Below, one piece after another: positions 1 to 64,000 of a stretch of 64,000 nucleotides of DNA. A model generated the notes under the pieces. It did not search any database. It saw only the letters and a list, made by a program, of their open reading frames with translations, and was not told the origin of the DNA. The stretch's first letter is position 1. Every line of letters begins with the position of its first letter. Both the position numbers and the translations under genes were made by a program. The stretch covers positions 1 through 64,000 of the forward strand of contig NZ_QOCB01000080.1 in NCBI RefSeq assembly GCF_003318165.1, read 5' to 3'. The stretch is from Psychromonas sp. B3M02. GTDB lineage: Bacteria > Pseudomonadota > Gammaproteobacteria > Enterobacterales > Psychromonadaceae.

Positions 1-73
1 TATGTGATTAATATAATGTATCTGTAGTACTCTTAATTAACTATAGTCATTAATCATATATGAAGAGGCATTC

Positions 74-1390
74 ATGAAACTAGAAATGATATGTACAGGC
101 GAAGAAGTCTTAGCTGGTCAAATCGTTGATACCAATGCAGCATGGCTGGGTAATCAACTGATGAACCATGGTTTTGAAATGCATCGTCGTACGACAGTGG
201 GTGACCGATTAAAGGATTTAATTGAAGTCTTTGAAGAACGTAGTCAGTACGCAGATATCATTTTAGTGAATGGTGGTCTGGGGCCAACAGCTGATGATCT
301 TTCAGCACAAGCTATGGCGGATGCGATGGGGGTGCCTTTGGTTGAAAATCAACAATGGCTAGATCAACTGCGTATTTGGGGGGCTGAGCGAGGCATTACC
401 TTAACCGCTAGTAACTTGAAACAAGCTTGGTTACCGGAGGGGGCAGTACTCGTTGATAATCCAGTGGGCAGTGCCTGCGGTTTCCGAGTAAAGCTTAATC
501 GAGCGTGGTTATTTTTTACACCAGGTGTGCCGCATGAATATAAAAAGATGGTGTTAGAGCAATTTCTCCCTTTTGTAAAAGCTGAAGCTGGGCTACAAAG
601 TAAAGTAGAAGTCACCAAGATATTGAGTATCGGAATGGGGGAATCAACAATGGCTGAGCGGTTAGAGAAGCTGTCATGGCCTGCTGGTATCACCCTTGGT
701 TACAGGGCATATATGCCTTACTTAGAATTAAAATTAATCGCCCGTGATGTACCACAAGCACAGCAAACCATGGCTATTGAACAAGCTATGGCTGAATTAG
801 GTGATGCTGTCGTTGCTCGAGATCAAGATACACTTGCTGCAGAGGTTCACCAATTATTACTTACTAAAGAAAGTACCTTAGCAGTAGCTGAATCCTTAAC
901 TGGCGGTGATATTTGTAACCAGTTAGTGACCTTTTCAGGCAGTTCTAACTACCTAAAACAAGGTGTAGTGAGTTATTGTAATGAAGCCAAGATGTCGCTG
1001 TTGAAAGTCTCTGAGCACTGTATTGAGCAAAACACTGAAGTGTCCTTATTATGTGCTGCACAGATGGCGGCTGGTGTGGCCAGCGCAAATACTAAAATCA
1101 GGACAACCGATTTTGCACTGGCAACAACAGGTATTGCAGGGCCAAGTGGTGGCACTGAGCAAAACCCAATTGGTACTGTGGTGATTGCCGTTAAAGCGAA
1201 TCACCAAGTTTATTGTCAAACTATTCGTCTTTCATCACAACGCAGTCGTGCTTATATTCGAGATATTAGCGCAGCCATTGCTTTAGATATGTTACGACGT
1301 GCTATTATTGGTATTTCACCTATTGCCGAATATCACTACATTACTCGTGTTAATTCAGCGGTATACCCAATATCAGAGCTACTGACTTAA
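74..1390 (+). CDS. cinA: CinA-family protein (MoCF-like domain + NMN amidohydrolase domain)
   Basis: Two-domain CinA protein of 438 residues, the usual full length. Residues about 1-170 form the molybdopterin-binding-like (MoCF) domain, seen as TGEEVLAGQIVDTNAAWL near the N-terminus and NGGLGPTADD around residue 66. Residues about 255-415 form the CinA C-terminal (PncC-type) domain, with AVAESLTGG and TGIAGPSGGT motifs. In characterised homologues the C-terminal domain deamidates nicotinamide mononucleotide to recycle pyridine nucleotides, and the N-terminal domain has ADP-ribose pyrophosphatase activity in some members. Cytoplasmic. The ATG is preceded by AAGAGGC at a suitable distance. It reads alone, followed 60 bases later by a small exported protein on the same strand. 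Confidence 0.93.
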   Translation: MKLEMICTGEEVLAGQIVDTNAAWLGNQLMNHGFEMHRRTTVGDRLKDLIEVFEERSQYADIILVNGGLGPTADDLSAQAMADAMGVPLVENQQWLDQLRIWGAERGITLTASNLKQAWLPEGAVLVDNPVGSACGFRVKLNRAWLFFTPGVPHEYKKMVLEQFLPFVKAEAGLQSKVEVTKILSIGMGESTMAERLEKLSWPAGITLGYRAYMPYLELKLIARDVPQAQQTMAIEQAMAELGDAVVARDQDTLAAEVHQLLLTKESTLAVAESLTGGDICNQLVTFSGSSNYLKQGVVSYCNEAKMSLLKVSEHCIEQNTEVSLLCAAQMAAGVASANTKIRTTDFALATTGIAGPSGGTEQNPIGTVVIAVKANHQVYCQTIRLSSQRSRAYIRDISAAIALDMLRRAIIGISPIAEYHYITRVNSAVYPISELLT

Positions 1391-1452
1391 TCGTTAGGCA
1401 TGTCGATTTTTTGAGTGAGTATAGTGTTAGCGCAAACAGGATCAGGAGAGTT

Positions 1453-1782
1453 ATGAAAAAAATACAGGTGTGTTGTGGAGTACTATTAGCTTGTTTTTCT
1501 ATGGCGAGCTCGCTTGCTTTTGCGGATCCTGTTTGGATTGATGTTCGCACGCTATCTGAAAGTTTGCGCAATAACATTCCCGGTGATCTACGTATCTCAC
1601 ATTCGAATATAGTCAGAGAAGTGACAAAATTATACCCAGATAAAAGCACAGAAATTCACCTTTATGATAAAACAGGAGGTCGATCTGATATCGCAATGTC
1701 TGCATTAGAACGAGCTGGGTATGAGTTTGTAACCAACGAGGGCAGTATTGAAGAGGCAAAACAAAAAAGAGGGTTAAATTAA
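1453..1782 (+). CDS. Exported rhodanese-like protein lacking the catalytic cysteine
   Basis: About 109 residues, similar in size to PspE. The start at 1453 is chosen because AGGAGAG (1444-1450) precedes it and because it begins a typical signal peptide (MKKIQVCCGVLLACF, cleavage likely after SLAFA). WIDVRT at the mature N-terminus is the usual rhodanese opening, and IHLYDKTGGRSDIA corresponds to the active-site loop. Rhodaneses carry Cys in this loop (YCxxGxRS in PspE); here that place is Asp, so sulfur transfer through a persulfide is not expected. It may bind an anion or act as a partner protein in the periplasm. The family assignment is good, the function unknown. Confidence 0.8.
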   Translation: MKKIQVCCGVLLACFSMASSLAFADPVWIDVRTLSESLRNNIPGDLRISHSNIVREVTKLYPDKSTEIHLYDKTGGRSDIAMSALERAGYEFVTNEGSIEEAKQKRGLN

Positions 1783-1796
1783 TTATTTAACCTCTT
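1768..1796. terminator. Bidirectional terminator-like hairpin
   Basis: AGAGGGTTAAAT pairs with ATTTAACCTCT with one bulged base, spanning the stop codon of the rhodanese-like gene. A-rich sequence lies on the left and TTAAAA on the right. It sits between two convergent genes, so it could end transcription from both sides. Confidence 0.45.
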
Positions 1797-1825
1797 AAAA
1801 AGCAGGCACTATTTATTTTTAATCT

Positions 1826-2011
1826 TCATCGGACTCTTACGTTTTGTTCAATCTCTATGATTTTTCTATCTATCTCTTGTGCTTCAAAACTTAACTGCGA
1901 GTAACGTTTAATATCACCATTTCTCTGTGCATGCATCGCTTCTTCTAATTTAGCGGAAAGTTGTTTATTAAGTTGTTTTAATGGATCTTTTTTAAATAGA
2001 GAAAACATCAT
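1826..2011 (-). CDS. DUF6435-type small protein
   Basis: A 61-residue protein beginning MMFSLFKKDPLKQLNKQL, then a charged helical stretch rich in Glu, Gln and Lys (likely coiled coil) with the phrase AQRNGDIKRY. The opening FxLFKKDP and the QRNGDI motif are those of the small DUF6435 family found in marine gammaproteobacteria. AAGGA lies four bases before the first ATG and seven before the second, so either Met may start it. No function is known. It stands alone on the minus strand, convergent with the gene to its left. Confidence 0.7.
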   Translation of the reverse strand: MMFSLFKKDPLKQLNKQLSAKLEEAMHAQRNGDIKRYSQLSFEAQEIDRKIIEIEQNVRVR

Positions 2012-2164
2012 TTATTCCTTTCTGTTATTTTACCCATTTCAATACGTTTGGATTGTTTTTTAGGTTCATATTTATATGGTTAAAAATAGAAATAAGTTGC
2101 TTTTGTCAACTAAATTTAATATGGTTGTATTTATCAACCACTTTTAATTAATAATAAGCAAAAT

Positions 2165-2659
2165 ATGCCATTAGAACTACAAAATCAAAATGAACAGGCG
2201 AAATTAATCGCTCCTAAAACACCATTGAGCTATAAAGTGTTTGTTATACTCTGCTTGTTGGGATTTTTTGCCGGTACCTTAACCGCGATCATGACTTATA
2301 TGAACTTAGGTTATACAGAGCATTTTGCTATGGATTGGTTTAGTTCTTTTTTGGCTTCTTTATTGGTTATTCCGGTAGGGTTATTCGTTATGGCATTAAT
2401 AACGAAATTAATTAACCGAAAATATCCACATTTAAGTGAATTAAAGCGTAATTTAGTCACTGGTACCATTATGGCCTTTACCATGGAGGCGGTAATGTCA
2501 TTTAGTACTGCGATAAATAATATTGGTCTAGCGGACTTAGGGGATTTTTACCAAGGTTGGTTAGCGGGGTATTTAGGGGCGTTACCAGTCGGCTTGGCAA
2601 TTATGGTCGTTATGTCATTAATCATTAAGCCTAAAATAGAAGCATTTATTAGAAGTTAG
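2165..2659 (+). CDS. Membrane protein with two DUF2798-like repeats
   Basis: A 164-residue inner-membrane protein. It has four predicted transmembrane helices in two similar halves (about 22-82 and 95-155). Each half shows a hydrophobic helix, then a short polar loop with an aromatic-acidic turn (AMDWFSSFLASLL, DFYQGWLAGYLGALP) and a second helix with P-V-G-L. That pattern matches the DUF2798 family, usually single-copy in about 80 residues, so this is an internal duplication or the two-domain form. No function is known. The upstream sequence is very AT-rich and I see no strong Shine-Dalgarno sequence. Confidence 0.7.
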   Translation: MPLELQNQNEQAKLIAPKTPLSYKVFVILCLLGFFAGTLTAIMTYMNLGYTEHFAMDWFSSFLASLLVIPVGLFVMALITKLINRKYPHLSELKRNLVTGTIMAFTMEAVMSFSTAINNIGLADLGDFYQGWLAGYLGALPVGLAIMVVMSLIIKPKIEAFIRS

Positions 2660-2833
2660 TAATGCTAATTGTCATTATACCCATTATACTAAGGCGGCGT
2701 TTTTTGGCTGTTTTTTATTAATTTTCAATTGTTTATATGTTGCGAATACACTAAACAAATTAAGGATTGTTGTTTGGCTGTAAGTTTTGTAGCAGAAACA
2801 AACATTTAAGAATTAACCTCTTTCGTCAATGCC

Positions 2834-2912
2834 CGGTAGACGACTATCGAAATTAATCTTCAAAAGGCGCAATTTATGCGTTGAGATAAACCAATTTTGC
2901 TACGTAAATTGG
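2834..2912 (+). promoter_or_regulatory. Structured leader of the SMR gene (guanidine-II-like hairpin?)
   Basis: Three hairpins lie in the 120 bases before the SMR start. 2834-2849 is CGGTAG-ACGA-CTATCG, a six-pair stem closed by an ACGA tetraloop. 2869-2881 is roughly CGCA-ATTTA-TGCG. 2891-2912 is CCAATTT / AAATTGG around an eight-base loop containing ACG. Guanidine-II (mini-ykkC) riboswitches are two short hairpins with ACGR loops and often precede SMR genes. Only the first hairpin fits here, so this is a suggestion, not an assignment. Confidence 0.25.
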
Positions 2913-2953
2913 ACTATTTATGGTGATCGGCATGACACAATATTGGAGTACAA

Positions 2954-3283
2954 ATGGGTTATTGGTATTTAGCTATTGCGATCATATCTGAGGTGATAGG
3001 CACGCTAGCGTTAAAAGCGTCAGATGGTTTTAGTCACTGGGTTTATAGTAGTGTTTGTGTCATTGCCTATGTGATTACCTTTTATTTTTTATCGCTTGTG
3101 TTAAAAACTGTGCCGATTGGTATTGCTTATGCCATTTGGGCTGGTATGGGAATCGTTTTGGTGGCGGCTTTTGGTGCGCTTGTTTATAAACAGGTGCCAG
3201 ACCTTGCGGCTATTATCGGCATAATTTTCATTATTATTGGTGTGATTATTTTGAATGTTTTTTCTAATACCTCCGGTCATTAA
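2954..3283 (+). CDS. SMR-family multidrug exporter (EmrE/QacE type)
   Basis: A 109-residue four-helix small multidrug resistance protein of the inner membrane. The essential Glu of helix 1 is present in AIAIISEVIGTLALK (residue 13), and the helix 3 signature GIAYAIWAGMGIVLVA matches the quaternary-ammonium (Qac/EmrE) branch rather than the guanidinium exporter (Gdx/SugE) branch. Such proteins act as dual-topology homodimers that exchange protons for lipophilic cations. TTGGAG lies five bases before the ATG. The gene is preceded by a leader with several hairpins and followed by a small NrtS-like gene. Confidence 0.92.
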   Translation: MGYWYLAIAIISEVIGTLALKASDGFSHWVYSSVCVIAYVITFYFLSLVLKTVPIGIAYAIWAGMGIVLVAAFGALVYKQVPDLAAIIGIIFIIIGVIILNVFSNTSGH

Positions 3284-3375
3284 TCATTAGCTCAACTAAT
3301 TTTATTTGTTGATAACAAAGGATAGCTACTGGAGCTATTAAAATAGTTAACCACACCTTTAGGGACATGACTTAT

Positions 3376-3609
3376 ATGAAAACATCGCCTGGCTTTTTTG
3401 AACTGGCTTGCAGTCGCAAGATTATTATTCCTGCTTTAAAAGTATCATTATTGGTTGGCACTCTGCTGGCGGTTATTAATCACAGTAGTGCCATAATGCA
3501 AATGGATTTTGATAGCCAACGTCTATTTCAAATCATATTAACTTACTGTGTCCCTTATTGTGTTTCTACTTACTCAGCAGTCAAAGCAATTCAACAACGA
3601 GAAAAGTAG
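3376..3609 (+). CDS. nrtS: NrtS-family small membrane protein
   Basis: About 77 residues. The ATG at 3376 has GGGA ten bases upstream; the alternative ATG at 3367 sits directly against that sequence. The pattern ALKVSLLVGTLLAVINHSSAI, then a second helix ending LTYCVPYCVSTYSAV, matches the NrtS family, where two such subunits were described as a nitrate/nitrite transporter in cyanobacteria. Two membrane helices are expected. Nothing else in the neighbourhood handles nitrate, so the substrate here is inferred from family only. Confidence 0.75.
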   Translation: MKTSPGFFELACSRKIIIPALKVSLLVGTLLAVINHSSAIMQMDFDSQRLFQIILTYCVPYCVSTYSAVKAIQQREK

Positions 3610-3650
3610 GGTAAAAGACTTGATGCTAAATAATAAAGACTAAGTAGCTC

Positions 3651-4151
3651 ATGCAACGATTTGAATTGTGCAATGCAAAACACTGTGCTCAGGAGCTGTT
3701 AGCACTTGGGCAAATTAATATGAAAATGTGGTATCTCTTTAGCTGGTTAGTAGAGCATGGCGAATTACGCCATGGCACGCAAGCCGAAGTGGTAAAGCTA
3801 TATGTCAATGAGCAGTTAGTCGCCTATAGCCTATTAGAGAATTATGAAGCTTGTGATGACAAGGTGAAGTGCTTTGAAGGTGAAGTCTATCAAGACCTCG
3901 GTGTATTACATTTTGTCACATTGCCCGAGCATCGTAATAAAGGTTATGCCAGCCTATTAGCGAAACAGATCTATCAGCAGGTGATTATACCGCTACTAGC
4001 TCGTTACCAAGACGTTAATGCCTATATTGTGGCTACTGAAAGGGCGGTACCATTAATTCAACGTGCAGGTATTGAGCCACGTTATTTGGTGACTCAGTTT
4101 TATTCTGATCAGACTTTCCATGAGAAGGTGATTCAACAAATAAATTATTGA
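3651..4151 (+). CDS. GNAT-family N-acetyltransferase
   Basis: A 166-residue cytoplasmic protein. Residues about 90-115 carry the acetyl-CoA binding motif A of the GNAT fold, LHFVTLPEHRNKGYASLLA, where the R/Q-x-x-G-x-G/A signature appears as RNKGYA. The N-terminal third (MKMWYLFSWLVEHG) is not shared with a characterised enzyme I recognise, so the acceptor substrate is unknown. Its end is followed by a strong hairpin shared with the convergent aap operon. Confidence 0.75.
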   Translation: MQRFELCNAKHCAQELLALGQINMKMWYLFSWLVEHGELRHGTQAEVVKLYVNEQLVAYSLLENYEACDDKVKCFEGEVYQDLGVLHFVTLPEHRNKGYASLLAKQIYQQVIIPLLARYQDVNAYIVATERAVPLIQRAGIEPRYLVTQFYSDQTFHEKVIQQINY

Positions 4152-4166
4152 TTATCAGGTACAAAA

Positions 4167-4189
4167 AAAGGGCTAATCATTAGCCCTTT
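4167..4189. terminator. Bidirectional rho-independent terminator
   Basis: GGGCTAA (4170-4176) pairs with TTAGCCC (4180-4186) around a three-base loop, extended by AAA/TTT on both sides. The A tract to the left and TTTG to the right let it act for the acetyltransferase gene (plus) and for aapP (minus). Confidence 0.8.
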
Positions 4190-4216
4190 GTTATTGGTAA
4201 ATACTGATTCATTTCT

Positions 4217-4963
4217 CTAGTGAGATAAAATCTGCTCTAGGAATAGTTTCAGACGATCTGATTGTGGGTTATCAAAGAATTCATTTGGTTCGTTTTCTTC
4301 AATAACTTGCCCTGCATCCATGAATACCACTCGGTCGGCTACTTTTTTCGCAAAGCCCATTTCATGTGTTACACAAATCATAGTAATACCTTCGTCAGCT
4401 AGCTCAACCATTACATCTAATACTTCCGATACCATTTCTGGATCCAGTGCAGACGTTGGTTCGTCAAATAACATAATTTCAGGGTTAATACATAAACAAC
4501 GTGCAATCGCTACACGTTGTTGTTGACCACCTGAAAGTTGGTTAGGGTACTTATGTGCTTGCTCGGCAATTTTAACTCGCTCCAAGTAATACATCGCCGT
4601 TTCAATGGCTTCCTTACGTGGCTTTTTATGTACCCAAGTTGGTGCTATCAACAGGTTTTCTAATACAGACAAGTGTGGGAAAAGGTTAAAGTGTTGGAAT
4701 ACCATACCCACTTGAGAGCGAATATGACGGACTACTTTCACATCTTCAATTAACTCAGTACCATTGATGTTGATACTGCCTTCTTGAAACTTTTCAAGGT
4801 GATTTAAACAGCGTATTGTTGTTGATTTACCTGAACCCGATGGGCCACAGATAACCACTTTTTCGCCTTTTTTAATGTTTAAGTTTACATCTTTTAGTAC
4901 ATGGAAATCACCATACCACTTATTGACGTCCTTCATTGTAATCATAACTTCTTGGTCAGACAT
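4217..4963 (-). CDS. aapP: General L-amino acid ABC transporter, ATP-binding subunit
   Basis: A 248-residue ABC ATPase of the polar amino acid (GlnQ/GltL/AapP) group. Walker A is GPSGSGKST (about 40-48), the signature LSGGQQQR (about 143-150), Walker B IMLFDEP, and the switch His lies in VTHEMGF. It energises the AapQ-AapM permease at the inner membrane. The start has AAGGAAA upstream and follows aapM by 12 bases. It is the last gene of aapJQMP and is followed by the shared terminator at 4167-4189. Confidence 0.93.
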
Positions 4964-4975
4964 GACGTTTCCTTT

Positions 4976-6055
4976 TTAATGCTCGGTGTTAAATTTGCGT
5001 TCAATCGATTTTGAGTATTGTGACATTGAAAAACAGCATACCCAGTAAATAAGCGTTACAAATACGTAACCTTCTACTTCGTAGCCTAGCCAATTGGTAT
5101 CACTGTTGGTCAGTGTCACCATTGCTAAAATGTCGAATAAACCGATAATTAAAACTAGTGTTGTATCTTTGAATAGAGAGATAAACGAACCCACTAGGTT
5201 AGGGATTGATATTTTTAAAGCCTGTGGAAGAATGATTAAAATCATACCTTGCCAATAAGTTAAGCCTAATGCTTCACTTGCTTCATATTGACCTTTAGGT
5301 ATCGCTTGTAAGCCACCTCGTATTACCTCAGCAATGTACGCTGCTTGGAATAGAGTAATACCAATCAATGCACGTAGTAACTTATTAAATTCAATGCCAT
5401 CATGGAAAAATAAAGGTAATAAAACCGATGCCATGAACAGTATTGTAATAAGCGGTACACCACGTACAAATTCAATGAATCCAATACACAGCGTTCTTAA
5501 AATCGGCATGTTAGATTGACGACCTAATGCCAATACTACACCAATTGGGAAGGAAGCAACGATGCCTACTGCCGCAACTAAAATGGTCAGCATTAAGCCA
5601 CCCCATTTTTCAGTTTCAACCACTTCTAAACCAAACCATCCACCACTGATTAATACAAAACAGATAATTGGGAAAAGAATGATAGTCGCAATTTTAAGTT
5701 TAACGCTGCCAATGTATTTGAAACCAAAAATCAGTACAAGGCTTAAAATACCGACTAGGTTAGGGCGCCAATGCAATGCTTCAGGGTAAAATCCATACAT
5801 AAATTGGTCGAATTTCTCGACAATAAATATCCAGCGAGCACCGCTGTTCACTACTTCATCTTTTGAGCCGGTCCATGTTGCATCAAAGATCATCCAATTT
5901 AATAATGGTGGAATAATCGCGTACAGAATGTATAAACCTGCAAGGGTTAATAGTGTATTTTTTACATCTGGAAAAAGATTTTCTCTTAACCAAAAAACAA
6001 CGCCTTTATTGGTCGTTGGAGCCGGTTTGGCTTCTTTCATTGTATAAGTTGCCAT
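4976..6055 (-). CDS. aapM: General L-amino acid ABC transporter, permease AapM
   Basis: A 359-residue inner-membrane permease with a HisM/GlnP-type fold. The N-terminal cytoplasmic arm is followed by a hydrophobic helix (VKNTLLTLAGLYILYAII), the usual AapM layout. The C-terminal half has the binding-protein-dependent permease signature AAYIAEVIRGGLQAIPKGQYEASEALG, split here over about residues 237-263, which contacts the ATPase. It pairs with AapQ, whose stop lies one base upstream of this start, indicating translational coupling. Confidence 0.92.
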   Translation of the reverse strand: MATYTMKEAKPAPTTNKGVVFWLRENLFPDVKNTLLTLAGLYILYAIIPPLLNWMIFDATWTGSKDEVVNSGARWIFIVEKFDQFMYGFYPEALHWRPNLVGILSLVLIFGFKYIGSVKLKIATIILFPIICFVLISGGWFGLEVVETEKWGGLMLTILVAAVGIVASFPIGVVLALGRQSNMPILRTLCIGFIEFVRGVPLITILFMASVLLPLFFHDGIEFNKLLRALIGITLFQAAYIAEVIRGGLQAIPKGQYEASEALGLTYWQGMILIILPQALKISIPNLVGSFISLFKDTTLVLIIGLFDILAMVTLTNSDTNWLGYEVEGYVFVTLIYWVCCFSMSQYSKSIERKFNTEH

Positions 6056-6056
6056 C

Positions 6057-7241
6057 TTAACGTCCTTTTATAGCCATTTTGGCATTAACCCAGTTCAACA
6101 ACAGTGAGATTAGAATACTGATGGTGAGGTAAACAGCCATGGTCATGAGAATAATCTCAATTGCTTGACCTACTTGGTTTAAGGTTGTGCCTGAGAATAA
6201 TGTTACTAGTTCAGGGTAACCAATCGCCGTTGCTAAAGATGAGTTTTTAGTTAAATTTAAAAACTGATTAATAACAGGTGGGATAATGACGCGTAACGCT
6301 TGTGGTAAAACAACTTTAGTTAAAATCACATAGTCTTTAAGACCTAATGACTTAGCTGCTTCTTTTTGTCCTTTAGGTACGGCTTCTATACCTGCACGTA
6401 CAGCTTCTGCGATATAAGTTGCAGTATAAATACTTAGTGCAAATAGTAGTGCTAGTAACTCTGGAATGATGGTTAAACCACCTCTAAAGTTAAAGCCTTT
6501 TAGTTCAGGGTAAATCGCTGTAATTGGTTGACCAACAATAAAGTATACCAACGTTGGTGCTAAGATTAGGATCGCTAGTGATACTTTGAAAATTGGAAAC
6601 TCTTCACCCGTATCGTCATGACGTTTACGAGACCAACGAGTTAAGTAAATGACTGCCGCAACTGCCAATACAAAAGCAATAACTACTGCACTACTGCCGC
6701 TTTGAAAAATTGGTTCAGGTAATAATAAACCACGGTTATTTAAGAATACGCTGTCTAAATAAGCGAAACTTTGGCGTGGACCTGGTAATGCTGCAAGTAC
6801 AACGTTGTACCAGAATAAAATTTGTAACAAAATTGGGATATTACGGAATGTCTCAATATATACAAGTGCAAGTTTTGAAACCAAAAAGTTACTTGATAAA
6901 CGAGCAACACCTAATAATAAGCCAATAATCGAAGCGAAAATAATCCCTAATACCGACACAAGAATGGTATTTAATAAGCCAACAATAAATACATCCATAA
7001 AAGTAGATGTACCATCATCGTAAGGGATAAGTGTTTGACTAATGCCGAAGCCGGCAGTGTTGTCTAAAAATGAGAAACCAGTGGTAATACCACGGCTTTC
7101 GATATTTTCGAACATGTTATTTGCAAAATAAAATGCAAAGAACACAACGAGTGCTAAAGCGAGAACTTGGAAGAATATTGCGCGGTGCTGAGGATTGTTT
7201 AACAATCCTTTGCCGTCTACTGGGAGCTGTTTGTCTGTCAT
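6057..7241 (-). CDS. aapQ: General L-amino acid ABC transporter, permease AapQ
   Basis: A 394-residue inner-membrane permease. It has the conserved coupling loop TYIAEAVRAGIEAVPKGQ followed by EAAKSLGL, with multiple hydrophobic helices before and after. AapQ proteins are longer than most permeases of the family because of an extra periplasmic segment after the first helix; here that is about residues 45-85 (GITTGFSFLDNTAGFGIS). It is separated from aapJ by an intercistronic hairpin, so its expression may be lower than that of the binding protein. Confidence 0.92.
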   Translation of the reverse strand: MTDKQLPVDGKGLLNNPQHRAIFFQVLALALVVFFAFYFANNMFENIESRGITTGFSFLDNTAGFGISQTLIPYDDGTSTFMDVFIVGLLNTILVSVLGIIFASIIGLLLGVARLSSNFLVSKLALVYIETFRNIPILLQILFWYNVVLAALPGPRQSFAYLDSVFLNNRGLLLPEPIFQSGSSAVVIAFVLAVAAVIYLTRWSRKRHDDTGEEFPIFKVSLAILILAPTLVYFIVGQPITAIYPELKGFNFRGGLTIIPELLALLFALSIYTATYIAEAVRAGIEAVPKGQKEAAKSLGLKDYVILTKVVLPQALRVIIPPVINQFLNLTKNSSLATAIGYPELVTLFSGTTLNQVGQAIEIILMTMAVYLTISILISLLLNWVNAKMAIKGR

Positions 7242-7264
7242 AATGTGCCTTTTAATCAGCTAGG

Positions 7265-7288
7265 AAAAAGGGGAAGTAAAACTTCCCC
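7265..7288 (-). terminator. Intercistronic attenuating terminator between aapJ and aapQ
   Basis: Read on the minus strand, GGGGAAGT pairs with ACTTCCCC around TTT and is followed directly by TTTTT. It lies just after the aapJ stop and before aapQ. Such partial terminators commonly let the periplasmic binding protein be made in excess over the membrane subunits. Confidence 0.75.
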
Positions 7289-7304
7289 TAGAGACTGGTT
7301 AAAA

Positions 7305-8321
7305 TTAACGGATTGGCATTGGGTACATGATACCGCCATCATTCCATAGTTTGTTTAAACTACGGTCAATTTTGATTGGTGAATCTTTACCTACGTTTAA
7401 GTCGTATGATTCAGCGTAGTTACCAACTTGTTTAACAATTTGGTAAGCCCAATCATTTTTAAGGCCTAGATCTTCACCTGTTTTACCTGAAGAACCTAAT
7501 AGACGTTTAACTCCTGGGTTAGCTGATGATTTTAGCATTTCATCTACATTAGTTGATGATACACCTAGCTCTTCAGCTTCAATTGTTGCAAACATAGTCC
7601 AACGAATAACATTAAACCAAGCATCATCACCTTGACGAACTACAGGGCCTAGTGGTTCCTTAGAGATAGTTTCTGGTAATAAAATTGCTGATGTTGGATC
7701 GTCAAGTTTAATACGTAAACCAGCTAATTGAGAACGGTCAGATGTTACTGCGTCACAACGGCCTTTTTTGAAACCATCGATTGTTTGACCTGATGTATCA
7801 TAAGTAACGGCTTTATATTCCATGCCATTAGCTTTGAAGTAATCTGTTAAGTTAAGCTCTGTTGTTGTACCCGCTTGAATACAGAATGTTGCACCATCAA
7901 GCTCTTTAGCAGACGATACACCTAAGCTTTTACTTACTAAGAAACCTTGACCATCGTAGTAGTTAACACCAGCAAAGTTTAAACCTAGAGAAGCATCACG
8001 TGTAGCAGTCCAAGTGGTTGCACGGGCTAGTACATCAACTTCACCACTTTGTAATGCAGTAAAACGCTCTTTAGCCGTTAATGGGAAGTATTTCACTTTA
8101 CTTGCATCGCCTAACACTGCACTTGCTACTGATTTACAGAAATCTACATCTAGACCTTTCCATTCACCGTTAGAGTCAGCAGCTGAGAAACCTGGGATAC
8201 CTGTAGAAACTCCACATTTTAGTACATCTTCTTTGATAACGTCTTCTAATGTACCTGCGTGAGATAAAGTAGGGACTGCCGCTGTTAGACCAAGTAATAA
8301 AGCTAGTTTTGTTACTTTCAT
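7305..8321 (-). CDS. aapJ: General L-amino acid ABC transporter, periplasmic binding protein
   Basis: About 338 residues. The open frame extends further upstream, but the start at 8321 is chosen because AAGGAAAA precedes it and it opens a clear signal peptide (MKVTKLALLLGLTAAVPTLSHA). The mature protein has the family-3 solute-binding fold: DVLKCGVSTGIPGFSA, then GLDVDFCKSVASAV, then FTALQSGEVDVL. It delivers a broad range of L-amino acids to AapQMP. The upstream in-frame region overlaps the duplicated sigma-54 promoters, which supports the shorter protein. Confidence 0.93.
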   Translation of the reverse strand: MKVTKLALLLGLTAAVPTLSHAGTLEDVIKEDVLKCGVSTGIPGFSAADSNGEWKGLDVDFCKSVASAVLGDASKVKYFPLTAKERFTALQSGEVDVLARATTWTATRDASLGLNFAGVNYYDGQGFLVSKSLGVSSAKELDGATFCIQAGTTTELNLTDYFKANGMEYKAVTYDTSGQTIDGFKKGRCDAVTSDRSQLAGLRIKLDDPTSAILLPETISKEPLGPVVRQGDDAWFNVIRWTMFATIEAEELGVSSTNVDEMLKSSANPGVKRLLGSSGKTGEDLGLKNDWAYQIVKQVGNYAESYDLNVGKDSPIKIDRSLNKLWNDGGIMYPMPIR

Positions 8322-8410
8322 CGTATTTTCCTTATGGCTTAAAATTATTGATAAATCACTATGAATATAGATAACGTGGTTTAGAACGATACTCATATAA
8401 AAATAATTAT

Positions 8411-8426
8411 GGCAAGTTCCATGCCA
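8411..8426 (-). promoter_or_regulatory. Sigma-54 (RpoN) promoter of aapJ, proximal copy
   Basis: On the minus strand TGGCATG-GAAC-TTGCC. The GG of the -24 element and GC of the -12 element are separated by exactly ten bases, the invariant sigma-54 spacing (consensus TGGCACG-N4-TTGCW). Transcription would start near 8400, about 80 bases before the aapJ ATG. Nitrogen (NtrC) control of amino acid uptake is the natural reading. Confidence 0.7.
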
Positions 8427-8463
8427 TTTCATATTTAGAACAATATCCATATAAATACATAAG

Positions 8464-8479
8464 AGCAATTTGCATGCCA
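8464..8479 (-). promoter_or_regulatory. Sigma-54 (RpoN) promoter of aapJ, distal copy
   Basis: On the minus strand TGGCATG-CAAA-TTGCT, again with ten bases between GG and GC and a full match to TTGCW. It is the 53-base-upstream duplicate of the proximal promoter. Confidence 0.65.
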
Positions 8480-8612
8480 CCAATATATTTAACGAGATTA
8501 ATCATAAGATAGAGGCAGGCTTTTACTAGCCCCTAAGCGCCTAACCCATCATTTTTTTTGATTTAAGTCATATTTCTGTTTGTTTTATGACTGGATTTGG
8601 GTTTTATGCACC

Positions 8613-8653
8613 ATTTATGAGCAAATTTTTAAGGCCATAATTTGCTCATAAAT
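8613..8653. repeat. Perfect 15-bp inverted repeat downstream of batD
   Basis: ATTTATGAGCAAATT (8613-8627) and its exact complement (8639-8653) flank an 11-base spacer. It begins ten bases after the batD stop. No T tract follows on the minus strand, so it is either a 3' stabilising stem or terminator of the bat operon, or a protein site in the region upstream of aapJ. Confidence 0.6.
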
Positions 8654-8663
8654 AGGTGGAAAA

Positions 8664-10382
8664 TTACGGATTGATATTGGTTATTTGATTTGGATCACTA
8701 GTGGTTGTAACTTGATGGTGCATTTTTATTAATTTTAATAGCTGTTGCGCATCCCATTGGTGCGTTTTGCCGGCACATGCTTGCTCAAGTTGCTGTAAAT
8801 TAATTAATAATGCCTGTTTGACATCACTTTCTAAGTCATTGACCTCACAAAGCTGTTGTAATTTGCTCATAGTAGGTTGCTGTACTTGCCCATACTGTAA
8901 AAGCGCTAAATAAACTTGGTTTGGTTTAGCGTCTTTTAAAGCCGCTACTAGGGCTTTATAAGGCGAGCTCTGTTTGCTTTTTTTAGGTGTGGTAGTAGGA
9001 GCAAGTTTTAGATTTCGAGTGCACCTTACATGGTAAAAGCTAAATGCGATTAATAGGAGTAATAAAACCAAGGTGCTTATCTGCCAATACAATAACTGGG
9101 TTTCTTGTTGTTGATTGCTTTGATTGTTTAAAGTAGGGGCCGCTGCCTCAGCTGGTAACGCTGTTACACTTTGAGTTGGCTGTGTGGTGTTATTACTACT
9201 TGTTTGATTTACGCCCTGTGGTGCCGGCTTAATCGTTAAAGTTTGCGCGGGAAGTGTAGTGAACTCCTGCTTTTCTGTTTTACTGTTCCACCAAGCAATT
9301 TTGATTTCAGGTAAAACAAGCTGTCCTGCTTTATTGGCAATAATGGCATGAGTAACCGTTCGCTGGCTATAAATAGTGCCATCAATAGTCCCTTGTTTTA
9401 AATCATCTTGATCAGGGTAAACACGTAATGCTTTATCGTAATTAAGGTTAATTTCCGGCATTTTATCCAATGCCACTGAAGCAACTTGTAAGCTGATACT
9501 ACGTGTAATTGGCTCTCCGACAAAATGTGTGTCAGCCTGCAGGTCATTATTTTCAATTAATCTCACGTCTTCGCTAATTAACCAATCACCTTGAAAATCA
9601 GCTGGCATTGCTTTAACGGTTAACGGTAGATTATTGCCTCGGATATTAATAGGCGTGTTTTTTACTCTGTCTTGCCAACCATTAACACGGGTTACTTGAC
9701 GTACTGAACCCGTTAATAAAGGAGACGTTATCGACACATCACCTGCAACCGAAGGAGTGACTGTATATTGGTAATGGAATACACGGTAGCGTAAACCATT
9801 ACGAATAACTTGATTCTGTTGTTGGTCAAGTTGTACTTGTTCAATACTGGCGTCATCTAATGTTGGTGGCTGAATATCACCATTCGCCACATTTTCAGAA
9901 ACAAATATTTTAGTGTCTACAATCACGGGTTGGTCTATATACACGCTATCTTTATTAAGGCTGTTTTCAATAAAGATAGTATCGCTAGCCGTTGATTGTT
10001 GCTGTTTACCAGGTTGCTTGACCTCAATATTAATGGCTTGGGTCTTTAGGTCATCTAATTGAAGTGCAGGAATAGTAAATTGACCCACTGATTTAGCTTG
10101 TAAACTGACCGTCCAGGTCGTCTGTTGAGTAAAGTCACCATTAATGTAGGACGTTTGTTGGCTTCGGGAAGGTGAGCCGACATTAAAATCCTCACTTAAT
10201 TGACTGGTGTCTAACTGATATTCAGAGCCCGTATCATCAACTTGGACGGTTAAATAGAAGGTATCACCCAAATAAATAGTATTGCTACTAATAGAGGCCG
10301 TTGCTTGTGTCGCTGCCATAGCTGGCATGCAAAAAGCGATGAGTAATAGGCTGACATTGATTAGTTTTTGTATAAACGGCAT
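8664..10382 (-). CDS. batD: BatD-type oxygen tolerance protein
   Basis: A 572-residue envelope protein. It has a signal peptide (about 1-23, ending AMA), then long beta-rich periplasmic domains (ASISSNTIYLGDTFYLTVQV opens the first), a single transmembrane helix near residues 428-448 and a cytoplasmic Gln-rich tail. This layout and the position at the end of a moxR-VWA operon identify BatD. Its start overlaps the batBC stop by one base (TAATG). Bat proteins were linked to aerotolerance in Bacteroides; the molecular role is unresolved. Confidence 0.88.
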   Translation of the reverse strand: MPFIQKLINVSLLLIAFCMPAMAATQATASISSNTIYLGDTFYLTVQVDDTGSEYQLDTSQLSEDFNVGSPSRSQQTSYINGDFTQQTTWTVSLQAKSVGQFTIPALQLDDLKTQAINIEVKQPGKQQQSTASDTIFIENSLNKDSVYIDQPVIVDTKIFVSENVANGDIQPPTLDDASIEQVQLDQQQNQVIRNGLRYRVFHYQYTVTPSVAGDVSITSPLLTGSVRQVTRVNGWQDRVKNTPINIRGNNLPLTVKAMPADFQGDWLISEDVRLIENNDLQADTHFVGEPITRSISLQVASVALDKMPEINLNYDKALRVYPDQDDLKQGTIDGTIYSQRTVTHAIIANKAGQLVLPEIKIAWWNSKTEKQEFTTLPAQTLTIKPAPQGVNQTSSNNTTQPTQSVTALPAEAAAPTLNNQSNQQQETQLLYWQISTLVLLLLLIAFSFYHVRCTRNLKLAPTTTPKKSKQSSPYKALVAALKDAKPNQVYLALLQYGQVQQPTMSKLQQLCEVNDLESDVKQALLINLQQLEQACAGKTHQWDAQQLLKLIKMHHQVTTTSDPNQITNINP

Positions 10383-12475
10383 TACCAGATCTCTCCGTTA
10401 TTATTGTTGTTATTTAGCACAGGTTTGTTAGCAGCGCGCTTGCGGTATTCAAGCTGCATTTTATTTCTTAGTAACAAAGCTGGGTCATCGGGGACGTTTT
10501 TTAACCACAAAGGCAAGTCTTCATACTCTTGATTGACATCAGGGTCTTGAGTTGCGTTAGTCGCTGCGGCTTGTTGCTCCGTATTATCTTGTTCATCCTG
10601 ACTATCGGCAGCAGCTTGTTGTGCCTGTTGCTGTTCTGATTCTCGCTGCTGTTGCTCTTGTTGTTCAGCTGCACTCTGTTGCTGACTTTGCTGTTCAGAA
10701 GATTGCTGATCTTGCTGGCTCTGCTGCTGACTTTGCTGTTCAGAAGATTGCTGATCTTGCTGACTCTGCTGTTGTTGCTGGTCAGAAGATGGTTGATCTT
10801 GCTGAGTCTGCTGTTGATTTTGTTGCTGGTCAGAAGATTGCTGATCTTGCTGACTCTGCTGTTGGTTTTGTTGCTGGTCAGAAGATGGTTGATCTTGCTG
10901 ACTCTGCTGTTGATTTTGTTGCTGGTCATCAGAAGATTGTTGGTCTTGCTGACTCTGCTGTTGGTTTTGTTGCTGGTTATCAGAAGATTGTTGGTCTTGC
11001 TGACTCTGCTGTTGGCTTTGTTGCTGGTCATCAGAAGATTGTTGGTCTTGCTGCTTCTGTTGTTGTTCTTGTTGTTTTAATAGTTCTTCCACGGCTTTTT
11101 TATTGGCCAGCGCTTCAGCAAAATCTGGCTTTATCGCTAAAGCAGCATTATAGCTCGCCAGTGCTTGTTGGTATTTTTGTTGCATCGCCTGCGCATTCCC
11201 TAAATTATAAAGATTGTTGGTATCCTTAGGTGATTGCTCTTTCTGACTTTCATAAAGCGCTTCAGCTTGTTGGTATTGTTTATCTTTAAACAGGGCTGAC
11301 GCTTTCCAACTCGGATCTTCGAACTGCTCGCCAGCTGCTTTATAATCGCCATTTTGAAAAGCTTGATAAGCATTTTGTTGGCTATTTTCCCACACTGAAG
11401 CTTGTACTTTAGTATTTGCAAAAGGCAAGCTTAAGATAACGCTCAATAGCGCAATATAGAAAACACCTTTTCTAAACAATAATAAAAATAGCGGAATTAA
11501 TAGGGAGCCTAACCAATAACCATCATCAATTAATTGTTCGCTATTACTGTTATTTGCTTGTTCATCTTGCTGTTTATTCAGTTGCTCACTGTTGTAATGT
11601 GCCGCTAAACGTAATACATCGTTACCTGTATGATCGAATCTTGTATAAAGTCCATGAGTACTTTGTACCACAGGGTACAGCGTTTCTGTTGCTAATTTAG
11701 GGATAATGATTTTTTCACTGTTGTCTTTTAATAAGCTACCATCACTGAGTTTAATCGGGGCTCCTTCAGGCGTGCCAACCGCGAGAACAGATACCATAAA
11801 GTCAGTCCCTTCGAGCATCTCCTGCATCTTATCGGCACTCTCTTGATCAACTCCATCACTGATAAACACAATATGTCCCTGTTGATAACCAGCATTTTTG
11901 AGCAAGGTGATCGCTTTTGCTAAGGCTAAATCAGGGCGAGACCCACGAGCTGGCATTAAATCAGGTGATAGGTTAGGGATATGGTTAATAATCGCGTTGC
12001 TGTCTTTGGTTAAAGGTGTAATGGTAAATGCGTCACCAGCGTAAGCAATCAAACCTTTATCGCCTTCACTCCATTGCTTTAAAAGGTCAATGGCTTTGTA
12101 TTTAGCTTGATTTAAACGGTTAGGTTTAACATCTGTTGCGTACATTGAATAAGAGAGATCAAAGGCAATCACTTGCGCTTGTTGTATCTCATAAACCGGT
12201 AGTTTTACAGAGCGAATACTCGGACCCGATAAAGCAATACAAGCAATAATCGCTAGGATACTTAATGCCACTCGATTGCTTTTTTTACTTTCAGGTTGTG
12301 TCACTAAGTGTTCACTTAAATGATTTGCAATCACATCACTGGATTGATTTTTACCCTGTTTATAGCGCCATAAACTTAATGCAAAAATAATAACCAGGCC
12401 AATTAACCAGTAGGGGCGTAGGAATTCTAACGCGCCGAAGCTACTGTCTAGGGTGTCGTTAAAGTTCATCTTCAC
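10382..12475 (-). CDS. batB: BatB-BatC fusion: VWA domain + TPR + Gln/Ser repeat
   Basis: A 697-residue membrane-anchored protein. Residues 1-90 contain two hydrophobic helices, and about 95-290 a von Willebrand A domain with the metal-site motif FDLSYSMY. A helix near 318-345 is followed by TPR repeats (about 375-465, NLYNLGNAQAMQQKYQQALASY). Then comes a low-complexity region of Q, S and D (about 470-640) and a conserved tail WLKNVPDDPALLLRNKM typical of BatC. BatB and BatC are separate proteins in Bacteroides, so this is the fused form. It overlaps batA by 17 bases. The nucleotide repeat in the Q region makes its length likely variable between strains. Confidence 0.88.
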   Translation of the reverse strand: MKMNFNDTLDSSFGALEFLRPYWLIGLVIIFALSLWRYKQGKNQSSDVIANHLSEHLVTQPESKKSNRVALSILAIIACIALSGPSIRSVKLPVYEIQQAQVIAFDLSYSMYATDVKPNRLNQAKYKAIDLLKQWSEGDKGLIAYAGDAFTITPLTKDSNAIINHIPNLSPDLMPARGSRPDLALAKAITLLKNAGYQQGHIVFISDGVDQESADKMQEMLEGTDFMVSVLAVGTPEGAPIKLSDGSLLKDNSEKIIIPKLATETLYPVVQSTHGLYTRFDHTGNDVLRLAAHYNSEQLNKQQDEQANNSNSEQLIDDGYWLGSLLIPLFLLLFRKGVFYIALLSVILSLPFANTKVQASVWENSQQNAYQAFQNGDYKAAGEQFEDPSWKASALFKDKQYQQAEALYESQKEQSPKDTNNLYNLGNAQAMQQKYQQALASYNAALAIKPDFAEALANKKAVEELLKQQEQQQKQQDQQSSDDQQQSQQQSQQDQQSSDNQQQNQQQSQQDQQSSDDQQQNQQQSQQDQPSSDQQQNQQQSQQDQQSSDQQQNQQQTQQDQPSSDQQQQQSQQDQQSSEQQSQQQSQQDQQSSEQQSQQQSAAEQQEQQQRESEQQQAQQAAADSQDEQDNTEQQAAATNATQDPDVNQEYEDLPLWLKNVPDDPALLLRNKMQLEYRKRAANKPVLNNNNNNGEIW
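10671..11056. repeat. Coding tandem repeats (about 48-54 nt units) in batBC
   Basis: At least seven imperfect units read on the plus strand as a GAAGATTG or GAAGATGG block followed by CTGCTG-rich sequence. They encode QQSSDQQQNQQQSQQD-like units of about 16-18 residues. Units differ by loss or gain of whole codons, which is typical of replication slippage. Open frames also exist on the opposite strand here, but only as a by-product of the repeat. Confidence 0.85.
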
Positions 12476-13442
12476 CTCTTATTTTTAATGACAATATCAC
12501 GACTAAAAGAATCAATACGGCGATTGATAAAGGCCAGTAAAATAGGTTCTTTTCAGGACGGAACTCCAAATACTCCCCATCAACAGGTTGTAATTGATTG
12601 ATGGTGTCGTAGATTTTTTGTAAATCCTCTTGACTACGTGCGCGGAAATATTGCCCATCGGTTAATGAAGCTACTTGCTTTAGCGTCTCTTCATCAAGGT
12701 CTGCAGATGGGTTAACACGTTGATTACCAAAGAAACCAGGTTTGATCATGGAGTCTGCACCAATACCAATCGTGTAGATTTTAATATTGTTTTTAGCGGC
12801 TTGTTTCGCTGCTGCAATGGGCTTGATACTACCAGCCGTGTTTGCGCCATCGGTTAATAGAATCAACACACGCTGTTCATTTTGATTTTCAACAAAGCGT
12901 TTAATGGCCATACCAATAGACTCTCCAATGGCCGTTTGTTTCCCCACTAAGCCGATCTCTGTTTCATCAACCATGGTCGATACCGTATCAACATCAAAGG
13001 TTAAAGGGGTTTGTAAGTAGGCGTGGTCAGCAAATAAAATAAGGCCTAAACGGTCGCCACTTCGCTGTTTAACAAAGTCTTTTACAATCGATTTTACTAA
13101 GGTAAGCCGATCTACAGTACGTCCATTTAATGGCATATCCTCTTCTTGCATACTGCCCGATAAATCCAAAGAGAGGATCATATCTCGGCTTTGTTGCTGA
13201 ATACGAATAGGCTCCCCAAACCAGACAGGTTTTGCAATAGCAGCTAATAACAATGTCCATAGCAACCAAGGGACAAAATACCCCATTAAAGGGTTAGCCT
13301 TTTTATCTTTTTGCTCTGTTAAGCCTTCAGCTAATGGGATCCATAATTGTGTATAAGCTTGTTTTTTAGGGGGTAATAAACGTCTTGCTAATAATGGTAA
13401 AGGTAATAAAAGGAATACCCACCAGTAACTAAATTCAAACAT
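12459..13442 (-). CDS. batA: BatA VWA-domain protein
   Basis: A 327-residue inner-membrane protein. It has two N-terminal hydrophobic helices (FSYWWVFLLLPLPLLARRLL and a second near 50-70), a VWA domain with a complete metal-site motif LDLSGSM around residue 92 and a further TDGANT loop, and a C-terminal helix near 302-320. An Asp/Ser-rich VWA with N- and C-terminal membrane anchors is the BatA arrangement. It overlaps the DUF4381 gene by eight bases and batBC by 17, so the operon is translationally coupled. Confidence 0.9.
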   Translation of the reverse strand: MFEFSYWWVFLLLPLPLLARRLLPPKKQAYTQLWIPLAEGLTEQKDKKANPLMGYFVPWLLWTLLLAAIAKPVWFGEPIRIQQQSRDMILSLDLSGSMQEEDMPLNGRTVDRLTLVKSIVKDFVKQRSGDRLGLILFADHAYLQTPLTFDVDTVSTMVDETEIGLVGKQTAIGESIGMAIKRFVENQNEQRVLILLTDGANTAGSIKPIAAAKQAAKNNIKIYTIGIGADSMIKPGFFGNQRVNPSADLDEETLKQVASLTDGQYFRARSQEDLQKIYDTINQLQPVDGEYLEFRPEKNLFYWPLSIAVLILLVVILSLKIRGEDEL

Positions 13443-13950
13443 GATGTTGGCCTGTTAATGATTGATCAACGGAAGTTGATTTTTTCAGCCTTTTCACCTG
13501 TGCGGGAAATCCTTTTATCCAATGTGAGACTGATTTGAAATCCTGTTCATCGCACATCGAAGGCTGTTGATATAAACGCTGACAAAATTGCGTTTGCTCA
13601 CCAAATAGCGGGGTGCTACCAGTGTGGTGAGCTTGGATAAAGTTAAACCAAGCTTCTCCTGTTAATGAAGCAACTTGATGCCTTGGGTAATACTGCAGTG
13701 CTAAGCCTTTCAGTAATTTATTCAACTCAGCAAAGCGAGGGGTTGCTTGTTGCCTCAACTGTTTGAGTGCTACTAGGGCTTGCTTGGTTTTTTTCTGTTT
13801 TTTCTGGTGTTGCTTAAACAGCCAAACAAACAGTGCCAGTAACATAAGCATAGCGCCTAAAATGACCCAATAAATCGGCGCTGGTGGCCATGCTGATGGA
13901 GCTTGTGTTGGTAATATTATTTGTTCAAAGGGGTTATTGGATGTTGGCAT
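13435..13950 (-). CDS. DUF4381 protein of the bat operon
   Basis: About 171 residues. The start at 13950 (MPTSNNPFEQI) is preferred over the upstream in-frame Met because it places the conserved proline-rich opening and the single membrane helix (PIYWVILGAMLMLLALFVW) in the usual place. After the helix comes a very basic segment (KQHQKKQKKTKQ) and a helical cytoplasmic domain ending in a VKRLKK tail. DUF4381 genes sit between DUF58 and batA in gammaproteobacterial bat operons. The start lies inside the end of the DUF58 gene. Confidence 0.82.
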   Translation of the reverse strand: MPTSNNPFEQIILPTQAPSAWPPAPIYWVILGAMLMLLALFVWLFKQHQKKQKKTKQALVALKQLRQQATPRFAELNKLLKGLALQYYPRHQVASLTGEAWFNFIQAHHTGSTPLFGEQTQFCQRLYQQPSMCDEQDFKSVSHWIKGFPAQVKRLKKSTSVDQSLTGQHHV

Positions 13951-14875
13951 TGAATTGCTCCAATAATGGGCTAGCAGCACTAATATGATAATGTGCAATA
14001 CCGTATTTTAAAAAGTGACTTTGCATCTGTTGCTGGCGTTCTGTTGCCGCAGTGTTATAAGACTTTTGTTGTCGCTTATTGCGCAAAAATCCACTTCCTT
14101 TTAACGAGTTAATTTTTAAATTAGCCTGTAACATTTTCTTTGGTAAGTGTGATTCTAATGGATCGCTAATTTGCCAAATAGTCACTTGGTTATGCCGTCT
14201 TAACAGATTAATGAGTTTATAACAGGCTTCATCTAACTGTGAAAAATCGCTGATTAAATGTACTTGGCTACCGGTTTGTACTAAATGAGAAAGACGTTTT
14301 AATTGTAAGAAGAGCGATTGTTGCTGCGGTATTTTAAAGGCTGTTTTTTGACATAATATCTGGCTTTGATGCAGAAACGCCATCAAGCCTTTATTACGGG
14401 ATGTTGGTTTTAATTCTGCGACGTTTTGCTGATTAAAAACAATTCCCCCCAAGCGGTCATTACGTTGTTTGGCTTGCCAACTTAATAGCGATGCTAAATG
14501 GCATGCCTGTACCGACTTAAAGGCAAATTGACTACCAAATATCATGCTGTCGGAAAGGTCTACCAATAAAAAGACTGGCCGCTCTTTCTCTTCTTGGAAT
14601 AGCTTAGTATGCGCTCTTCCCGTTCTGGCGGTGACCGCCCAATCAATGGATCGGACATCGTCACCGGGTTGATAATGTCGAACTTCGGCAAACTCCATGC
14701 CGCGGCCTTTAATGTTGGCTAAGTAATTACCAGACAACTGACGTGTTGCCGGTAATTGCTTGCTACTTAAAGATAGCTTTCCGTGCTGTTTATAACTAAG
14801 CAGTTCGTTTAATTGAACATCAACGCCAGTAGTATAAGGCGTATTAGCAAAAATAGCGGGAATATGTGTACTCAT
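13934..14875 (-). CDS. DUF58 domain protein
   Basis: A 313-residue cytoplasmic protein. The family hallmark GRGMEFAEVRHYQPGDDVRSIDW is visible, split at residues about 57-79, followed by a VWA-like motif LVDLSDSM. DUF58 proteins are encoded beside MoxR AAA ATPases and are thought to be their substrates or adaptors. Its ATG overlaps the moxR stop by one base (TAATG), so expression is coupled. Confidence 0.9.
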   Translation of the reverse strand: MSTHIPAIFANTPYTTGVDVQLNELLSYKQHGKLSLSSKQLPATRQLSGNYLANIKGRGMEFAEVRHYQPGDDVRSIDWAVTARTGRAHTKLFQEEKERPVFLLVDLSDSMIFGSQFAFKSVQACHLASLLSWQAKQRNDRLGGIVFNQQNVAELKPTSRNKGLMAFLHQSQILCQKTAFKIPQQQSLFLQLKRLSHLVQTGSQVHLISDFSQLDEACYKLINLLRRHNQVTIWQISDPLESHLPKKMLQANLKINSLKGSGFLRNKRQQKSYNTAATERQQQMQSHFLKYGIAHYHISAASPLLEQFNANIQ

Positions 14876-15849
14876 TAGCCTGCGATCGCCACTTGATTAA
14901 TAATTTCTTGAATAACCTGATTAGCACTCAACCCTTGTGCTTCCGCTTCATAACTTAAAATAACTCGATGGCGTAAAACAGGGTATAAGTTACTAATAAT
15001 ATCTTCAGGCATGACGTAGTCTCGGTCATTTAACCAAGCGCGTGCTTTTGCGGTGCGCATTAAAGCTAAGGTAGCGCGGGGGCTGGCTCCATAGCTGATC
15101 CACTCTCCGAGCTTTTCACCAAAACGCGCTGGTTGACGTGTTGCCATGATTAAATCAATCAAATATTGCTCTAAATGCGGGGCAATACTGACTTTCATTA
15201 CCTCTTCACGCATCGCGAAGATCTGCTCATTGAGTAACGGTGTAACCGCCGCAATTTTCTCTTTGAGGATCTCTTTTTGATTTAACTGCAGGATCAGGCG
15301 TTCTGTATCAGCATCTGGATAATCTAACTGAAGGTGCATAATGAAACGGTCTAATTGTGCTTCTGGTAATGGGTAAGTCCCTTCTTGCTCCAATGGGTTT
15401 TGTGTGGCCATGACCAAGAACAGCGGCGGGAGAGGATAAGTGGTTTTACCGACAGTCACTTGACGCTCAGCCATCGCTTCTAATAGCGCGGATTGAACTT
15501 TCGCTGGCGCACGGTTTATTTCATCGGCCAAGATTAAGTTATGGAAAATAGGCCCTTTCTCGAAAATAAATTGACCTGTTTCTTGGCGAAAAATATCGGT
15601 CCCTGTGACATCCGAAGGAAGGAGGTCTGGGGTAAATTGGATTCTGTGAAAATCGCCTTCAATTCCGTCTGATAATGCGTTGATTGCTCGGGTTTTTGCT
15701 AAACCTGGCGGGCTTTCAACTAAGATATGTCCATCTGCTAGTAGTGCGATCAATAAGCTGTCAACCAGCTCACTTTGACCCAAAATCATTTTATTTAAAT
15801 AGTCACGTAATTGATTTAACTGTTGTTTTGCCATTGCGGGTATCTGCAT
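14875..15849 (-). CDS. MoxR-family AAA+ ATPase
   Basis: A 324-residue AAA+ protein. Walker A is ESPPGLAKT (about 48-56), Walker B LILADEIN (about 108-115), with sensor motif ATQNPLEQEGTYPLPEAQLDRF and the C-terminal lid. MoxR proteins act as chaperones that load or activate VWA proteins, which here are encoded immediately downstream. It is the first gene of the operon moxR-DUF58-DUF4381-batA-batBC-batD. The promoter must lie in the 400-base gap shared with sixA. Confidence 0.93.
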   Translation of the reverse strand: MQIPAMAKQQLNQLRDYLNKMILGQSELVDSLLIALLADGHILVESPPGLAKTRAINALSDGIEGDFHRIQFTPDLLPSDVTGTDIFRQETGQFIFEKGPIFHNLILADEINRAPAKVQSALLEAMAERQVTVGKTTYPLPPLFLVMATQNPLEQEGTYPLPEAQLDRFIMHLQLDYPDADTERLILQLNQKEILKEKIAAVTPLLNEQIFAMREEVMKVSIAPHLEQYLIDLIMATRQPARFGEKLGEWISYGASPRATLALMRTAKARAWLNDRDYVMPEDIISNLYPVLRHRVILSYEAEAQGLSANQVIQEIINQVAIAG

Positions 15850-16252
15850 TTAAATTGATGGTGCGGAAAATATACTGCCAATCATCCACAACTTCAATCT
15901 TCAAAATGTTTTAAATTCATGTTAAGGGGGTTGCAACTATTTGTAAAATAAAAGTGAAATTATAGTATTAGTTAAAAACCTTTACTGAAATAAAAGTTTT
16001 ACGCTTTTCTTTAGGCTATATTGAAGTATGCTTTTAAGCCGTCTTAATCGGCTATTGCTAAGGAACAGCAATATATTAAGGCATTGATCATATTGCATAA
16101 CAATAACGTATTAACCTATATCGAGCGTTAGTAGGCATGTATTTATTGATGATCAATAACATCAGTTGCACGGTAAATACCGGTGCTAACTACTTTCATA
16201 AGTATCGGCTCATAAGATTCGCCATGCTTATTTATTTCGGAGAAATGAATTT
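15850..16252. other. Divergent intergenic region with several dyads
   Basis: No gene is supported here. It must hold the promoters of the moxR-bat operon (minus) and sixA (plus). Visible structures are hairpins at 16037-16053 (AGCCG/CGGCT) and 16054-16072 (ATTGCT/AGCAAT), and a 17-bp palindrome TTATTGAT-G-ATCAATAA at 16143-16159 that looks like a dimeric regulator site. GGAGAAATG just before 16253 includes the sixA ribosome binding site. Confidence 0.5.
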
Positions 16253-16729
16253 ATGCAAATATATATAATGCGCCATGGCCAAGCAGAAATGATGGCTAAT
16301 TCAGATTCAGAGCGTAACCTAACGGATGAAGGACGCGAACAATCAGAACTGATGGCTAAGCACCTTGTGAAACAAGATGTTAAATTCGATGCGGTATTAG
16401 TTAGCCCCTATGTCAGAGCACAGCAAACTTGGCAATCAGTCAGTCCTTTTTTCGAAGGCATTAGTAACATTCAAGTTTTACCGTGTTTAACCCCTGCAGG
16501 TAGCGCTAGAAAGTCTGTTGATGAAATACTCGCTCTACAAGCTGCTGGAGTGCAATCTGTCTTACTGGTTTCACATCTTCCTTTGGTGGGCTATATCGTT
16601 GGTGAATTAGCACCTTCGGCAGGCGTACCTGCGTTTTCAACTTCTGCTGTTGGCCATATTGCGTTGAACGATGAAGACGGTTTTGCTGAATTAGTCAGTC
16701 TTACGACAGTCTCTCAAATCCTCGATTAA
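16253..16729 (+). CDS. sixA: Phosphohistidine phosphatase SixA
   Basis: A 158-residue histidine phosphatase superfamily protein. The catalytic RHG motif is in IYIMRHGQAE at the N-terminus, the second catalytic His is in SHLPLVG and the SPYVRAQQT loop is present. Short single-domain members of this size are SixA, which removes phosphate from His-phosphorylated phosphotransfer proteins (ArcB in E. coli, and the nitrogen PTS). Cytoplasmic. A GC-rich hairpin (16740-16755) follows. Confidence 0.88.
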   Translation: MQIYIMRHGQAEMMANSDSERNLTDEGREQSELMAKHLVKQDVKFDAVLVSPYVRAQQTWQSVSPFFEGISNIQVLPCLTPAGSARKSVDEILALQAAGVQSVLLVSHLPLVGYIVGELAPSAGVPAFSTSAVGHIALNDEDGFAELVSLTTVSQILD

Positions 16730-16845
16730 TCACTTTGATCGGCGTTAACGCGCCGAATTATTGATTAGCTCATCTATCGTTAATGACGTGATAGGAATTT
16801 ATGACCGTAGATACTGCTATGTTAAATGCAAATTATAAGTAAAAG

Positions 16846-18198
16846 GTGCAGTTGCAACGTACTTATTTTACCGAGCATGTTCCCTTTTCACTCACCTATC
16901 GTGTGCAACAACTTAAGTTATTAAAACAGGCCATTACCGACAATCAAGATGCGTTAATTGAAGCGCTTAATACTGATTTAAATAAACCGGAATTTGAAGC
17001 TTACTTGACTGAAGTTGGTTTCGTGCTCAATGAGTTATCGGATACCATCAAACACTTAAAAAAGTGGATGAAACCCCAAAAAGTAACGACACCTTATTAT
17101 TTACAACCTGCTAAAAGTCACATTCATGCTTCGCCATTAGGCGTTTGTTTAATCATTGCACCTTTTAATTACCCTGTTTCATTGTGTTTATCTCCGCTGA
17201 TTGCCGCACTCGCAGCGGGAAACACTTGTATTGTCAAAACATCTGAATTAACACCGACTGTCAGTCAAGTATTAACCTCGATGATCAATGCGACTTTTCC
17301 GCCTGAATATGTGCAGTGTGTGGAAGGTGAGGTTGAGCAAGTCACTGCATTATTAACACAAAAGTTTGATCATATTTTCTTCACCGGCAGCACTCAGGTC
17401 GGGCAAATTGTGATGCAAGCAGCGGCAAAACAATTAACGCCGGTAACCTTGGAACTAGGTGGAAAAAGCCCATGTATTGTCTGTGCAGACACAAATATTG
17501 ATGTGGCTGTAAAACGCATTGTGTATGGCAAAATGTTAAACACAGGTCAAACGTGTGTTGCCCCTGATTACCTGCTCATTGATGAAAAAATAAAAGATAA
17601 GTTCTTACAAACATTAGTGAAACGCATCATTGATTTATATGGGGAAGATGCCAGTACTAGTGGTGACCTAGGGCGTATTGTGAGTCAAAGTCACACGCAA
17701 CGTATTAGTCGTTTAATCGATGCAAAAAAAGTCATTGTAGGCGGGGATATTGATATTACCCAACGTTATATTACACCCACAGTAATGGATAATGTGTCCT
17801 TAGATGACGCGATCATGCAAGAAGAAGTGTTTGGGCCGGTTTTACCTGTCATCAGTTTTACTAAGTTTGAAGAGGTGTTGGAGGTTATTGAACGTTTACC
17901 AGCACACCCTCTATCGGCATACATTTTTACTGAAAATAAACAGACACAGTCGCTACTGACCTCAAAAATACAAGCGGGTGGTCTTGCCATTAATCAATGC
18001 ATTCAACACCTTGCTAATCCAAACTTACCTTTTGGTGGCGTAGGATTAAGCGGTATTGGGAGTTATCATGGTAAACACGGTTTCGACTGCTTTTCACACC
18101 AAAAGAGTGTACTCACTGCAGCGACTTGGTTAGATTTACCATTACTGTATCCGCCTTATAAACATAAGTTATCACTGCTTAAAAAAATATTTAAATAA
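16846..18198 (+). CDS. NAD(P)-dependent aldehyde dehydrogenase (class 3-like)
   Basis: A 450-residue ALDH superfamily protein, the length of class 3 enzymes, which lack the N-terminal 40 residues of class 1/2. The cofactor site is seen in FTGSTQVGQ, the general-base Glu in TLELGGKSP, and the nucleophilic Cys in NTGQTCVAPDYLL. The C-terminal hydrophobic-basic tail (LLYPPYKHKLSLLKKIFK) could associate with membrane. No ATG opens this frame: GTG at 16846 or TTG at 16852 must start it, with AAAGG nearby. Substrates of such enzymes are medium- to long-chain or aromatic aldehydes. Confidence 0.88.
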   Translation: MQLQRTYFTEHVPFSLTYRVQQLKLLKQAITDNQDALIEALNTDLNKPEFEAYLTEVGFVLNELSDTIKHLKKWMKPQKVTTPYYLQPAKSHIHASPLGVCLIIAPFNYPVSLCLSPLIAALAAGNTCIVKTSELTPTVSQVLTSMINATFPPEYVQCVEGEVEQVTALLTQKFDHIFFTGSTQVGQIVMQAAAKQLTPVTLELGGKSPCIVCADTNIDVAVKRIVYGKMLNTGQTCVAPDYLLIDEKIKDKFLQTLVKRIIDLYGEDASTSGDLGRIVSQSHTQRISRLIDAKKVIVGGDIDITQRYITPTVMDNVSLDDAIMQEEVFGPVLPVISFTKFEEVLEVIERLPAHPLSAYIFTENKQTQSLLTSKIQAGGLAINQCIQHLANPNLPFGGVGLSGIGSYHGKHGFDCFSHQKSVLTAATWLDLPLLYPPYKHKLSLLKKIFK

Positions 18199-18218
18199 CT
18201 CAGCGCATCAACTACTCA

Positions 18219-18788
18219 TTAAGCCTTTAGTATTGTTTTTGCCATCTCTTTTGCAATCAGTGCTGATTGTTTCATGCCGCGAGTGTGAGCCATTACAATC
18301 GCACCTTCAACCAATAAACCGATTTGATCTGCTTTTTGCTGAGTGACTTTCGGATCCGCTTGAGGGGGTAATTGCGTAGCAATAATATCGACTAGGGTTT
18401 GCTTGTGTTTTGCCGCAAAAATATTGATAGGGTGATTAGGATCAGCATATTCAGCGCTGACATTAATAAAGTTACAACCAAAGAACGTATCACTATTAAA
18501 CCATTCATTTAAATTATCAAAAATAACCAATACATCTTCCACTGAGTCAGTATTTTGGGGATCTTGTTTATTACTTTCAATTTTACTTTTTAATTTACTG
18601 ACAACTTGCTCATGACGAAGTTGTAATGCCGCCAATATCAGCTCTTCCTTACTACGGAAATGCTTATACAGTGTTGCCTTAGAGACACCGGACTCCGCTA
18701 AAACCAAATCAATACCTGTCGCATGATATCCAAATTTATTGAATAAAATCAATGCAGTATCAATTAGGTGTTGTTTTCTTGGTTGCAT
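18219..18788 (-). CDS. TetR-family transcriptional repressor
   Basis: A 189-residue regulator. The N-terminal helix-turn-helix is clear: TALILFNKFGYHATGIDLVL then SGVSKATLYKHFRSKEEL. The C-terminal ligand domain is not recognisable by eye. It lies divergent from the VOC and flavin-nucleotide-binding genes and convergent with the aldehyde dehydrogenase gene. A palindrome overlapping a promoter between the divergent genes is its likely operator, so it probably represses the VOC operon and may regulate itself. Confidence 0.9.
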   Translation of the reverse strand: MQPRKQHLIDTALILFNKFGYHATGIDLVLAESGVSKATLYKHFRSKEELILAALQLRHEQVVSKLKSKIESNKQDPQNTDSVEDVLVIFDNLNEWFNSDTFFGCNFINVSAEYADPNHPINIFAAKHKQTLVDIIATQLPPQADPKVTQQKADQIGLLVEGAIVMAHTRGMKQSALIAKEMAKTILKA

Positions 18789-18859
18789 GTTATTGCTTGT
18801 CCTTTTAGCAAATATGTTAAATAAGTGTTCATAATAGCTAAATTATAACCAATTTAAAC

Positions 18860-18889
18860 TTGACGTAAACAGTTCTGTTCACCTATAGT
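18860..18889 (+). promoter_or_regulatory. Promoter of the VOC-PNPOx operon
   Basis: TTGACG (18860-18865), an 18-base spacer, and TATAGT (18884-18889). The -10 hexamer is the exact centre of the neighbouring palindrome. Confidence 0.65.
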
Positions 18890-18898
18890 GGTGAACAG
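18875..18898. promoter_or_regulatory. TetR operator
   Basis: CTGTTCACC-TATAGT-GGTGAACAG is a perfect 9+9 dyad around six bases. Another GTTCAC half-site follows at about 18902. It covers the -10 region, so binding would exclude RNA polymerase. The adjacent TetR gene is the obvious owner. Confidence 0.75.
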
Positions 18899-18999
18899 AC
18901 TTGTTCACTCTTGTTTTTGCTTTCATGTTATTGAGCATTAATATAGCCATTTGGGTAACAAACATTTTATACAACGATAAATTAATAAAGGTATTTGCT

Positions 19000-19440
19000 A
19001 TGTGCGCTACATCTTCAGAAAAATCAATTGAAAGCGGTAAAACAACAATCGGTACTTCAGGTATTCACCATTTAGGCCTTACTATTCCAGACATCAAAAA
19101 AACTGCCGCTTTTTTTATTGAACAATTAAACTTTAAAGTCGTAGGCGAAAAGCCTGCTTATCCAGCCATTTTTGTTTCTGATGGTACAGTGATGTTAACG
19201 TTATGGCAGATCAAAGATGCTGATAACTTAACTGAATTTGATCGCACAAAAAATGTTGGTTTGCACCATTTTGCATTGAAAGTGAATAGCATCGAACAAC
19301 TACAGACTCTCTATCAGAACCTACTTAAACTGGATGACGTTGACATTGAGTTTGCACCAGAAGCATTAGGTGATTCTCCTTTTGAACACATGATGTGTTC
19401 AATTCCCGGTGGCGTTAGACTTGAATTGATTAGTCAATAA
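19000..19440 (+). CDS. VOC-family (glyoxalase/bleomycin-resistance fold) protein
   Basis: About 146 residues from the ATG at 19000, chosen because AAAGG precedes it. The longer frame starts at a TTG inside the promoter region. Two beta-alpha-beta-beta-beta halves are visible: GIHHLGLTIPDIKKTAAFF with HH/E metal-type positions, and GLHHFALKVNSIEQL later, ending in GGVRLELI where Glu is the usual metal ligand. Substrate unknown. Co-transcription with a flavin-nucleotide-binding protein under a TetR repressor suggests detoxification of an electrophile. Confidence 0.85.
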   Translation: MCATSSEKSIESGKTTIGTSGIHHLGLTIPDIKKTAAFFIEQLNFKVVGEKPAYPAIFVSDGTVMLTLWQIKDADNLTEFDRTKNVGLHHFALKVNSIEQLQTLYQNLLKLDDVDIEFAPEALGDSPFEHMMCSIPGGVRLELISQ

Positions 19441-19450
19441 AGAGAAAACG

Positions 19451-20353
19451 ATGGAAAGTAGTTGGCACCAAGGTGAGCGCTTAATACAGAAGCGAGCGGG
19501 TACTGAACAACGAATGGCTGAAATCGGCCCTAAATTCATTCGTCAGTTTATGCCTTTACAACACCGTGAATTTTTTCATTCTCAGACTATGATTTTCATG
19601 GCTTATCGTGATGCCACTTCAATCATTCAAGGCAGTATTCTGTTTGGTGAAGAGGGCTTTATTTCCTCACCCACAGAGACTGAGTTATGGATCAATACAC
19701 AAAATCCAATGAGTGATTTCAGGCACAATCAAATTAACGTGGGAGATCGTATTGGTTTACTCGCTATTGAATTTAATACAAAGCGGCGTAATCGTGTTAA
19801 TGCGATCATTACTGAGATTAACCAAAAGAACATTAAAGTGTCTGTATTACAGAGTTATGGCAATTGCCCTAAATATATTCAACCTAAAACATTAGTTAGT
19901 AACGCAGATTATGATCCGACGTCGCAGTTATCTTCGATAATAATGACCAATGATCTGCGAACCTTGATATGCCAAGCAGATAGTTTTTTTATTGCCAGCT
20001 ACTTTGATGATGGAGAAGATAAGAGAAGCCGTGGCGCTGATATCTCGCACCGTGGCGGGGAAGCTGGTTTTGTTAGAATTAACGACAACGGGCAATTATT
20101 AATAGAAGACTACTTAGGTAATGGCTTCTTTAACACCTTAGGTAACTTAATGGAGAATCCCACGGCAAGTCTCTTATTTTGCGATTGGCAGCAGGGCCAT
20201 GCTGTACAGATAAAGGTGACCAGTGAAATACTATGGTTAGAGCAAACATCGGGTCAATCAAGTCAGAAACTGACCGAACCCAAACGTACTCTATGTTTCA
20301 CTCCTCATCAATTTACTATATTAAACAACAGCCTAGCTTACCGTAGTAAATAG
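19451..20353 (+). CDS. Pyridoxamine 5'-phosphate oxidase-family flavin-nucleotide-binding protein
   Basis: A 300-residue cytoplasmic protein starting ten bases after the VOC gene, with GAGAAAA upstream. It contains two split-barrel-like segments: residues about 45-120 (MIFMAYRDATSIIQGSILFG, then VGDRIGLLAIEF) and about 170-265 (SFFIASYFDDG, then GGEAGFVRIND). The second resembles the FMN-binding half of PNPOx-like proteins such as those fused to ferredoxin reductases. The enzymatic role is not predictable. It is the second gene of the TetR-controlled operon. Confidence 0.75.
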   Translation: MESSWHQGERLIQKRAGTEQRMAEIGPKFIRQFMPLQHREFFHSQTMIFMAYRDATSIIQGSILFGEEGFISSPTETELWINTQNPMSDFRHNQINVGDRIGLLAIEFNTKRRNRVNAIITEINQKNIKVSVLQSYGNCPKYIQPKTLVSNADYDPTSQLSSIIMTNDLRTLICQADSFFIASYFDDGEDKRSRGADISHRGGEAGFVRINDNGQLLIEDYLGNGFFNTLGNLMENPTASLLFCDWQQGHAVQIKVTSEILWLEQTSGQSSQKLTEPKRTLCFTPHQFTILNNSLAYRSK

Positions 20354-20633
20354 TCATTTAATTCTATTTCGACTAATGCCAATCCCACTCAGTCATTGAG
20401 CTATTTTACTTGTTAAAATAACTGACTCCTCCGTTTAATTTTCGCAAATAGAACAACTATTTAATAATTAACATTTTTTAGTTAATTCTCCATCAGACTA
20501 TGAACCAAGTTAACTATTCGGTTTTTAATACATTGCCAAATAGTGGTTTAAATGGTTCACAAAACTGTCAATTTTTCGGTTTATTCTGTTTGTATTAGCT
20601 ATAGAAAAAGCCAGAGCATTCTTTTATGCCATA

Positions 20634-20661
20634 TTGCATTCTTATTTTCACTTACTATAAT
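20634..20661 (+). promoter_or_regulatory. arsR promoter
   Basis: TTGCAT (20634-20639), 16 bases, then a consensus TATAAT (20656-20661). It lies 31 bases before the chosen arsR start. Confidence 0.6.
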
Positions 20662-20676
20662 ATGCGCATATGTGAA
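20647..20676. promoter_or_regulatory. Probable ArsR operator
   Basis: A 12-bp perfect palindrome ATATGCGCATAT (20660-20671) abuts the -10 hexamer, and a wider TTCAC...GTGAA dyad (20647-20651 and 20672-20676) frames it. AT-rich dyads over the promoter are the usual target of ArsR-type repressors. Confidence 0.55.
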
Positions 20677-20691
20677 TATATGGAATTTTAT

Positions 20692-21024
20692 ATGCAACCG
20701 CACCAGTTTTTTAAAATGTTATCCGATGAAACACGATTACGCTGCCTTATCTTAATCGCAAGAGAGGAAAGGATTAGTGTTGGTGAACTGTGTTTGGCAC
20801 TGAATCAAAGTCAGCCAAAAATATCGCGTCACCTGGCTATTCTGCGTCAATCGGGCGTGCTCTTGGATCAACGTGAAGGGCAGTGGATCTATTACCAAGT
20901 CAATCCTGCTTTACCAGGTTGGATGCGCCAAGTGATTGCAGGATTAACGACTTCAAAATGTTTAAAAGCAGAATACCTTGATGATATTGAAAATTATCAA
21001 CAAAGCAAAATGACAGAAAAATAA
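20692..21024 (+). CDS. arsR: ArsR-family transcriptional repressor
   Basis: About 110 residues from ATG 20692 (MQPHQFFKMLSDETRLRCL); in-frame codons further upstream overlap the operator. It has the winged helix of ArsR: SVGELCLALNQSQPKISRHL then REGQWIYYQVNP. The classical arsenite site is ELCVCDL in the DNA-binding helix; here only one Cys remains in this element (ELCLAL), with another at the C-terminal end (SKCLKAEY), so the ligand site differs from the plasmid R773 type. It precedes the GAPDH and arsJ genes, which it most likely controls. Confidence 0.9.
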   Translation: MQPHQFFKMLSDETRLRCLILIAREERISVGELCLALNQSQPKISRHLAILRQSGVLLDQREGQWIYYQVNPALPGWMRQVIAGLTTSKCLKAEYLDDIENYQQSKMTEK

Positions 21025-21054
21025 ATCAGATTAAATGTAAATTAAATAGAGAGA

Positions 21055-22062
21055 GTGACCATGACAATTAAAGTAGGTATTAATGGATTTGGACGTATCG
21101 GCCGTTTAGCAATGCGCGCAGCATTTGATTGGCCTGAAGTTGAATTTGTACAAGTTAATGATGTGGCTGGTGATGCAAAAACCTTAGCGCATTTATTAGA
21201 GTTTGACTCAATACAAGGTCGTTGGAATCACGCCGTGACTTGCACAGACAACACCATGGAAGTAGCAGGGCAATCAATTAAAGTGACACAACAAGGTGAA
21301 ATCGATGCCGTAGATTGGTCTGGTTGTGATGTGGTTATTGAGTCAACGGGCGTTAATAAAGACAAAGCATTATTGGATAAATACACTGCGCAAGGCGTTA
21401 AATTAGTGGTGGTTTCAGCTCCGGTTAAACACCCTGATGTCGCTAATATTGTGGTGGGCGTAAATGAAGAAACCTTTAAACCAGCGTTTCATAAAATCAT
21501 TACGGCAGCATCTTGTACCACTAACTGTATTGCACCGGTTGTTAAAGTCATTTATGAAAAACTGGGTATCACTAATGCCGCATTCACAACGATTCATGAC
21601 TTAACTAATACACAAACTATTCTTGATGCACCGCATAAAGACCTACGCCGTGCGCGTGCTTGTGGTATGAGTTTGATCCCTACTACAACCGGGTCAGCAA
21701 AAGCCATTATTGAAATTTTCCCTGACTTAAAAGACAAAATTAACGGGCATGCGGTACGTGTGCCGTTAGCGAATGCATCATTAACAGACATTGTTTTTGA
21801 AGTAGCAAGAGATACCAGTGTTGAAGAAGTTAACCAACTATTAAAAGAAGCATCAGAAGGTGAACTTGCTGGGATTCTTGGTTACGAAGACCGCCCATTA
21901 GTCTCAATTGATTACCGTGGTGACCAACGTTCAACGATTGTTGATGGTTTATCAACCATGTTAATCGGTAAACGTATGTTAAAAATCTACGCTTGGTACG
22001 ATAACGAAATGGGCTACGCAACACGTACTGCTGAGCTTATTAAAAAAGTCTCATTAATTTAA
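21055..22062 (+). CDS. ArsJ-associated glyceraldehyde-3-phosphate dehydrogenase
   Basis: A 335-residue GAPDH. The NAD-binding start GINGFGRIGRLAMRA, the catalytic Cys in ASCTTNCIAP and WYDNEMGYATR near the end are all intact. Its place between arsR and arsJ marks it as the arsenate-detoxifying paralogue rather than the glycolytic enzyme: it uses arsenate in place of phosphate to make 1-arseno-3-phosphoglycerate, which ArsJ exports. GAGAGAG precedes the ATG. The gene follows arsR by 30 bases and precedes arsJ by 21, so the three form one operon. Confidence 0.92.
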   Translation: MTMTIKVGINGFGRIGRLAMRAAFDWPEVEFVQVNDVAGDAKTLAHLLEFDSIQGRWNHAVTCTDNTMEVAGQSIKVTQQGEIDAVDWSGCDVVIESTGVNKDKALLDKYTAQGVKLVVVSAPVKHPDVANIVVGVNEETFKPAFHKIITAASCTTNCIAPVVKVIYEKLGITNAAFTTIHDLTNTQTILDAPHKDLRRARACGMSLIPTTTGSAKAIIEIFPDLKDKINGHAVRVPLANASLTDIVFEVARDTSVEEVNQLLKEASEGELAGILGYEDRPLVSIDYRGDQRSTIVDGLSTMLIGKRMLKIYAWYDNEMGYATRTAELIKKVSLI

Positions 22063-22083
22063 TCGCCCTTAGGAATAAAAGCA

Positions 22084-23310
22084 ATGAAGTGGTTCTCAAC
22101 ACTGGATAAATCGCTACGACAATACCTACTTGTTACCTTTAATTACTGGAACTTTACAGTCACTGACGGTGCATTACGTATGTTAGTGGTGCTGTACTTT
22201 TATGAACTAGGGTACAGCCCGTTAGATATCGCTTTATTGTTTTTGTTTTATGAAGTATTTGGGGTGATCACCAACCTAGTAGGTGGCTGGTTAGGGGCAC
22301 GCGTTGGGTTAAATCGCACCATGAATATTGGCTTGGCTATGCAAGTGGTCGCCTTGTTATTGCTGACCGTTCCTAACCAATGGTTAACCATACCTTGGGT
22401 GATGATGGCACAAGCCTTGTCGGGAATAGCAAAAGACCTCAATAAAATGAGTGCCAAAAGCTCCATTAAAACCCTAATTCCTAATAATCAACAGGGGAAG
22501 CTTTACCACTGGGTGGCAGTATTAACCGGGTCTAAAAATGCCTTAAAAGGGGCAGGTTTTTTCATCGGTGGTTTGCTATTAACGCTGGTAGGTTTCCAAG
22601 TGGCTTTGTTGATTATGGCGGGTGTGTTGGCGGCGGTTTTTGTGATGAGCTTGATGTTCCTGGAAGGGGATTTAGGAAAAGCTAAAACCAAACCTAAATT
22701 TAGTCAGATGTTCTCCAAATCTGGCCCTGTGAACATTCTATCAGCGGCACGCTTATTTCTGTTTGCGTCCCGTGATGTGTGGTTTGTGGTTGCTCTGCCT
22801 ATCTACTTAGCCAGTATTTTTGGCTGGTCGCATTCTATTGTTGGCGCTTTCCTCGCAGCGTGGGTAGTTGCTTACGGCATAGTGCAAGGTTTTGCCCCTA
22901 AAATTACCGCATACTTCACAAAAGAGGGCGCAGCACCGGACGGTAAAAACGCCATGTTATGGTGTGCATTATTAGCGATGATAACGGGTGTATTAGCGGT
23001 GGGAATACACCTAGAGTGGCATGTACAAACCTTGATTATTGTTGGGTTATTGATTTTTGGTGCTATCTTCGCCATTAACTCCTCTTTACATTCTTACTTA
23101 ATTATAAGTTATGCGAAACAAGATGGTGTGTCATTAGATGTGGGCTTCTATTACATGGCCAATGCCATGGGACGTTTAGTCGGCACCGTATTATCGGGCT
23201 GGGTTTACCAAGCCTATGGCTTTGCCGCGTGTTTATGGATAGCCTTTGCGTTTTTAGTTATTACCAGCTTGATCTCAATAAAGTTACCCATTCAAAAGCC
23301 GACTGAATAA
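22084..23310 (+). CDS. arsJ: ArsJ organoarsenical efflux permease (MFS)
   Basis: A 408-residue major facilitator with about 10-12 hydrophobic helices. Recognisable are the N-terminal WNFTVTDGALRMLVVLYFYELG and the loop GWLGARVGLNRTMNIG, broken here at positions 21 and 75 of the protein. ArsJ exports 1-arseno-3-phosphoglycerate, which falls apart outside to arsenate and 3-phosphoglycerate, giving net arsenate efflux. It is always paired with the GAPDH encoded just upstream, as here. A GGCTTT/AAAGCC hairpin follows the stop. Confidence 0.92.
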   Translation: MKWFSTLDKSLRQYLLVTFNYWNFTVTDGALRMLVVLYFYELGYSPLDIALLFLFYEVFGVITNLVGGWLGARVGLNRTMNIGLAMQVVALLLLTVPNQWLTIPWVMMAQALSGIAKDLNKMSAKSSIKTLIPNNQQGKLYHWVAVLTGSKNALKGAGFFIGGLLLTLVGFQVALLIMAGVLAAVFVMSLMFLEGDLGKAKTKPKFSQMFSKSGPVNILSAARLFLFASRDVWFVVALPIYLASIFGWSHSIVGAFLAAWVVAYGIVQGFAPKITAYFTKEGAAPDGKNAMLWCALLAMITGVLAVGIHLEWHVQTLIIVGLLIFGAIFAINSSLHSYLIISYAKQDGVSLDVGFYYMANAMGRLVGTVLSGWVYQAYGFAACLWIAFAFLVITSLISIKLPIQKPTE

Positions 23311-23403
23311 TAATGTCTGTATCGCTAACTCCCTAAGGCTTTACAAAGCCCAAGGAGAATTAGCAATTAATTGAAATAGTCATTTCAATTACCCCCTTTA
23401 TCC

Positions 23404-23434
23404 CATTCCGTATTTTGCTTATTAATACGGAATG
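23404..23434. repeat. Perfect 11-bp inverted repeat after the ars operon
   Basis: CATTCCGTATT and AATACGGAATG surround a nine-base loop. It may be an ars operon terminator, although the following sequence (CTTCTCTTT) is only weakly T-rich. It marks the left border of the accessory pocket. A smaller hairpin (TTGAAAT/ATTTCAA) lies near 23370. Confidence 0.5.
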
Positions 23435-23571
23435 CTTCTCTTTAAATGATTATTTTTTGATTATCAGATTTAAATCATTGTTTTTATGTTCCGACAGCGT
23501 ATATTTTAACAAATTAAACTATTCCGCACTTCCGCTGTTATATGTTTTTTTATTTACTGTAGAGGTTCACT

Positions 23572-24792
23572 TTGAGCAAAAGAAAGAATTTTCTGGAAAA
23601 GACTAAAAAAATCTTAGCTGGAAGAGCTGGTTATCAATGCAGTCACCCTAGTTGTAATATCATAACTATTGGGGCTGGAGAAGAAGCTCATACCACATCT
23701 TCAATCGGTGAGGCCGCACATATATATAGTGCATCACTTGATGGACCTAGAGGGCAGGGAGGACTTAGTGATGATGAACTAAGAACACTGGATAATGGGC
23801 TATGGGCATGTAAAAATCATGCAAGATTAATTGATACAAATGATGGAGATGGATTTTCTGCTGAGCAATTGAAGTCATGGAAATTTCTTCATGAAGAAAA
23901 AATAAAAACGCACCAGGGACGGATTCAAAGGAAATCATTTTGGTTGAGCTCTTTGATAATTAACCAAAGTAAAGTATTTAAAAATGAACAGACAATATAT
24001 TTTGGTAAGGTCACCTTCGTTTATGGGGGAGAAAATACGTCAGGAAAGTCAACAATATTAAATTTCATCAACTCTCTTACAAGTTATGAAGCATTAAAAT
24101 CAAGAGTAGACAATAATCAATCTTTTAATTATGAACTCGAATTTTGTAACCCTGATACAAATATCTTTTCAGTTAACTCTAATAGAGGCGTAATTAGTTC
24201 CACCCTAAATGACAATATTGTTAATTTCAATCCGATACCAATGGCTATTTACAGGTTTGATTTAGAATTTAGGATAAACCTTTATTCTAGCGAATTGGAT
24301 GATCAAGACGCTTTAACGAATTACTTGAAAATTGATAAAATTAAATTAGCAGGGTTGTTAAATAACGTAGGAAGATCTAAGTACTCTCAAGTTAGTAAAG
24401 CATATATTGATTTTCAAGAGCCTTCAGAAGATGATGGCGAATTTAAAGCAGGATATTATCTTAATGTAATATTAAAAGGATGTGATTTTGCACTTAACTT
24501 AGCAAGCCTATCCTCTGGTGAAAAAAGTATGGTGTTGTTAGAGCTAATTATTGAATTGGTACAAACATATGCAAAATATACCCAAAGCCTTTTGCTTGTT
24601 AATCTTCAATCGACTTCATTTCATGATTCAACACTTAGTAATTACCTTAAGTATTTCATGTCTGGAGAGGTCGATTTTCAAACAGTCATAACAAGCGTGA
24701 CTAAAACTAATTGTCCCGAAGTCAAATTAACAAACTGTTACTCGTTAGTTGGGAAAGTTCAAGAGGTGGTTATTTCCCCAGTTGAACATTAA
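23572..24792 (+). CDS. HNH nuclease-ABC/SMC-type ATPase fusion (defence-like)
   Basis: A 406-residue protein from TTG 23572 with AGAGG upstream. Residues 1-110 look like an HNH/zinc nuclease module: CSHPSC (23-28), EAAHIYSAS with His50, GLWACKNHARLID (77-88) and a WKFLHEEK tail. Residues about 120-406 are a compact ABC-type ATPase: Walker A GGENTSGKST (152-161) and signature SLSSGEKS (about 311-318). The Walker B position reads SLLLVNLQST (about 338-347), so the usual Asp-Glu pair is missing, which suggests nucleotide binding with poor hydrolysis. No long coiled coil separates the ATPase halves. Arg is written almost only as AGA/AGG and Ile often as ATA, unlike the flanking genes, so it was probably acquired. 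Septu systems pair an HNH protein with an ATPase, but the order and fusion here differ. Function inferred, not known. Confidence 0.72.
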   Translation: MSKRKNFLEKTKKILAGRAGYQCSHPSCNIITIGAGEEAHTTSSIGEAAHIYSASLDGPRGQGGLSDDELRTLDNGLWACKNHARLIDTNDGDGFSAEQLKSWKFLHEEKIKTHQGRIQRKSFWLSSLIINQSKVFKNEQTIYFGKVTFVYGGENTSGKSTILNFINSLTSYEALKSRVDNNQSFNYELEFCNPDTNIFSVNSNRGVISSTLNDNIVNFNPIPMAIYRFDLEFRINLYSSELDDQDALTNYLKIDKIKLAGLLNNVGRSKYSQVSKAYIDFQEPSEDDGEFKAGYYLNVILKGCDFALNLASLSSGEKSMVLLELIIELVQTYAKYTQSLLLVNLQSTSFHDSTLSNYLKYFMSGEVDFQTVITSVTKTNCPEVKLTNCYSLVGKVQEVVISPVEH

Positions 24793-24809
24793 CTGCATAT
24801 AATAAGTCA

Positions 24810-24877
24810 ATTCAACAGCACTAAAAACAGCGGGCTATTCGCTTCGCTCAAGTTTAGCCCGTTAATATGGGCGTTAA
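24810..24877 (+). repeat. attC-like imperfect palindrome
   Basis: It starts ATTCAAC (fits RYYYAAC) and ends GGGCGTTAAC. The inner perfect stem CGGGCTA (24831-24837) / TAGCCCG (24855-24861) has a 17-base loop. The outer arms pair only partly. This build and the GGGCGTTA end resemble integron attC recombination sites, and the element directly follows a stand-alone gene as in a gene cassette. The core R' box GTTAACT breaks the GTTRRRY consensus at one base, and no integrase is in the window. No T tract follows, so it is not an ordinary terminator. Confidence 0.35.
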
Positions 24878-24910
24878 CTAAAAATGTGGCGCCGTCATAA
24901 GAAGTGATAA

Positions 24911-25888
24911 ATGATTACAATACAGTTTCCAAAGCAATTTGGTCGAGATACCCTAGAGTTTTTTTTTAAAGATCTTGAAAAAAACCTGAATGCAGTAAGT
25001 GTCTGCGTTGATTGTTCCACACTAGAATTCTCGTATCCATCGGGAATGTTAATTGCGGGCTCGAAGATTCGAAAATGGATTGAATATAGGCGGGAAAATG
25101 GCTTAGTTACAGATATAAAAGGTCATGATAGTAATAAAAAAGCTCATGGTTATCTAGGGCATCTAGGTTTTTTTGATTTTATTGGGTTCGAAGAAGGTAA
25201 AACAGTTGGAGAAGCAAAAGGCTCAATTACCTATTTACCAATTACCTTAATTCAAAAGCCGATTATCGACTTTAAAGACCATAGTCTACAAGATTGGTAT
25301 GACGATATAATGTCAAAAACACGAAGATTGGCAAACCTATTGTCTGGCACCAACGAATACACTGAAGAAAATAGGTTATATCATTATGCATTACGTGAAA
25401 TTGTTCGTAATGTATTTGAACATTCAGGTTCAAATGAATGTCATATTTGTGGGCAACGCTGGGCCAATGGTCGAGTAGAAGTGGCAGTCGTTGATAACGG
25501 TATCGGTATTGCAAAATCTCTTCAGCGCTCATATGCAATTGAATCGCAGTCACAAGCATTACGAATGTCGATTAAACCAGGAGTATCTAGTACCAGAAAA
25601 ATCCCTGAAAATGAGAATATATATGATAATTCAGGCTTTGGGTTGTACGTTTTAAATGAACTGGCTTCATCTTTTGGTTGGTTTCTTTTAGGAAGTGGCG
25701 ATGCCAAGTTAGTGTCTCAAGGACAGAGAATAAACGTTACAAAATTAAGTTTTAGGGGGACGTACATTGGTTTAAAACTTAATAAAGCGCCAAGCCAATT
25801 TAGTGGGTTATGTAAGGATATTATTCTTTCTGGAGAAGATGAATCTGGTGTCAAAGTTAAAGCGTCAGGAATGTCTAAGTATTACTAA
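24911..25888 (+). CDS. STAS-like + GHKL-type ATPase protein
   Basis: A 325-residue soluble protein. Residues about 1-95 resemble a STAS fold (VSVCVDCSTLEFSYPSGMLI). Residues about 150-295 are a histidine-kinase-like GHKL ATPase: N box ALREIVRNVFEHSG (159-172), G1 box VVDNGIGIA (193-201) and G2 GFGLYVLNE (244-252). There is no dimerisation/phosphoacceptor helix, no receiver and no membrane segment, so it is not a sensor kinase. A CHICGQRW motif lies between the N and G1 boxes. Such stand-alone STAS/GHKL proteins occur in accessory and defence loci. It may work with the HNH-ATPase gene before it, but an attC-like element separates them and they may be independent cassettes. The ribosome site is weak (AAGAAG). 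Confidence 0.68.
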   Translation: MITIQFPKQFGRDTLEFFFKDLEKNLNAVSVCVDCSTLEFSYPSGMLIAGSKIRKWIEYRRENGLVTDIKGHDSNKKAHGYLGHLGFFDFIGFEEGKTVGEAKGSITYLPITLIQKPIIDFKDHSLQDWYDDIMSKTRRLANLLSGTNEYTEENRLYHYALREIVRNVFEHSGSNECHICGQRWANGRVEVAVVDNGIGIAKSLQRSYAIESQSQALRMSIKPGVSSTRKIPENENIYDNSGFGLYVLNELASSFGWFLLGSGDAKLVSQGQRINVTKLSFRGTYIGLKLNKAPSQFSGLCKDIILSGEDESGVKVKASGMSKYY

Positions 25889-25921
25889 GTTCAGTTAACA
25901 AGTTAATCACTGGAGGTTTTT

Positions 25922-26275
25922 ATCAACATTCAACGCTTCTCAACCTTAACAAACCTCTCTTCCCATACCATTCGCTATTATGAAAAGATTGGGGTGTTAA
26001 AACACATCGCGCGCAATGCCGGTGGGCATCGCTTCTTTACGACTAAAGATATCGAGTGGATTGAGTTTGTTAAACGGTTAAAAGAGATGGGCATGCCGCT
26101 GGATAATATTAAGTTATATGCCGATTTACGTGAGCAGGGGGAATCAACAGCCGATCAACGTAAGGAGTTGTTACAAGAGCATGTTGTTATCCTAGAAGAG
26201 AGAATTGCGTTAGAGGCATTACACCTCAAGAAGATTAAAGAAAAAATCCTTTATTACGAAAGTTTAAGTGGTTGA
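25922..26275 (+). CDS. MerR-family regulator with a non-canonical start codon
   Basis: The full MerR N-terminus is in frame only if translation starts at ATC 25922: INIQRFSTLTNLSSHTIRYY, then EKIGVL and NAGGHRFFTTKDIEWIEFV. TGGAGG lies five bases before this ATC, exactly where an ATG is expected, and a TAA closes the frame just upstream (25904). The first ATG/GTG is GTG 25994, which would remove most of the DNA-binding helix-turn-helix. So either ATC is used as a rare start, or the start codon has mutated and the gene is crippled. The product would be 118 residues, of the non-metal MerR branch. It controls the following CMD gene through a classic 19-bp-spacer promoter. Confidence 0.7.
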   Translation: MNIQRFSTLTNLSSHTIRYYEKIGVLKHIARNAGGHRFFTTKDIEWIEFVKRLKEMGMPLDNIKLYADLREQGESTADQRKELLQEHVVILEERIALEALHLKKIKEKILYYESLSG

Positions 26276-26302
26276 CTTAGAGTTTACTCTAAGGATTAAG
26301 CT
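26272..26302 (+). promoter_or_regulatory. MerR-type promoter and operator of the CMD gene
   Basis: TTGACT (26272-26277), a 19-base spacer and TAAGCT (26297-26302). The overlong spacer contains the perfect dyad CTTAGAGT-TT-ACTCTAAG (26276-26293). This is the standard layout for activation by DNA untwisting. The -35 box includes the stop codon of the merR gene itself. Confidence 0.8.
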
Positions 26303-26334
26303 GATGTTCTTCCCATTAATGAACAGAGGTTACT

Positions 26335-27144
26335 ATGACAACGTTAAATGAACGGTATGAAACAGGATTAAAAAACTTAAAAATAATTGATAAAGAGGCG
26401 GGTGAAAAGGTCGTTGAAAGCCTAATGGGCTGTTCACCAGACCTAGTGAAATACATTATCGAATATGGGTTTGGTGATGTTTATAATCGAACCGAACTAG
26501 CACTTAAGTCAAAAGAGTTAAGCGTTGTTGCTGCACTCACCGCCATGGGCAATGCGGCACCACAACTAAGAGTGCATATTCATGGTGCCTTGAATGTCGG
26601 TGCTAATATCGCTGAAATACAAGAAGTGATATTACAAATGTCTAGCTATGCTGGCTTCCCCGCTGCAATTAATGGCATGTTAGCCTTAAAAGAGGTGGTT
26701 GCTGAACGCAAACAAGAGGGCAAGTTAGATGAAACTGGTGTTATTCAGTCGGATGCTATTCCTCAAGGTACTTCACGTTATGTGCTAGGTGCGCAACACC
26801 TTAGTCAATTGGATGCGAACCAAGTTGAAAACTTAGAAGCGACATTTAAAGATATCTCGCCTGACCTCGCTAGGTTAGTGATTGAATACGGTTTTGCCGA
26901 TATTTTCTCAAGACCCGCTTTAGATAGCCAGCATCGAGAAATGGCCACCATTGCAGCGTTAACCGCGATGGGCACCGCTTCACCACAACTGCAATTTCAC
27001 ATAAAAGCGGCCTTAAAGATCGGTGTTAGCCAAGTAGACATTCGAGAAATAATGATTTTAATGAGTGTGTATTGCGGATTCCCAGCGGCTATTAATGGCA
27101 CCTTGGCATTAAAAGAAGTGCTCAGTGAAAGGGATGCTAATTAA
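26335..27144 (+). CDS. Tandem carboxymuconolactone decarboxylase-fold protein
   Basis: A 269-residue protein with two CMD domains (about 20-125 and 155-262). They repeat the same sentence: SPDLVKYIIEYGFGDVYNR / SPDLARLVIEYGFADIFSR, then AALTAMG and GFPAAING. Neither half has the CxxC of AhpD, so peroxidase activity is not expected. The repeated His in LRVHIHGALN/LQFHIKAALK follows the gamma-CMD pattern. The substrate is unknown. Control by a MerR regulator of the aldehyde/electrophile-responsive branch suggests a stress role. The ATG is preceded by AGAGG. Confidence 0.85.
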   Translation: MTTLNERYETGLKNLKIIDKEAGEKVVESLMGCSPDLVKYIIEYGFGDVYNRTELALKSKELSVVAALTAMGNAAPQLRVHIHGALNVGANIAEIQEVILQMSSYAGFPAAINGMLALKEVVAERKQEGKLDETGVIQSDAIPQGTSRYVLGAQHLSQLDANQVENLEATFKDISPDLARLVIEYGFADIFSRPALDSQHREMATIAALTAMGTASPQLQFHIKAALKIGVSQVDIREIMILMSVYCGFPAAINGTLALKEVLSERDAN

Positions 27145-27295
27145 AAAGCAAAGTCTGTTGGCTAGTACTCACGAATGCACTTCATAGCTATAACTGGCTT
27201 TAATCAATGGCATCCATTATTTAAGTTTAAGGTTATTAATAAATGAATAACCTTAAACTTTCATTTATGAGCCATTAGATAACTCTATTAAATAT

Positions 27296-28366
27296 TTATA
27301 TTTCTGGTACTTCTGAAAGAAACTTCGCAAGATTACTTTCGTATAACCATGGGAGGTGGTAAACCGTACCATGTCCTGAGTAACTACTATCAGCCTTAAT
27401 CATGAGTGATTTTGCATGTGGTATCTTATTAATGTTAATACTTAAAGTATCTAGATCAGCGGGATTTCTTGGGTCCCCATCTTCATTAATTAATAGGACG
27501 TATGCTTTAATTTTATTTAAATCTTTTTCAGGCGCGAAATCTCGAGATGCTCCCCATTGATACATTGCATCGTTAGCATCTGGAGCCGTTTTAACTGAAT
27601 ATTTCTCTTCAAGTGCTTTGTTAAATGATTCTGGAGTTGGATAAAGTGCTGACATTTTTTTATTGTTTAAATAAAATGCTGTACCAAACCAAATTCGAGC
27701 GGTAAGGAAAGAAGGGGGAACATCAGTATAATTTCCGTTATCCCACAGCGGATCTCTACGTATTGAGTCAATTAAAAGTTTGCGCATAGCCCAGTTTTTA
27801 CCTGACATTGTTATGGGAAAGGCTGCAGTCGGTACAATAGAGTCCATGTAATCCGGGTACATTATTGCCCAATCAAAAGCTAACATACCACCCATTGAGT
27901 ACCCAAAAATACTTCGTAAATGATCGATATTTAGGTGGTTTTTTAATAGAGCATATTGTGTTTTGACGATGTCATGATAATTATAAACTGGGAAATTTGC
28001 TTTTAAACCATCTGAAGGTTTTGTGCTGTCTCCTGTGCCAATAGAGTCTGGTGCGATTAAAAAATATTTTCGGGCATCAAGAGCTTTATTAGGGGCGTAA
28101 AGGTTTTCAACAAGTGCATCTGATAGCATGCTGCCGCCATTACCATGAGTGCCATGTAAAAGAAGAACAGGCTCACCTTCAGGGTTTCCAAAGGTGCGAT
28201 ATGTGATTTTTAAATTTGGCAAAGTTTCACCACTTTCAAATTTAAAATTATCTATCGTATATTCGCTTTTTGTCACTTTCATGTAATCCACTGCATGAAC
28301 TGAGAAAACTAAAGTAGACAAAGTTGTAAAAACTAACCATTTATACATCAACTTTATTTTGTTCAT
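27296..28366 (-). CDS. Exported alpha/beta hydrolase (homoserine acetyltransferase-like)
   Basis: A 356-residue protein with a signal peptide (about 1-25, ending FSVHA). The fold is alpha/beta hydrolase: LLLHGTHGNGG oxyanion region (about 68-78), nucleophile elbow FGYSMGGMLAFDW near residue 155, acid in NEDGDPRNP and the catalytic His in YSGHGTVYH near the C-terminus. The overall pattern (TYRTFGNPEGEPVLLLHG, IAPDSIGTGDS) is that of the MetX/homoserine O-acetyltransferase family, but a periplasmic location argues against a methionine role; esterase activity is more likely. The gene stands alone. Confidence 0.82.
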   Translation of the reverse strand: MNKIKLMYKWLVFTTLSTLVFSVHAVDYMKVTKSEYTIDNFKFESGETLPNLKITYRTFGNPEGEPVLLLHGTHGNGGSMLSDALVENLYAPNKALDARKYFLIAPDSIGTGDSTKPSDGLKANFPVYNYHDIVKTQYALLKNHLNIDHLRSIFGYSMGGMLAFDWAIMYPDYMDSIVPTAAFPITMSGKNWAMRKLLIDSIRRDPLWDNGNYTDVPPSFLTARIWFGTAFYLNNKKMSALYPTPESFNKALEEKYSVKTAPDANDAMYQWGASRDFAPEKDLNKIKAYVLLINEDGDPRNPADLDTLSININKIPHAKSLMIKADSSYSGHGTVYHLPWLYESNLAKFLSEVPEI

Positions 28367-28607
28367 TGTAATAATCCTTTGTTTTTAATATTAATAGGTG
28401 TTTTTATGTTTACTATTGTTAATTTATAGGTTTTTTGATAGATTTTTTAGATCTTTTGTCACATTTCTTAACATATATTTTCTTATTGTTTCATTGGTGA
28501 AGTTTGATCATACTTTTCTATTTCGTTTTACTGTGAAGGAGTTAATGTTAAAGTGATGAATAACTTGATGTTATGTGCTGTTATTATTCATTAAGTGGAT
28601 GTTCATT

Positions 28608-29000
28608 ATGCTTAATTCAAAACATACAAATAAAAAGCTCTCTCAGCAAAAAATAGACGCCGCGATTAAGCGACTTGAGCGGTTTAGTAAACTAACTGAT
28701 AGCAGTATGCGTATTCCTTTTACACAATTTAGGGTTGGTATTGACGCTCTCATCGGCTTAGTGCCGCTTGTTGGGGATGCGGTTGGTGTGCTGTTATCAA
28801 GTTATGTCTTGTTTGAAGCACACCGAGTCGGCGCTAGTAAACGCATTAAATTGAAAATGGTTATTAATATATTAATCGACTTCTTCGGTGGTTTAATTCC
28901 TTTGTTTGGTGACTTTTTTGATGCCTTCTTTAAAGCCAATACACGTAACACGACTATGTTAAAAGATTATTTAATGAAGCAAGGGCAGGTGAGTGATTAA
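28608..29000 (+). CDS. DUF4112 membrane protein
   Basis: About 130 residues from ATG 28608, with AAGTGGA upstream. The line RIPFTQFRVGIDALIGLVPL, then VGDAVGVLLSSYVLFEAHRVG and a later GLIPLFGDFFDAFFKAN, is the DUF4112 signature. The two glycine/proline-rich hydrophobic segments would be membrane-inserted. The function of the family is unknown. Confidence 0.82.
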   Translation: MLNSKHTNKKLSQQKIDAAIKRLERFSKLTDSSMRIPFTQFRVGIDALIGLVPLVGDAVGVLLSSYVLFEAHRVGASKRIKLKMVINILIDFFGGLIPLFGDFFDAFFKANTRNTTMLKDYLMKQGQVSD

Positions 29001-29085
29001 TCGTTGAGGTTAATTTGTATTGTTATTATTCTCTCTTTGCGTATTGTGATTCTTCTTTATATACATTCATTCAAAAGGAGCTCTG

Positions 29086-29331
29086 ATGAAATTAACGCTT
29101 TATCACATGGGACACTGTCCATTCTGCAAGCGAGTGATTAAAGTCATTCAGAGCCAGAAAGTGGATGTGACTTATAAAGATTTAGATGTACATGATAAGT
29201 TAAGAAAAGAACTAATGGCGGGCGGCGGTAAAGTACAGGTGCCTTGTTTATTGATTTCTGAAAAGGGCAAAAGCGATCAGTGGATGTATGAGTCACAGGA
29301 TATTATTCACTTTTTAAAGCAACATTATTAA
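29086..29331 (+). CDS. Glutaredoxin/GST-N-like thiol protein
   Basis: An 81-residue thioredoxin-fold protein. The redox motif CPFC is in HMGHCPFCKRV (9-15 region), VQVPCLLI gives the cis-proline and the C-terminal ESQDIIHFLKQHY matches the glutathione-binding end of glutaredoxin and GST N-terminal domains. AAAGGAG precedes the ATG. It could be a dithiol glutaredoxin reducing protein or glutathione mixed disulfides. It stands beside a LysR/GST pair. Confidence 0.82.
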   Translation: MKLTLYHMGHCPFCKRVIKVIQSQKVDVTYKDLDVHDKLRKELMAGGGKVQVPCLLISEKGKSDQWMYESQDIIHFLKQHY

Positions 29332-29379
29332 CGTTAAAGATTTTTTCTAAGCTGGTAATTACCAGTTTATTCATGTTTA

Positions 29380-30231
29380 TCAATGCTTTCCTTCATTAAC
29401 AAATTGCTCAGCTAGCTTTTTTACCATGGTTTGGCTAATCGGGTTATGGGTATGGTTTGCAAGCAACAGCACTAAATCAACGGATGGCAAAGCTGGTAGC
29501 GTTGGATCATCAATGATGATTAATGATTCCGCTTTGCTTATTTCTGCCATTGCTCCTATTGCTAAATGGTTTTTTACTAGGCCTTCAATAGCACTTAAAC
29601 TTGAGCAACATCCAACTACTTTAAATTGTCGTTCAGTTTTTAATAACCCTTCGATTGCTGCTTGATGAAATTTACAATCACGCATAAAAATAGCCAATGG
29701 TAAGGTCATTTCTTGGCGGTAATTAAACAACTCACTTTTTACCCATACTCCGGTGCTGGCATGAAGGAAATACCCTTCTTCAGAACTAGGAGAGCGAGTC
29801 GCTATAATTAAATCTAGTAAACCTTGGTCTAGCTGCTTCTTTAGTTCTAGGGTTGATGCGCAGGTGATCTGTAAATCTAATTGCTCTATAAGTTGATGTA
29901 AGAGTTGGGTGATTCTAGGTAATATAGATTGAGCATAATCATCAGGGCAACCTAGTCGAATACGGACCAGATCAACACTTGTTTTTAATTGTTTATGAGC
30001 TTCGTCATGTAGTGTGATTAATTGCTTTGCATAACTCGCTAACTGAATCCCCGCATGAGAGAGCACAAGCTGTCGACCTTGCTTAACAAATAATGGGGTA
30101 GCAACATCCGATTCTAGCTTCTTCATCTGCATACTTACCGCTGACTGAGTCCGACAGACTTGTTGCGCGGCTCGAGTAAAGCTGCCTGTATCTACAAAGG
30201 CTAAAAAAGTACGAAGTGCATCAATCTCCAT
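29380..30231 (-). CDS. LysR-family transcriptional regulator
   Basis: A 283-residue LTTR. The N-terminal helix-turn-helix is DALRTFLAFVDTGSFTRAA then AVSMQMKKLE (about 4-42). The effector domain begins at VRIRLGCPDDYAQSILP. It is divergent from the GST gene with a 118-base gap containing a strong dyad, so it most likely regulates GST and itself. Confidence 0.9.
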   Translation of the reverse strand: MEIDALRTFLAFVDTGSFTRAAQQVCRTQSAVSMQMKKLESDVATPLFVKQGRQLVLSHAGIQLASYAKQLITLHDEAHKQLKTSVDLVRIRLGCPDDYAQSILPRITQLLHQLIEQLDLQITCASTLELKKQLDQGLLDLIIATRSPSSEEGYFLHASTGVWVKSELFNYRQEMTLPLAIFMRDCKFHQAAIEGLLKTERQFKVVGCCSSLSAIEGLVKNHLAIGAMAEISKAESLIIIDDPTLPALPSVDLVLLLANHTHNPISQTMVKKLAEQFVNEGKH

Positions 30232-30252
30232 ATTAATCCTATGGTGTTCAAT

Positions 30253-30271
30253 ACATCAATATCATTGATGT
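30253..30271. promoter_or_regulatory. LysR-type operator
   Basis: ACATCAAT-ATC-ATTGATGT is a perfect 8+8 dyad that also fits the T-N11-A rule (ATCAATATCATTGAT). It is 22 bases upstream of the lysR start and about 80 bases upstream of the GST start. Confidence 0.65.
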
Positions 30272-30349
30272 AAGGTATGAAAAACTTTGGCGAGTATTTA
30301 GCCACATCCTGTTTTATATTGTTGATAACTTAATCACTTAGGAGTTGTA

Positions 30350-30997
30350 ATGCAATTATTTATTGGTAATAAAAACTATTCTACATGGTCATTGAGAGCA
30401 TGGTATTTAATGAGCAAATTCAATGTAGTATTTGATGAAACTCAGCTGGTACTTGATACACCTGATTTTTATAGTGAGTTACAAAAGCATTTCACCGTGC
30501 ATAAAGTACCAGCACTGATTGATGGTGATTTAAAGGTATCGGATTCATTAGCGATCTGTGAATACATCAATGATGCTTATTTGTTAGGTGCTGCATGGCC
30601 AAAAAATATTGTAAAGAGAGCCCAAGCTCGTAGTTTAAGTGCAGAGATGCATTCTGGATTTATGGCATTAAGAAACGAAATGCCAATGAATATAAGAGCA
30701 ACCCGTCACCTTGAGTTGTCAGCGGCGGCTAAACAAGATATTGCGCGTATTGATCATATTTTTGCTACACAACAAACTGTTTACCCTAATGCTTGGTTGT
30801 TTGGTGACTTTAGTATTACTGATGCAATGTATGCACCTGTTGTATTACGTTTAAAAACATATCAAATTAGTTTATCTCCGCTGGCGGAGCAGTATTGTGA
30901 GTATGTGCTAAGTTGCCCTGTGTTGCAGGGGTGGGTAGTACAAGCACTAACTGAAACTGATATTGTCGAATGCGATGAAGCGGGTGTAGAGGTTTAA
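30350..30997 (+). CDS. Glutathione S-transferase
   Basis: A 215-residue GST. The N-terminal thioredoxin domain has the active-site Ser region NKNYSTWSLRAWYLM, cis-proline VPALIDG and the glutathione gamma-Glu site SDSLAICEYI. The C-terminal helical domain carries the N-capping motif FGDFSITDAMYAPV. This profile fits the bacterial GST group that begins LxIGNKNYSSWSLR. It is divergent from the LysR gene. Confidence 0.9.
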   Translation: MQLFIGNKNYSTWSLRAWYLMSKFNVVFDETQLVLDTPDFYSELQKHFTVHKVPALIDGDLKVSDSLAICEYINDAYLLGAAWPKNIVKRAQARSLSAEMHSGFMALRNEMPMNIRATRHLELSAAAKQDIARIDHIFATQQTVYPNAWLFGDFSITDAMYAPVVLRLKTYQISLSPLAEQYCEYVLSCPVLQGWVVQALTETDIVECDEAGVEV

Positions 30998-31004
30998 CGC
31001 CAAT

Positions 31005-31030
31005 AAAAAAGGGGACAACATTGTGTCCCC
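31005..31030. terminator. Terminator between convergent GST and nitroreductase genes
   Basis: GGGGACA (31011-31017) and TGTCCCC (31024-31030) form a seven-pair stem. The A tract at 31005-31010 becomes a T tract for minus-strand transcripts, so it chiefly ends the nitroreductase message. Confidence 0.75.
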
Positions 31031-31079
31031 TAGAATAGTTTAGCTAGCTAACATGGTGATGCTGGCTAGCATTATTTGA

Positions 31080-31736
31080 TTAAACAACCGTGATCACATC
31101 ATCCATTGCTAAACGTGCTTTTGGTAAGCCGTAGTTGTAATCCTCTTCTGCTTTCGGGTAACCGATAGCTAATGCAACTTCACAGATATGTCCGTCTAAC
31201 TCTTCTTTGAATAATTCACCGATTAAATCAGCATCTACACCTTCCATCGGTGTTGATGAAATGCCCATGCGTGGCAGAGTATGTAATATGTTACCTAGTG
31301 CAAGGTAAACCTGTGCTTTAGTCCATGAACCGTTAAAACCATTTTCATCAGTGTTGAAATCTGCAAAAGCGTAAGCGCCCATGAAGTTATCGTACATTTC
31401 AGCTGGTAGGTGTCCTGAGCTTACTTCTGCATCGACACGTTTACGGAATTTGTCTTTAGTAAATTTAGGGTCGTAAGCAAATAAAATAGTATGAGAAGCT
31501 TCTTTCGCATGTAGTTGGTTAAACTGGTGCTTGTTAGCAAATGTATCATGTAAACGTTGTTTACCTTGTTCACTTTCAACAACGATGAATTTCCATGGTT
31601 GTGAGTTAATAGATGAAGCAGATAGACGCAGTGCTTCTTTGATTATTTGCATATCTTCAGCTGAGATGCGTTTTGTTTCATCGTATTTTTTAGTGGTGTA
31701 ACGAACGTTTAAGTCTTTAATGATTTGTTGGCTCAT
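31080..31736 (-). CDS. nfsB: NAD(P)H nitroreductase, NfsB type
   Basis: A 218-residue flavoprotein of the nitroreductase family. FMN-binding landmarks are RYTTKKYD near residue 12, SASSINSQPWKFIVV (about 38-53) and the C-terminal LAIGYPKAEEDYNYG. NfsB-like enzymes reduce nitroaromatics and quinones by two electrons. The start is preceded by AGGAAATAAC on the minus strand. It sits in a cluster of detoxification genes. The exact substrate is unknown. Confidence 0.85.
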   Translation of the reverse strand: MSQQIIKDLNVRYTTKKYDETKRISAEDMQIIKEALRLSASSINSQPWKFIVVESEQGKQRLHDTFANKHQFNQLHAKEASHTILFAYDPKFTKDKFRKRVDAEVSSGHLPAEMYDNFMGAYAFADFNTDENGFNGSWTKAQVYLALGNILHTLPRMGISSTPMEGVDADLIGELFKEELDGHICEVALAIGYPKAEEDYNYGLPKARLAMDDVITVV

Positions 31737-31920
31737 AATGTTATTTCCTGAATTTTTTAGTGTCTAGCAATGTATTAGTAATGAGTGTTCTTAGTGCAAT
31801 TAATCATGCTCATTTGATGTTGACTAGTATATTGATTTATTATGGTTTTATAAGATTGGTAAGGCTAAAAACAGTTTCAAATTTTTGTTAATAATAGAAG
31901 GTATGTAAAATATCATTTCA

Positions 31921-31989
31921 ATGAATGACACTGCTTTGATAGGTGTTTTTTTAATCTTATTATTAATATTGATGAGCGATGTTCGCTAG
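31921..31989 (+). CDS. Possible 22-residue hydrophobic peptide
   Basis: ATG 31921 opens MNDTALIGVFLILLLILMSDVR and ends in TAG. It is almost entirely one membrane helix and is followed 15 bases later by a very strong terminator that has no other gene to serve. No clear ribosome binding site is seen (GAAGG lies too far upstream). It could instead be part of a small RNA. Confidence 0.25.
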   Translation: MNDTALIGVFLILLLILMSDVR

Positions 31990-32003
31990 ATAGAGGTGGG
32001 ATT

Positions 32004-32040
32004 AATGACTCGCTTTAATCAATAAAGCGAGTCATTTTTG
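32004..32040 (+). terminator. Strong rho-independent terminator
   Basis: A 14-pair perfect stem (AATGACTCGCTTTA, 32004-32017, with its complement at 32023-32036), a five-base loop and a T tract to 32039. No annotated plus-strand gene ends here, which implies an unrecognised short transcript in the preceding 250 bases. Confidence 0.8.
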
Positions 32041-32104
32041 GAATAATAGTAGACTTAACAAGCAACTGAACAGTCACCTACAATAAATGCTCTTGTATGG
32101 TCGT

Positions 32105-32148
32105 AAGTTAGGTTTAAGTTAGGTTTAAGTTAGGTTTATGTTAGGTTG
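32105..32148. repeat. Four tandem 11-bp repeats
   Basis: AAGTTAGGTTT is repeated exactly three times (32105-32137), with a fourth diverged copy (32138-32148). It contains the stop codon of the neighbouring PACE remnant. It is probably a slippage product. Confidence 0.85.
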
Positions 32149-32291
32149 TAGAAGAAAGCGTAAATTGTAATAAAAATGGTCGTACCAATATCCATCATTA
32201 ATGCCTGGCATAAGCTGACGCCTAATAAGTATGCAATAACAGGGATAGTAGCGATTAATAAAACACCTTGAAATTGGCATTGATAAGACAT
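32136..32291 (-). pseudogene. Remnant of a PACE-family (BTP-domain) efflux gene
   Basis: A 51-codon frame on the minus strand, MSYQCQFQGVLLIATIPV then IAYLLGVSLCQALMMDIGTT and ending YAFFYNLT. It matches one bacterial transmembrane pair domain, best the second of the two found in AceI-type chlorhexidine/polyamine exporters. A whole PACE protein has two such domains and about 140 residues, so the first is missing and the end runs into 11-bp repeats. A stop lies one codon before the ATG. No other gene reads through it. It is probably non-functional. Confidence 0.65.
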
Positions 32292-32450
32292 TATTTAATC
32301 GTGAAACACACACCTGTTTTAACGGAGCAAGGTGCGGCTTTATTACCTATTGCTAAGTCGATGCTCGGACATTGATATTTTATCGCCTTTATCTGAACAA
32401 TTTCCAATCACGCATTTTGAGCTTCTCCACAAATTTACCAGATGCGTTAT
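32292..32450 (+). pseudogene. Remnant of a LysR-family regulator gene, divergent to the PACE remnant
   Basis: From about 32301 the plus strand reads VKHTPVLTEQGAALLPIA then KSML, the end of the LysR DNA-binding linker. The frame then breaks near 32366, and the next frame reads DIDILSPLSEQFPITHFELL, which resembles the opening of a LysR effector domain. The helix-turn-helix and most of the protein are gone. In Acinetobacter the PACE gene aceI is divergent from its LysR regulator aceR; the same geometry is preserved here in the two fragments. Confidence 0.55.
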
Positions 32451-32538
32451 GTTTATAAAATATTTATTGATCTAAGCCTATTAATCTTAATTTCAATACC
32501 TTGATAATCTTATTTTAATCGGGGTTTTGGAGGTTAGA

Positions 32539-33954
32539 TTGTATAAATATTTAAAATACATATTGCCTATATGCGTACCTTTATTGATTCTGTATTTGCC
32601 ATTGTCAGCGTTTCCCTTTGAAGGAATGACTATTGTTCAGAAGCGTATCGCCGCTATTTTTATTTTTGCTACATTGAGCTGGATATTAGAGCCTATTCCT
32701 ATTTACTCCACTTCCGTTGCCATTATTGCCTTTGAATTACTGCTGGTTTCAGATAAAGCCGTTATTTTTTTTCGCGCAGAGGAAGGCTCTGCACAGTATG
32801 GGGTTGTGATGAGCCATGTGGATATTATGGCTACTTTTGCTAGCCCAATTATTATGTTGTTTCTTGGTGGTTTTTTTCTTGCTATTGCTGCGACAAAATA
32901 CCGTCTAGATGTGAATTTAGCGCGTGTATTACTTAAACCTTTTGGCCAAGAGCCTCGTTTTTTGATGTTAGGTTTAATGCTGATCACTGGATTATTTTCC
33001 ATGTTTATGTCAAATACAGCAACGACCGCTATGATGTTGTCTATTTTAGCACCTGTTATTGCCTTATTTAATCCTAAAGATCCTGGCAGAGTGGCCTTTG
33101 CTTTATGTATACCGCTGGCGGCTAATATTGGTGGAATTGGCACTCCTATTGGGACGCCACCTAATGCGATTGCCTTGAAGTATTTACAAGGCGTTAATAA
33201 TATTAATTTTGCTGAATGGATGGCATTTGGTGTGCCATTTACGATCATCTTAATGGCTTTTTCCTGGTACTTAATTAATAAAATGTTCCCAGCGAAACAG
33301 CGTAAAATAGAGCTTGATATTCAAGGTGAGTTTTTGAAAACACCTAAAGCATTATTAGTGTATGCGGTATTTATTATCACCATTCTATTATGGTTAATGG
33401 GCTCCTTACATGGCATGAATTCCTACACGGTGGCGATGATACCTGTGACGGTTTTTTTAATGACAGGGATTATTACTAAAGACGATTTAAAGAAAATATC
33501 TTGGGATGTTTTATGGTTAGTGTCTGGTGGTATTGCGTTGGGTCTCGCCTTGGATAAAAGTGGTTTAGCGGCATTAATTGTCTATAGCATCCCTTTTGAT
33601 TTTTTTTCGCCCTATTTCGTGTTGATTGGCGCTGCATTTTTAAGCCTATTGATGGCTAATTTTATGTCTAATACTGCTACCGCTAATTTACTGATGCCGA
33701 TGATGGCAACACTTGGTGTCTCGATGAGTTCATTGGCTCCATTGGGGGGAGAAGTGACCCTGTTATTAGTGGTGACCTTTGCCTCTTCACTGGGGATGGC
33801 ATTACCGATCAGCACACCCCCTAATGCATTAGCACATGCTACTGGGCATATAAAAACCAAAGAGATGGCAAAAGTGGGGGGAATTATTGGTATTACCGGT
33901 GTTTTATTAAGTTTTGTTACGGTCTGGATAGTGAACTTATTTGGGGCTGTTTAA
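32539..33954 (+). CDS. SLC13/DASS-family sodium:anion symporter
   Basis: About 471 residues from TTG 32539. GGAGG at 32529-32533 lies five bases before it, and the upstream in-frame TTG 32527 overlaps that site. An inner-membrane carrier with about 11 helices. Two Ser-Asn-Thr motifs that bind substrate carboxylate and sodium are present (SNTATTAMM near 164 and MSNTATANLLMP near 374), each followed by a TPP loop (GTPIGTPPNAIA, ISTPPNALAHATG). These define the DASS family (VcINDY relatives). Likely substrates are C4-dicarboxylates or sulfate. The downstream receiver-like gene starts nine bases later and is probably co-transcribed. Confidence 0.9.
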   Translation: MYKYLKYILPICVPLLILYLPLSAFPFEGMTIVQKRIAAIFIFATLSWILEPIPIYSTSVAIIAFELLLVSDKAVIFFRAEEGSAQYGVVMSHVDIMATFASPIIMLFLGGFFLAIAATKYRLDVNLARVLLKPFGQEPRFLMLGLMLITGLFSMFMSNTATTAMMLSILAPVIALFNPKDPGRVAFALCIPLAANIGGIGTPIGTPPNAIALKYLQGVNNINFAEWMAFGVPFTIILMAFSWYLINKMFPAKQRKIELDIQGEFLKTPKALLVYAVFIITILLWLMGSLHGMNSYTVAMIPVTVFLMTGIITKDDLKKISWDVLWLVSGGIALGLALDKSGLAALIVYSIPFDFFSPYFVLIGAAFLSLLMANFMSNTATANLLMPMMATLGVSMSSLAPLGGEVTLLLVVTFASSLGMALPISTPPNALAHATGHIKTKEMAKVGGIIGITGVLLSFVTVWIVNLFGAV

Positions 33955-33963
33955 GGAGTATTT

Positions 33964-34446
33964 ATGGATAAATTACATCTTGTTTGTGTTGATGATAATA
34001 CCGAAATTACCTTTAATTTACTGCAGACACTGTCTCCTTTATCTAACTTTATGACATTGTCACAATGTAATTCTGGAGATGAGGCGTTAAAAAAAATGGA
34101 TGAAATAGACAGGCAAGGAGACTTCCTGGTATTGATTGTTTCAGGCATCACGCAATGTGCAAGCTGTGATGTTCCACTGTTAGAGCAGATCGCTGAGGAT
34201 ATTCGATTTATACATACTAAAAGGATTTTAATTAGCAATGATACGTCTAAGGAAGTATTTATTAATGCCATTAATATTGCACACGTAAATCGATTTTATG
34301 AACAGGACTGGGATGAAGAAATGTTATTAAAACAGGTTCGGGTTTTAGTGACTAAATATATCTTCGCTAAAGGCTTGGAGTATGAGAAGTACCAAGCGCA
34401 TTTAGATTCCGAAACAATATTGAAACGTATGAGAAGAACGGTTTAA
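33964..34446 (+). CDS. Degenerate (pseudo-)receiver protein
   Basis: A 160-residue protein with the outline of a response-regulator receiver: LVCVDDNTEIT opens strand 1 with the two acidic residues, and KRILISNDTS and RFYEQDWDEEML correspond to strands 4-5. The phosphoacceptor position after strand 3 reads LIVSGIT, with Ser where Asp is needed, and the conserved Lys of KPW is replaced (EQDW). Phosphorylation is therefore unlikely. A CASCD cluster follows the lost Asp. There is no output domain, only a helical tail. Placed directly after the symporter gene, it may be a phosphorylation-independent partner. Confidence 0.65.
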   Translation: MDKLHLVCVDDNTEITFNLLQTLSPLSNFMTLSQCNSGDEALKKMDEIDRQGDFLVLIVSGITQCASCDVPLLEQIAEDIRFIHTKRILISNDTSKEVFINAINIAHVNRFYEQDWDEEMLLKQVRVLVTKYIFAKGLEYEKYQAHLDSETILKRMRRTV

Positions 34447-34482
34447 GCGAGGGATAGGCTAATAAATAGGTCGCTAAGTTAA

Positions 34483-34498
34483 AAACTCTGTAGAGTTT
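34483..34498. terminator. Short bidirectional hairpin
   Basis: AAACTCT and AGAGTTT around GT, flanked by AA on the left; on the minus strand it is followed by TTTTT-like sequence. It separates the convergent receiver-like and DUF808 genes. Confidence 0.45.
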
Positions 34499-34502
34499 AG
34501 TA

Positions 34503-35423
34503 TTAATCAGGTTTACGCAACTTTAAGCACAGTGTGACCACCATAAAGCATAATGCCCCAGCGATTAAACCTACTATGCCTGCGAAAATAGTGGGTAGGC
34601 TGGTGGTTAATAAGGCCGGTAAATCAGTGAATAACGTCATTAAATGCTCACTCCATTCAGCAATAAAAGGTAGGTTATGCTCGATTAAACCACCGCCTAC
34701 TAAGAACATTGCAACCGTCCCCACCAATACTAATAATTTCATTAAGAGAGGTGCAAAGGCGATTAATGATTTTCCAATCCAGCCTAACAGTGATCTTGAA
34801 TTATCCTGTGAGCCATTGATTAAATATAAACCTAGGTCATCCATTTTCACGATAGCGGCAACAAAGCCATAAACAAACGCGGTTAATCCTACTGATAAGG
34901 CTACTAATGTTACAATTTGAGCCGTTAGGTCATCGGAAGGAATGGAGGCGAGGGCAATAATAATGATTTCAGCCGATAAGATGAAATCGGTACGAATAGC
35001 ACCTTTAATCTTTTTTTGCTCCATTACTAGTAAGTCGATATGTTGGTCTGCATTAGCTTGCAGGCGTTGTTGTTTTTGAGCTGGTTTATCTGCAGTAAAA
35101 AGAGAGTGAGCTATTTTTTCAAACCCTTCAAAGCAAAGATACACACCACCAATTAATAACAATATATTAATTGCGATCGGCAGAAAGCTGCTTAGCAACA
35201 GGGCCACAGGGAGAATAATCGCTTTATTTAATAATGACCCTTTGGCAACAGCCCAGACCACAGGTATTTCTCGGTCTGCTTTTACACCTGATACTTGTTG
35301 TGCATTAAGCGCTAAGTCATCACCTAAAATACCCGCTGTTTTCTTCGCTGCGACTTTACTCATGGCTGCAACATCATCTAATACAGTGACAATGTCATCT
35401 AATAAAATTAATAAACTAGCCAT
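34503..35423 (-). CDS. DUF808 family inner-membrane protein (YedI-like)
   Basis: A 306-residue protein with a conserved N-terminus LLILLDDIVTVLDDVAAMSK then AAKKTAGILGDDLALNA, and about six later hydrophobic helices (first near 70-105). This is the DUF808/YedI family of gammaproteobacteria, without known function. It stands downstream of smrB on the same strand, about 40 bases after it. Confidence 0.85.
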   Translation of the reverse strand: MASLLILLDDIVTVLDDVAAMSKVAAKKTAGILGDDLALNAQQVSGVKADREIPVVWAVAKGSLLNKAIILPVALLLSSFLPIAINILLLIGGVYLCFEGFEKIAHSLFTADKPAQKQQRLQANADQHIDLLVMEQKKIKGAIRTDFILSAEIIIIALASIPSDDLTAQIVTLVALSVGLTAFVYGFVAAIVKMDDLGLYLINGSQDNSRSLLGWIGKSLIAFAPLLMKLLVLVGTVAMFLVGGGLIEHNLPFIAEWSEHLMTLFTDLPALLTTSLPTIFAGIVGLIAGALCFMVVTLCLKLRKPD

Positions 35424-35465
35424 AACGGGACCTCTTAATGGAGCTGCTGGTGGATTAAGTTAAAC

Positions 35466-36011
35466 TTAGCGTTTTTTCTCTTCTTTCATCTGCCAATCTT
35501 CTAACTCAACTAAAACCGATAGTGCGCCTTGACCACCAAACTCCAAAGGTGCTTGATGGAAAGCAAGGATATCTGGATGCTGTGCTAACCAAAGTGGAAC
35601 CTGTTTTTTGAGAACATGTTTACCCATGCCATGCACCACACTACAGCAATATAAGCCTTCTTTTTTACAACAGTTAATCAAGGCTGCTAATTCACTTTTA
35701 GCTTCTTGTTGGGTTAAACCGTGCAGGTCAAGAATGATCTCTGGCGTGAAGTCACCACGACGTAATTGCTTTACTAAGTACTTTTCAGCATCAGTTCGGC
35801 TATAACGAACGGGACCGTCACTTGGCAGTAATGGTTCATAGGCATCAGAGAAATGGCTTTGTTCAAAGTTTTGTTCACGTTTTTCTTTAATGACCGCTTT
35901 ATTCTTAATGTTTTTCGGGGGCAATTTTATGGTATCCTGTTGCAATTTTTTGATACCAGCAAATTCTGCGCTAAACAGCGAAAAATCATCATCATTATTA
36001 TAATCGGTCAT
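35466..36011 (-). CDS. smrB: Smr-domain endonuclease SmrB
   Basis: A 181-residue protein. The Smr domain (about 95-175) has DLHGLTQQEAKSEL and VVHGMGKHVLKKQVP, followed by FHQAPLEFGGQGALSVLVE. In E. coli SmrB cleaves mRNA between collided ribosomes as part of rescue. The gene is divergent from prmB with 57 bases between, the order also seen in E. coli, supporting orthology. Confidence 0.92.
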   Translation of the reverse strand: MTDYNNDDDFSLFSAEFAGIKKLQQDTIKLPPKNIKNKAVIKEKREQNFEQSHFSDAYEPLLPSDGPVRYSRTDAEKYLVKQLRRGDFTPEIILDLHGLTQQEAKSELAALINCCKKEGLYCCSVVHGMGKHVLKKQVPLWLAQHPDILAFHQAPLEFGGQGALSVLVELEDWQMKEEKKR

Positions 36012-36068
36012 GGTTTTTCCTAAACTAGGTAGTTGAATGAGCGAAGTTTACCTTAAGTGGAGAATAAA

Positions 36069-36980
36069 TTGGATACGATTTTTAGTGATGAAGCGGTTGA
36101 TGAGTTAGTAACCATTCAAGATATATTACGTTGGGCTGTGACCGAGTTTAATCGTGCGGGGCTATTTTTTGGTCACGGTACTGATAATGCTTGGGATGAA
36201 GCTGTACAACTAATCTTGCCGTCATTAAACCTTGAGCTACAAAGCAATATCTCAATTTTGCAATCACGTTTAACACAACGTGAACGTAAAATGTTGGTTG
36301 AGTTAATTGTGACACGTATTGAACAGCGTATTCCTGTGCCGTACTTAACTAACAGTGCTTGGTTTGCAGGGTTAGAGTTCTACGTGGATGAGCGCACTTT
36401 AGTGCCACGCTCACCTATTGCAGAATTGATTGAAACTAAGTTTGAACCTTGGGTACAAACTGCACCAAAACGCATTCTTGATTTATGTACTGGTAGTGGT
36501 TGTATTGCGATTGCTTGTGCTTATGCTTTCCCTGATGCAGAGGTAGATGCTGTTGATCTCTCTGAAGATGCATTAGAAGTAGCAGATATTAATATCCAAA
36601 ATCACGGTTTATCTCAACAAGTATTCCCTATTCAGTCAGATCTGTTTAGTGGCGTTGAAAATGAGAAATATGACCTGATTGTATCTAACCCGCCTTATGT
36701 TGATGCGGAAGATATGGCAAACTTGCCTGAAGAATATAAACATGAGCCTGAATTAGGCTTAGCTTGTGGTGATGATGGACTGGATTTAGTCCGTGAAATG
36801 CTACGTCAAGCAAGTGCAATGTTAAATGATGATGGTGTGTTATTTGTAGAAGTAGGAAACTCGCAAGTGCACTTACAAGCTGCTTATCCAGAGATCCCAT
36901 TCCAATGGATTGAATTTTCAATCGGTGGACACGGTGTATTTGCTCTGACTAAAGCACAGCTTGAAAACATTAACATTTAG
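36069..36980 (+). CDS. prmB: Ribosomal protein uL3 glutamine methyltransferase PrmB
   Basis: About 303 residues. TTG 36069 is preferred over GTG 36057 because GTGGAG then lies six bases upstream, and the product begins (M)[17 protein letters not shown], matching the E. coli start MDKIFVDEAVNEL. It has the SAM fold with [15 protein letters not shown] (about 139-153) and the catalytic NPPY in [11 protein letters not shown]. It methylates Gln on ribosomal protein L3. It is followed by aroC after 63 bases. Confidence 0.92.
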
Positions 36981-37043
36981 TTATACCTCGCATCTTAATG
37001 GTGCTGGGTATTATTTGAAATTTATTAAAGTGAGAAATTAACA

Positions 37044-38132
37044 ATGGCAGGAAGCAGTATTGGTCAAGTGTTTAAAGTGACAACCTTTGGTGAAAGCCAT
37101 GGTGTGGCGTTAGGTTGCATCATTGATGGTATTCCACCTAACTTAGCGATCACTGAAGAAGATTTACAACATGATTTAGACCGCCGTCGTCCGGGGCAAT
37201 CACGTTATACCACCATGCGTCAAGAAGGCGACCAAGTGAAGATTTTATCCGGTGTATTTGAAGGTAAAACCACAGGTTGCAGCATTGGTTTGATCATTGA
37301 AAACACTGATCAACGTTCTAAAGATTATTCAGCAATTAAAGACCTGTTCCGTCCTGGTCATGCTGATTACACTTATCATCAAAAATATGGACACCGCGAT
37401 TACCGTGGTGGTGGTCGTTCTTCTGCACGTGAAACAGCAATGCGTGTAGCAGCCGGGGCGATTGCTAAGAAATACTTGAAAGAGCAATTTGGTATTGAGA
37501 TCCGTGGTTATTTAAGCCAAATGGGTGATATCACGCCAGATACAATTGATTGGAATGAAGTAGAAAACAATCCTTTCTTCTTCCCTGATACGAGCAAGTT
37601 AACTGATTTAGAAGATTGCGTGAAAGCGTTAATTAAAGAAGGTAACTCAATTGGCGCTAAGGTAACAGTGGTTGCTTCTGGTGTACCTGTTGGTTTAGGT
37701 GAGCCTGTATTTGATCGTTTAGATGCGGAATTAGCGCACTCTTTAATGAGCATTAATGCTGTTAAGGGTGTAGAAATTGGTGATGGTTTTGAAGTAGCCA
37801 ACCAAAAAGGTACTGAACACCGTGATGAAATGACGCCTGAAGGTTTCTTATCTAACCATGCTGGTGGTGTTTTAGGTGGTATTTCAACGGGACAAGATAT
37901 CGTTGCGTCTATTGCGTTAAAACCGACTTCTAGTTTAACTATCCCTGGTCGTACTATTACAACTGATGGTGAAGCAACTGAGATGATCACTAAAGGTCGT
38001 CATGATCCATGTGTGGGTATTCGTGCTGTGCCAATTGCAGAAGCGCAAATGGCAATCACTTTACTTGACCATGTATTACGTCATCGTGCACAAAACTTAC
38101 ATGTAACAACTAATACGCCGCACTTAAAATAA
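37044..38132 (+). CDS. aroC: Chorismate synthase
   Basis: A 362-residue enzyme. Signatures are [17 protein letters not shown], the Arg-rich [11 protein letters not shown], and [19 protein letters not shown] at about 126-144. It converts 5-enolpyruvylshikimate 3-phosphate to chorismate with reduced FMN, the last common step of aromatic biosynthesis. Full length. A strong terminator follows. Confidence 0.96.
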
Positions 38133-38172
38133 TCTGCGTTTAGCACATTACAAATAAGCTGTTATTTAAAAT

Positions 38173-38201
38173 CCGATGTTTCACCGCATCGGTTTTTTTT
38201 T
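38173..38201 (+). terminator. aroC rho-independent terminator
   Basis: CCGATG (38173-38178) pairs with CATCGG (38187-38192), followed by nine T residues. Confidence 0.9.
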
Positions 38202-38249
38202 GCCTGTTAATCAATCAGTCTAAGAATATAGAGGTCAAAAATAGTCAAA

Positions 38250-39143
38250 TTAATTATGTTTGAATAGCACTATGTTGTTGTCTATCTCATTAACTAGCTT
38301 GTTGTCTTTATCAGGGTAATCGAATTGGCTTAATAGGTGACGGATAGCGTGGACACGTGCGCGGCGTTTATCATTGGAATTGATGGTGATCCAAGGTGTG
38401 GACTTTTTATCGGTAAACTTAAACATATCATCTCGCGCAGTGGCATATTCATCCCATTTTTCTAATGCTTCAAAGTCCATTGGGCTTAATTTCCATTGTT
38501 TTAGTGGGCTACTCATACGCTCATGGAAACGGCGTAATTGCTCTAATTTTTCAACGGTAAACCAAAATTTTACTAATACGATATCGGACTCTACTAACAT
38601 GCTTTCAAGTAGCGGGGCTTGTTGGTAAAAGCGTGCTAAATCATCTTTACTACTAAAGTTCATTACGCGCTCTACACCAGCACGGTTATACCAAGAACGG
38701 TCAAAAAAGACGATTTCACCTGCACTTGGAAAGTGATTAATATAACGTTGGAAATACCATTGTCCTTGCTCTCGGTCACTCGGTTTATCCAAGGCAATAA
38801 CTTTTGCATGACGTGGGTTTAAGTATTCGGTAAAACGCTTAATCGCACCGCCTTTACCTGCTGCATCTCTACCTTCACAAATCACCACTAAACGTTTACC
38901 ACTTTTTAACAGGTAATCTTGGAGTTTCACCAACTCAATTTGTAATTTAGCTAAGCTCGTTTCATATTCTGTTTTATCAAGACGTTCTGAATAAGCAAAT
39001 TGTCCTGCTTGGTGGAGTAATTTAAGGCTTTCTTTGGTAGACAGGAGTTGGGCGGTTTTTTCTGCTTTGATCGCTTGGTAATAAAGTGTACAAGCTTGTT
39101 TTATATCGGTTATGTTTTTAGTCGTTGATTGTTCCTGTTTCAT
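38250..39143 (-). CDS. ppk2: Polyphosphate kinase 2
   Basis: A 297-residue one-domain PPK2 (class I length). Walker A is EGRDAAGKGGAIKRF (about 89-103), Walker B FFDRSWYNRAGVERVM (about 150-165), with the lid KPSDREQGQWYFQRY between. It transfers phosphate between polyphosphate and nucleoside diphosphates. The window also encodes PPK1 and PPX 21 kb away, so the cell has both systems. It is followed on the same strand by nothing related. Confidence 0.93.
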   Translation of the reverse strand: MKQEQSTTKNITDIKQACTLYYQAIKAEKTAQLLSTKESLKLLHQAGQFAYSERLDKTEYETSLAKLQIELVKLQDYLLKSGKRLVVICEGRDAAGKGGAIKRFTEYLNPRHAKVIALDKPSDREQGQWYFQRYINHFPSAGEIVFFDRSWYNRAGVERVMNFSSKDDLARFYQQAPLLESMLVESDIVLVKFWFTVEKLEQLRRFHERMSSPLKQWKLSPMDFEALEKWDEYATARDDMFKFTDKKSTPWITINSNDKRRARVHAIRHLLSQFDYPDKDNKLVNEIDNNIVLFKHN

Positions 39144-39187
39144 ATTGATGCTCCATTTTTATAAGCATTGAAATAAGTAGTTTCATT

Positions 39188-39487
39188 TTACTCAAGATAT
39201 TGTTTAAATTTTAAAATTTTGCCTTGTTCTGTTATTGCTATGTGCTCAGCTTCTAATAACTTTTTCTGTCTTAAAAAAGCCTCACCTTTTAATGATATCT
39301 TACCTTGAGAGTTTACGACGCGATACCAAGGTAAGCGAGTGTCTTTAGGAAGCTTTGCTAATATTTTTCCTACATGCCTAGCATGTGCTGGGAATCCCGC
39401 TTGGCTAGCAAGTTGTCCATAAGTGGTTAATTTTCCTTTTTCTAAGTAGGATAAAAGGGTAAAAATATTTTGTGCAAACTCATCCAT
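39188..39487 (-). CDS. Alkyltransferase-like protein (ATL, MGMT-fold)
   Basis: A 99-residue protein with the DNA-binding half of O6-alkylguanine transferases (TYGQLASQAG, ARHVGKILAKLP). The alkyl-acceptor site PCHR of MGMT reads LPWYRVVNSQG, with Trp in place of Cys. This is the mark of ATL/YbaZ proteins, which flip and flag alkylated guanine for nucleotide excision repair but do not repair it. Confidence 0.9.
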   Translation of the reverse strand: MDEFAQNIFTLLSYLEKGKLTTYGQLASQAGFPAHARHVGKILAKLPKDTRLPWYRVVNSQGKISLKGEAFLRQKKLLEAEHIAITEQGKILKFKQYLE

Positions 39488-39616
39488 TAACTGGCTTCCA
39501 TATGTACTTGATTTTTTTAGTCTATTATTTGATCGAACAGGGGTGTTTTATATTACTTAACGTGTAATATAAGTACTAAATATTAATTTTGGCATTAACT
39601 TGTCAACGGAATAAAC

Positions 39617-41227
39617 ATGAATATCCGTGGTTTACTTATCATTACTTTTTGCTTAATAGTCATCATACCCATGACGATTTTTTGGGCGTGGCCTTATTCA
39701 AAAGCGTTAGACCTTGAAATTCAAGAAGTGAATGAAAAACATTTAGTTATCGCTAAGAACCTTTCTACTGCTTTTGAACGTTACTATCAAGATGTATTAG
39801 GTGTTTTTTCTATATTAGAGACGGGTTCTCAAAAACAAGTCAATTCACCTGAGTTTAATGCTTTTTTAAACAGTTTTCAGTTTCTTGAAGTGGCTGTAAT
39901 TACTCAAAATGGCGAACTGCAAACCTGTATTTTTAGTCGTCATGAGCAGTGTCAGCCAGTCACCGATAATGCCATTTTATTGTTAGCTAAGCAGACGTTA
40001 GAGGAAGGAAAAATTCGTATTTCTACGGTGACAGAAGCTATGAATATTGATGACAATCCGCTAATGCTGGTGGTTAAAAAGTTAGGAAATCAGATTTTAT
40101 TGGGTTATCTGTCTACAGAATACATTATAAAAATGGGAAAACGAGTAGCGTTCGGTGAAAAAGGCCATGCTGCGATTGTTGATCAAACTGGGCAGGCGTT
40201 GGCTCATCCTTTAGCTTCTTGGGTGAAAACCAGAAAGGATATGAGTAAAGTAAGTGCAGTACAAAAAATGCTAGCGGGTAAAACCGGAGTTGAGAAATTT
40301 TACTCTCCAGCTTTGAAAGGTGACATGATCGCTGGTTACACCAGTGTGCCGGGTGCTGGGTGGGGGGTAATGGTACCGCAACCGATTAAAGAATTAGAAG
40401 GTACTGCCGTTGAGATTGATAAAGCGGCGCTAATGGTGATGCTGATAGGTATTGCTTTAGCCTGTTTATTTGCCATCCCCGTCTCTTTGTTGATAATTAA
40501 ACCTTTGGAAAACCTATCCCGAACCATCAATTCAATTAAAAGCGGAGAGAGTCAAGTTAACTTACAGTTCACTCTTTCTAGGGCTGTCCCCCAAGAAATT
40601 TCTGAGTTGAAAACGCAGTTTGCTCATATGATGGAAACCATAGAAGCAAAAGAAAACGTCATTGCCAAACTCGCTTATTTTGATTCTCATACCGGCTTGC
40701 CTAACCGTAATTACTTTTATCGTTTGTCGAATAAAGCATTAGCTAAAATGATAACATTGAATCAAAAGGGCGCCTTAGTGTTTATCGACTTTGATGGATT
40801 TAAGGAGGTTAATGATACCTACGGCCATAAAGCGGGTGATGAATTGCTTTATTTATTTGGTCAAAGACTCACTCGTTTTTTTCAGTTAAACAATCTATCT
40901 AAAAGTGAATTAGCCTTTTATGACGCTTTACCTGAGATCATCCCCGCTCGGTTAGGCGGAGATGAGTTTGTTATTTTATTGCAAGATGTAAAGGATAAAC
41001 AAGAGGTGGCGTCGATTATTGAAGATTTACTGGGTACTGTTTTTGCTGAATACAAGATGAATCAACAGCTCAATTTGAAGGTGACTGGTAGTGCTGGTAT
41101 CGCATTATTTCCAGAAGATGGTAAAGAGTATGACCAGTTAATGAGAGCGGCAGATTTAGCGATGTATGCTGCAAAATCAGCAGGAAAAAATACACTTTGT
41201 TTTACTGAAGAGTCATGTAATCGTTAG
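39617..41227 (+). CDS. Membrane diguanylate cyclase (Cache-HAMP-GGDEF)
   Basis: A 536-residue inner-membrane signalling protein. TM1 is about 5-25, a periplasmic Cache-like sensor about 30-270 (GEKGHAAIVDQTGQALAHPL is characteristic), TM2 about 273-296, HAMP about 297-350 and a GGDEF domain from about 355. The active site is intact as RLGGDEFVILLQD. An unusual segment of about 20 residues (NNLSKSELAFYDALPEIIPA) lies before GGDEF, and the RxxD inhibitory site is not found at its usual place five residues before the motif. No EAL domain is present. It should make c-di-GMP in response to a periplasmic ligand. Confidence 0.88.
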   Translation: MNIRGLLIITFCLIVIIPMTIFWAWPYSKALDLEIQEVNEKHLVIAKNLSTAFERYYQDVLGVFSILETGSQKQVNSPEFNAFLNSFQFLEVAVITQNGELQTCIFSRHEQCQPVTDNAILLLAKQTLEEGKIRISTVTEAMNIDDNPLMLVVKKLGNQILLGYLSTEYIIKMGKRVAFGEKGHAAIVDQTGQALAHPLASWVKTRKDMSKVSAVQKMLAGKTGVEKFYSPALKGDMIAGYTSVPGAGWGVMVPQPIKELEGTAVEIDKAALMVMLIGIALACLFAIPVSLLIIKPLENLSRTINSIKSGESQVNLQFTLSRAVPQEISELKTQFAHMMETIEAKENVIAKLAYFDSHTGLPNRNYFYRLSNKALAKMITLNQKGALVFIDFDGFKEVNDTYGHKAGDELLYLFGQRLTRFFQLNNLSKSELAFYDALPEIIPARLGGDEFVILLQDVKDKQEVASIIEDLLGTVFAEYKMNQQLNLKVTGSAGIALFPEDGKEYDQLMRAADLAMYAAKSAGKNTLCFTEESCNR

Positions 41228-41598
41228 CTTATAATAACAATAATATGGTTGATTTGGCTGCAAGCACTGCCAATTTCAACTATCTTTTAAACTTCGTCAC
41301 TGTGCCTATTAAGCTTGTTTTAAACTAGCCCGCTAAAAAATAAAAATTCTTTCCTTAGATAAAGAAATGCTCTCAACATTATAAAATTACTTTTAATTTC
41401 AGATGGATAGATTTATTTTTTCTCATGCCTCATATACTGCCCATTTTATTTTTTGCTTAAATAAATAGTTTTTCTGCATAAGTATTTAGCTTTTATTTCT
41501 TGTTATGGTAATGATAGTTATTTGCATTTATCATTGGGAATGTTTATTCTCCAAACCCCTTTTTACTTTTACTTGGCGAGCAGTCGTTCTAATGGATT
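41228..41598. other. AT-rich leader of the gltB2-diflavin operon
   Basis: No gene is supported. AT-rich sequence holds the promoter of the following operon. The most distinct structure is the Fur-like dyad at 41510-41535. I find no sigma-54 element here, unlike the regular gltBD operon. Confidence 0.5.
41510..41535. promoter_or_regulatory. Fur-box-like dyad before gltB2
   Basis: AATGATA (41510-41516) and TATCATT (41529-41535) are inverted around 12 bases. The left part, aligned to the 19-bp Fur consensus, matches about 14 positions. It is 65-90 bases before the gltB2 start. By-eye match only. Confidence 0.35.
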
Positions 41599-44500
41599 AT
41601 GATGAAACGATATTTATTTGATAGAAATGATGAGCATTCTAGTTGTGGTGTTGGGTTTATTACTAACAAACACAGTTTGCAAACTCATGAGTTATTATCT
41701 CATGCGCACCAAGCTTTATGTATGATTCCCCACCGTGGCGGAATGAGTGCGCAAGGAATTGGTGACGGAGCTGGTGTTAACATTGACATCTCTTTAGATT
41801 TTTTCCGCAAAGTGACAGGCGATAAAACATTACAGCATGGTGATTTTGGCGTAGCTAACTTTTTTTATCCTGTAGATAAAACACAGCATAAAGCAGCAGA
41901 TGAAATTATTGAAAAGATACTCAATGATTTCCAATTCCCAATCATGGTGTGGCGTGAGCTCCCCGTTGATTTAAATGCACTCAATGAAGCGAGCCAAGCG
42001 GCACAATTCTCAATTAAGCAGTTAATATTTCATTGCCCTAAGCATGTCACCGATCAAGTGGAATTTGAGAAGTTAATTCACCAAGCCTTATTGGCCATTG
42101 AGAACCCAGCGTATACAAAACCAGAGCTGTATGGACTTTATCCAATGTCCATGAGTAGCCGTACGCAAGTTTTAAAAGGTCGATTAAACAGTTGGGAAGT
42201 GATTCCCTATTTTAAAGACCTCGTTGATATAGACCATAAAATACATACTTTATTCTTTCACACTCGCTTTTCTACTAACACTGCGCCTAATCCCATGTTT
42301 GCCCAACCGTTTCATCGTATGGCACATAATGGTGAATTAAATACAGATAGAAAAAACCGTTTAAGTGAAGATGCGATTGCACGTTTTAAAAAGAAAAAAG
42401 TGATTTTTCCAAAAGGGCAATCAGACTCTGCGCGCTTAGATCAAACTTTAGCGCGTCGTATTTGTGAAGATGAACTCGACATTGATTTCGCCGCTTTAGC
42501 CATGATGCCTCCTGCTTGGGAGAATGATAAATCATTAACTGAGCCAGTGCGTGACATGCTGGAATATTTCTCTCTCTATGAAGAGAAAAATGATGGCCCA
42601 GCGGCGTTCATTTTTGGCGATGGTATCAAAATAGGTGCTCGTTTAGATAGACTGGGATTAAGACCTTTAAGAACCGTTGAAACGGATGATTATTTAGCGG
42701 TCATGAGTGAAGCAGGGCAAATAGATTTCCCTGCACAAGATGTAATTCGCCGAGGCCGTATTGAAGCAGGTGGAATGGTGGTCTTTGACCATGCATTAAA
42801 GCAGGTTTCTTACACCAATGACATTTTAGATAGGCTCGCTAAAGAGAAACCCTATTCGCCATTATTACAGGAAGCGCGTATTGAACTATCGCAGCTACCT
42901 GAGGTGTCATTATCAGACGTAAAATATACCTCTAGCCTGAGTTTAGCAGCACGTCATGTTGCCTATAGTTTAAACCAAGAAAGTTTTAAGTTTATGCTCG
43001 ACCCTATGATTCAAAGCGGTATGGAGAAAATATCTGCAATGGGTTATGGGCTAGCGCCTAATGCATTAGCGAAAGATGAAGGGGGGATGTCTCGCTACTT
43101 CAGCCAACGTTTTGCACAAGTGACTAATCCACCTTTGGACAGTATCCGTGAAGCTGATGGTATGACGCTGAGAGTGACATTAGGCGCTAAAGCCAATATG
43201 GGTGATGAGATACAAGGTAAGCCAAAAACGAAACAGTTAACGCTTGAATCACCGATTTTACAACCACAGCAGCTGCAGCAAATACTGCTGCAAGATGCTT
43301 TATCAGTAGCGACCATTGATACGCTATATGAGGCTGATTTAGAAGATTCACAAGCCAATCAACAAAGTCTGTTAACACAGCTCGACGTGATTGCTGACCA
43401 AGCGGAAGCATTAGCGAACAATGGTTGTGAAATTATTGTGTTAAGTGATCAAGCAGTATCACATCAATTGGCTGCGATACCGGCTATGTTGGTGATTGCA
43501 GCGGTTAATCAGCGTTTGATTAAAAAAGGCTTACGCTTTACCACTAGCTTGGTATTCCAAACCGGACAAGTTTCTAGTACGCATGATATTGCATGTTTGT
43601 TAGGTTTTGGTGCATCCGCTGTGTGTCCTATCTCTGTTTTTTACCGCGCTCAAGAGTTGTGTAGTGATTTCAGTGAAATGGAGAAGGGCTTACAGAAGTT
43701 CCAAAAAGCGATTGAAAAAGCACTGATGAAAACCATGGGTAAATTTGGCCTATGTACCGTTGAAAGTTACATTGGTGGTGAGTTCTTTGAGTCTAACTTT
43801 ATTGATACTCAAGACCCTCATTTAGCGAAACTTTTCCCGAATATTCATTCGCCGATAGGGGGCGCGCGTTTCTCTGATATAGCGGAGAGCTCTGCGCATT
43901 GGCATAAAAAAGTCTTTGATATTCAAAATATCGATCAAATCCCTGTCTTAGGTTTGTTTAAAGAGCGATCTGAAGGCGCTGGGCATAGTTTTGGTAATAC
44001 TGCGGTACGTGAATATATCAATATGACTGAAGAACAGATTAGTTATATTGATGAGCGAGGTGAGCAAGATCAGGAGCAGTTATTAACGATCCCTGAAGAC
44101 GCTGGGTACAAAGACCTGGGTTTTGAAGCACGAACCCCTGCGCAGATTGATGCCTTTAAAATTACGCCAGCTTATCGCCAATTCTCATTAAGCATGCATC
44201 AAGAGCGTGATAAACGCCCAGCGGCGATACGTGATGTATTGGCCTTGCCATTATTGTTAAATGAGTGTCAGTTAGAAAGTGATTTTGTGAGTGCCTTCAA
44301 TAGCATCTCCTATGCGGGTTCTCCCCGATTCTCTGTGAAAGGGATGACAGTGGAAATCACTGCCGATGGTCAAGCGAGCTTATCTTTATCTGCTGGAACA
44401 AAAACAAGACACCAACAGCTCTATCAAGCTATTCAAGCACTGCATCCAACGCACGTAACTTTAGTGAATGTTGATGAGACACAGTTAACTATTAATGTGG

Positions 44501-47058
44501 TTGAAGATGCATTAGTTTGGGTGAATAAAATATTCACTGCGCCACACTCTATTGAGCTGGATAATGTGCAACCTGCGCATCAAATTACAGCAAGTTTTGC
44601 TTCTGGAGCAATGAGTCATGGCGCCTTGGTGGCAAGAGCGCATGAGGCCGTTGCACAGGGGACTAACATTGCTGGGGCAATGAGTAACTCTGGTGAGGGG
44701 GGGGAACACTCCTCTCGGTATAATACGGTTAAAGCCAGTAAAATTAAGCAGTTTGCTTCTGGTCGTTTTGGCGTATGGACCGGTTACTTAGCAGACCCTG
44801 CGTTGCAAGAGATTGAAATAAAAATCGCACAGGGTGCTAAACCCGGTGAAGGGGGGCAATTACCTTCTGCGAAAGTGAATGTTGAAATCGCAGCGGCACG
44901 TGGTGGTACACCGGGTGTAGAACTTGTCTCTCCACCTCCTCATCACGATACTTACTCTATTGAAGATTTAGGGCAACTGATCCACGATGCAAAAGCTGCG
45001 CGTGTACGTGTTGTGGTTAAATTAGTATCTAGTGAAGGAATAGGCACAATTGCCGTTGGTGTAGCAAAAGCTGGCGCTGATGTAATTAATGTGGCAGGTA
45101 ATACAGGTGGTACTGGTGCCGCACAGGTGACCAGTTTGAAAAATACTGGACGTGCATCTTGTATTGGTATTGCTGAAGTACATCAATCATTAGCGGAAAA
45201 TGGCTTACGCGATAAAATCGTATTACGTTGTTCCGATGCACATCAAACAGGCTTAGATGTGATTAAATCTGCCATTTTAGGTGGTGACTCTTTTGAGTTT
45301 GGTACGACTGCGCTGATGATGTTGAAGTGTGTGATGGCGAAAAACTGTAACATTAAATGTCCCGCCGGTTTAACAACTAACTCCGAGCTTTACCAAGGTG
45401 ACCCAAGAGCACTGGCACAATATTTCTTAAATGTGGCACATGAAGTACGTGAATTACTAGCTGAATTAGGTTACCAAAGTCTTAAAGAGATCCGCGGTAA
45501 AACTGAACTTTTATATCTGATTAACCACGCCACTATGGTTGGTCAGTTAGATATGACGGGGATGTTTAAACCTGTCGAAGAAGTAAAAATTACTTCACCT
45601 ATCTACTTAGAAGCGAACTTCACGCCTGATGACCGCTTTTTAGAGCAGGCGATCAGCGATTTAGTGAATGCGTCAGTGCCTTCATTGACTATCGAGGGAC
45701 CTGCTTTAGATAACTGTAATAAAACCGTTGGCGGTCAGTTATCCATTGATATCGAACGTTTACTTAATTACGACTTAAGCGACACAGAGGTTAATGCGCA
45801 CCCTGCTATCCACCAGCTCTCTAATGGACGTAAAGTCTTCGCTGATGGTAGTTTAGTGATTAAAACAAGTCACTCTGCAGGACAAAGCTACGCAGCTTTC
45901 CTTAATTCAGGTATTACCTTTATCCATGATGGGACTTGTAATGATGGTGTTGGTAAAGGTGCAAGTGGTGGTCGTATTGTTGTGACTAGCCCTGGTGGCG
46001 GTGCAACAGATGTTGCAGGTAACGTGTTAATAGGTAACTTCGCGTTATTTGGTGCAACGGGCGGTGAGTTGTTTGTTGAAGGGCAAGCAGGGGATCGTTT
46101 TGGGGTTCGTAACTCCGGTGCCGTGGCAGTTGTTGAAGGGGTGGGGGACTTTTGTTGTGAATACATGACCAACGGTTCGATCGTTAACTTAGGGGCTTTT
46201 GGTAAAGGTTTTGGTAATGGTATGAGTGGTGGTTCTGCTTACCAATATGACCAGACTGGCGCTATTTTGTCTAAGTGTAGCAAAGATTCAGTGAAAGCGA
46301 TCTGTTTAGCGGAAGCGAGTGAGTTGACTGCGGGCCATGAGGTAGCCTTACGTTATCATCTAGAGCAACACCTATTAGCGACAAAATCGACAAAAACACA
46401 ACTGTTATTAGATGATTGGGAAAATAGCAGAGCACATTTTTATGTGCTGATCCCACTCTCTTTATTCAGTTATCAGTGTAGTGAACAGATCTTTGCACAT
46501 TCAGCACGTAAAAATATGCTTGAAGAGCTTTCTCAATATTATGCTAAACAGCTTACATTGAGTATTAAGTCTGCTTACCATCAAATAGATCAACAACAAT
46601 ATTTGTTCAACGGTAAGTTACCTGATTATGGCGAGTTAGATAGCACGCTTATTTGTCAATATATCAATGCAACGGGCACTATACGCCGAGCATTTGAAGC
46701 TGCTCAGAAATCTGATGCAGTTAAGAAGGGGGAATCCGTTGATAGAGTGACTGAATATCTATTTGAAAGTGAAGATAGAAAGTTAATTGAAGTACTTGCT
46801 AAAGACTGTAAATCGGTACTTGCAAGTTACGATGATCAAGCGCTTGCTTATTTGCTCGCTGATAAACGTTTGCAAGATTATAAGGAATCTCTGGATAAGA
46901 AAGAAGTTTCAGATAGTAATGCATGGGGCACCAGTGTGTGGATCATTGAACGAAACCGTGTAAATCAAGCTAAGTTAGCTGAGTTACCTATTTTTGAACA
47001 GCAACTCGCTGCTCATTATTGTCATATCTTAGCGCTTGCTATTAAAGACACTGCTTAA
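41599..47058 (+). CDS. Divergent glutamate synthase large-subunit-like protein with C-terminal extension (GltB2)
   Basis: An 1819-residue protein, about 300 longer than normal GltB. A 15-residue propeptide precedes the nucleophile Cys16 (SSCGVGF) of a class II glutamine amidotransferase domain (about 16-430; RFSTNTAPNPMFAQPF, MAHNGELNT). A central region is followed by an extra stretch of roughly 115 residues (about 850-990), then the FMN synthase domain (from about 1000: FASGAMSHGALV, GAKPGEGGQLP, SPPPHHDTYSIEDL). The [3Fe-4S] motif is C1244-x5-C1250-x3-C1254, one residue shorter than the C-x5-C-x4-C of the regular paralogue at 51999. The GXGXG helix (about 1380-1550) is intact. Residues about 1550-1819 are an extension with no counterpart in the other GltB. 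It is followed after 16 bases by a diflavin reductase, not gltD. I infer an L-glutamine-dependent glutamate synthase with a different electron donor. Confidence 0.85.
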   Translation: MMKRYLFDRNDEHSSCGVGFITNKHSLQTHELLSHAHQALCMIPHRGGMSAQGIGDGAGVNIDISLDFFRKVTGDKTLQHGDFGVANFFYPVDKTQHKAADEIIEKILNDFQFPIMVWRELPVDLNALNEASQAAQFSIKQLIFHCPKHVTDQVEFEKLIHQALLAIENPAYTKPELYGLYPMSMSSRTQVLKGRLNSWEVIPYFKDLVDIDHKIHTLFFHTRFSTNTAPNPMFAQPFHRMAHNGELNTDRKNRLSEDAIARFKKKKVIFPKGQSDSARLDQTLARRICEDELDIDFAALAMMPPAWENDKSLTEPVRDMLEYFSLYEEKNDGPAAFIFGDGIKIGARLDRLGLRPLRTVETDDYLAVMSEAGQIDFPAQDVIRRGRIEAGGMVVFDHALKQVSYTNDILDRLAKEKPYSPLLQEARIELSQLPEVSLSDVKYTSSLSLAARHVAYSLNQESFKFMLDPMIQSGMEKISAMGYGLAPNALAKDEGGMSRYFSQRFAQVTNPPLDSIREADGMTLRVTLGAKANMGDEIQGKPKTKQLTLESPILQPQQLQQILLQDALSVATIDTLYEADLEDSQANQQSLLTQLDVIADQAEALANNGCEIIVLSDQAVSHQLAAIPAMLVIAAVNQRLIKKGLRFTTSLVFQTGQVSSTHDIACLLGFGASAVCPISVFYRAQELCSDFSEMEKGLQKFQKAIEKALMKTMGKFGLCTVESYIGGEFFESNFIDTQDPHLAKLFPNIHSPIGGARFSDIAESSAHWHKKVFDIQNIDQIPVLGLFKERSEGAGHSFGNTAVREYINMTEEQISYIDERGEQDQEQLLTIPEDAGYKDLGFEARTPAQIDAFKITPAYRQFSLSMHQERDKRPAAIRDVLALPLLLNECQLESDFVSAFNSISYAGSPRFSVKGMTVEITADGQASLSLSAGTKTRHQQLYQAIQALHPTHVTLVNVDETQLTINVVEDALVWVNKIFTAPHSIELDNVQPAHQITASFASGAMSHGALVARAHEAVAQGTNIAGAMSNSGEGGEHSSRYNTVKASKIKQFASGRFGVWTGYLADPALQEIEIKIAQGAKPGEGGQLPSAKVNVEIAAARGGTPGVELVSPPPHHDTYSIEDLGQLIHDAKAARVRVVVKLVSSEGIGTIAVGVAKAGADVINVAGNTGGTGAAQVTSLKNTGRASCIGIAEVHQSLAENGLRDKIVLRCSDAHQTGLDVIKSAILGGDSFEFGTTALMMLKCVMAKNCNIKCPAGLTTNSELYQGDPRALAQYFLNVAHEVRELLAELGYQSLKEIRGKTELLYLINHATMVGQLDMTGMFKPVEEVKITSPIYLEANFTPDDRFLEQAISDLVNASVPSLTIEGPALDNCNKTVGGQLSIDIERLLNYDLSDTEVNAHPAIHQLSNGRKVFADGSLVIKTSHSAGQSYAAFLNSGITFIHDGTCNDGVGKGASGGRIVVTSPGGGATDVAGNVLIGNFALFGATGGELFVEGQAGDRFGVRNSGAVAVVEGVGDFCCEYMTNGSIVNLGAFGKGFGNGMSGGSAYQYDQTGAILSKCSKDSVKAICLAEASELTAGHEVALRYHLEQHLLATKSTKTQLLLDDWENSRAHFYVLIPLSLFSYQCSEQIFAHSARKNMLEELSQYYAKQLTLSIKSAYHQIDQQQYLFNGKLPDYGELDSTLICQYINATGTIRRAFEAAQKSDAVKKGESVDRVTEYLFESEDRKLIEVLAKDCKSVLASYDDQALAYLLADKRLQDYKESLDKKEVSDSNAWGTSVWIIERNRVNQAKLAELPIFEQQLAAHYCHILALAIKDTA

Positions 47059-47074
47059 TTTATTGGAGTTTTTC

Positions 47075-48847
47075 ATGAGTGACTTAAAAGTACCATATTT
47101 ACCAGAAAACATGCCTTTTAATGGCGAACAAAAACAATGGTTAGGCGGTTTCCTAGCTGGATTACATACGCGTTTATTAGTGAAAGAAGAAGGCACAACG
47201 GCGCAACAAGCTGCAGCCCCTGCAATTAAACCTTTAACTATCATTTATGGTAGCCAAACAGGTAATGCACAAACAGTGGCTGAAGAGGCTGCTGATTTAG
47301 CTGCACAGTATGGTTTAACTGCAAGTGTGGTTGATATGGATGATATCAGCTTAGCAGAGCTTGCTAAGGTTGAGCGTTTATTAGTGGTCACTAGTACCTA
47401 TGGTGAAGGTGAAATGCCAGATAATGCACAAGCATTATGGGATGCTATTAATGAACAAGATGCACCTAAATTCAGTAATACTTTTTATTCTGTTTTATCT
47501 TTGGGTGATACCAATTACGATGACTTTTGTTTGGCAGGTATCCAATGGGATCAACGCCTAGAAGCATTAGGGGCAACACGTATTGTTGAGCGAGTGGATT
47601 GTGATATTGATTTTGAAGATCAAGCAAGTCAATGGACTGCAGAAGTCTTACCGGATATCGCGACTAAAGGCTCTGTAGTAGAGAGTGTGCAACCCGTTAA
47701 AGTGAAAGGCGCTACTAAGCCAAAATCAAAATATACGCGTAAAAATCCATTACAGGCTGAATTAATCACTAAAAAAGCCTTAACCAAAGCGGGCTCAAGT
47801 AAAGAAACCTTCCATTATGAGTTTTCGTTAGGTGATAGTGGTGAAGTTTATGAAGCCGGGGATGCGTTAAACGTGATCCCTGTGAATAGAACGGAATTAG
47901 TAGAAGAGCTACTCGCTTTATTTGATGCATCTGGCAAAGAGGTTATCCCATACAAGGGTGAGAGCCTTAGCTTATTGCACATATTTAGTGAAGAAGTTGA
48001 GATCCGTATCCCGAGTAAAGAGTTTATTGCTGAATTGGCTATTAGAAGTGGAGATAAACAGTTATCTAAACTGGTTAATGGTGAAACAGATCAATTAAAT
48101 GACTTCCTATGGGGCAAGGATACTATTGATCTATTGGTACTTTTCCCACAGGCCCAGTTTAGTGTGGCGGAGTTTATTAATCTAACTAAACCATTAGCCC
48201 CACGTGCTTACTCTATCTCATCAAGCATTAAACAGCATAATAACGAAGTGCATTTAACCATAGGTAATGTGCGTTATCACAGTAATGACCGTGATCATAA
48301 TGGTGTCTGTTCTACCTTCTTATCTGACCAGGCTGAAATTGGCGATAAGGTTAAATGTTACTTTGCACCAAACAGTCACTTTGCTGTACCAACAGATCCT
48401 ACAGCACCAATGATCATGGTGGGTCCTGGTACCGGTATTGCACCTTTCAGAGCGTTCCTAGAAGAGCGTTTAGCAACGGGTGCAGAGGGTGAAAACTGGC
48501 TAATTTTTGGTGACAGAAATAGTAAAACGGACTTTATCTATCAAGAAGAGATAGAAGCAATGCAAGCCAGTGGTTTGATCGCTAAGTTAGATTTAGCCTT
48601 CTCTCGTGACCAACAACAAAAAATATATGTTCAGGACCGTATGTTAGAACATGGTGAGCAGTTGTTTGCTTGGTTAGAGAAGGGCGGTTACTTCTTTATC
48701 TGTGGTGATGCGTTATACATGGCAAAAGATGTTGAAAAGGCATTACATTCAATTATCGAAATGCACGGCAACATGACACCAGATGAAGCGGTGCAATATG
48801 TTGCAAAACTGAAAAAACAAAAGCGCTATGTTAGAGACGTATACTAA
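47075..48847 (+). CDS. CysJ-type diflavin reductase (FMN-FAD-NADPH), partner of GltB2
   Basis: About 590 residues from ATG 47075, chosen for TTGGAG eight bases upstream. N-terminal motif PFNGEQKQWLGGFLAGL, then a flavodoxin domain (about 55-200; IYGSQTGNAQTVAEEA, SLGDTNYDDFC), an FAD domain with RAYSISSS (about 378-385) and an NADPH domain with MVGPGTGIAPFRAFLEER (about 447-464), ending KRYVRDVY like CysJ. By family it would be the flavoprotein of NADPH-sulfite reductase. However, no cysI/cysH is in the window, and it forms an operon with the GltB-like gene. Its most likely job here is to pass NADPH electrons through FAD and FMN to GltB2. The operon ends in a strong terminator. Confidence 0.85.
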   Translation: MSDLKVPYLPENMPFNGEQKQWLGGFLAGLHTRLLVKEEGTTAQQAAAPAIKPLTIIYGSQTGNAQTVAEEAADLAAQYGLTASVVDMDDISLAELAKVERLLVVTSTYGEGEMPDNAQALWDAINEQDAPKFSNTFYSVLSLGDTNYDDFCLAGIQWDQRLEALGATRIVERVDCDIDFEDQASQWTAEVLPDIATKGSVVESVQPVKVKGATKPKSKYTRKNPLQAELITKKALTKAGSSKETFHYEFSLGDSGEVYEAGDALNVIPVNRTELVEELLALFDASGKEVIPYKGESLSLLHIFSEEVEIRIPSKEFIAELAIRSGDKQLSKLVNGETDQLNDFLWGKDTIDLLVLFPQAQFSVAEFINLTKPLAPRAYSISSSIKQHNNEVHLTIGNVRYHSNDRDHNGVCSTFLSDQAEIGDKVKCYFAPNSHFAVPTDPTAPMIMVGPGTGIAPFRAFLEERLATGAEGENWLIFGDRNSKTDFIYQEEIEAMQASGLIAKLDLAFSRDQQQKIYVQDRMLEHGEQLFAWLEKGGYFFICGDALYMAKDVEKALHSIIEMHGNMTPDEAVQYVAKLKKQKRYVRDVY

Positions 48848-48883
48848 GGTAGTTATACATCCGCTATCATTTTAGTTTAATAG

Positions 48884-48916
48884 GGCTTACTAATAGAATG
48901 TTAGTAAGCCTTTTTT
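48884..48916 (+). terminator. Terminator of the gltB2-diflavin reductase operon
   Basis: GGCTTACTAA (48884-48893) pairs with TTAGTAAGCC (48901-48910) and is followed by six T residues. Confidence 0.9.
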
Positions 48917-48998
48917 ATTGCCATTATTGTTCCCATCTTCACTCTTTCTTTAATCCATTTTTGTTAGCTAAAGCAATATATTACCCTTAAGTTCATTT

Positions 48999-49017
48999 GA
49001 TAATGATTATCGATACT
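48999..49017. promoter_or_regulatory. Fur box before fagA-fumC
   Basis: GATAATGATTATCGATACT matches the 19-bp Fur consensus at about 14 positions, including the first nine in a row. It lies 41 bases before the fagA-like start. Fur control of fagA-fumC is established in Pseudomonas. Confidence 0.65.
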
Positions 49018-49057
49018 GATAGTGTTTAAAGATATTCCTTTCAAAGAAGTTATTGCC

Positions 49058-49408
49058 ATGAGTATGATGTTATCAATCTTAAAAGATAAAATTCGTTATG
49101 CCAAAGAACCTGATAATCCCATGTTAATTTCACTGTGGTTATCTGCTGAGGAGTGCCATCAGAATATAGAGCATGCAAAAATTAATCGACAATCACGTTA
49201 TCAGGAGCAGTTCTATTTATTATTAGAAGCCTTTGTTGATGAGCTTAATCCTGTGCATTGGCGATGTATTTGTCTGGATAACATCTATAAACCTATTTGC
49301 TCACTACAACGCATTGCAAAAAATGAGCAAGAACATACGCAAATAAAACAACTTTTACATGAATTATCACTGACCTCACAATATTTCAAATATAGCCTGC
49401 AACAATAA
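49058..49408 (+). CDS. fagA: FagA-like protein (Fur-associated, upstream of fumC)
   Basis: About 116 residues from ATG 49058 (AAGAAG nine bases upstream); a GTG at 49022 opens the same frame but lies at the Fur box edge. It is an all-helical acidic/basic protein with EPDNPMLISLWLSAEECHQ near the start and no membrane segment. Sequence identity to FagA cannot be judged by eye. The call rests on size, position immediately before fumC (17 bases) and the Fur box, as in the fagA-fumC-sodA operon of Pseudomonas. No sodA follows here. Function unknown. Confidence 0.55.
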   Translation: MSMMLSILKDKIRYAKEPDNPMLISLWLSAEECHQNIEHAKINRQSRYQEQFYLLLEAFVDELNPVHWRCICLDNIYKPICSLQRIAKNEQEHTQIKQLLHELSLTSQYFKYSLQQ

Positions 49409-49425
49409 ATAGAATAAGGATAAGC

Positions 49426-50808
49426 ATGAAACAGACAAGAGTAGAAAAAGATAGCATGGGCGAATTAAATGTACCTGTTGATGCACTTTATGGTGCGCAA
49501 ACTCAGCGAGCTATTAATAACTTCCCTGTAAGCGGTAAAGGGATGCCAAAAGCATTTATCAAAGCATTAATATTAGCTAAATATGCAGCTGCTGAAGCAA
49601 ACGCCGAATTAACATTAATCCCTACTGAAATGGGAAAAGCTATTTGCCAAGCGGCCGATCAGTTATTAGACACTGATTATCAAGTACATTTCCCTGTTGA
49701 TGTATTCCAAACAGGTTCTGGTACGAGTTCTAACATGAACGCTAATGAGGTGTTATCCACTCTAGCGACTAAACTTTACGGAGATACTGTCGGCGCTAAT
49801 GATCATATTAATTATGGTCAAAGTAGTAATGACATCATCCCAACTGCTATTCATATCAGTGCCGCATTAGAGCTGAATGAAAAATTATTACCGGCCTTGG
49901 AGCACTTGATAGAGACGATTAGAAAAAAAGCGAAAGCTGTTGATCAGTATGTGAAAACTGGGCGTACTCACCTCATGGATGCTATGCCAATTCGTATGAG
50001 CCAAACCTTAGCGGCATGGGCGGATCAAATCGCCTTAAATAAAGGTGTATTGGAACAGTTGCAACCTAACCTTCAAAGCTTAGCACAGGGCGGAACCGCG
50101 GTAGGGACTGGTATTAATGCGGATCCTGCTTTTTCTAAGAAATTTGCTGAGGCGTTAAGTGAAAAGACTAAGCTTCACTTTACGCCTGCGGATAACTTTT
50201 TTACGCATATTAGTTCGCAAGATATTGCTGTTTCGCTCTCAGGACAACTGAAAGCACTAGCCGTTAGTATGATGAAAATAGCCAATGATTTACGTTGGAT
50301 GAATTCAGGACCTTTAGCTGGTTTAGGTGAGATTGAGTTGCAAGCTTTACAACCTGGCTCGTCAATCATGCCAGGCAAGGTCAATCCAGTTATTGCTGAA
50401 GCTACTTGTATGGTGTCGGCACAAGTGATTGGTAACGATTCAACGATCACTGTAGCAGGGCAGTCGGGAAATTTTGAACTTAATGTGATGTTACCTTTGA
50501 TAGCTAGCAACTTACTAGAAAGTATTGAGTTGTTATCTAATGTTAGTCACCTTTTAGCAGACAAAGCGATTGCGACCTTTGTCGTTAAAGAGGAAAAATT
50601 AAAAGAAGCTTTATCACGTAATCCTATTCTAGTGACGGCATTAAACCCTATCATTGGTTATGCGAAAGCTGCTGAAATCGCTAAACTAGCCTATAAAAGT
50701 GGCCGACCTATTGTTGAAGTGGCCGCAGAGAATACCGATATTTCTGTCGATGAATTAAATAGGTTACTTGACCCTCTAAAATTAACGCAAGGTGGTGTAC
50801 AAGGGTAA
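49426..50808 (+). CDS. fumC: Fumarate hydratase class II (iron-independent)
   Basis: A 460-residue FumC. The family signature GSSIMPGKVNP is present, along with TGSGTSSNMNANEVL (about 97-111) and GRTHLMDAMPI. Class II fumarases have no iron-sulfur cluster and replace FumA/B when iron is scarce or oxidative stress is high. It is preceded by the fagA-like gene and a Fur box, so it is probably induced by iron limitation. GGATAAGC precedes the ATG. Confidence 0.95.
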   Translation: MKQTRVEKDSMGELNVPVDALYGAQTQRAINNFPVSGKGMPKAFIKALILAKYAAAEANAELTLIPTEMGKAICQAADQLLDTDYQVHFPVDVFQTGSGTSSNMNANEVLSTLATKLYGDTVGANDHINYGQSSNDIIPTAIHISAALELNEKLLPALEHLIETIRKKAKAVDQYVKTGRTHLMDAMPIRMSQTLAAWADQIALNKGVLEQLQPNLQSLAQGGTAVGTGINADPAFSKKFAEALSEKTKLHFTPADNFFTHISSQDIAVSLSGQLKALAVSMMKIANDLRWMNSGPLAGLGEIELQALQPGSSIMPGKVNPVIAEATCMVSAQVIGNDSTITVAGQSGNFELNVMLPLIASNLLESIELLSNVSHLLADKAIATFVVKEEKLKEALSRNPILVTALNPIIGYAKAAEIAKLAYKSGRPIVEVAAENTDISVDELNRLLDPLKLTQGGVQG

Positions 50809-50839
50809 TCGTTTCTTAAACTTATGCGTTTTACATATT

Positions 50840-50870
50840 ATACCAATTGCATTAAATAAGTGATTGGTAT
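50840..50870. repeat. Small inverted repeat after fumC, carrying a dispersed 13-mer
   Basis: ATACCAAT (50840-50847) and ATTGGTAT (50863-50870). The loop includes ATTAAATAAGTGA, which recurs at 58163-58175 and, with one change, at 63827-63839, always between operons. Possible fumC terminator or fragment of a dispersed repeat. Confidence 0.5.
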
Positions 50871-51468
50871 TATGTAAAGCGCTTTACCCGCCTTTATTAT
50901 TGAATGTTTAAAGCTCCGCATAGAGTTTGATACCCGTTATAAGCCTCGTAAAATCAGATCAGGTCAGTCCTCTCAATAACTAAAATAATTATGTATTCAC
51001 TTTTAATTCTCTGATTAGCGCTTTATTCGCCTACTTTTACAGCAATTAAGCTTGGTTAGGGGGCTAATGCTCAGGAATAAATCGTTTATCAGGTAAATTT
51101 GAGGCATTGTAAAATACTGCAAAGATAAAATATCACCTTACGATTGCATATTAAGTCAAATCTATAGGCTCTCTCTACCTATAAATTAGCGTTTTTACAC
51201 CTTTAAATAGGCGATTTAAACATAACTTCTCATGCCATTTTCTAGTATTAAGTATATTTAAAACATATATTTGTAATAAAATAACAAACTGCAGCATGAC
51301 TTTATATTAACAATTAATTTAAGGCATTGATTTTTTACTGCTTTAAACGCTGATTTTGGCACCAAGAAAGACGCATTTGGGTAAAAGATTAAGGTTGATT
51401 TTTGTAAATAAAAAGTCATATTTCATGATGTTTTAATAGAGTTTACTGCTTTTTAAATTAACATTGTT

Positions 51469-51487
51469 TGTAATGATAATCACTATC
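51469..51487. promoter_or_regulatory. Fur box upstream of gltBD
   Basis: TGTAATGATAATCACTATC matches the Fur consensus at 16 of 19 positions by my count. It is about 510 bases before gltB, and just before a possible sigma-70 promoter. It could control a long gltB leader or an unrecognised small RNA. Confidence 0.55.
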
Positions 51488-51782
51488 ATTTGTGAATTAC
51501 TATTCACTTTTTTTAACTAAAAATTCAAATTTTTCTTTTATAAAATTTATAATTTGATACATTACTCCGCCTTTATTTTTTATTTTGACTCTGTTTTTTG
51601 CTTTTAATTATTATAAATCAATAGTTTATTTTTTAAGTGCGCTGTGGAACAAAGCACAGTACCGATTAATAAGCAGTCAGAGTGGAACTGAATAAGAAAA
51701 TTGGATTTTGCTTGGGTTAAAAGATAGAATAATGAGCAAATATCACTTCTGTTACTAGGGTGGTTCTCAATAATTTGTGTAT

Positions 51783-51798
51783 TGGCCCCATGCTTGCA
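51783..51798 (+). promoter_or_regulatory. Sigma-54 promoter of gltBD
   Basis: TGGCCCC-ATGC-TTGCA has exact spacing (ten bases between GG and GC) and a perfect TTGCA -12 box; the -24 box deviates at two outer positions. Transcription would start near 51809, giving a leader of about 190 bases. The same bases can also fold as CCCAT/ATGGG inside TTGGC/GCCAA, a coincidence or overlap. Confidence 0.5.
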
Positions 51799-51998
51799 AT
51801 GGGCTGTGCCAATTATTTACTAGGCAAGGACGTTTTGTAAAAAGTGCACTTTTCTCAAAAAGTAGTTTTCTTACAAAAGTAAAAATAAATTAATTGCTTG
51901 TTTTTATTTATTTAAATAACAAGCCGTGTGTAGCACTTCGAAACATTAGGTTTGGCAGTGAGGGACATTTTTACTGTTATATCTAGAAGGACATGTTT

Positions 51999-54900
51999 AT
52001 GACAAATAAAGAGCAGAATGCTCAAGGCCTTTATGTGCCTGAAATGGAGCACGATGCCTGTGGTATCGGTTTTGTAGCACATCTGAAAAACAGCAAGTCT
52101 CATAAGATTGTGACACAAGCTTTGGATATGTTAGCGCGTATGGAACACCGTGGTGGTCAAGGTTGTGACCCATGTAGCGGTGATGGAGCAGGTATTCTTT
52201 TACAAAAACCGCATGAGTTTTTAGTAACAGAAGCATTAAAAGAGGGTATTACTCTTCCTAAATTTGATCAATATGGTGTAGGTACCATCCTATTCCCTAA
52301 AGATGAAAATCATCGTGATCATTGTCGTGAAATTCTAGCACGTACCGCTGAACGTCTTTCTCTTGAAGTAATTGGTTACCGCGTTCTTCCTACAGATAAC
52401 TCAATGATTGGTGCTGATCCCCTAAGCAGCGAACCACAGTTTGAACATATGTTTGTTACTGGTGGGCCGGATATGGAGCCAGCAGTATTAGAGCGTAAAT
52501 TATTTATTTTACGTAATTATGCAACACGTATCTGTTTAGAGTCTGTTAATGGTATTGAAGATAACTTCTACATTAATACATTCTCTTACAAAACGATTGT
52601 TTACAAAGGTCAGTTAACGACTGAGCAAGTGCCTCAATACTTCTTAGATTTACAAAATCCAAGCATGGTAACTGCACTGGCATTAGTACACTCTCGTTTC
52701 TCAACGAATACATTCCCACGTTGGCGTTTAGCGCAACCGTTCCGTTACATTGCTCACAATGGTGAGATCAATACGGTTCGCGGTAATATCAACTGGATGA
52801 AAGCGCGTGAAGCTTTGCTTGAAGCTGAATACTTCACTCGCTCAGAATTAGATATGTTAATGCCAATCTGTACTGATGGTATGTCTGACTCTGCAAGCTT
52901 TGATATGGCATTGGAGTTATTAGTACTGTCAGGCCGTAGTCTTCCTCATGCATTAATGATGATGATCCCTGAAGCTTGGCAAGAAAATAAAAACATGGAC
53001 CCTAAACGCCGTGCTTTCTACCAATACCATGCAAACTTAATGGAACCTTGGGATGGCCCTGCGTCTGTTTGTTTCACCGATGGTGTGCAAGTAGGGGCAA
53101 CGCTTGACCGTAACGGTCTACGTCCATCACGTTACACAGTGACTAAAGATGATTTCCTAGTAATGGCTTCTGAGTCAGGTGTAGTAGAAATCAAACCTGA
53201 AAACATCAAGTTACGAGGTCGTTTACAGCCAGGTCGTATCTTTGTTGCTGACCTTGAGCAAGGCCGCATCATTTCTGATGACGAAGTGAAAGACGGTATT
53301 GCAGCAAGAAAACCGTATGAAACATGGTTAGAAAATAACTTAGTTAAGTTAGAAAACCAACCAGCGGCGTTAGAGCGTAATATTCAACCTGATGCAGGTA
53401 AATTACTAAAACGTTTACAAGCCTTTGGTGTAACATCGGAAGAAGTTAACGAAATTATTCTACCTATGTTCCGCGATGGTAAAGAGCCATTGGGTGCAAT
53501 GGGTGTGGATTGGCCGTTAGCGGTTCTATCACATCAATCTCAACATCTATCTCACTACTTTAAGCAATTATTTGCGCAAGTAACTAACCCACCAATCGAT
53601 CCGATTCGTGAGCGTATGGTTATGTCGCTAAATACATACTTAGGTAAAGACCAAAACTTATTGGCTGAAACACCTGAGCATTGTCATAAGGTTGAGCTTG
53701 AATCTCCGGTATTAAGTAATGCTGAATTACAAAAAATTAATGCACTGGATGATAAACATTTACAAGCTAAAACATTAGAGACTTTCTTTGCTGCATCTGG
53801 TGAACCAGGCAAACTGAAAAAAGCATTAGCACGTATTTGTCGTTACGCAGAAGATGCAATTCACGATGGTTACTCAATCATCATTCTTTCTGACCGTAAT
53901 GCAACGTCTGACCATGCACCAATTCCTGCTATGTTAGTAACAGGTGCGGTACATCACTACTTAATCAAACGTGGCCTACGTGCTATGTGTGACATCGTAG
54001 TTGAAACTGGCGACGTACGTGAAACACATCATTTTGCAACAGTAATTGGTTACGGTGCGTCTGCTGTTAACGCTTACTTAATTGAAGAGATGATTGTTGA
54101 TTTACAAGCTAAGAACCGTTTACCTGCAGAGAAATCTGTAGAAGATATCTTTAAGTCGTACAAAGCGGCGATTGATGCGGGTCTATTGAAGATCTTCTCG
54201 AAAATGGGTATCTCAACGATTCAGTCTTACCAAGGTGCGCAAATTTTTGAAGCTCTAGGTATCAGTAAATCAGTGGTTGATGATTACTTCAAAGGCACAG
54301 TTACCCGTATCCAAGGTCTCTCGATTGATGACATCGCTAATGAAATTCTAGTGCGTCACCGTTTTGCTTATCCATTACGTGCAGTACCAGTACAACGTTT
54401 AGATGTTGGTGGTGTATATCAGTGGAAACAACGTGGTGAGAAGCATTTATTCAACCCTACAACGATTTCATTATTACAGGAATCAACGCGTAACAAGAAC
54501 TACGAACAGTTCAAACAGTACGCTGAAACAGTTGATAAACAAGGTGATGATGCAGCTACACTGCGTAGCCAGTTTGAATTTGTACCAAAAGCATCGGGTC
54601 CAATCTCAATTGATGAAGTAGAACCAGCTGAAAACATTTTAAAACGTTTTGCAACAGGTGCGATGAGCTTCGGTTCTATCTCACATGAAGCTCACTCAAC
54701 GTTAGCTATTGCGATGAACCGAATTGGCGCTAAGTCAAACTCTGGTGAAGGTGGTGAAGATCCAATTCGTTTTACACCAAAAGAAAACGGTGATTGGGAA
54801 CGTTCAGCTATCAAGCAAGTGGCATCGGGTCGTTTTGGTGTAACGTCTTACTACCTAACTAACGCTGCTGAAATCCAAATTAAAATGGCACAGGGTGCTA

Positions 54901-56516
54901 AACCAGGTGAAGGCGGTCAGTTACCAGGTCACAAAGTGGATGACTGGATTGGTCGTACACGTCACTCTACACCGGGCGTAGGCCTGATTTCACCGCCACC
55001 GCATCATGATATCTACTCAATCGAAGATTTAGCTCAGCTTATCTACGATTTGAAAAATGCGAACCGTGAAGGTCGTGTTAACGTTAAGTTAGTATCAGAA
55101 GCAGGTGTTGGTACGATTGCATCAGGTGTTGCGAAGGCAAAAGCTGACGTTATCTTAATTGCTGGTTTTGATGGTGGTACAGGTGCATCACCTTTATCGT
55201 CTATCCGTCATGCGGGTTTACCGTGGGAACTAGGTTTATCTGAAGCACATCAAACGCTAATGAAGAACGGTTTACGTAACCGTGTTGTTCTACAAGCTGA
55301 TGGCCAGATGAAAACACCACGTGATTTAACTATTGCAGCGTTATTAGGTTCAGAAGAGTGGGGCGTAGCAACTGCAGCACTAGTGGTTGAAGGTTGTATC
55401 ATGATGCGTAAGTGTCATTTGAATACTTGTCCTGTTGGTATCGCAACGCAAAACAAAACGTTACGTGAACGTTTTGACGGCCGTGTAGAAGATGTTGTGA
55501 CATTCTTCGGTTACATGGTGCAAGGCATGCGTGAAAACATGGCTAAGCTAGGTTACAAGACGATTACTGAAATGGTTGGTCAAACGCAAAACCTTAAAGT
55601 ACGTGATGATGTAAGCCATTGGAAATACAAAAACCTAAACTTAAGCACTATTCTATTTAAAGAAACGGCTAAAGAAGAAGATGGGATGTTTAATCAAACA
55701 ACTCAAAATCATAATCTTGAAGCAGTATTAGATAGAAAACTAATTGAATTAGCTAAACCAGCACTGGAAAAAGGTGAAGCGGTATCGGGTTCATTCCCAA
55801 TTACTAATATCGACCGTTCGTGTGGCACCATGTTGTCAAACGAAATTTCAAAAGTGTATAACGACCAAGGTTTACCACAGCCGATGCAAGTTAAGTTTAA
55901 CGGCTCTGCAGGTCAATCATTTGGTTGTTTCCTTGCAAAAGGTGTTGAGTTTACTGTTGAAGGTGACGCGAACGATTACTGGGGTAAAGGTTTATCTGGT
56001 GGTCAAATCGTAGTGTATCCTCATCGTGATTCAAGTGTTGTATCTAAAGACAACATCATTGTAGGTAACGTATGTTTCTACGGTGCTACGTCTGGTGAGT
56101 CTTACATTAACGGTATGGCTGGTGAACGTTTCTGTGTTCGTAACTCGGGTGCAGAAGTGGTTGTTGAAGGTATCGGTGATCACGGTTGTGAGTACATGAC
56201 TGGCGGTATCATGATTAACCTTGGTACAACAGGTCGTAACTTTGCAGCAGGTATGAGTGGCGGTATTGCTTATATTTGGGATAGAGATGACACATTTACA
56301 GCTAATTGTAATATGGAGCTAGTTGATTTAGATCCATTAGATGAAGCTGATAAAGCGCTATTAATTGCTAAAGTCACTAAACATTTAGAACTAACTGAGT
56401 CTAATACAGCAGCGGATTTCTTGGCTGATGTTGAGCAAAGCTTAGCTAAAGTAGTGAAAGTAATGCCTCGTGATTACAAGGCAGTATTAGCAGCTCGAGC
56501 GAAAGGAGAAGCATAA
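51999..56516 (+). CDS. gltB: Glutamate synthase (NADPH) large subunit
   Basis: About 1505 residues from ATG 51999, which has AGAAGGA eight bases upstream; ATG 51993 is too close to it. A 20-residue propeptide precedes the catalytic Cys21 (HDACGIGFVAHL). Amidotransferase motifs RFSTNTFPRWRLAQPF and IAHNGEINT, FMN domain FATGAMSFGSISHEAH, the [3Fe-4S] motif CIMMRKCHLNTC (C-x5-C-x4-C) and the GXGXG helix are all present at normal spacing. With GltD it converts 2-oxoglutarate and glutamine to two glutamates. Its last codon overlaps the gltD ATG by one base (TAATG). Confidence 0.97.
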   Translation: MTNKEQNAQGLYVPEMEHDACGIGFVAHLKNSKSHKIVTQALDMLARMEHRGGQGCDPCSGDGAGILLQKPHEFLVTEALKEGITLPKFDQYGVGTILFPKDENHRDHCREILARTAERLSLEVIGYRVLPTDNSMIGADPLSSEPQFEHMFVTGGPDMEPAVLERKLFILRNYATRICLESVNGIEDNFYINTFSYKTIVYKGQLTTEQVPQYFLDLQNPSMVTALALVHSRFSTNTFPRWRLAQPFRYIAHNGEINTVRGNINWMKAREALLEAEYFTRSELDMLMPICTDGMSDSASFDMALELLVLSGRSLPHALMMMIPEAWQENKNMDPKRRAFYQYHANLMEPWDGPASVCFTDGVQVGATLDRNGLRPSRYTVTKDDFLVMASESGVVEIKPENIKLRGRLQPGRIFVADLEQGRIISDDEVKDGIAARKPYETWLENNLVKLENQPAALERNIQPDAGKLLKRLQAFGVTSEEVNEIILPMFRDGKEPLGAMGVDWPLAVLSHQSQHLSHYFKQLFAQVTNPPIDPIRERMVMSLNTYLGKDQNLLAETPEHCHKVELESPVLSNAELQKINALDDKHLQAKTLETFFAASGEPGKLKKALARICRYAEDAIHDGYSIIILSDRNATSDHAPIPAMLVTGAVHHYLIKRGLRAMCDIVVETGDVRETHHFATVIGYGASAVNAYLIEEMIVDLQAKNRLPAEKSVEDIFKSYKAAIDAGLLKIFSKMGISTIQSYQGAQIFEALGISKSVVDDYFKGTVTRIQGLSIDDIANEILVRHRFAYPLRAVPVQRLDVGGVYQWKQRGEKHLFNPTTISLLQESTRNKNYEQFKQYAETVDKQGDDAATLRSQFEFVPKASGPISIDEVEPAENILKRFATGAMSFGSISHEAHSTLAIAMNRIGAKSNSGEGGEDPIRFTPKENGDWERSAIKQVASGRFGVTSYYLTNAAEIQIKMAQGAKPGEGGQLPGHKVDDWIGRTRHSTPGVGLISPPPHHDIYSIEDLAQLIYDLKNANREGRVNVKLVSEAGVGTIASGVAKAKADVILIAGFDGGTGASPLSSIRHAGLPWELGLSEAHQTLMKNGLRNRVVLQADGQMKTPRDLTIAALLGSEEWGVATAALVVEGCIMMRKCHLNTCPVGIATQNKTLRERFDGRVEDVVTFFGYMVQGMRENMAKLGYKTITEMVGQTQNLKVRDDVSHWKYKNLNLSTILFKETAKEEDGMFNQTTQNHNLEAVLDRKLIELAKPALEKGEAVSGSFPITNIDRSCGTMLSNEISKVYNDQGLPQPMQVKFNGSAGQSFGCFLAKGVEFTVEGDANDYWGKGLSGGQIVVYPHRDSSVVSKDNIIVGNVCFYGATSGESYINGMAGERFCVRNSGAEVVVEGIGDHGCEYMTGGIMINLGTTGRNFAAGMSGGIAYIWDRDDTFTANCNMELVDLDPLDEADKALLIAKVTKHLELTESNTAADFLADVEQSLAKVVKVMPRDYKAVLAARAKGEA

Positions 56517-57985
56517 TGGGTAAGCCTACTGGATTTTTAGAATTAGGTCGTGAATTACCACCGAAAGTATCGGTTGAAGAGCGCCTAAAAGACAATAAAG
56601 AGTTTGTACAAAACGACGTGTTTGGTAAAAAAGTTAATGACCAAGCTTCTCGTTGTATGGACTGTGGTGTTCCTTTCTGTCACAGCGGTTGTCCGATTGG
56701 TAACATCATCCCTGAATTCAATGACGCGGTATATCGTGAAAGTTGGCTAGAAGCTTGGGATATCCTAAGCTCTACAAACAACTTCCCTGAATTCACTGGT
56801 CGTGTTTGTCCTGCTCCTTGTGAAACCTCGTGTGTATTAGGGATCAACCAAGACCCAATTACGATTTGTAATATCGAAAAAACCATCGTAGAAAAAGCCT
56901 ACGAAAATGGTTATGTGACGCCTAAAATTCCGACATCTCGTACGGGTAAAACAGTGGCTATCATAGGTTCAGGTCCTGCGGGTCTTGCTGCTGCTGAGCA
57001 ATTAAACTCAGCGGGTCACACCGTGACAGTTTATGAGCGTGACGAAAAAGTAGGTGGTTTATTACGTTTTGGTATTCCTGACTTTAAACTGGGTATGGAC
57101 GTTATCGATCGTAAAATCGCGGTAATGGAAGCAGCTGGTATTAAAATGGTTGTGAATGCACATATTGGCGTTGATTTCGATGCTAAAGATTTGCGTAAGC
57201 AGTTTGATGTGGTGTTATTGACGGGTGGTTCTACTGTACCGCGTGACTTACCTATTCCAGGTCGTGACCTGAAAGGTGTTCACTTTGCAATGGAATTCCT
57301 AGGTCAAAATAACCGTCGTGCTAACGATATGGACCTTAAAACAGAAGAGATTCATGCAGCTGATGATCACGTAGTGGTTATCGGTGGTGGTGATACAGGC
57401 TCTGACTGTGTGGGTACGTCAAACCGTCATGGAGCAGCGTCAGTAACGCAAGTGGAAATCATGCCGATTCCACCTGAAAAACGTACTGTTAATATGCCTT
57501 GGCCTTCGTACCCAATGATCTTAAAAACAACTACTTCACATGAAGAAGGTGTTGATCGTCATTGGTCTATCCTGACTAAAGAGTTCATCGGTGATGAAAA
57601 CGGTAACGTTAAAGAGTTAGTGGTTGCGGATATCGAATGGGAAGAAGCAGCACCGGGTCAACGTCCAAACTTTAAAGAGATTGAAGGTTCTGTACGTTCA
57701 ATTCCTTGTACTAAAGCTTTCTTGGCAATGGGTTTCTTACACCCAGAACCAACGGGTGTATTAGCACAATTAGAAATTGGCTTAGATGAGCGTGGTAACG
57801 TTAAAACTGATGATTACCAAACCAATCAAGAAGGTGTTTTTGCTGCTGGTGATATGCGTACAGGTCAATCATTGATTGTACGTTGTATTAATGAAGGCCG
57901 TGAAGCATCACGTGCTATCGATACATATTTAATGGGTAACACTAACCTTGAATGTATCAACGACTCATTAATGATCGCTAACTAA
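56516..57985 (+). CDS. gltD: Glutamate synthase (NADPH) small subunit
   Basis: A 489-residue flavoprotein. The N-terminal adrenodoxin-like domain has the cysteines for two [4Fe-4S] clusters (CMDCGVPFCHSGCP about 47-60 and CPAPCETSCVLG about 100-111). Then come the FAD fold IIGSGPAGLAAAEQL and the NADPH fold VVIGGGDTGSDCVGT. It feeds NADPH electrons to GltB. Translationally coupled to gltB. A strong terminator follows. Confidence 0.96.
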   Translation: MGKPTGFLELGRELPPKVSVEERLKDNKEFVQNDVFGKKVNDQASRCMDCGVPFCHSGCPIGNIIPEFNDAVYRESWLEAWDILSSTNNFPEFTGRVCPAPCETSCVLGINQDPITICNIEKTIVEKAYENGYVTPKIPTSRTGKTVAIIGSGPAGLAAAEQLNSAGHTVTVYERDEKVGGLLRFGIPDFKLGMDVIDRKIAVMEAAGIKMVVNAHIGVDFDAKDLRKQFDVVLLTGGSTVPRDLPIPGRDLKGVHFAMEFLGQNNRRANDMDLKTEEIHAADDHVVVIGGGDTGSDCVGTSNRHGAASVTQVEIMPIPPEKRTVNMPWPSYPMILKTTTSHEEGVDRHWSILTKEFIGDENGNVKELVVADIEWEEAAPGQRPNFKEIEGSVRSIPCTKAFLAMGFLHPEPTGVLAQLEIGLDERGNVKTDDYQTNQEGVFAAGDMRTGQSLIVRCINEGREASRAIDTYLMGNTNLECINDSLMIAN

Positions 57986-58070
57986 ATTTAACGGGCAAGA
58001 TTGTTGGTTTATTGAACTGTTGTAAACGATAAATCAATCAATATTTGTTTTAAATTATAGTAAAAACATA

Positions 58071-58105
58071 AACCCCCTCTCTTTTTAAGAGTAGGGGGTT
58101 TTTTT
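58071..58105 (+). terminator. gltBD rho-independent terminator
   Basis: AACCCCCT pairs with AGGGGGTT, with an inner CTCTT/AAGAG stem, followed by a run of seven T residues. Confidence 0.92.
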
Positions 58106-58340
58106 GTGTTCAAACTAGTATAAAATCCCGCCCCCCTGAACTCGGTATTTAATGCCGATTATATTAAATAAGTGAGCTAAATGTATTTACAGGAAAAATA
58201 GCCTAGTTTAATACTTAGTTTGATTGCTTAAGGCATTTCTTGAGCAAATGAATAGCGAAGTGATAAGCCTATTTATTCTGTCAAATAGAGCACTTAATTA
58301 GTGTGATTGGGACTTTATCGTTCAATTAAAACACATTGTC

Positions 58341-58366
58341 TAGAAACTGACTGTTTGCAGTTTCTA
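58341..58366 (+). promoter_or_regulatory. Leader hairpin before the NhaC-type gene
   Basis: TAGAAACTG and CAGTTTCTA form a perfect nine-pair stem around eight bases. It is close to the start codon, so it may influence translation or be an operator. Confidence 0.4.
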
Positions 58367-58393
58367 ATTTAATGTAGACAAAAGGAAAGTTTC

Positions 58394-59956
58394 ATGTCTT
58401 TAATCGACTATTCAGCTTCGATGCTGTCGATCTTACCTGCAGCCGTTGCGCTCGGGTTGGCTATTATTACGCGTCGCGTACTCATCTCTCTCGGTATCGG
58501 TATTATATTAGGTGCTATGTTACTGGCTGACTATTCAGTGGTAGAGGCTGGCAAATATATTTACAGCACAGTTAAAAGCGTTGTAGTAGAAGATGGCGGT
58601 TTAAATACTTGGAATATGAGTATTGTCGCCTTCTTACTGTTGCTTGGTATGATGACGGCAGTATTAACCTTGTCTGGTGGCACGCGTGCTTTTGCTGATT
58701 GGGCATTAGATCATATTAAAAATAAGCGTGGAGCGTCTCTGCTTGCTGCATTTTTAGGTGTATTTATCTTTATTGATGATTACTTTAACAGTTTAGCGGT
58801 GGGCTCAATCTCACGTCCAGTGACTGACCGTTTTAGTGTGTCACGTGCCAAGCTGGCTTATATTCTTGACTCGACTGCAGCACCTATGTGTATCTTGATG
58901 CCTGTATCAAGCTGGGGCGCTTACATCATGACTATCATTGGTGGCATTCTAGTAAGCCATGGTATGACTGAATACTCGCCATTAGGTGCTTATGTCGCTT
59001 TAATTCCAATGAATTTCTATGCGCTGTTTACGCTGTTAATGGTGTTTGCTGTGATCCTATTTAAGTTAGATATAGGCCCAATGAAAAAGCATGAGCAAGC
59101 GGCACAAAGCAATGGCTCAGTGGAAGATGCAAATCACGTTGATTTACAAGATGAGTTAGGTATTGAAGAGCACCAACGTGGTAAAGTAGGTGATTTAGTT
59201 TACCCTATTATTGGGCTTATTCTTGCGACCTTATTCTTTATGGTTTACACCGGTAACGGTGCCTTAGCTGAAGTGGGTAAACCTTTTTCTGTGTTAGGTG
59301 CTTTTGAAAATACCGATGTAGGTGCATCATTAGTTTATGGTGGCTTAGTAGGCTTAGCACTCGCGCTATTTACGGTACTAAAACAAAAACAAACTTTTGA
59401 TAATATCCGCTTTGCTTTATGGGTGGGGGCTAAATCGATGTTTGGCGCAATTATCATCCTGTTCTTTGCATGGTCAATTGGTAGTGTGATCGGCGATATG
59501 AATACCGGTACTTATTTATCGACGTTAGTACAAGGCAATATCGGCTTACATTGGTTACCTGTGATTCTGTTTGTATTATCAGGTGCGATGGCTTTCTCTA
59601 CAGGCACCTCTTGGGGAACGTTTGGTATTATGTTACCGATTGCAGGTGATATGGCGGGGGCCACGGATTTAGCGATGATGTTACCTATGTTAAGCGCAGT
59701 ATTAGCTGGCTCTGTATTTGGCGACCATTGTTCTCCTATTTCTGATACAACTATTTTGTCTTCAACGGGGGCGCGTTGTAAGCATATTGATCATGTATCA
59801 ACACAGTTACCTTATGCGTTATCAATAGCATTCGTGTCTATTGTGGGGTTCGTAGTCATTGGTTTTACCGGCTCTATGGCGATCTCATTGACGGCAGCGA
59901 GTATTGCCTTTATTGCTGTTATCGCCACAATGAAAATCATGGCTAAAAATAACTGA
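58394..59956 (+). CDS. NhaC-type Na+/H+ antiporter family protein
   Basis: A 520-residue inner-membrane carrier with about 11-12 helices. The family mark FIDDYFNSLAVGSISRPVTDRF (about 130-152, broken by helices) with paired Asp residues, the later STGTSWGTFGIMLPIAGDMAG and GDHCSPISDTTILSSTGARC match the PF03553 (NhaC-like) family. A Glu/Asp/His-rich cytoplasmic loop lies about 230-260. Members exchange sodium for protons or amino acids, so the substrate is uncertain. AAAGGAAAG precedes the ATG. Alone between two terminators. Confidence 0.85.
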   Translation: MSLIDYSASMLSILPAAVALGLAIITRRVLISLGIGIILGAMLLADYSVVEAGKYIYSTVKSVVVEDGGLNTWNMSIVAFLLLLGMMTAVLTLSGGTRAFADWALDHIKNKRGASLLAAFLGVFIFIDDYFNSLAVGSISRPVTDRFSVSRAKLAYILDSTAAPMCILMPVSSWGAYIMTIIGGILVSHGMTEYSPLGAYVALIPMNFYALFTLLMVFAVILFKLDIGPMKKHEQAAQSNGSVEDANHVDLQDELGIEEHQRGKVGDLVYPIIGLILATLFFMVYTGNGALAEVGKPFSVLGAFENTDVGASLVYGGLVGLALALFTVLKQKQTFDNIRFALWVGAKSMFGAIIILFFAWSIGSVIGDMNTGTYLSTLVQGNIGLHWLPVILFVLSGAMAFSTGTSWGTFGIMLPIAGDMAGATDLAMMLPMLSAVLAGSVFGDHCSPISDTTILSSTGARCKHIDHVSTQLPYALSIAFVSIVGFVVIGFTGSMAISLTAASIAFIAVIATMKIMAKNN

Positions 59957-59994
59957 TATAAACCTTATTAGGTGAGCTTTATTACCTTTCAATA

Positions 59995-60025
59995 AAACAA
60001 GCAGGCTCGCCTGCTTGTTTTGTTT
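59995..60025 (+). terminator. Terminator of the antiporter gene
   Basis: AAACAAGCAGGC (59995-60006) is inverted at 60009-60020 (GCCTGCTTGTTT) and runs into TTTTGTTT. Confidence 0.9.
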
Positions 60026-60199
60026 CTGCAGTTCAAACTTTAGTATTTTATTGTTTAATATTATTTGCTTAGTCGATCCTTTCCCCTTATATTTATTACT
60101 ACTTTGTGTCACTTTTATTTCATATTTTAGCCATACCCTTGTCATCTTCTTTGACTAGTTTGAAAAGTCTTACACTTAATCAATGGAATGCAGAATATT

Positions 60200-62284
60200 A
60201 TGTCAACATCGCAACAACACTACTTCGATAGAGAATTGAGTTGGTTATCCTTTAATCAACGTGTATTACAAGAAGCTCAAGATAAAACCGTTCCTCTTAT
60301 TGAACGCCTGCGTTTTCTAGGTATCTATTCAAGTAATATTGATGAGTTCTATCAAGTGCGTGTAGCCAGTGTTAGACGTGTTGCTTTTTTAAGCCAGTTT
60401 CAGAAAAAAGATAAAGCCAAACAGCTGTTTGTTGAAATTCAGGAAAAGGTGCAACAGTTACAAAATGAGTTTGATCAGACTTATCAAGAATTATTACTGC
60501 AACTAAGCGATCACGATATTGACCTAATTAATGAAAAGCAACTCAATGAATATCAACAAAAATGGCTAACAGAATATTTTCATAATGAATTAAGTAGCCA
60601 TGTCTTTCCCTTGATGATTACTGATAAAATTAATCTAACTGAACAGATTAAAAATGATTGTACTTATCTTATGATCGAGATGCGTACTGCTGAAGAAGAC
60701 CTAAAAGACCATTACGCCTTAGTAGAAGTGCCGAGTGATGTTCCACGTTTTGTAGAGCTGCCTGTTGATCAAAACAGCAAGCAAAAAAACATTATCTTAA
60801 TTGATAATATTATTCGTCATTCTTTACAGTCAGTATTTAGTGTTTTTTATGATTTTAGCCATATTCGTGCTTTTTCAATTAAATTAACTCGTGATGCTGA
60901 ATTTGAAGTGCACGGTGAGATAAACCAAAGCTTATTAGAAAGTATGTCTAGTGGACTTCGTTCACGTTTAAACGCAGAGCCCGTGCGTTTGCTTTATGAT
61001 AGAAAAATGCCTGAAGCCATGGTTGAAGTGTTAAAAAAAGGCTTGAAAATAAAATCCAATAAACGCTTAAATGAAAGTGGTCGTTATTTAAGTTTTAAAG
61101 ACTTTATCCAATTTCCATCTATTGGTTCTAAAGAATTACGTTATAAAAAATTACCTGCTTTACCGCATACCGTTTTAGATAATTACCGCAATATTACACA
61201 GGCAATCAAAGAGCAAGATATTTTACTGTATTACCCTTACCATAAATTTAGTTACTTCACTGAATGGCTAAGACAGTCTGCTTTTGATCCACAGGTGGTG
61301 AGTATTGAAATATGTTTATACCGAGTAGCCAAACGTTCAGCTGTGATTGAAGCACTTATTGAAGCGGTGAAAAATGGTAAGCATGTCCACGTTAATATTG
61401 AGCTACAAGCGCGCTTTGATGAAGAAGCGAATATTGAATGGGCAGAAGAGTTATCCAACGCAGGTGTGCATGTAACCTATGGCGTGAGTAACTTAAAAGT
61501 ACATGCCAAGTTATGTGTAGTAACCCGTGAAGAGGAAGGGAAAGTTGTTCGTTATTCGCATGTGGGTAGCGGCAACTTTAACGAAAGTAACGCTAAAATC
61601 TACACTGATTTTAGTTTGTTTACTGCCGATGTAGATATTTGTAAAGAGTCGGCGCAGGTGTTCGAGTTTATTAAATCACCGTACCTACAATTTAAGTTTA
61701 AGCACCTGATTGTGTCGCCTACACATACCCGAGATCGCGTAATTGCCTTAATCGATAAAGAGATTAAATTCGCTAAGCAAGGTTACCCAAGTGAAATCAT
61801 CCTGAAACTCAATAATTTAGTGGATGATATCTTTATTGAACAATTGTATCGCGCCAGTAAAGCAGGGGTGAAAGTGACGTTAATTGTGCGTGGTATCTGT
61901 GCATTGGTGCCAGGTATTCCCGGACAAAGTGACAATATTACTGCGGTGAGTATTGTAGATAGGTACTTAGAGCATGCACGCGTTTCTATTTTTTCCAATG
62001 GAGGAGATCAGCGAGTTTATATCTCCTCGGCGGATTGGATGACCCGTAATATTGAAAGACGCATCGAAGTGGGTTGTCCGATTTATTGCCCTAAAGTACA
62101 AAAAACCATTGTCGATATTATTAACATTCAGTTAGCTGATAACTGCAAAGCAAGAATATTAAATTCAGATCAATCCAATGAATATTTAAAACCGAAGAAG
62201 GGCGATGACTCATTACGCTCGCAAATGGTGATTTATGATTATCTTCAAAAGATTAATAAAGAAGAAGTTAAAGCACTAAAATAA
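60200..62284 (+). CDS. ppk: Polyphosphate kinase 1
   Basis: About 694 residues from ATG 60200 (TGGA about 12 bases upstream); ATG 60188 also opens the frame but has no ribosome site. N-terminal domain FDRELSWLSFNQRVL, LGIYSSNIDEFYQVRVASV. The two phospholipase D-like catalytic domains include VHAKLCVV with the autophosphorylated His and SHVGSGNFNESNAKIYTDF. It makes polyphosphate from ATP. It is followed by ppx after 15 bases, the usual operon. Confidence 0.96.
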   Translation: MSTSQQHYFDRELSWLSFNQRVLQEAQDKTVPLIERLRFLGIYSSNIDEFYQVRVASVRRVAFLSQFQKKDKAKQLFVEIQEKVQQLQNEFDQTYQELLLQLSDHDIDLINEKQLNEYQQKWLTEYFHNELSSHVFPLMITDKINLTEQIKNDCTYLMIEMRTAEEDLKDHYALVEVPSDVPRFVELPVDQNSKQKNIILIDNIIRHSLQSVFSVFYDFSHIRAFSIKLTRDAEFEVHGEINQSLLESMSSGLRSRLNAEPVRLLYDRKMPEAMVEVLKKGLKIKSNKRLNESGRYLSFKDFIQFPSIGSKELRYKKLPALPHTVLDNYRNITQAIKEQDILLYYPYHKFSYFTEWLRQSAFDPQVVSIEICLYRVAKRSAVIEALIEAVKNGKHVHVNIELQARFDEEANIEWAEELSNAGVHVTYGVSNLKVHAKLCVVTREEEGKVVRYSHVGSGNFNESNAKIYTDFSLFTADVDICKESAQVFEFIKSPYLQFKFKHLIVSPTHTRDRVIALIDKEIKFAKQGYPSEIILKLNNLVDDIFIEQLYRASKAGVKVTLIVRGICALVPGIPGQSDNITAVSIVDRYLEHARVSIFSNGGDQRVYISSADWMTRNIERRIEVGCPIYCPKVQKTIVDIINIQLADNCKARILNSDQSNEYLKPKKGDDSLRSQMVIYDYLQKINKEEVKALK

Positions 62285-62299
62285 TAATAAGGAATAGAT

Positions 62300-63793
62300 A
62301 TGAACGAGGACTGTCATTTAGTCGCTATTGATTTAGGTTCAAATAGTTTTCATTTGATTGTAGCAAGAGAGCTAACAGGCTGCATTCAAACCGTCTTCAC
62401 TAATAAGAAAAGTGTTCGTTTAGCCAGTGGCTTAGATGAAAATAAAGTCTTATCGGAAGAAGCGATTCAGCGAGGCTTAGATTGCCTTGCTGAGTTTAAC
62501 CAACAGCTGTCAGGGTTGACTTGTCGTGCAGTACGTATTGTGGCTACTTACAGCCTTCGCGTTGCTAACAACAGTGATGAGTTTATTGAACGCGCTAAAG
62601 CCATTTTCCCTCATCCTATTGAAGTGATCAGCGGTGAGCAAGAAGCCAAACTAATTTATCAAGGTGTCGCTCATACTTACCCATTGAAAGGTACTACCTT
62701 TGTGATGGATATTGGTGGTGGCAGCACTGAATTCGTTATTGGTAAGCGTTTTAAAATAAAATTTGCACAAAGCTTAGAGATGGGATCTCGCTCGTTTGCC
62801 CAACGTTACTTTGATAAAGGTGAAGTCACTCGTAAAGCCATGCGCCAGGCGCAATTTGAAGCAAGACAAACTTTAGCGCCTATTGTAGAAGAATGTCTAC
62901 AGTTAGGCTGGAAAGGTGTGTTAGGCACTTCTGGTTCTTACAAGTCTATTAAACAATGTATATTAGAGTTATATGGTGATAGTCATATTACGGAAAAGCG
63001 CGTACGTCGCTTAATTGCTCAATTTGTTGGGGCTAAAACCTTCGATAAACTAGGACTAGAAAGTATTGAAGAGAGCCGTTTTGAACTCACTGCAGCGGCA
63101 TTAGCTATTGTCAGTAGTTTTATGGATGAGTTTGCCATAAAGAGCATTAATGTCTGTACCTCAGCGTTACGTGAGGGGGTGTTATACGGACTAAGCAGTA
63201 CTGAAGAAGATATGGCGCCACGTGATCGTACCGTGAATAACCTATTACATCTTCATCGTATTGACCAAGTTTTCAGTAAGCGAGTGCTATTACAGTTACA
63301 ACTGTTTAATCAGCAACTCGCTGAGCAAGGTAAAGCACTGGACGAGATGCACTTTATGTTCTTACGTTATGCGGCTTTACTCCATGAAATTGGCATTAAT
63401 ATCCACTCTAAAAAGCGTCAACATCACGGTGCTTATATTTTACATCATTCAGACATGCCTGGTTTTAGTGAACAGGGACAGGAAATAATCGCGACTATGG
63501 TGGGTGATCATCGCGGCAAAATTAAACAAGCTGTTGTATCAGATATGATCACTGAAAGTGAATATTATCAATTAGTGCAACTGTTGAGGGTCGCTATTAT
63601 CCTAACGCTAGGTCGCCGAGACTTTCCACTACAATTAGCAAAAATTAAGTTAGATGGTGATAAATTACAGCTTGATGTACCAGCGGTATTATTTAAAGAA
63701 AATGACCTATTCGCTATGTTACAAAAAGAGGTTGCTCAACAACACAAAGCTGGATTAACACTCAAGGTGATTGCAGAAGCCATTGAGTTGTAA
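62300..63793 (+). CDS. ppx: Exopolyphosphatase (Ppx/GppA)
   Basis: A 497-residue enzyme. The ASKHA ATPase-type motifs are seen as VAIDLGSNSFHLIVARE at the N-terminus and FVMDIGGGSTEFVIG near residue 134, and GEQEAKLIYQGV marks the Ppx/GppA family. The C-terminal HD-like domain (from about 320) includes LLHEIGINIHSKKRQHH. It removes terminal phosphate from polyphosphate and may also act on pppGpp. AAGGAATAG precedes the ATG. Together with ppk it sets polyphosphate level. Confidence 0.95.
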   Translation: MNEDCHLVAIDLGSNSFHLIVARELTGCIQTVFTNKKSVRLASGLDENKVLSEEAIQRGLDCLAEFNQQLSGLTCRAVRIVATYSLRVANNSDEFIERAKAIFPHPIEVISGEQEAKLIYQGVAHTYPLKGTTFVMDIGGGSTEFVIGKRFKIKFAQSLEMGSRSFAQRYFDKGEVTRKAMRQAQFEARQTLAPIVEECLQLGWKGVLGTSGSYKSIKQCILELYGDSHITEKRVRRLIAQFVGAKTFDKLGLESIEESRFELTAAALAIVSSFMDEFAIKSINVCTSALREGVLYGLSSTEEDMAPRDRTVNNLLHLHRIDQVFSKRVLLQLQLFNQQLAEQGKALDEMHFMFLRYAALLHEIGINIHSKKRQHHGAYILHHSDMPGFSEQGQEIIATMVGDHRGKIKQAVVSDMITESEYYQLVQLLRVAIILTLGRRDFPLQLAKIKLDGDKLQLDVPAVLFKENDLFAMLQKEVAQQHKAGLTLKVIAEAIEL

Positions 63794-63826
63794 AAATGCC
63801 ACGAAGTCAGTGACCATAGTAATGGT

Positions 63827-63988
63827 ATTAAATAAGTAATCTCAATTTTGCTCAGAAAAAATGATTTAGTTCAAAACGTCAGTTACGCCTTTCGACGATT
63901 AACTTCGTTAATAGTCTATCGGAGCATTAACCAAAAGAGGTTAATGCTTAGATAGTTGTTCTATTGGCGGAAATGACAACGAAGGCGT
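63827..63988. repeat. Cloverleaf-like repeat element at the right edge
   Basis: After a variant ATTAAATAAGTAA motif, 63885-63988 can fold into a closing stem (ACGCCTTTCG with CGAAGGCGT, one bulge) and three arms: ATTAAC/GTTAAT (63898-63912), AGCATTAACC/GGTTAATGCT inside CTATC/GATAG (63916-63955) and GTTGT/ACAAC (63955-63980). No coding frame fits. It may be a dispersed palindromic repeat or a structured RNA; its right end may lie beyond the window. Confidence 0.5.
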
Positions 63989-64000
63989 CAGTTATTTTAA

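Follow-up and report, generated by a model that had tools for sequence, protein, structure and literature searches.

The locus described here lies at positions 23572-25888 of a 64 kb stretch of Psychromonas sp. B3M02 DNA (NZ_QOCB01000080.1), the whole of which we call the window, and all of its features run on the forward strand. A conserved MFS transporter gene (22084-23310), which adjoins the corresponding element in genomes G125, G151 and G011 as well, forms the left flank and is followed by an attI-like element without an integrase (23405-23544), which comprises two AT-rich hairpins, ends on the right in the GTTA junction and is homologous to six intI-attI intervals. Gene 1 (23572-24792; 406 residues, TTG start) encodes an HNH nuclease joined to an ATPase head of the SMC/Rad50/RecF type in which the Walker B acids are replaced; together with its own attC site (24800-24879) it forms a first integron cassette (23545-24879), bounded by the attI junction on the left and attC on the right. 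Gene 2 (24911-25888; 325 residues, ATG start) combines a STAS domain with a GHKL kinase domain. Behind it lie a probable remnant of a second attC site (25896-25916), of which the left end alone persists, and a MerR-type regulator gene (25920-26275; named by eye), a conserved right flank shared with G125 and G151 from about 25911-25920 onward. The preliminary description had reported two open reading frames at this place, and their coordinates and domain assignments proved correct.

The GC contents are 34% for gene 1 and 36% for gene 2, against 36-44% in eleven measured neighbours. In gene 1, 11 of 12 arginine codons are AGA or AGG, compared with 17 of 104 in the neighbours (p 2.8e-7), and there is a weak excess of ATA among its isoleucine codons (10/28 versus 42/228; p 0.045). 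Gene 2 shows no significant shift (arginine 6/16, p 0.08; isoleucine 5/25, p 0.79), so that an earlier remark on the deviant codon usage of the locus is valid for gene 1 alone, which does look foreign. A promoter scan returned fewer matches than shuffled sequence and none in 23405-23572, and we therefore claim no cassette promoter; Rfam gave no match in 22000-27500.

Two features of the flanks deserve mention in their own right. A strong double hairpin at 23324-23391, behind the MFS gene, lies in a segment (23305-23420) that folds at z -4.35 and is probably a terminator or a repeat between that gene and the attI copy. The MerR-type gene conserves two elements in all three species (25916-25950 and its counterparts in G125 and G151), GGAGG and, 4-5 bases further on, ATCAAYATTCAACG. 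None of ATG, GTG and TTG stands there, and it is possible that translation begins at a non-standard codon (ATC or ATT).

The two proteins and their relatives

The HNH module of gene 1 occupies residues 6-113 (within 23572-23922) and is of the Cap5 type, with C23, C28, H50, N75, C80 and H83 in place. It matches the PADLOC model PDC-M68A (1.8e-22), CBASS HNH effectors (7e-21 and 2e-19) and the front part of one SduA model, and in sequence the structures 9om4, 8ysq and 7rwk. The remainder, residues 122-406 (23935-24789), is assigned to Pfam AAA_23 (2.8e-6) and carries a Walker A motif (GGENTSGKS), a signature motif (LSSGE) and a Walker B strand (LLLVNL). In an AlphaFold2 model of the protein (mean pLDDT 85.2, pTM 0.72) this part superposes on the SMC head 5xei (VIA-align Z 20.3, rmsd 4.5, 267 residues aligned), and we describe it as an SMC/Rad50/RecF-like head without a coiled coil. 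The fusion of an HNH module to a short ABC-type ATPase, as proposed from the first inspection of the DNA, is thus confirmed.

An alignment of 28 gene 1 sequences (A4; window included, one row incomplete) shows C23, C28, H50, N75 and C80 to be invariant in 28/28, whereas at position 83 there are 19 rows with His and 9 with Cys. His50, Cys80 and His83 had been put forward as nuclease residues; the first two hold up as invariant, while the alternation of His and Cys at position 83 makes it more likely that C23, C28, C80 and H/C83 form a zinc site. A zinc finger of this kind is present in the Cap5 HNH domain according to PMC8568899. In the ATPase, the Walker A lysine (Lys159) is invariant. Of the 27 rows scored at the Walker B aspartate place, 19 have D, 6 have E and 2 have N; at the next place 8 have E, and the full DE pair is present in 8/27 members, window counted. 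A relative on a Streptomyces plasmid is one of those that retain Walker B. Both acids are absent from the window (SLLLVNLQS), where their replacement had been noticed from the start, and from the relative at locus L094. Retention of the ATP-binding lysine alongside erosion of the hydrolysis residues leads us to predict that the gene 1 ATPase acts as a switch gated by ATP binding; a protein that lacks the acids for ATP hydrolysis could also be inactive.

The fusion is present over most of its length at 31 loci outside the window, two pairs of which are apparently identical DNA drawn from both collections. These relatives belong to Actinomycetota, Bacillota, Myxococcota, Bacteroidota, Acidobacteria and other groups and occur also on plasmids, in viral contigs and in cassettes; at L095 the gene sits between a tail-fibre gene and a tail-sheath gene. 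A full-length gene 1 is found in 1 of 295 genomes of the order and 1 of 369 of the class, the window's own genome being the one in both sets; in the order-wide search (295 genomes) the gene 1 query matched 3 and the gene 2 query 3. At L041 a relative lies just behind genes for an OLD-type ATPase and a UvrD-like helicase, an order that by eye is Gabija-like. A literature search returned nothing on 9OM4, on HNH-ATPase names or on PDC-M68.

In gene 2, residues 1-93 form the STAS domain and residues about 105-292 the GHKL domain, which is recognized by Pfam HATPase_c (3.7e-7). In the predicted structure (pLDDT 87.4) the STAS domain aligns with TM1442 (VIA-align Z 8.4, rmsd 2.4, 87 residues), a modest score barely over the level that VIA-align calls common, and the top structural match of the GHKL domain is SpoIIAB (Z 13.3, rmsd 2.8, 134 residues), an anti-sigma kinase. 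The earlier designation of gene 2 as a GHKL ATPase with a STAS-like N-terminus agrees with these matches. Weak Foldseek matches had raised the candidate identity of a topoisomerase, which we rejected when VIA-align gave SpoIIAB instead. The N and G boxes of the family are invariant (22/22), as is Ser319 (22/22), which lies in a C-terminal A/P-S-x-x-S/T tail.

CapK, which shares this STAS-GHKL core, is shown in PMC13373217 (EMBO J 2026) to be a kinase that acts on the STAS protein CapS once ssDNA has activated it; the paper proposes an equivalent role for VapK in vapKSC and has GHKL-STAS kinases controlling neighbouring immune genes. Activation of these kinases by ssDNA runs through an aromatic residue, W68 in CapK and F54 in VapK. 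Gene 2 carries aromatics around P43 (F44 in 19/22; F40 and Y42 in the window). Using a profile built from five small STAS proteins that partner distant gene 2 relatives, we found no small STAS gene in 19901-30900 of the window and none at 28 near-relative loci (L192, L194 and L195 among them; some with short flanks), and on these sequence grounds we place gene 2 in a partnerless branch of the STAS-GHKL kinases. The more distant relative at L198 has a small STAS domain fused at its C-terminus. Pairs of a STAS-GHKL kinase gene and a small STAS gene stand at L197, L199, L202 and L203, with no obvious VapC in their short flanks, and L201 (G511) holds what by eye is a vapKSC-like trio of STAS-GHKL kinase, small STAS protein and PIN-like protein. 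Relatives of gene 2 are also found as a lone gene in prophages and cassettes; since nineteen of the near-relative loci come from a viral collection, their frequency in prophages mirrors the collection searched.

An attC site and dispersed copies of an attI region

A covariance model (R1) built from 20 attC sites, none of them from the window, identified a single significant site in the 64 kb, at 24800-24879 (51.7 bits, E 5.1e-8), the runner-up scoring E 0.26. The gap between the two genes resembles the repeats behind the cassette genes of the genome's own integron on contig C108, and its alignment to other attC sites is the decisive evidence for attC; no signal came from folding the intergenic strand by itself (z -0.06 and -0.39). 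Gene 1 followed by attC has the layout of an integron gene cassette. Because 14 successive model positions are missing from the site and it starts with TAAT instead of TAAC, it may be weak. By eye, no integrase gene is present among the open reading frames of 18000-32000. The integrase of the C108 integron belongs to TIGR02249 (442 bits against a cut-off of 265), and when it was used to query the whole genome the sole match was on C108.

Seven base pairs past the gene 2 stop stands TAACAAG, which from the attC box consensus we take to be a typical attC start; the likeness then stops short, and the sequence continues as the flank of the MerR-type gene (by eye). Elsewhere, relatives of both genes have cassette-like surroundings. 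A gene 2 relative in G233 (53% identity) has an attC-like end that shares 76% identity, across 106 bp, with its counterpart behind the gene 1 relative at L094, which itself has an attC upstream (1313-1409) and, directly downstream, a site recognized by pattern match only (4026-4141). At L014, in Thalassotalea PP2-459, a gene 1 relative cut short near the contig end lies inside a cassette array and is preceded by attC-like sequences, one scoring E 0.009 and another recognized by eye.

The surprising part of the locus is that its attI-like element is one of many. Within the 24 genomes of the genus that were searched, which are also all that a family-wide search covered, 23405-23544 recurs as 57 matches in 14. 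Six loci (L279, L283, L286, L324, L325 and L326) have it immediately ahead of intI, at the attI position, where intI and the cassettes join; the intI of L283 is in two pieces, and L286 and L326 matched partially. The three integrases scanned (L156, L279 and L286) all exceed the TIGR02249 cut-off. The remaining intI genes of the genus, that of the window's genome included, have an attI region without a BLAST match to the element, and several of these regions, again including the genome's own, end in a similar GCTGTTA (by eye). When 31 near-full-length copies were aligned, four of them at intI, a conserved unit emerged that extends from TATTCCGTATTT to GCTGTTA, beyond which the sequences diverge; GTTA stands at the right end of 24/31 (by eye). 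The window's unit terminates at an inner GCTGTTA, through either insertion there or deletion between two repeats. A search of Thalassotalea PP2-459 for the element gave an empty result that carries no weight as absence, and a literature search (without bioRxiv and with few subscription papers) returned no dispersed attI copies in titles or abstract openings.

Copies without an integrase occupy 52 distinct places, window included (53 rows, one site being duplicated), and searches with the IntI of the window's genome found no integron integrase in the stretch read at any of them; the recombinase-like matches at E 1e-3 were a distant tyrosine recombinase downstream at L298 (32% identity) and a very weak match at L182. 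Sites of the one attC type modelled were mapped over about 2.5 kb each way, less at contig ends, and were found downstream, on the same strand and within 2.6 kb, at 22 of the 52 places and upstream at none. Four of the 22 are weak matches (L273, L292, L305 and L308; E 0.0009-0.009), and six (L179, L181, L183, L184, L187 and L188) had contributed attC sites to the model. Among the 42 rows retrieved by similarity to the element alone, attC lay downstream in 14 and upstream in 0; for the remaining eleven, the query had also held the window attC or the row was the window itself. The largest array at an integrase-less copy, ten attC sites in 5 kb, is at L181 (G247, contig 18). Upstream of the copies at L284, L288, L297, L302 and L305 there is, by eye, a stretch that we presume from its promoter box to be integrase-promoter-like, with no match to an integrase, and these loci could have lost intI.

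The cargo at these copies varies. In the window, G125 and G151 the element is flanked by the MFS gene and the MerR-type gene, and the three species differ in the cassettes held between them: the HNH-ATPase and STAS-GHKL genes in the window, a small membrane-like protein and a caspase-domain protein in G125, and two unrelated small genes in G151. In G011 the same MFS gene precedes the element by about 0.8 kb, and the contig ends before any MerR gene. Ten cassette genes from other copies, those of G125 included, were picked by eye; five matched Pfam (caspase, SduA_C, Mrr with OLD TOPRIM, DUF2971 and, just under the cut-off, DUF4062) and five had no match. PADLOC was run on six proteins, the gene 1 HNH and five of the ten, and identified the cassette protein of L275 as a full-length Shedu SduA (E 2.7e-229); the other four gave weaker matches to defence or candidate models. 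Because the choice was non-random, we claim no enrichment for defence.

Interpretation of the locus

Our preferred reading, to which we assign a probability of roughly 0.7, is that we are dealing with a cassette site lacking an integrase, in which two cassettes were independently acquired behind a copy of the genus integron's attI. This rests on the attI copy, the attC between the genes, the differing cargo of related species at the same site and the lack of linkage between the two genes at the loci examined. We infer that the chromosomal integrase of the same genome, on contig C108, inserts cassettes at the site in trans.

The genes had first been taken for a two-gene locus, and in that sense they could form a defence or stress operon in which the STAS-GHKL protein senses damage and turns on the HNH-ATPase. 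They are adjacent, on the same strand and both defence-like, and PMC13373217 gives GHKL-STAS kinases control over nearby immune genes. They are nevertheless separated by the attC at 24800-24879, and clearly deviant arginine codons are found in gene 1 alone. HMM searches found the partner absent at 31/31 other gene 1 loci and at 26/26 other gene 2 loci (25 places), in flanks mostly of 4-6 kb and of about 1.4 kb in L149 and L150. Across 369 genomes of the class, 4 carry a gene 2 that covers nearly its entire model and 1 carries such a gene 1, and both occur only in the window's genome, rare misses being possible as the best five or fewer candidates per genome were scored. The absence of pairing outside the window in these searches is the observation that had been named beforehand as refuting a two-gene locus; the operon is largely refuted and would now be very surprising, and the two genes are separate, independently acquired cassettes.

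Somewhat unlikely, in our judgement, is that the attI-like element is a general dispersed repeat of the genus of which the integrase makes incidental use, the integrase-less sites being dead former integrons. The absence of the modelled attC type from the stretch read at 30/52 copies, the five copies that retain integrase-promoter-like sequence and the shortened attC of the window speak for it, and, given the decayed look of that attC, the integrase-less sites may be relics. A mere repeat fits poorly with an element that occupies the attI position of six intI genes, with modelled attC sites on the attI side alone (22 to 0, and 14 to 0 by element alone) or with cargo that differs among species at the same site. 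It is improbable that gene 1, instead of being a defence nuclease, encodes an ATPase of DNA repair that is inactive or has a housekeeping role. Its fold is shared with the heads of SMC, Rad50 and RecF, and the Walker B acids are missing in the window and L094, yet a full-length gene is as rare as one genome in the order and one in the class, its relatives travel on plasmids, in viral contigs and in cassettes, and the HNH positions C23, C28, H50, N75 and C80 are retained in 28/28.

Within the cassette-site reading, we lean towards gene 1 being a putative antiphage nuclease that acts alone, most likely as a DNA-damaging defence effector. Its ATPase head would bind ATP and pair on DNA ends or on altered DNA made by phage, and this pairing would join two HNH domains and allow them to cut DNA. 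Because the window branch lacks both Walker B acids, its ATP hydrolysis would probably be slow or absent, making the head a one-way switch. We rate with similar confidence the idea that gene 2 is a putative ssDNA-sensing kinase, most likely a CapK/VapK-type serine kinase in which the groove between STAS and GHKL would sense ssDNA. As no STAS partner gene accompanies it, the target may be a STAS protein encoded elsewhere or the conserved serine at its own C-terminus.

Only tentatively do we combine these elements into a distributed integron, in which a resident integrase would act in trans on many attI-only sites dispersed across the chromosome, several of them loaded with antiphage genes; gene 1 would then represent an unnamed single-chain defence system, and gene 2 would be a kinase that senses ssDNA and has no partner. 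The usual picture of an integron is that of a single integrase with a single attI and a single array. If the distributed form is true, one integrase would load cassettes at scattered places, attI-only sites would account for integrase-less cassettes at fixed hotspots, and such sites would be a ready hunting ground for new defence genes. Independently of this, the HNH-ATPase family puts the Septu idea of HNH plus SMC-like ATPase into one short chain with a repeatedly eroding ATPase site, which makes the gating of a nuclease by ATP binding alone a testable question.

Relation to known systems

That the locus holds defence-like parts without belonging to a named system, as the preliminary description had it, is borne out by comparison with Septu, with CBASS Cap5 and with capKS and vapKSC, whose adjacent partner genes are absent. 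Septu consists of the ATPase PtuA and the HNH protein PtuB, and it and the retron Ec78 effector likewise couple an SMC-like ATPase with an HNH nuclease; the matches of gene 1 by sequence and fold include structures of PtuA and of the retron. Septu, however, has separate ptuA and ptuB genes, whereas gene 1 is one fused chain with HNH first and no second gene, lacks the coiled coil, has an HNH of the Cap5 type and belongs to a family in which Walker B is often lost. The match of gene 1 to PtuA models is weak (1.4e-4), and no PtuB model is among the 16 PADLOC families matched by its HNH. The Cap5 effector of CBASS (HNH-SAVED) has an N-terminal HNH module whose motifs are common to gene 1 (7rwk, 8ysq and 9om4), although its other half is a SAVED sensor where gene 1 has an ATPase head, and no CD-NTase (cyclase) gene was seen by eye among the open reading frames of 18000-32000.

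Gene 2 has the architecture of CapK and VapK as presented in PMC13373217, a STAS domain followed by a SpoIIAB-type GHKL domain with intact N and G boxes (22/22), and differs in having neither an HTH nor an adjacent CapS, VapS or VapC and in its conserved C-terminal serine.

As for the site as a whole, a CALIN is a cluster of attC sites without an integrase, and the locus resembles such clusters and chromosomal integrons in holding attC cassettes with no integrase gene beside them. It differs from a CALIN in being headed by a copy of an attI region, of which the genus has many.
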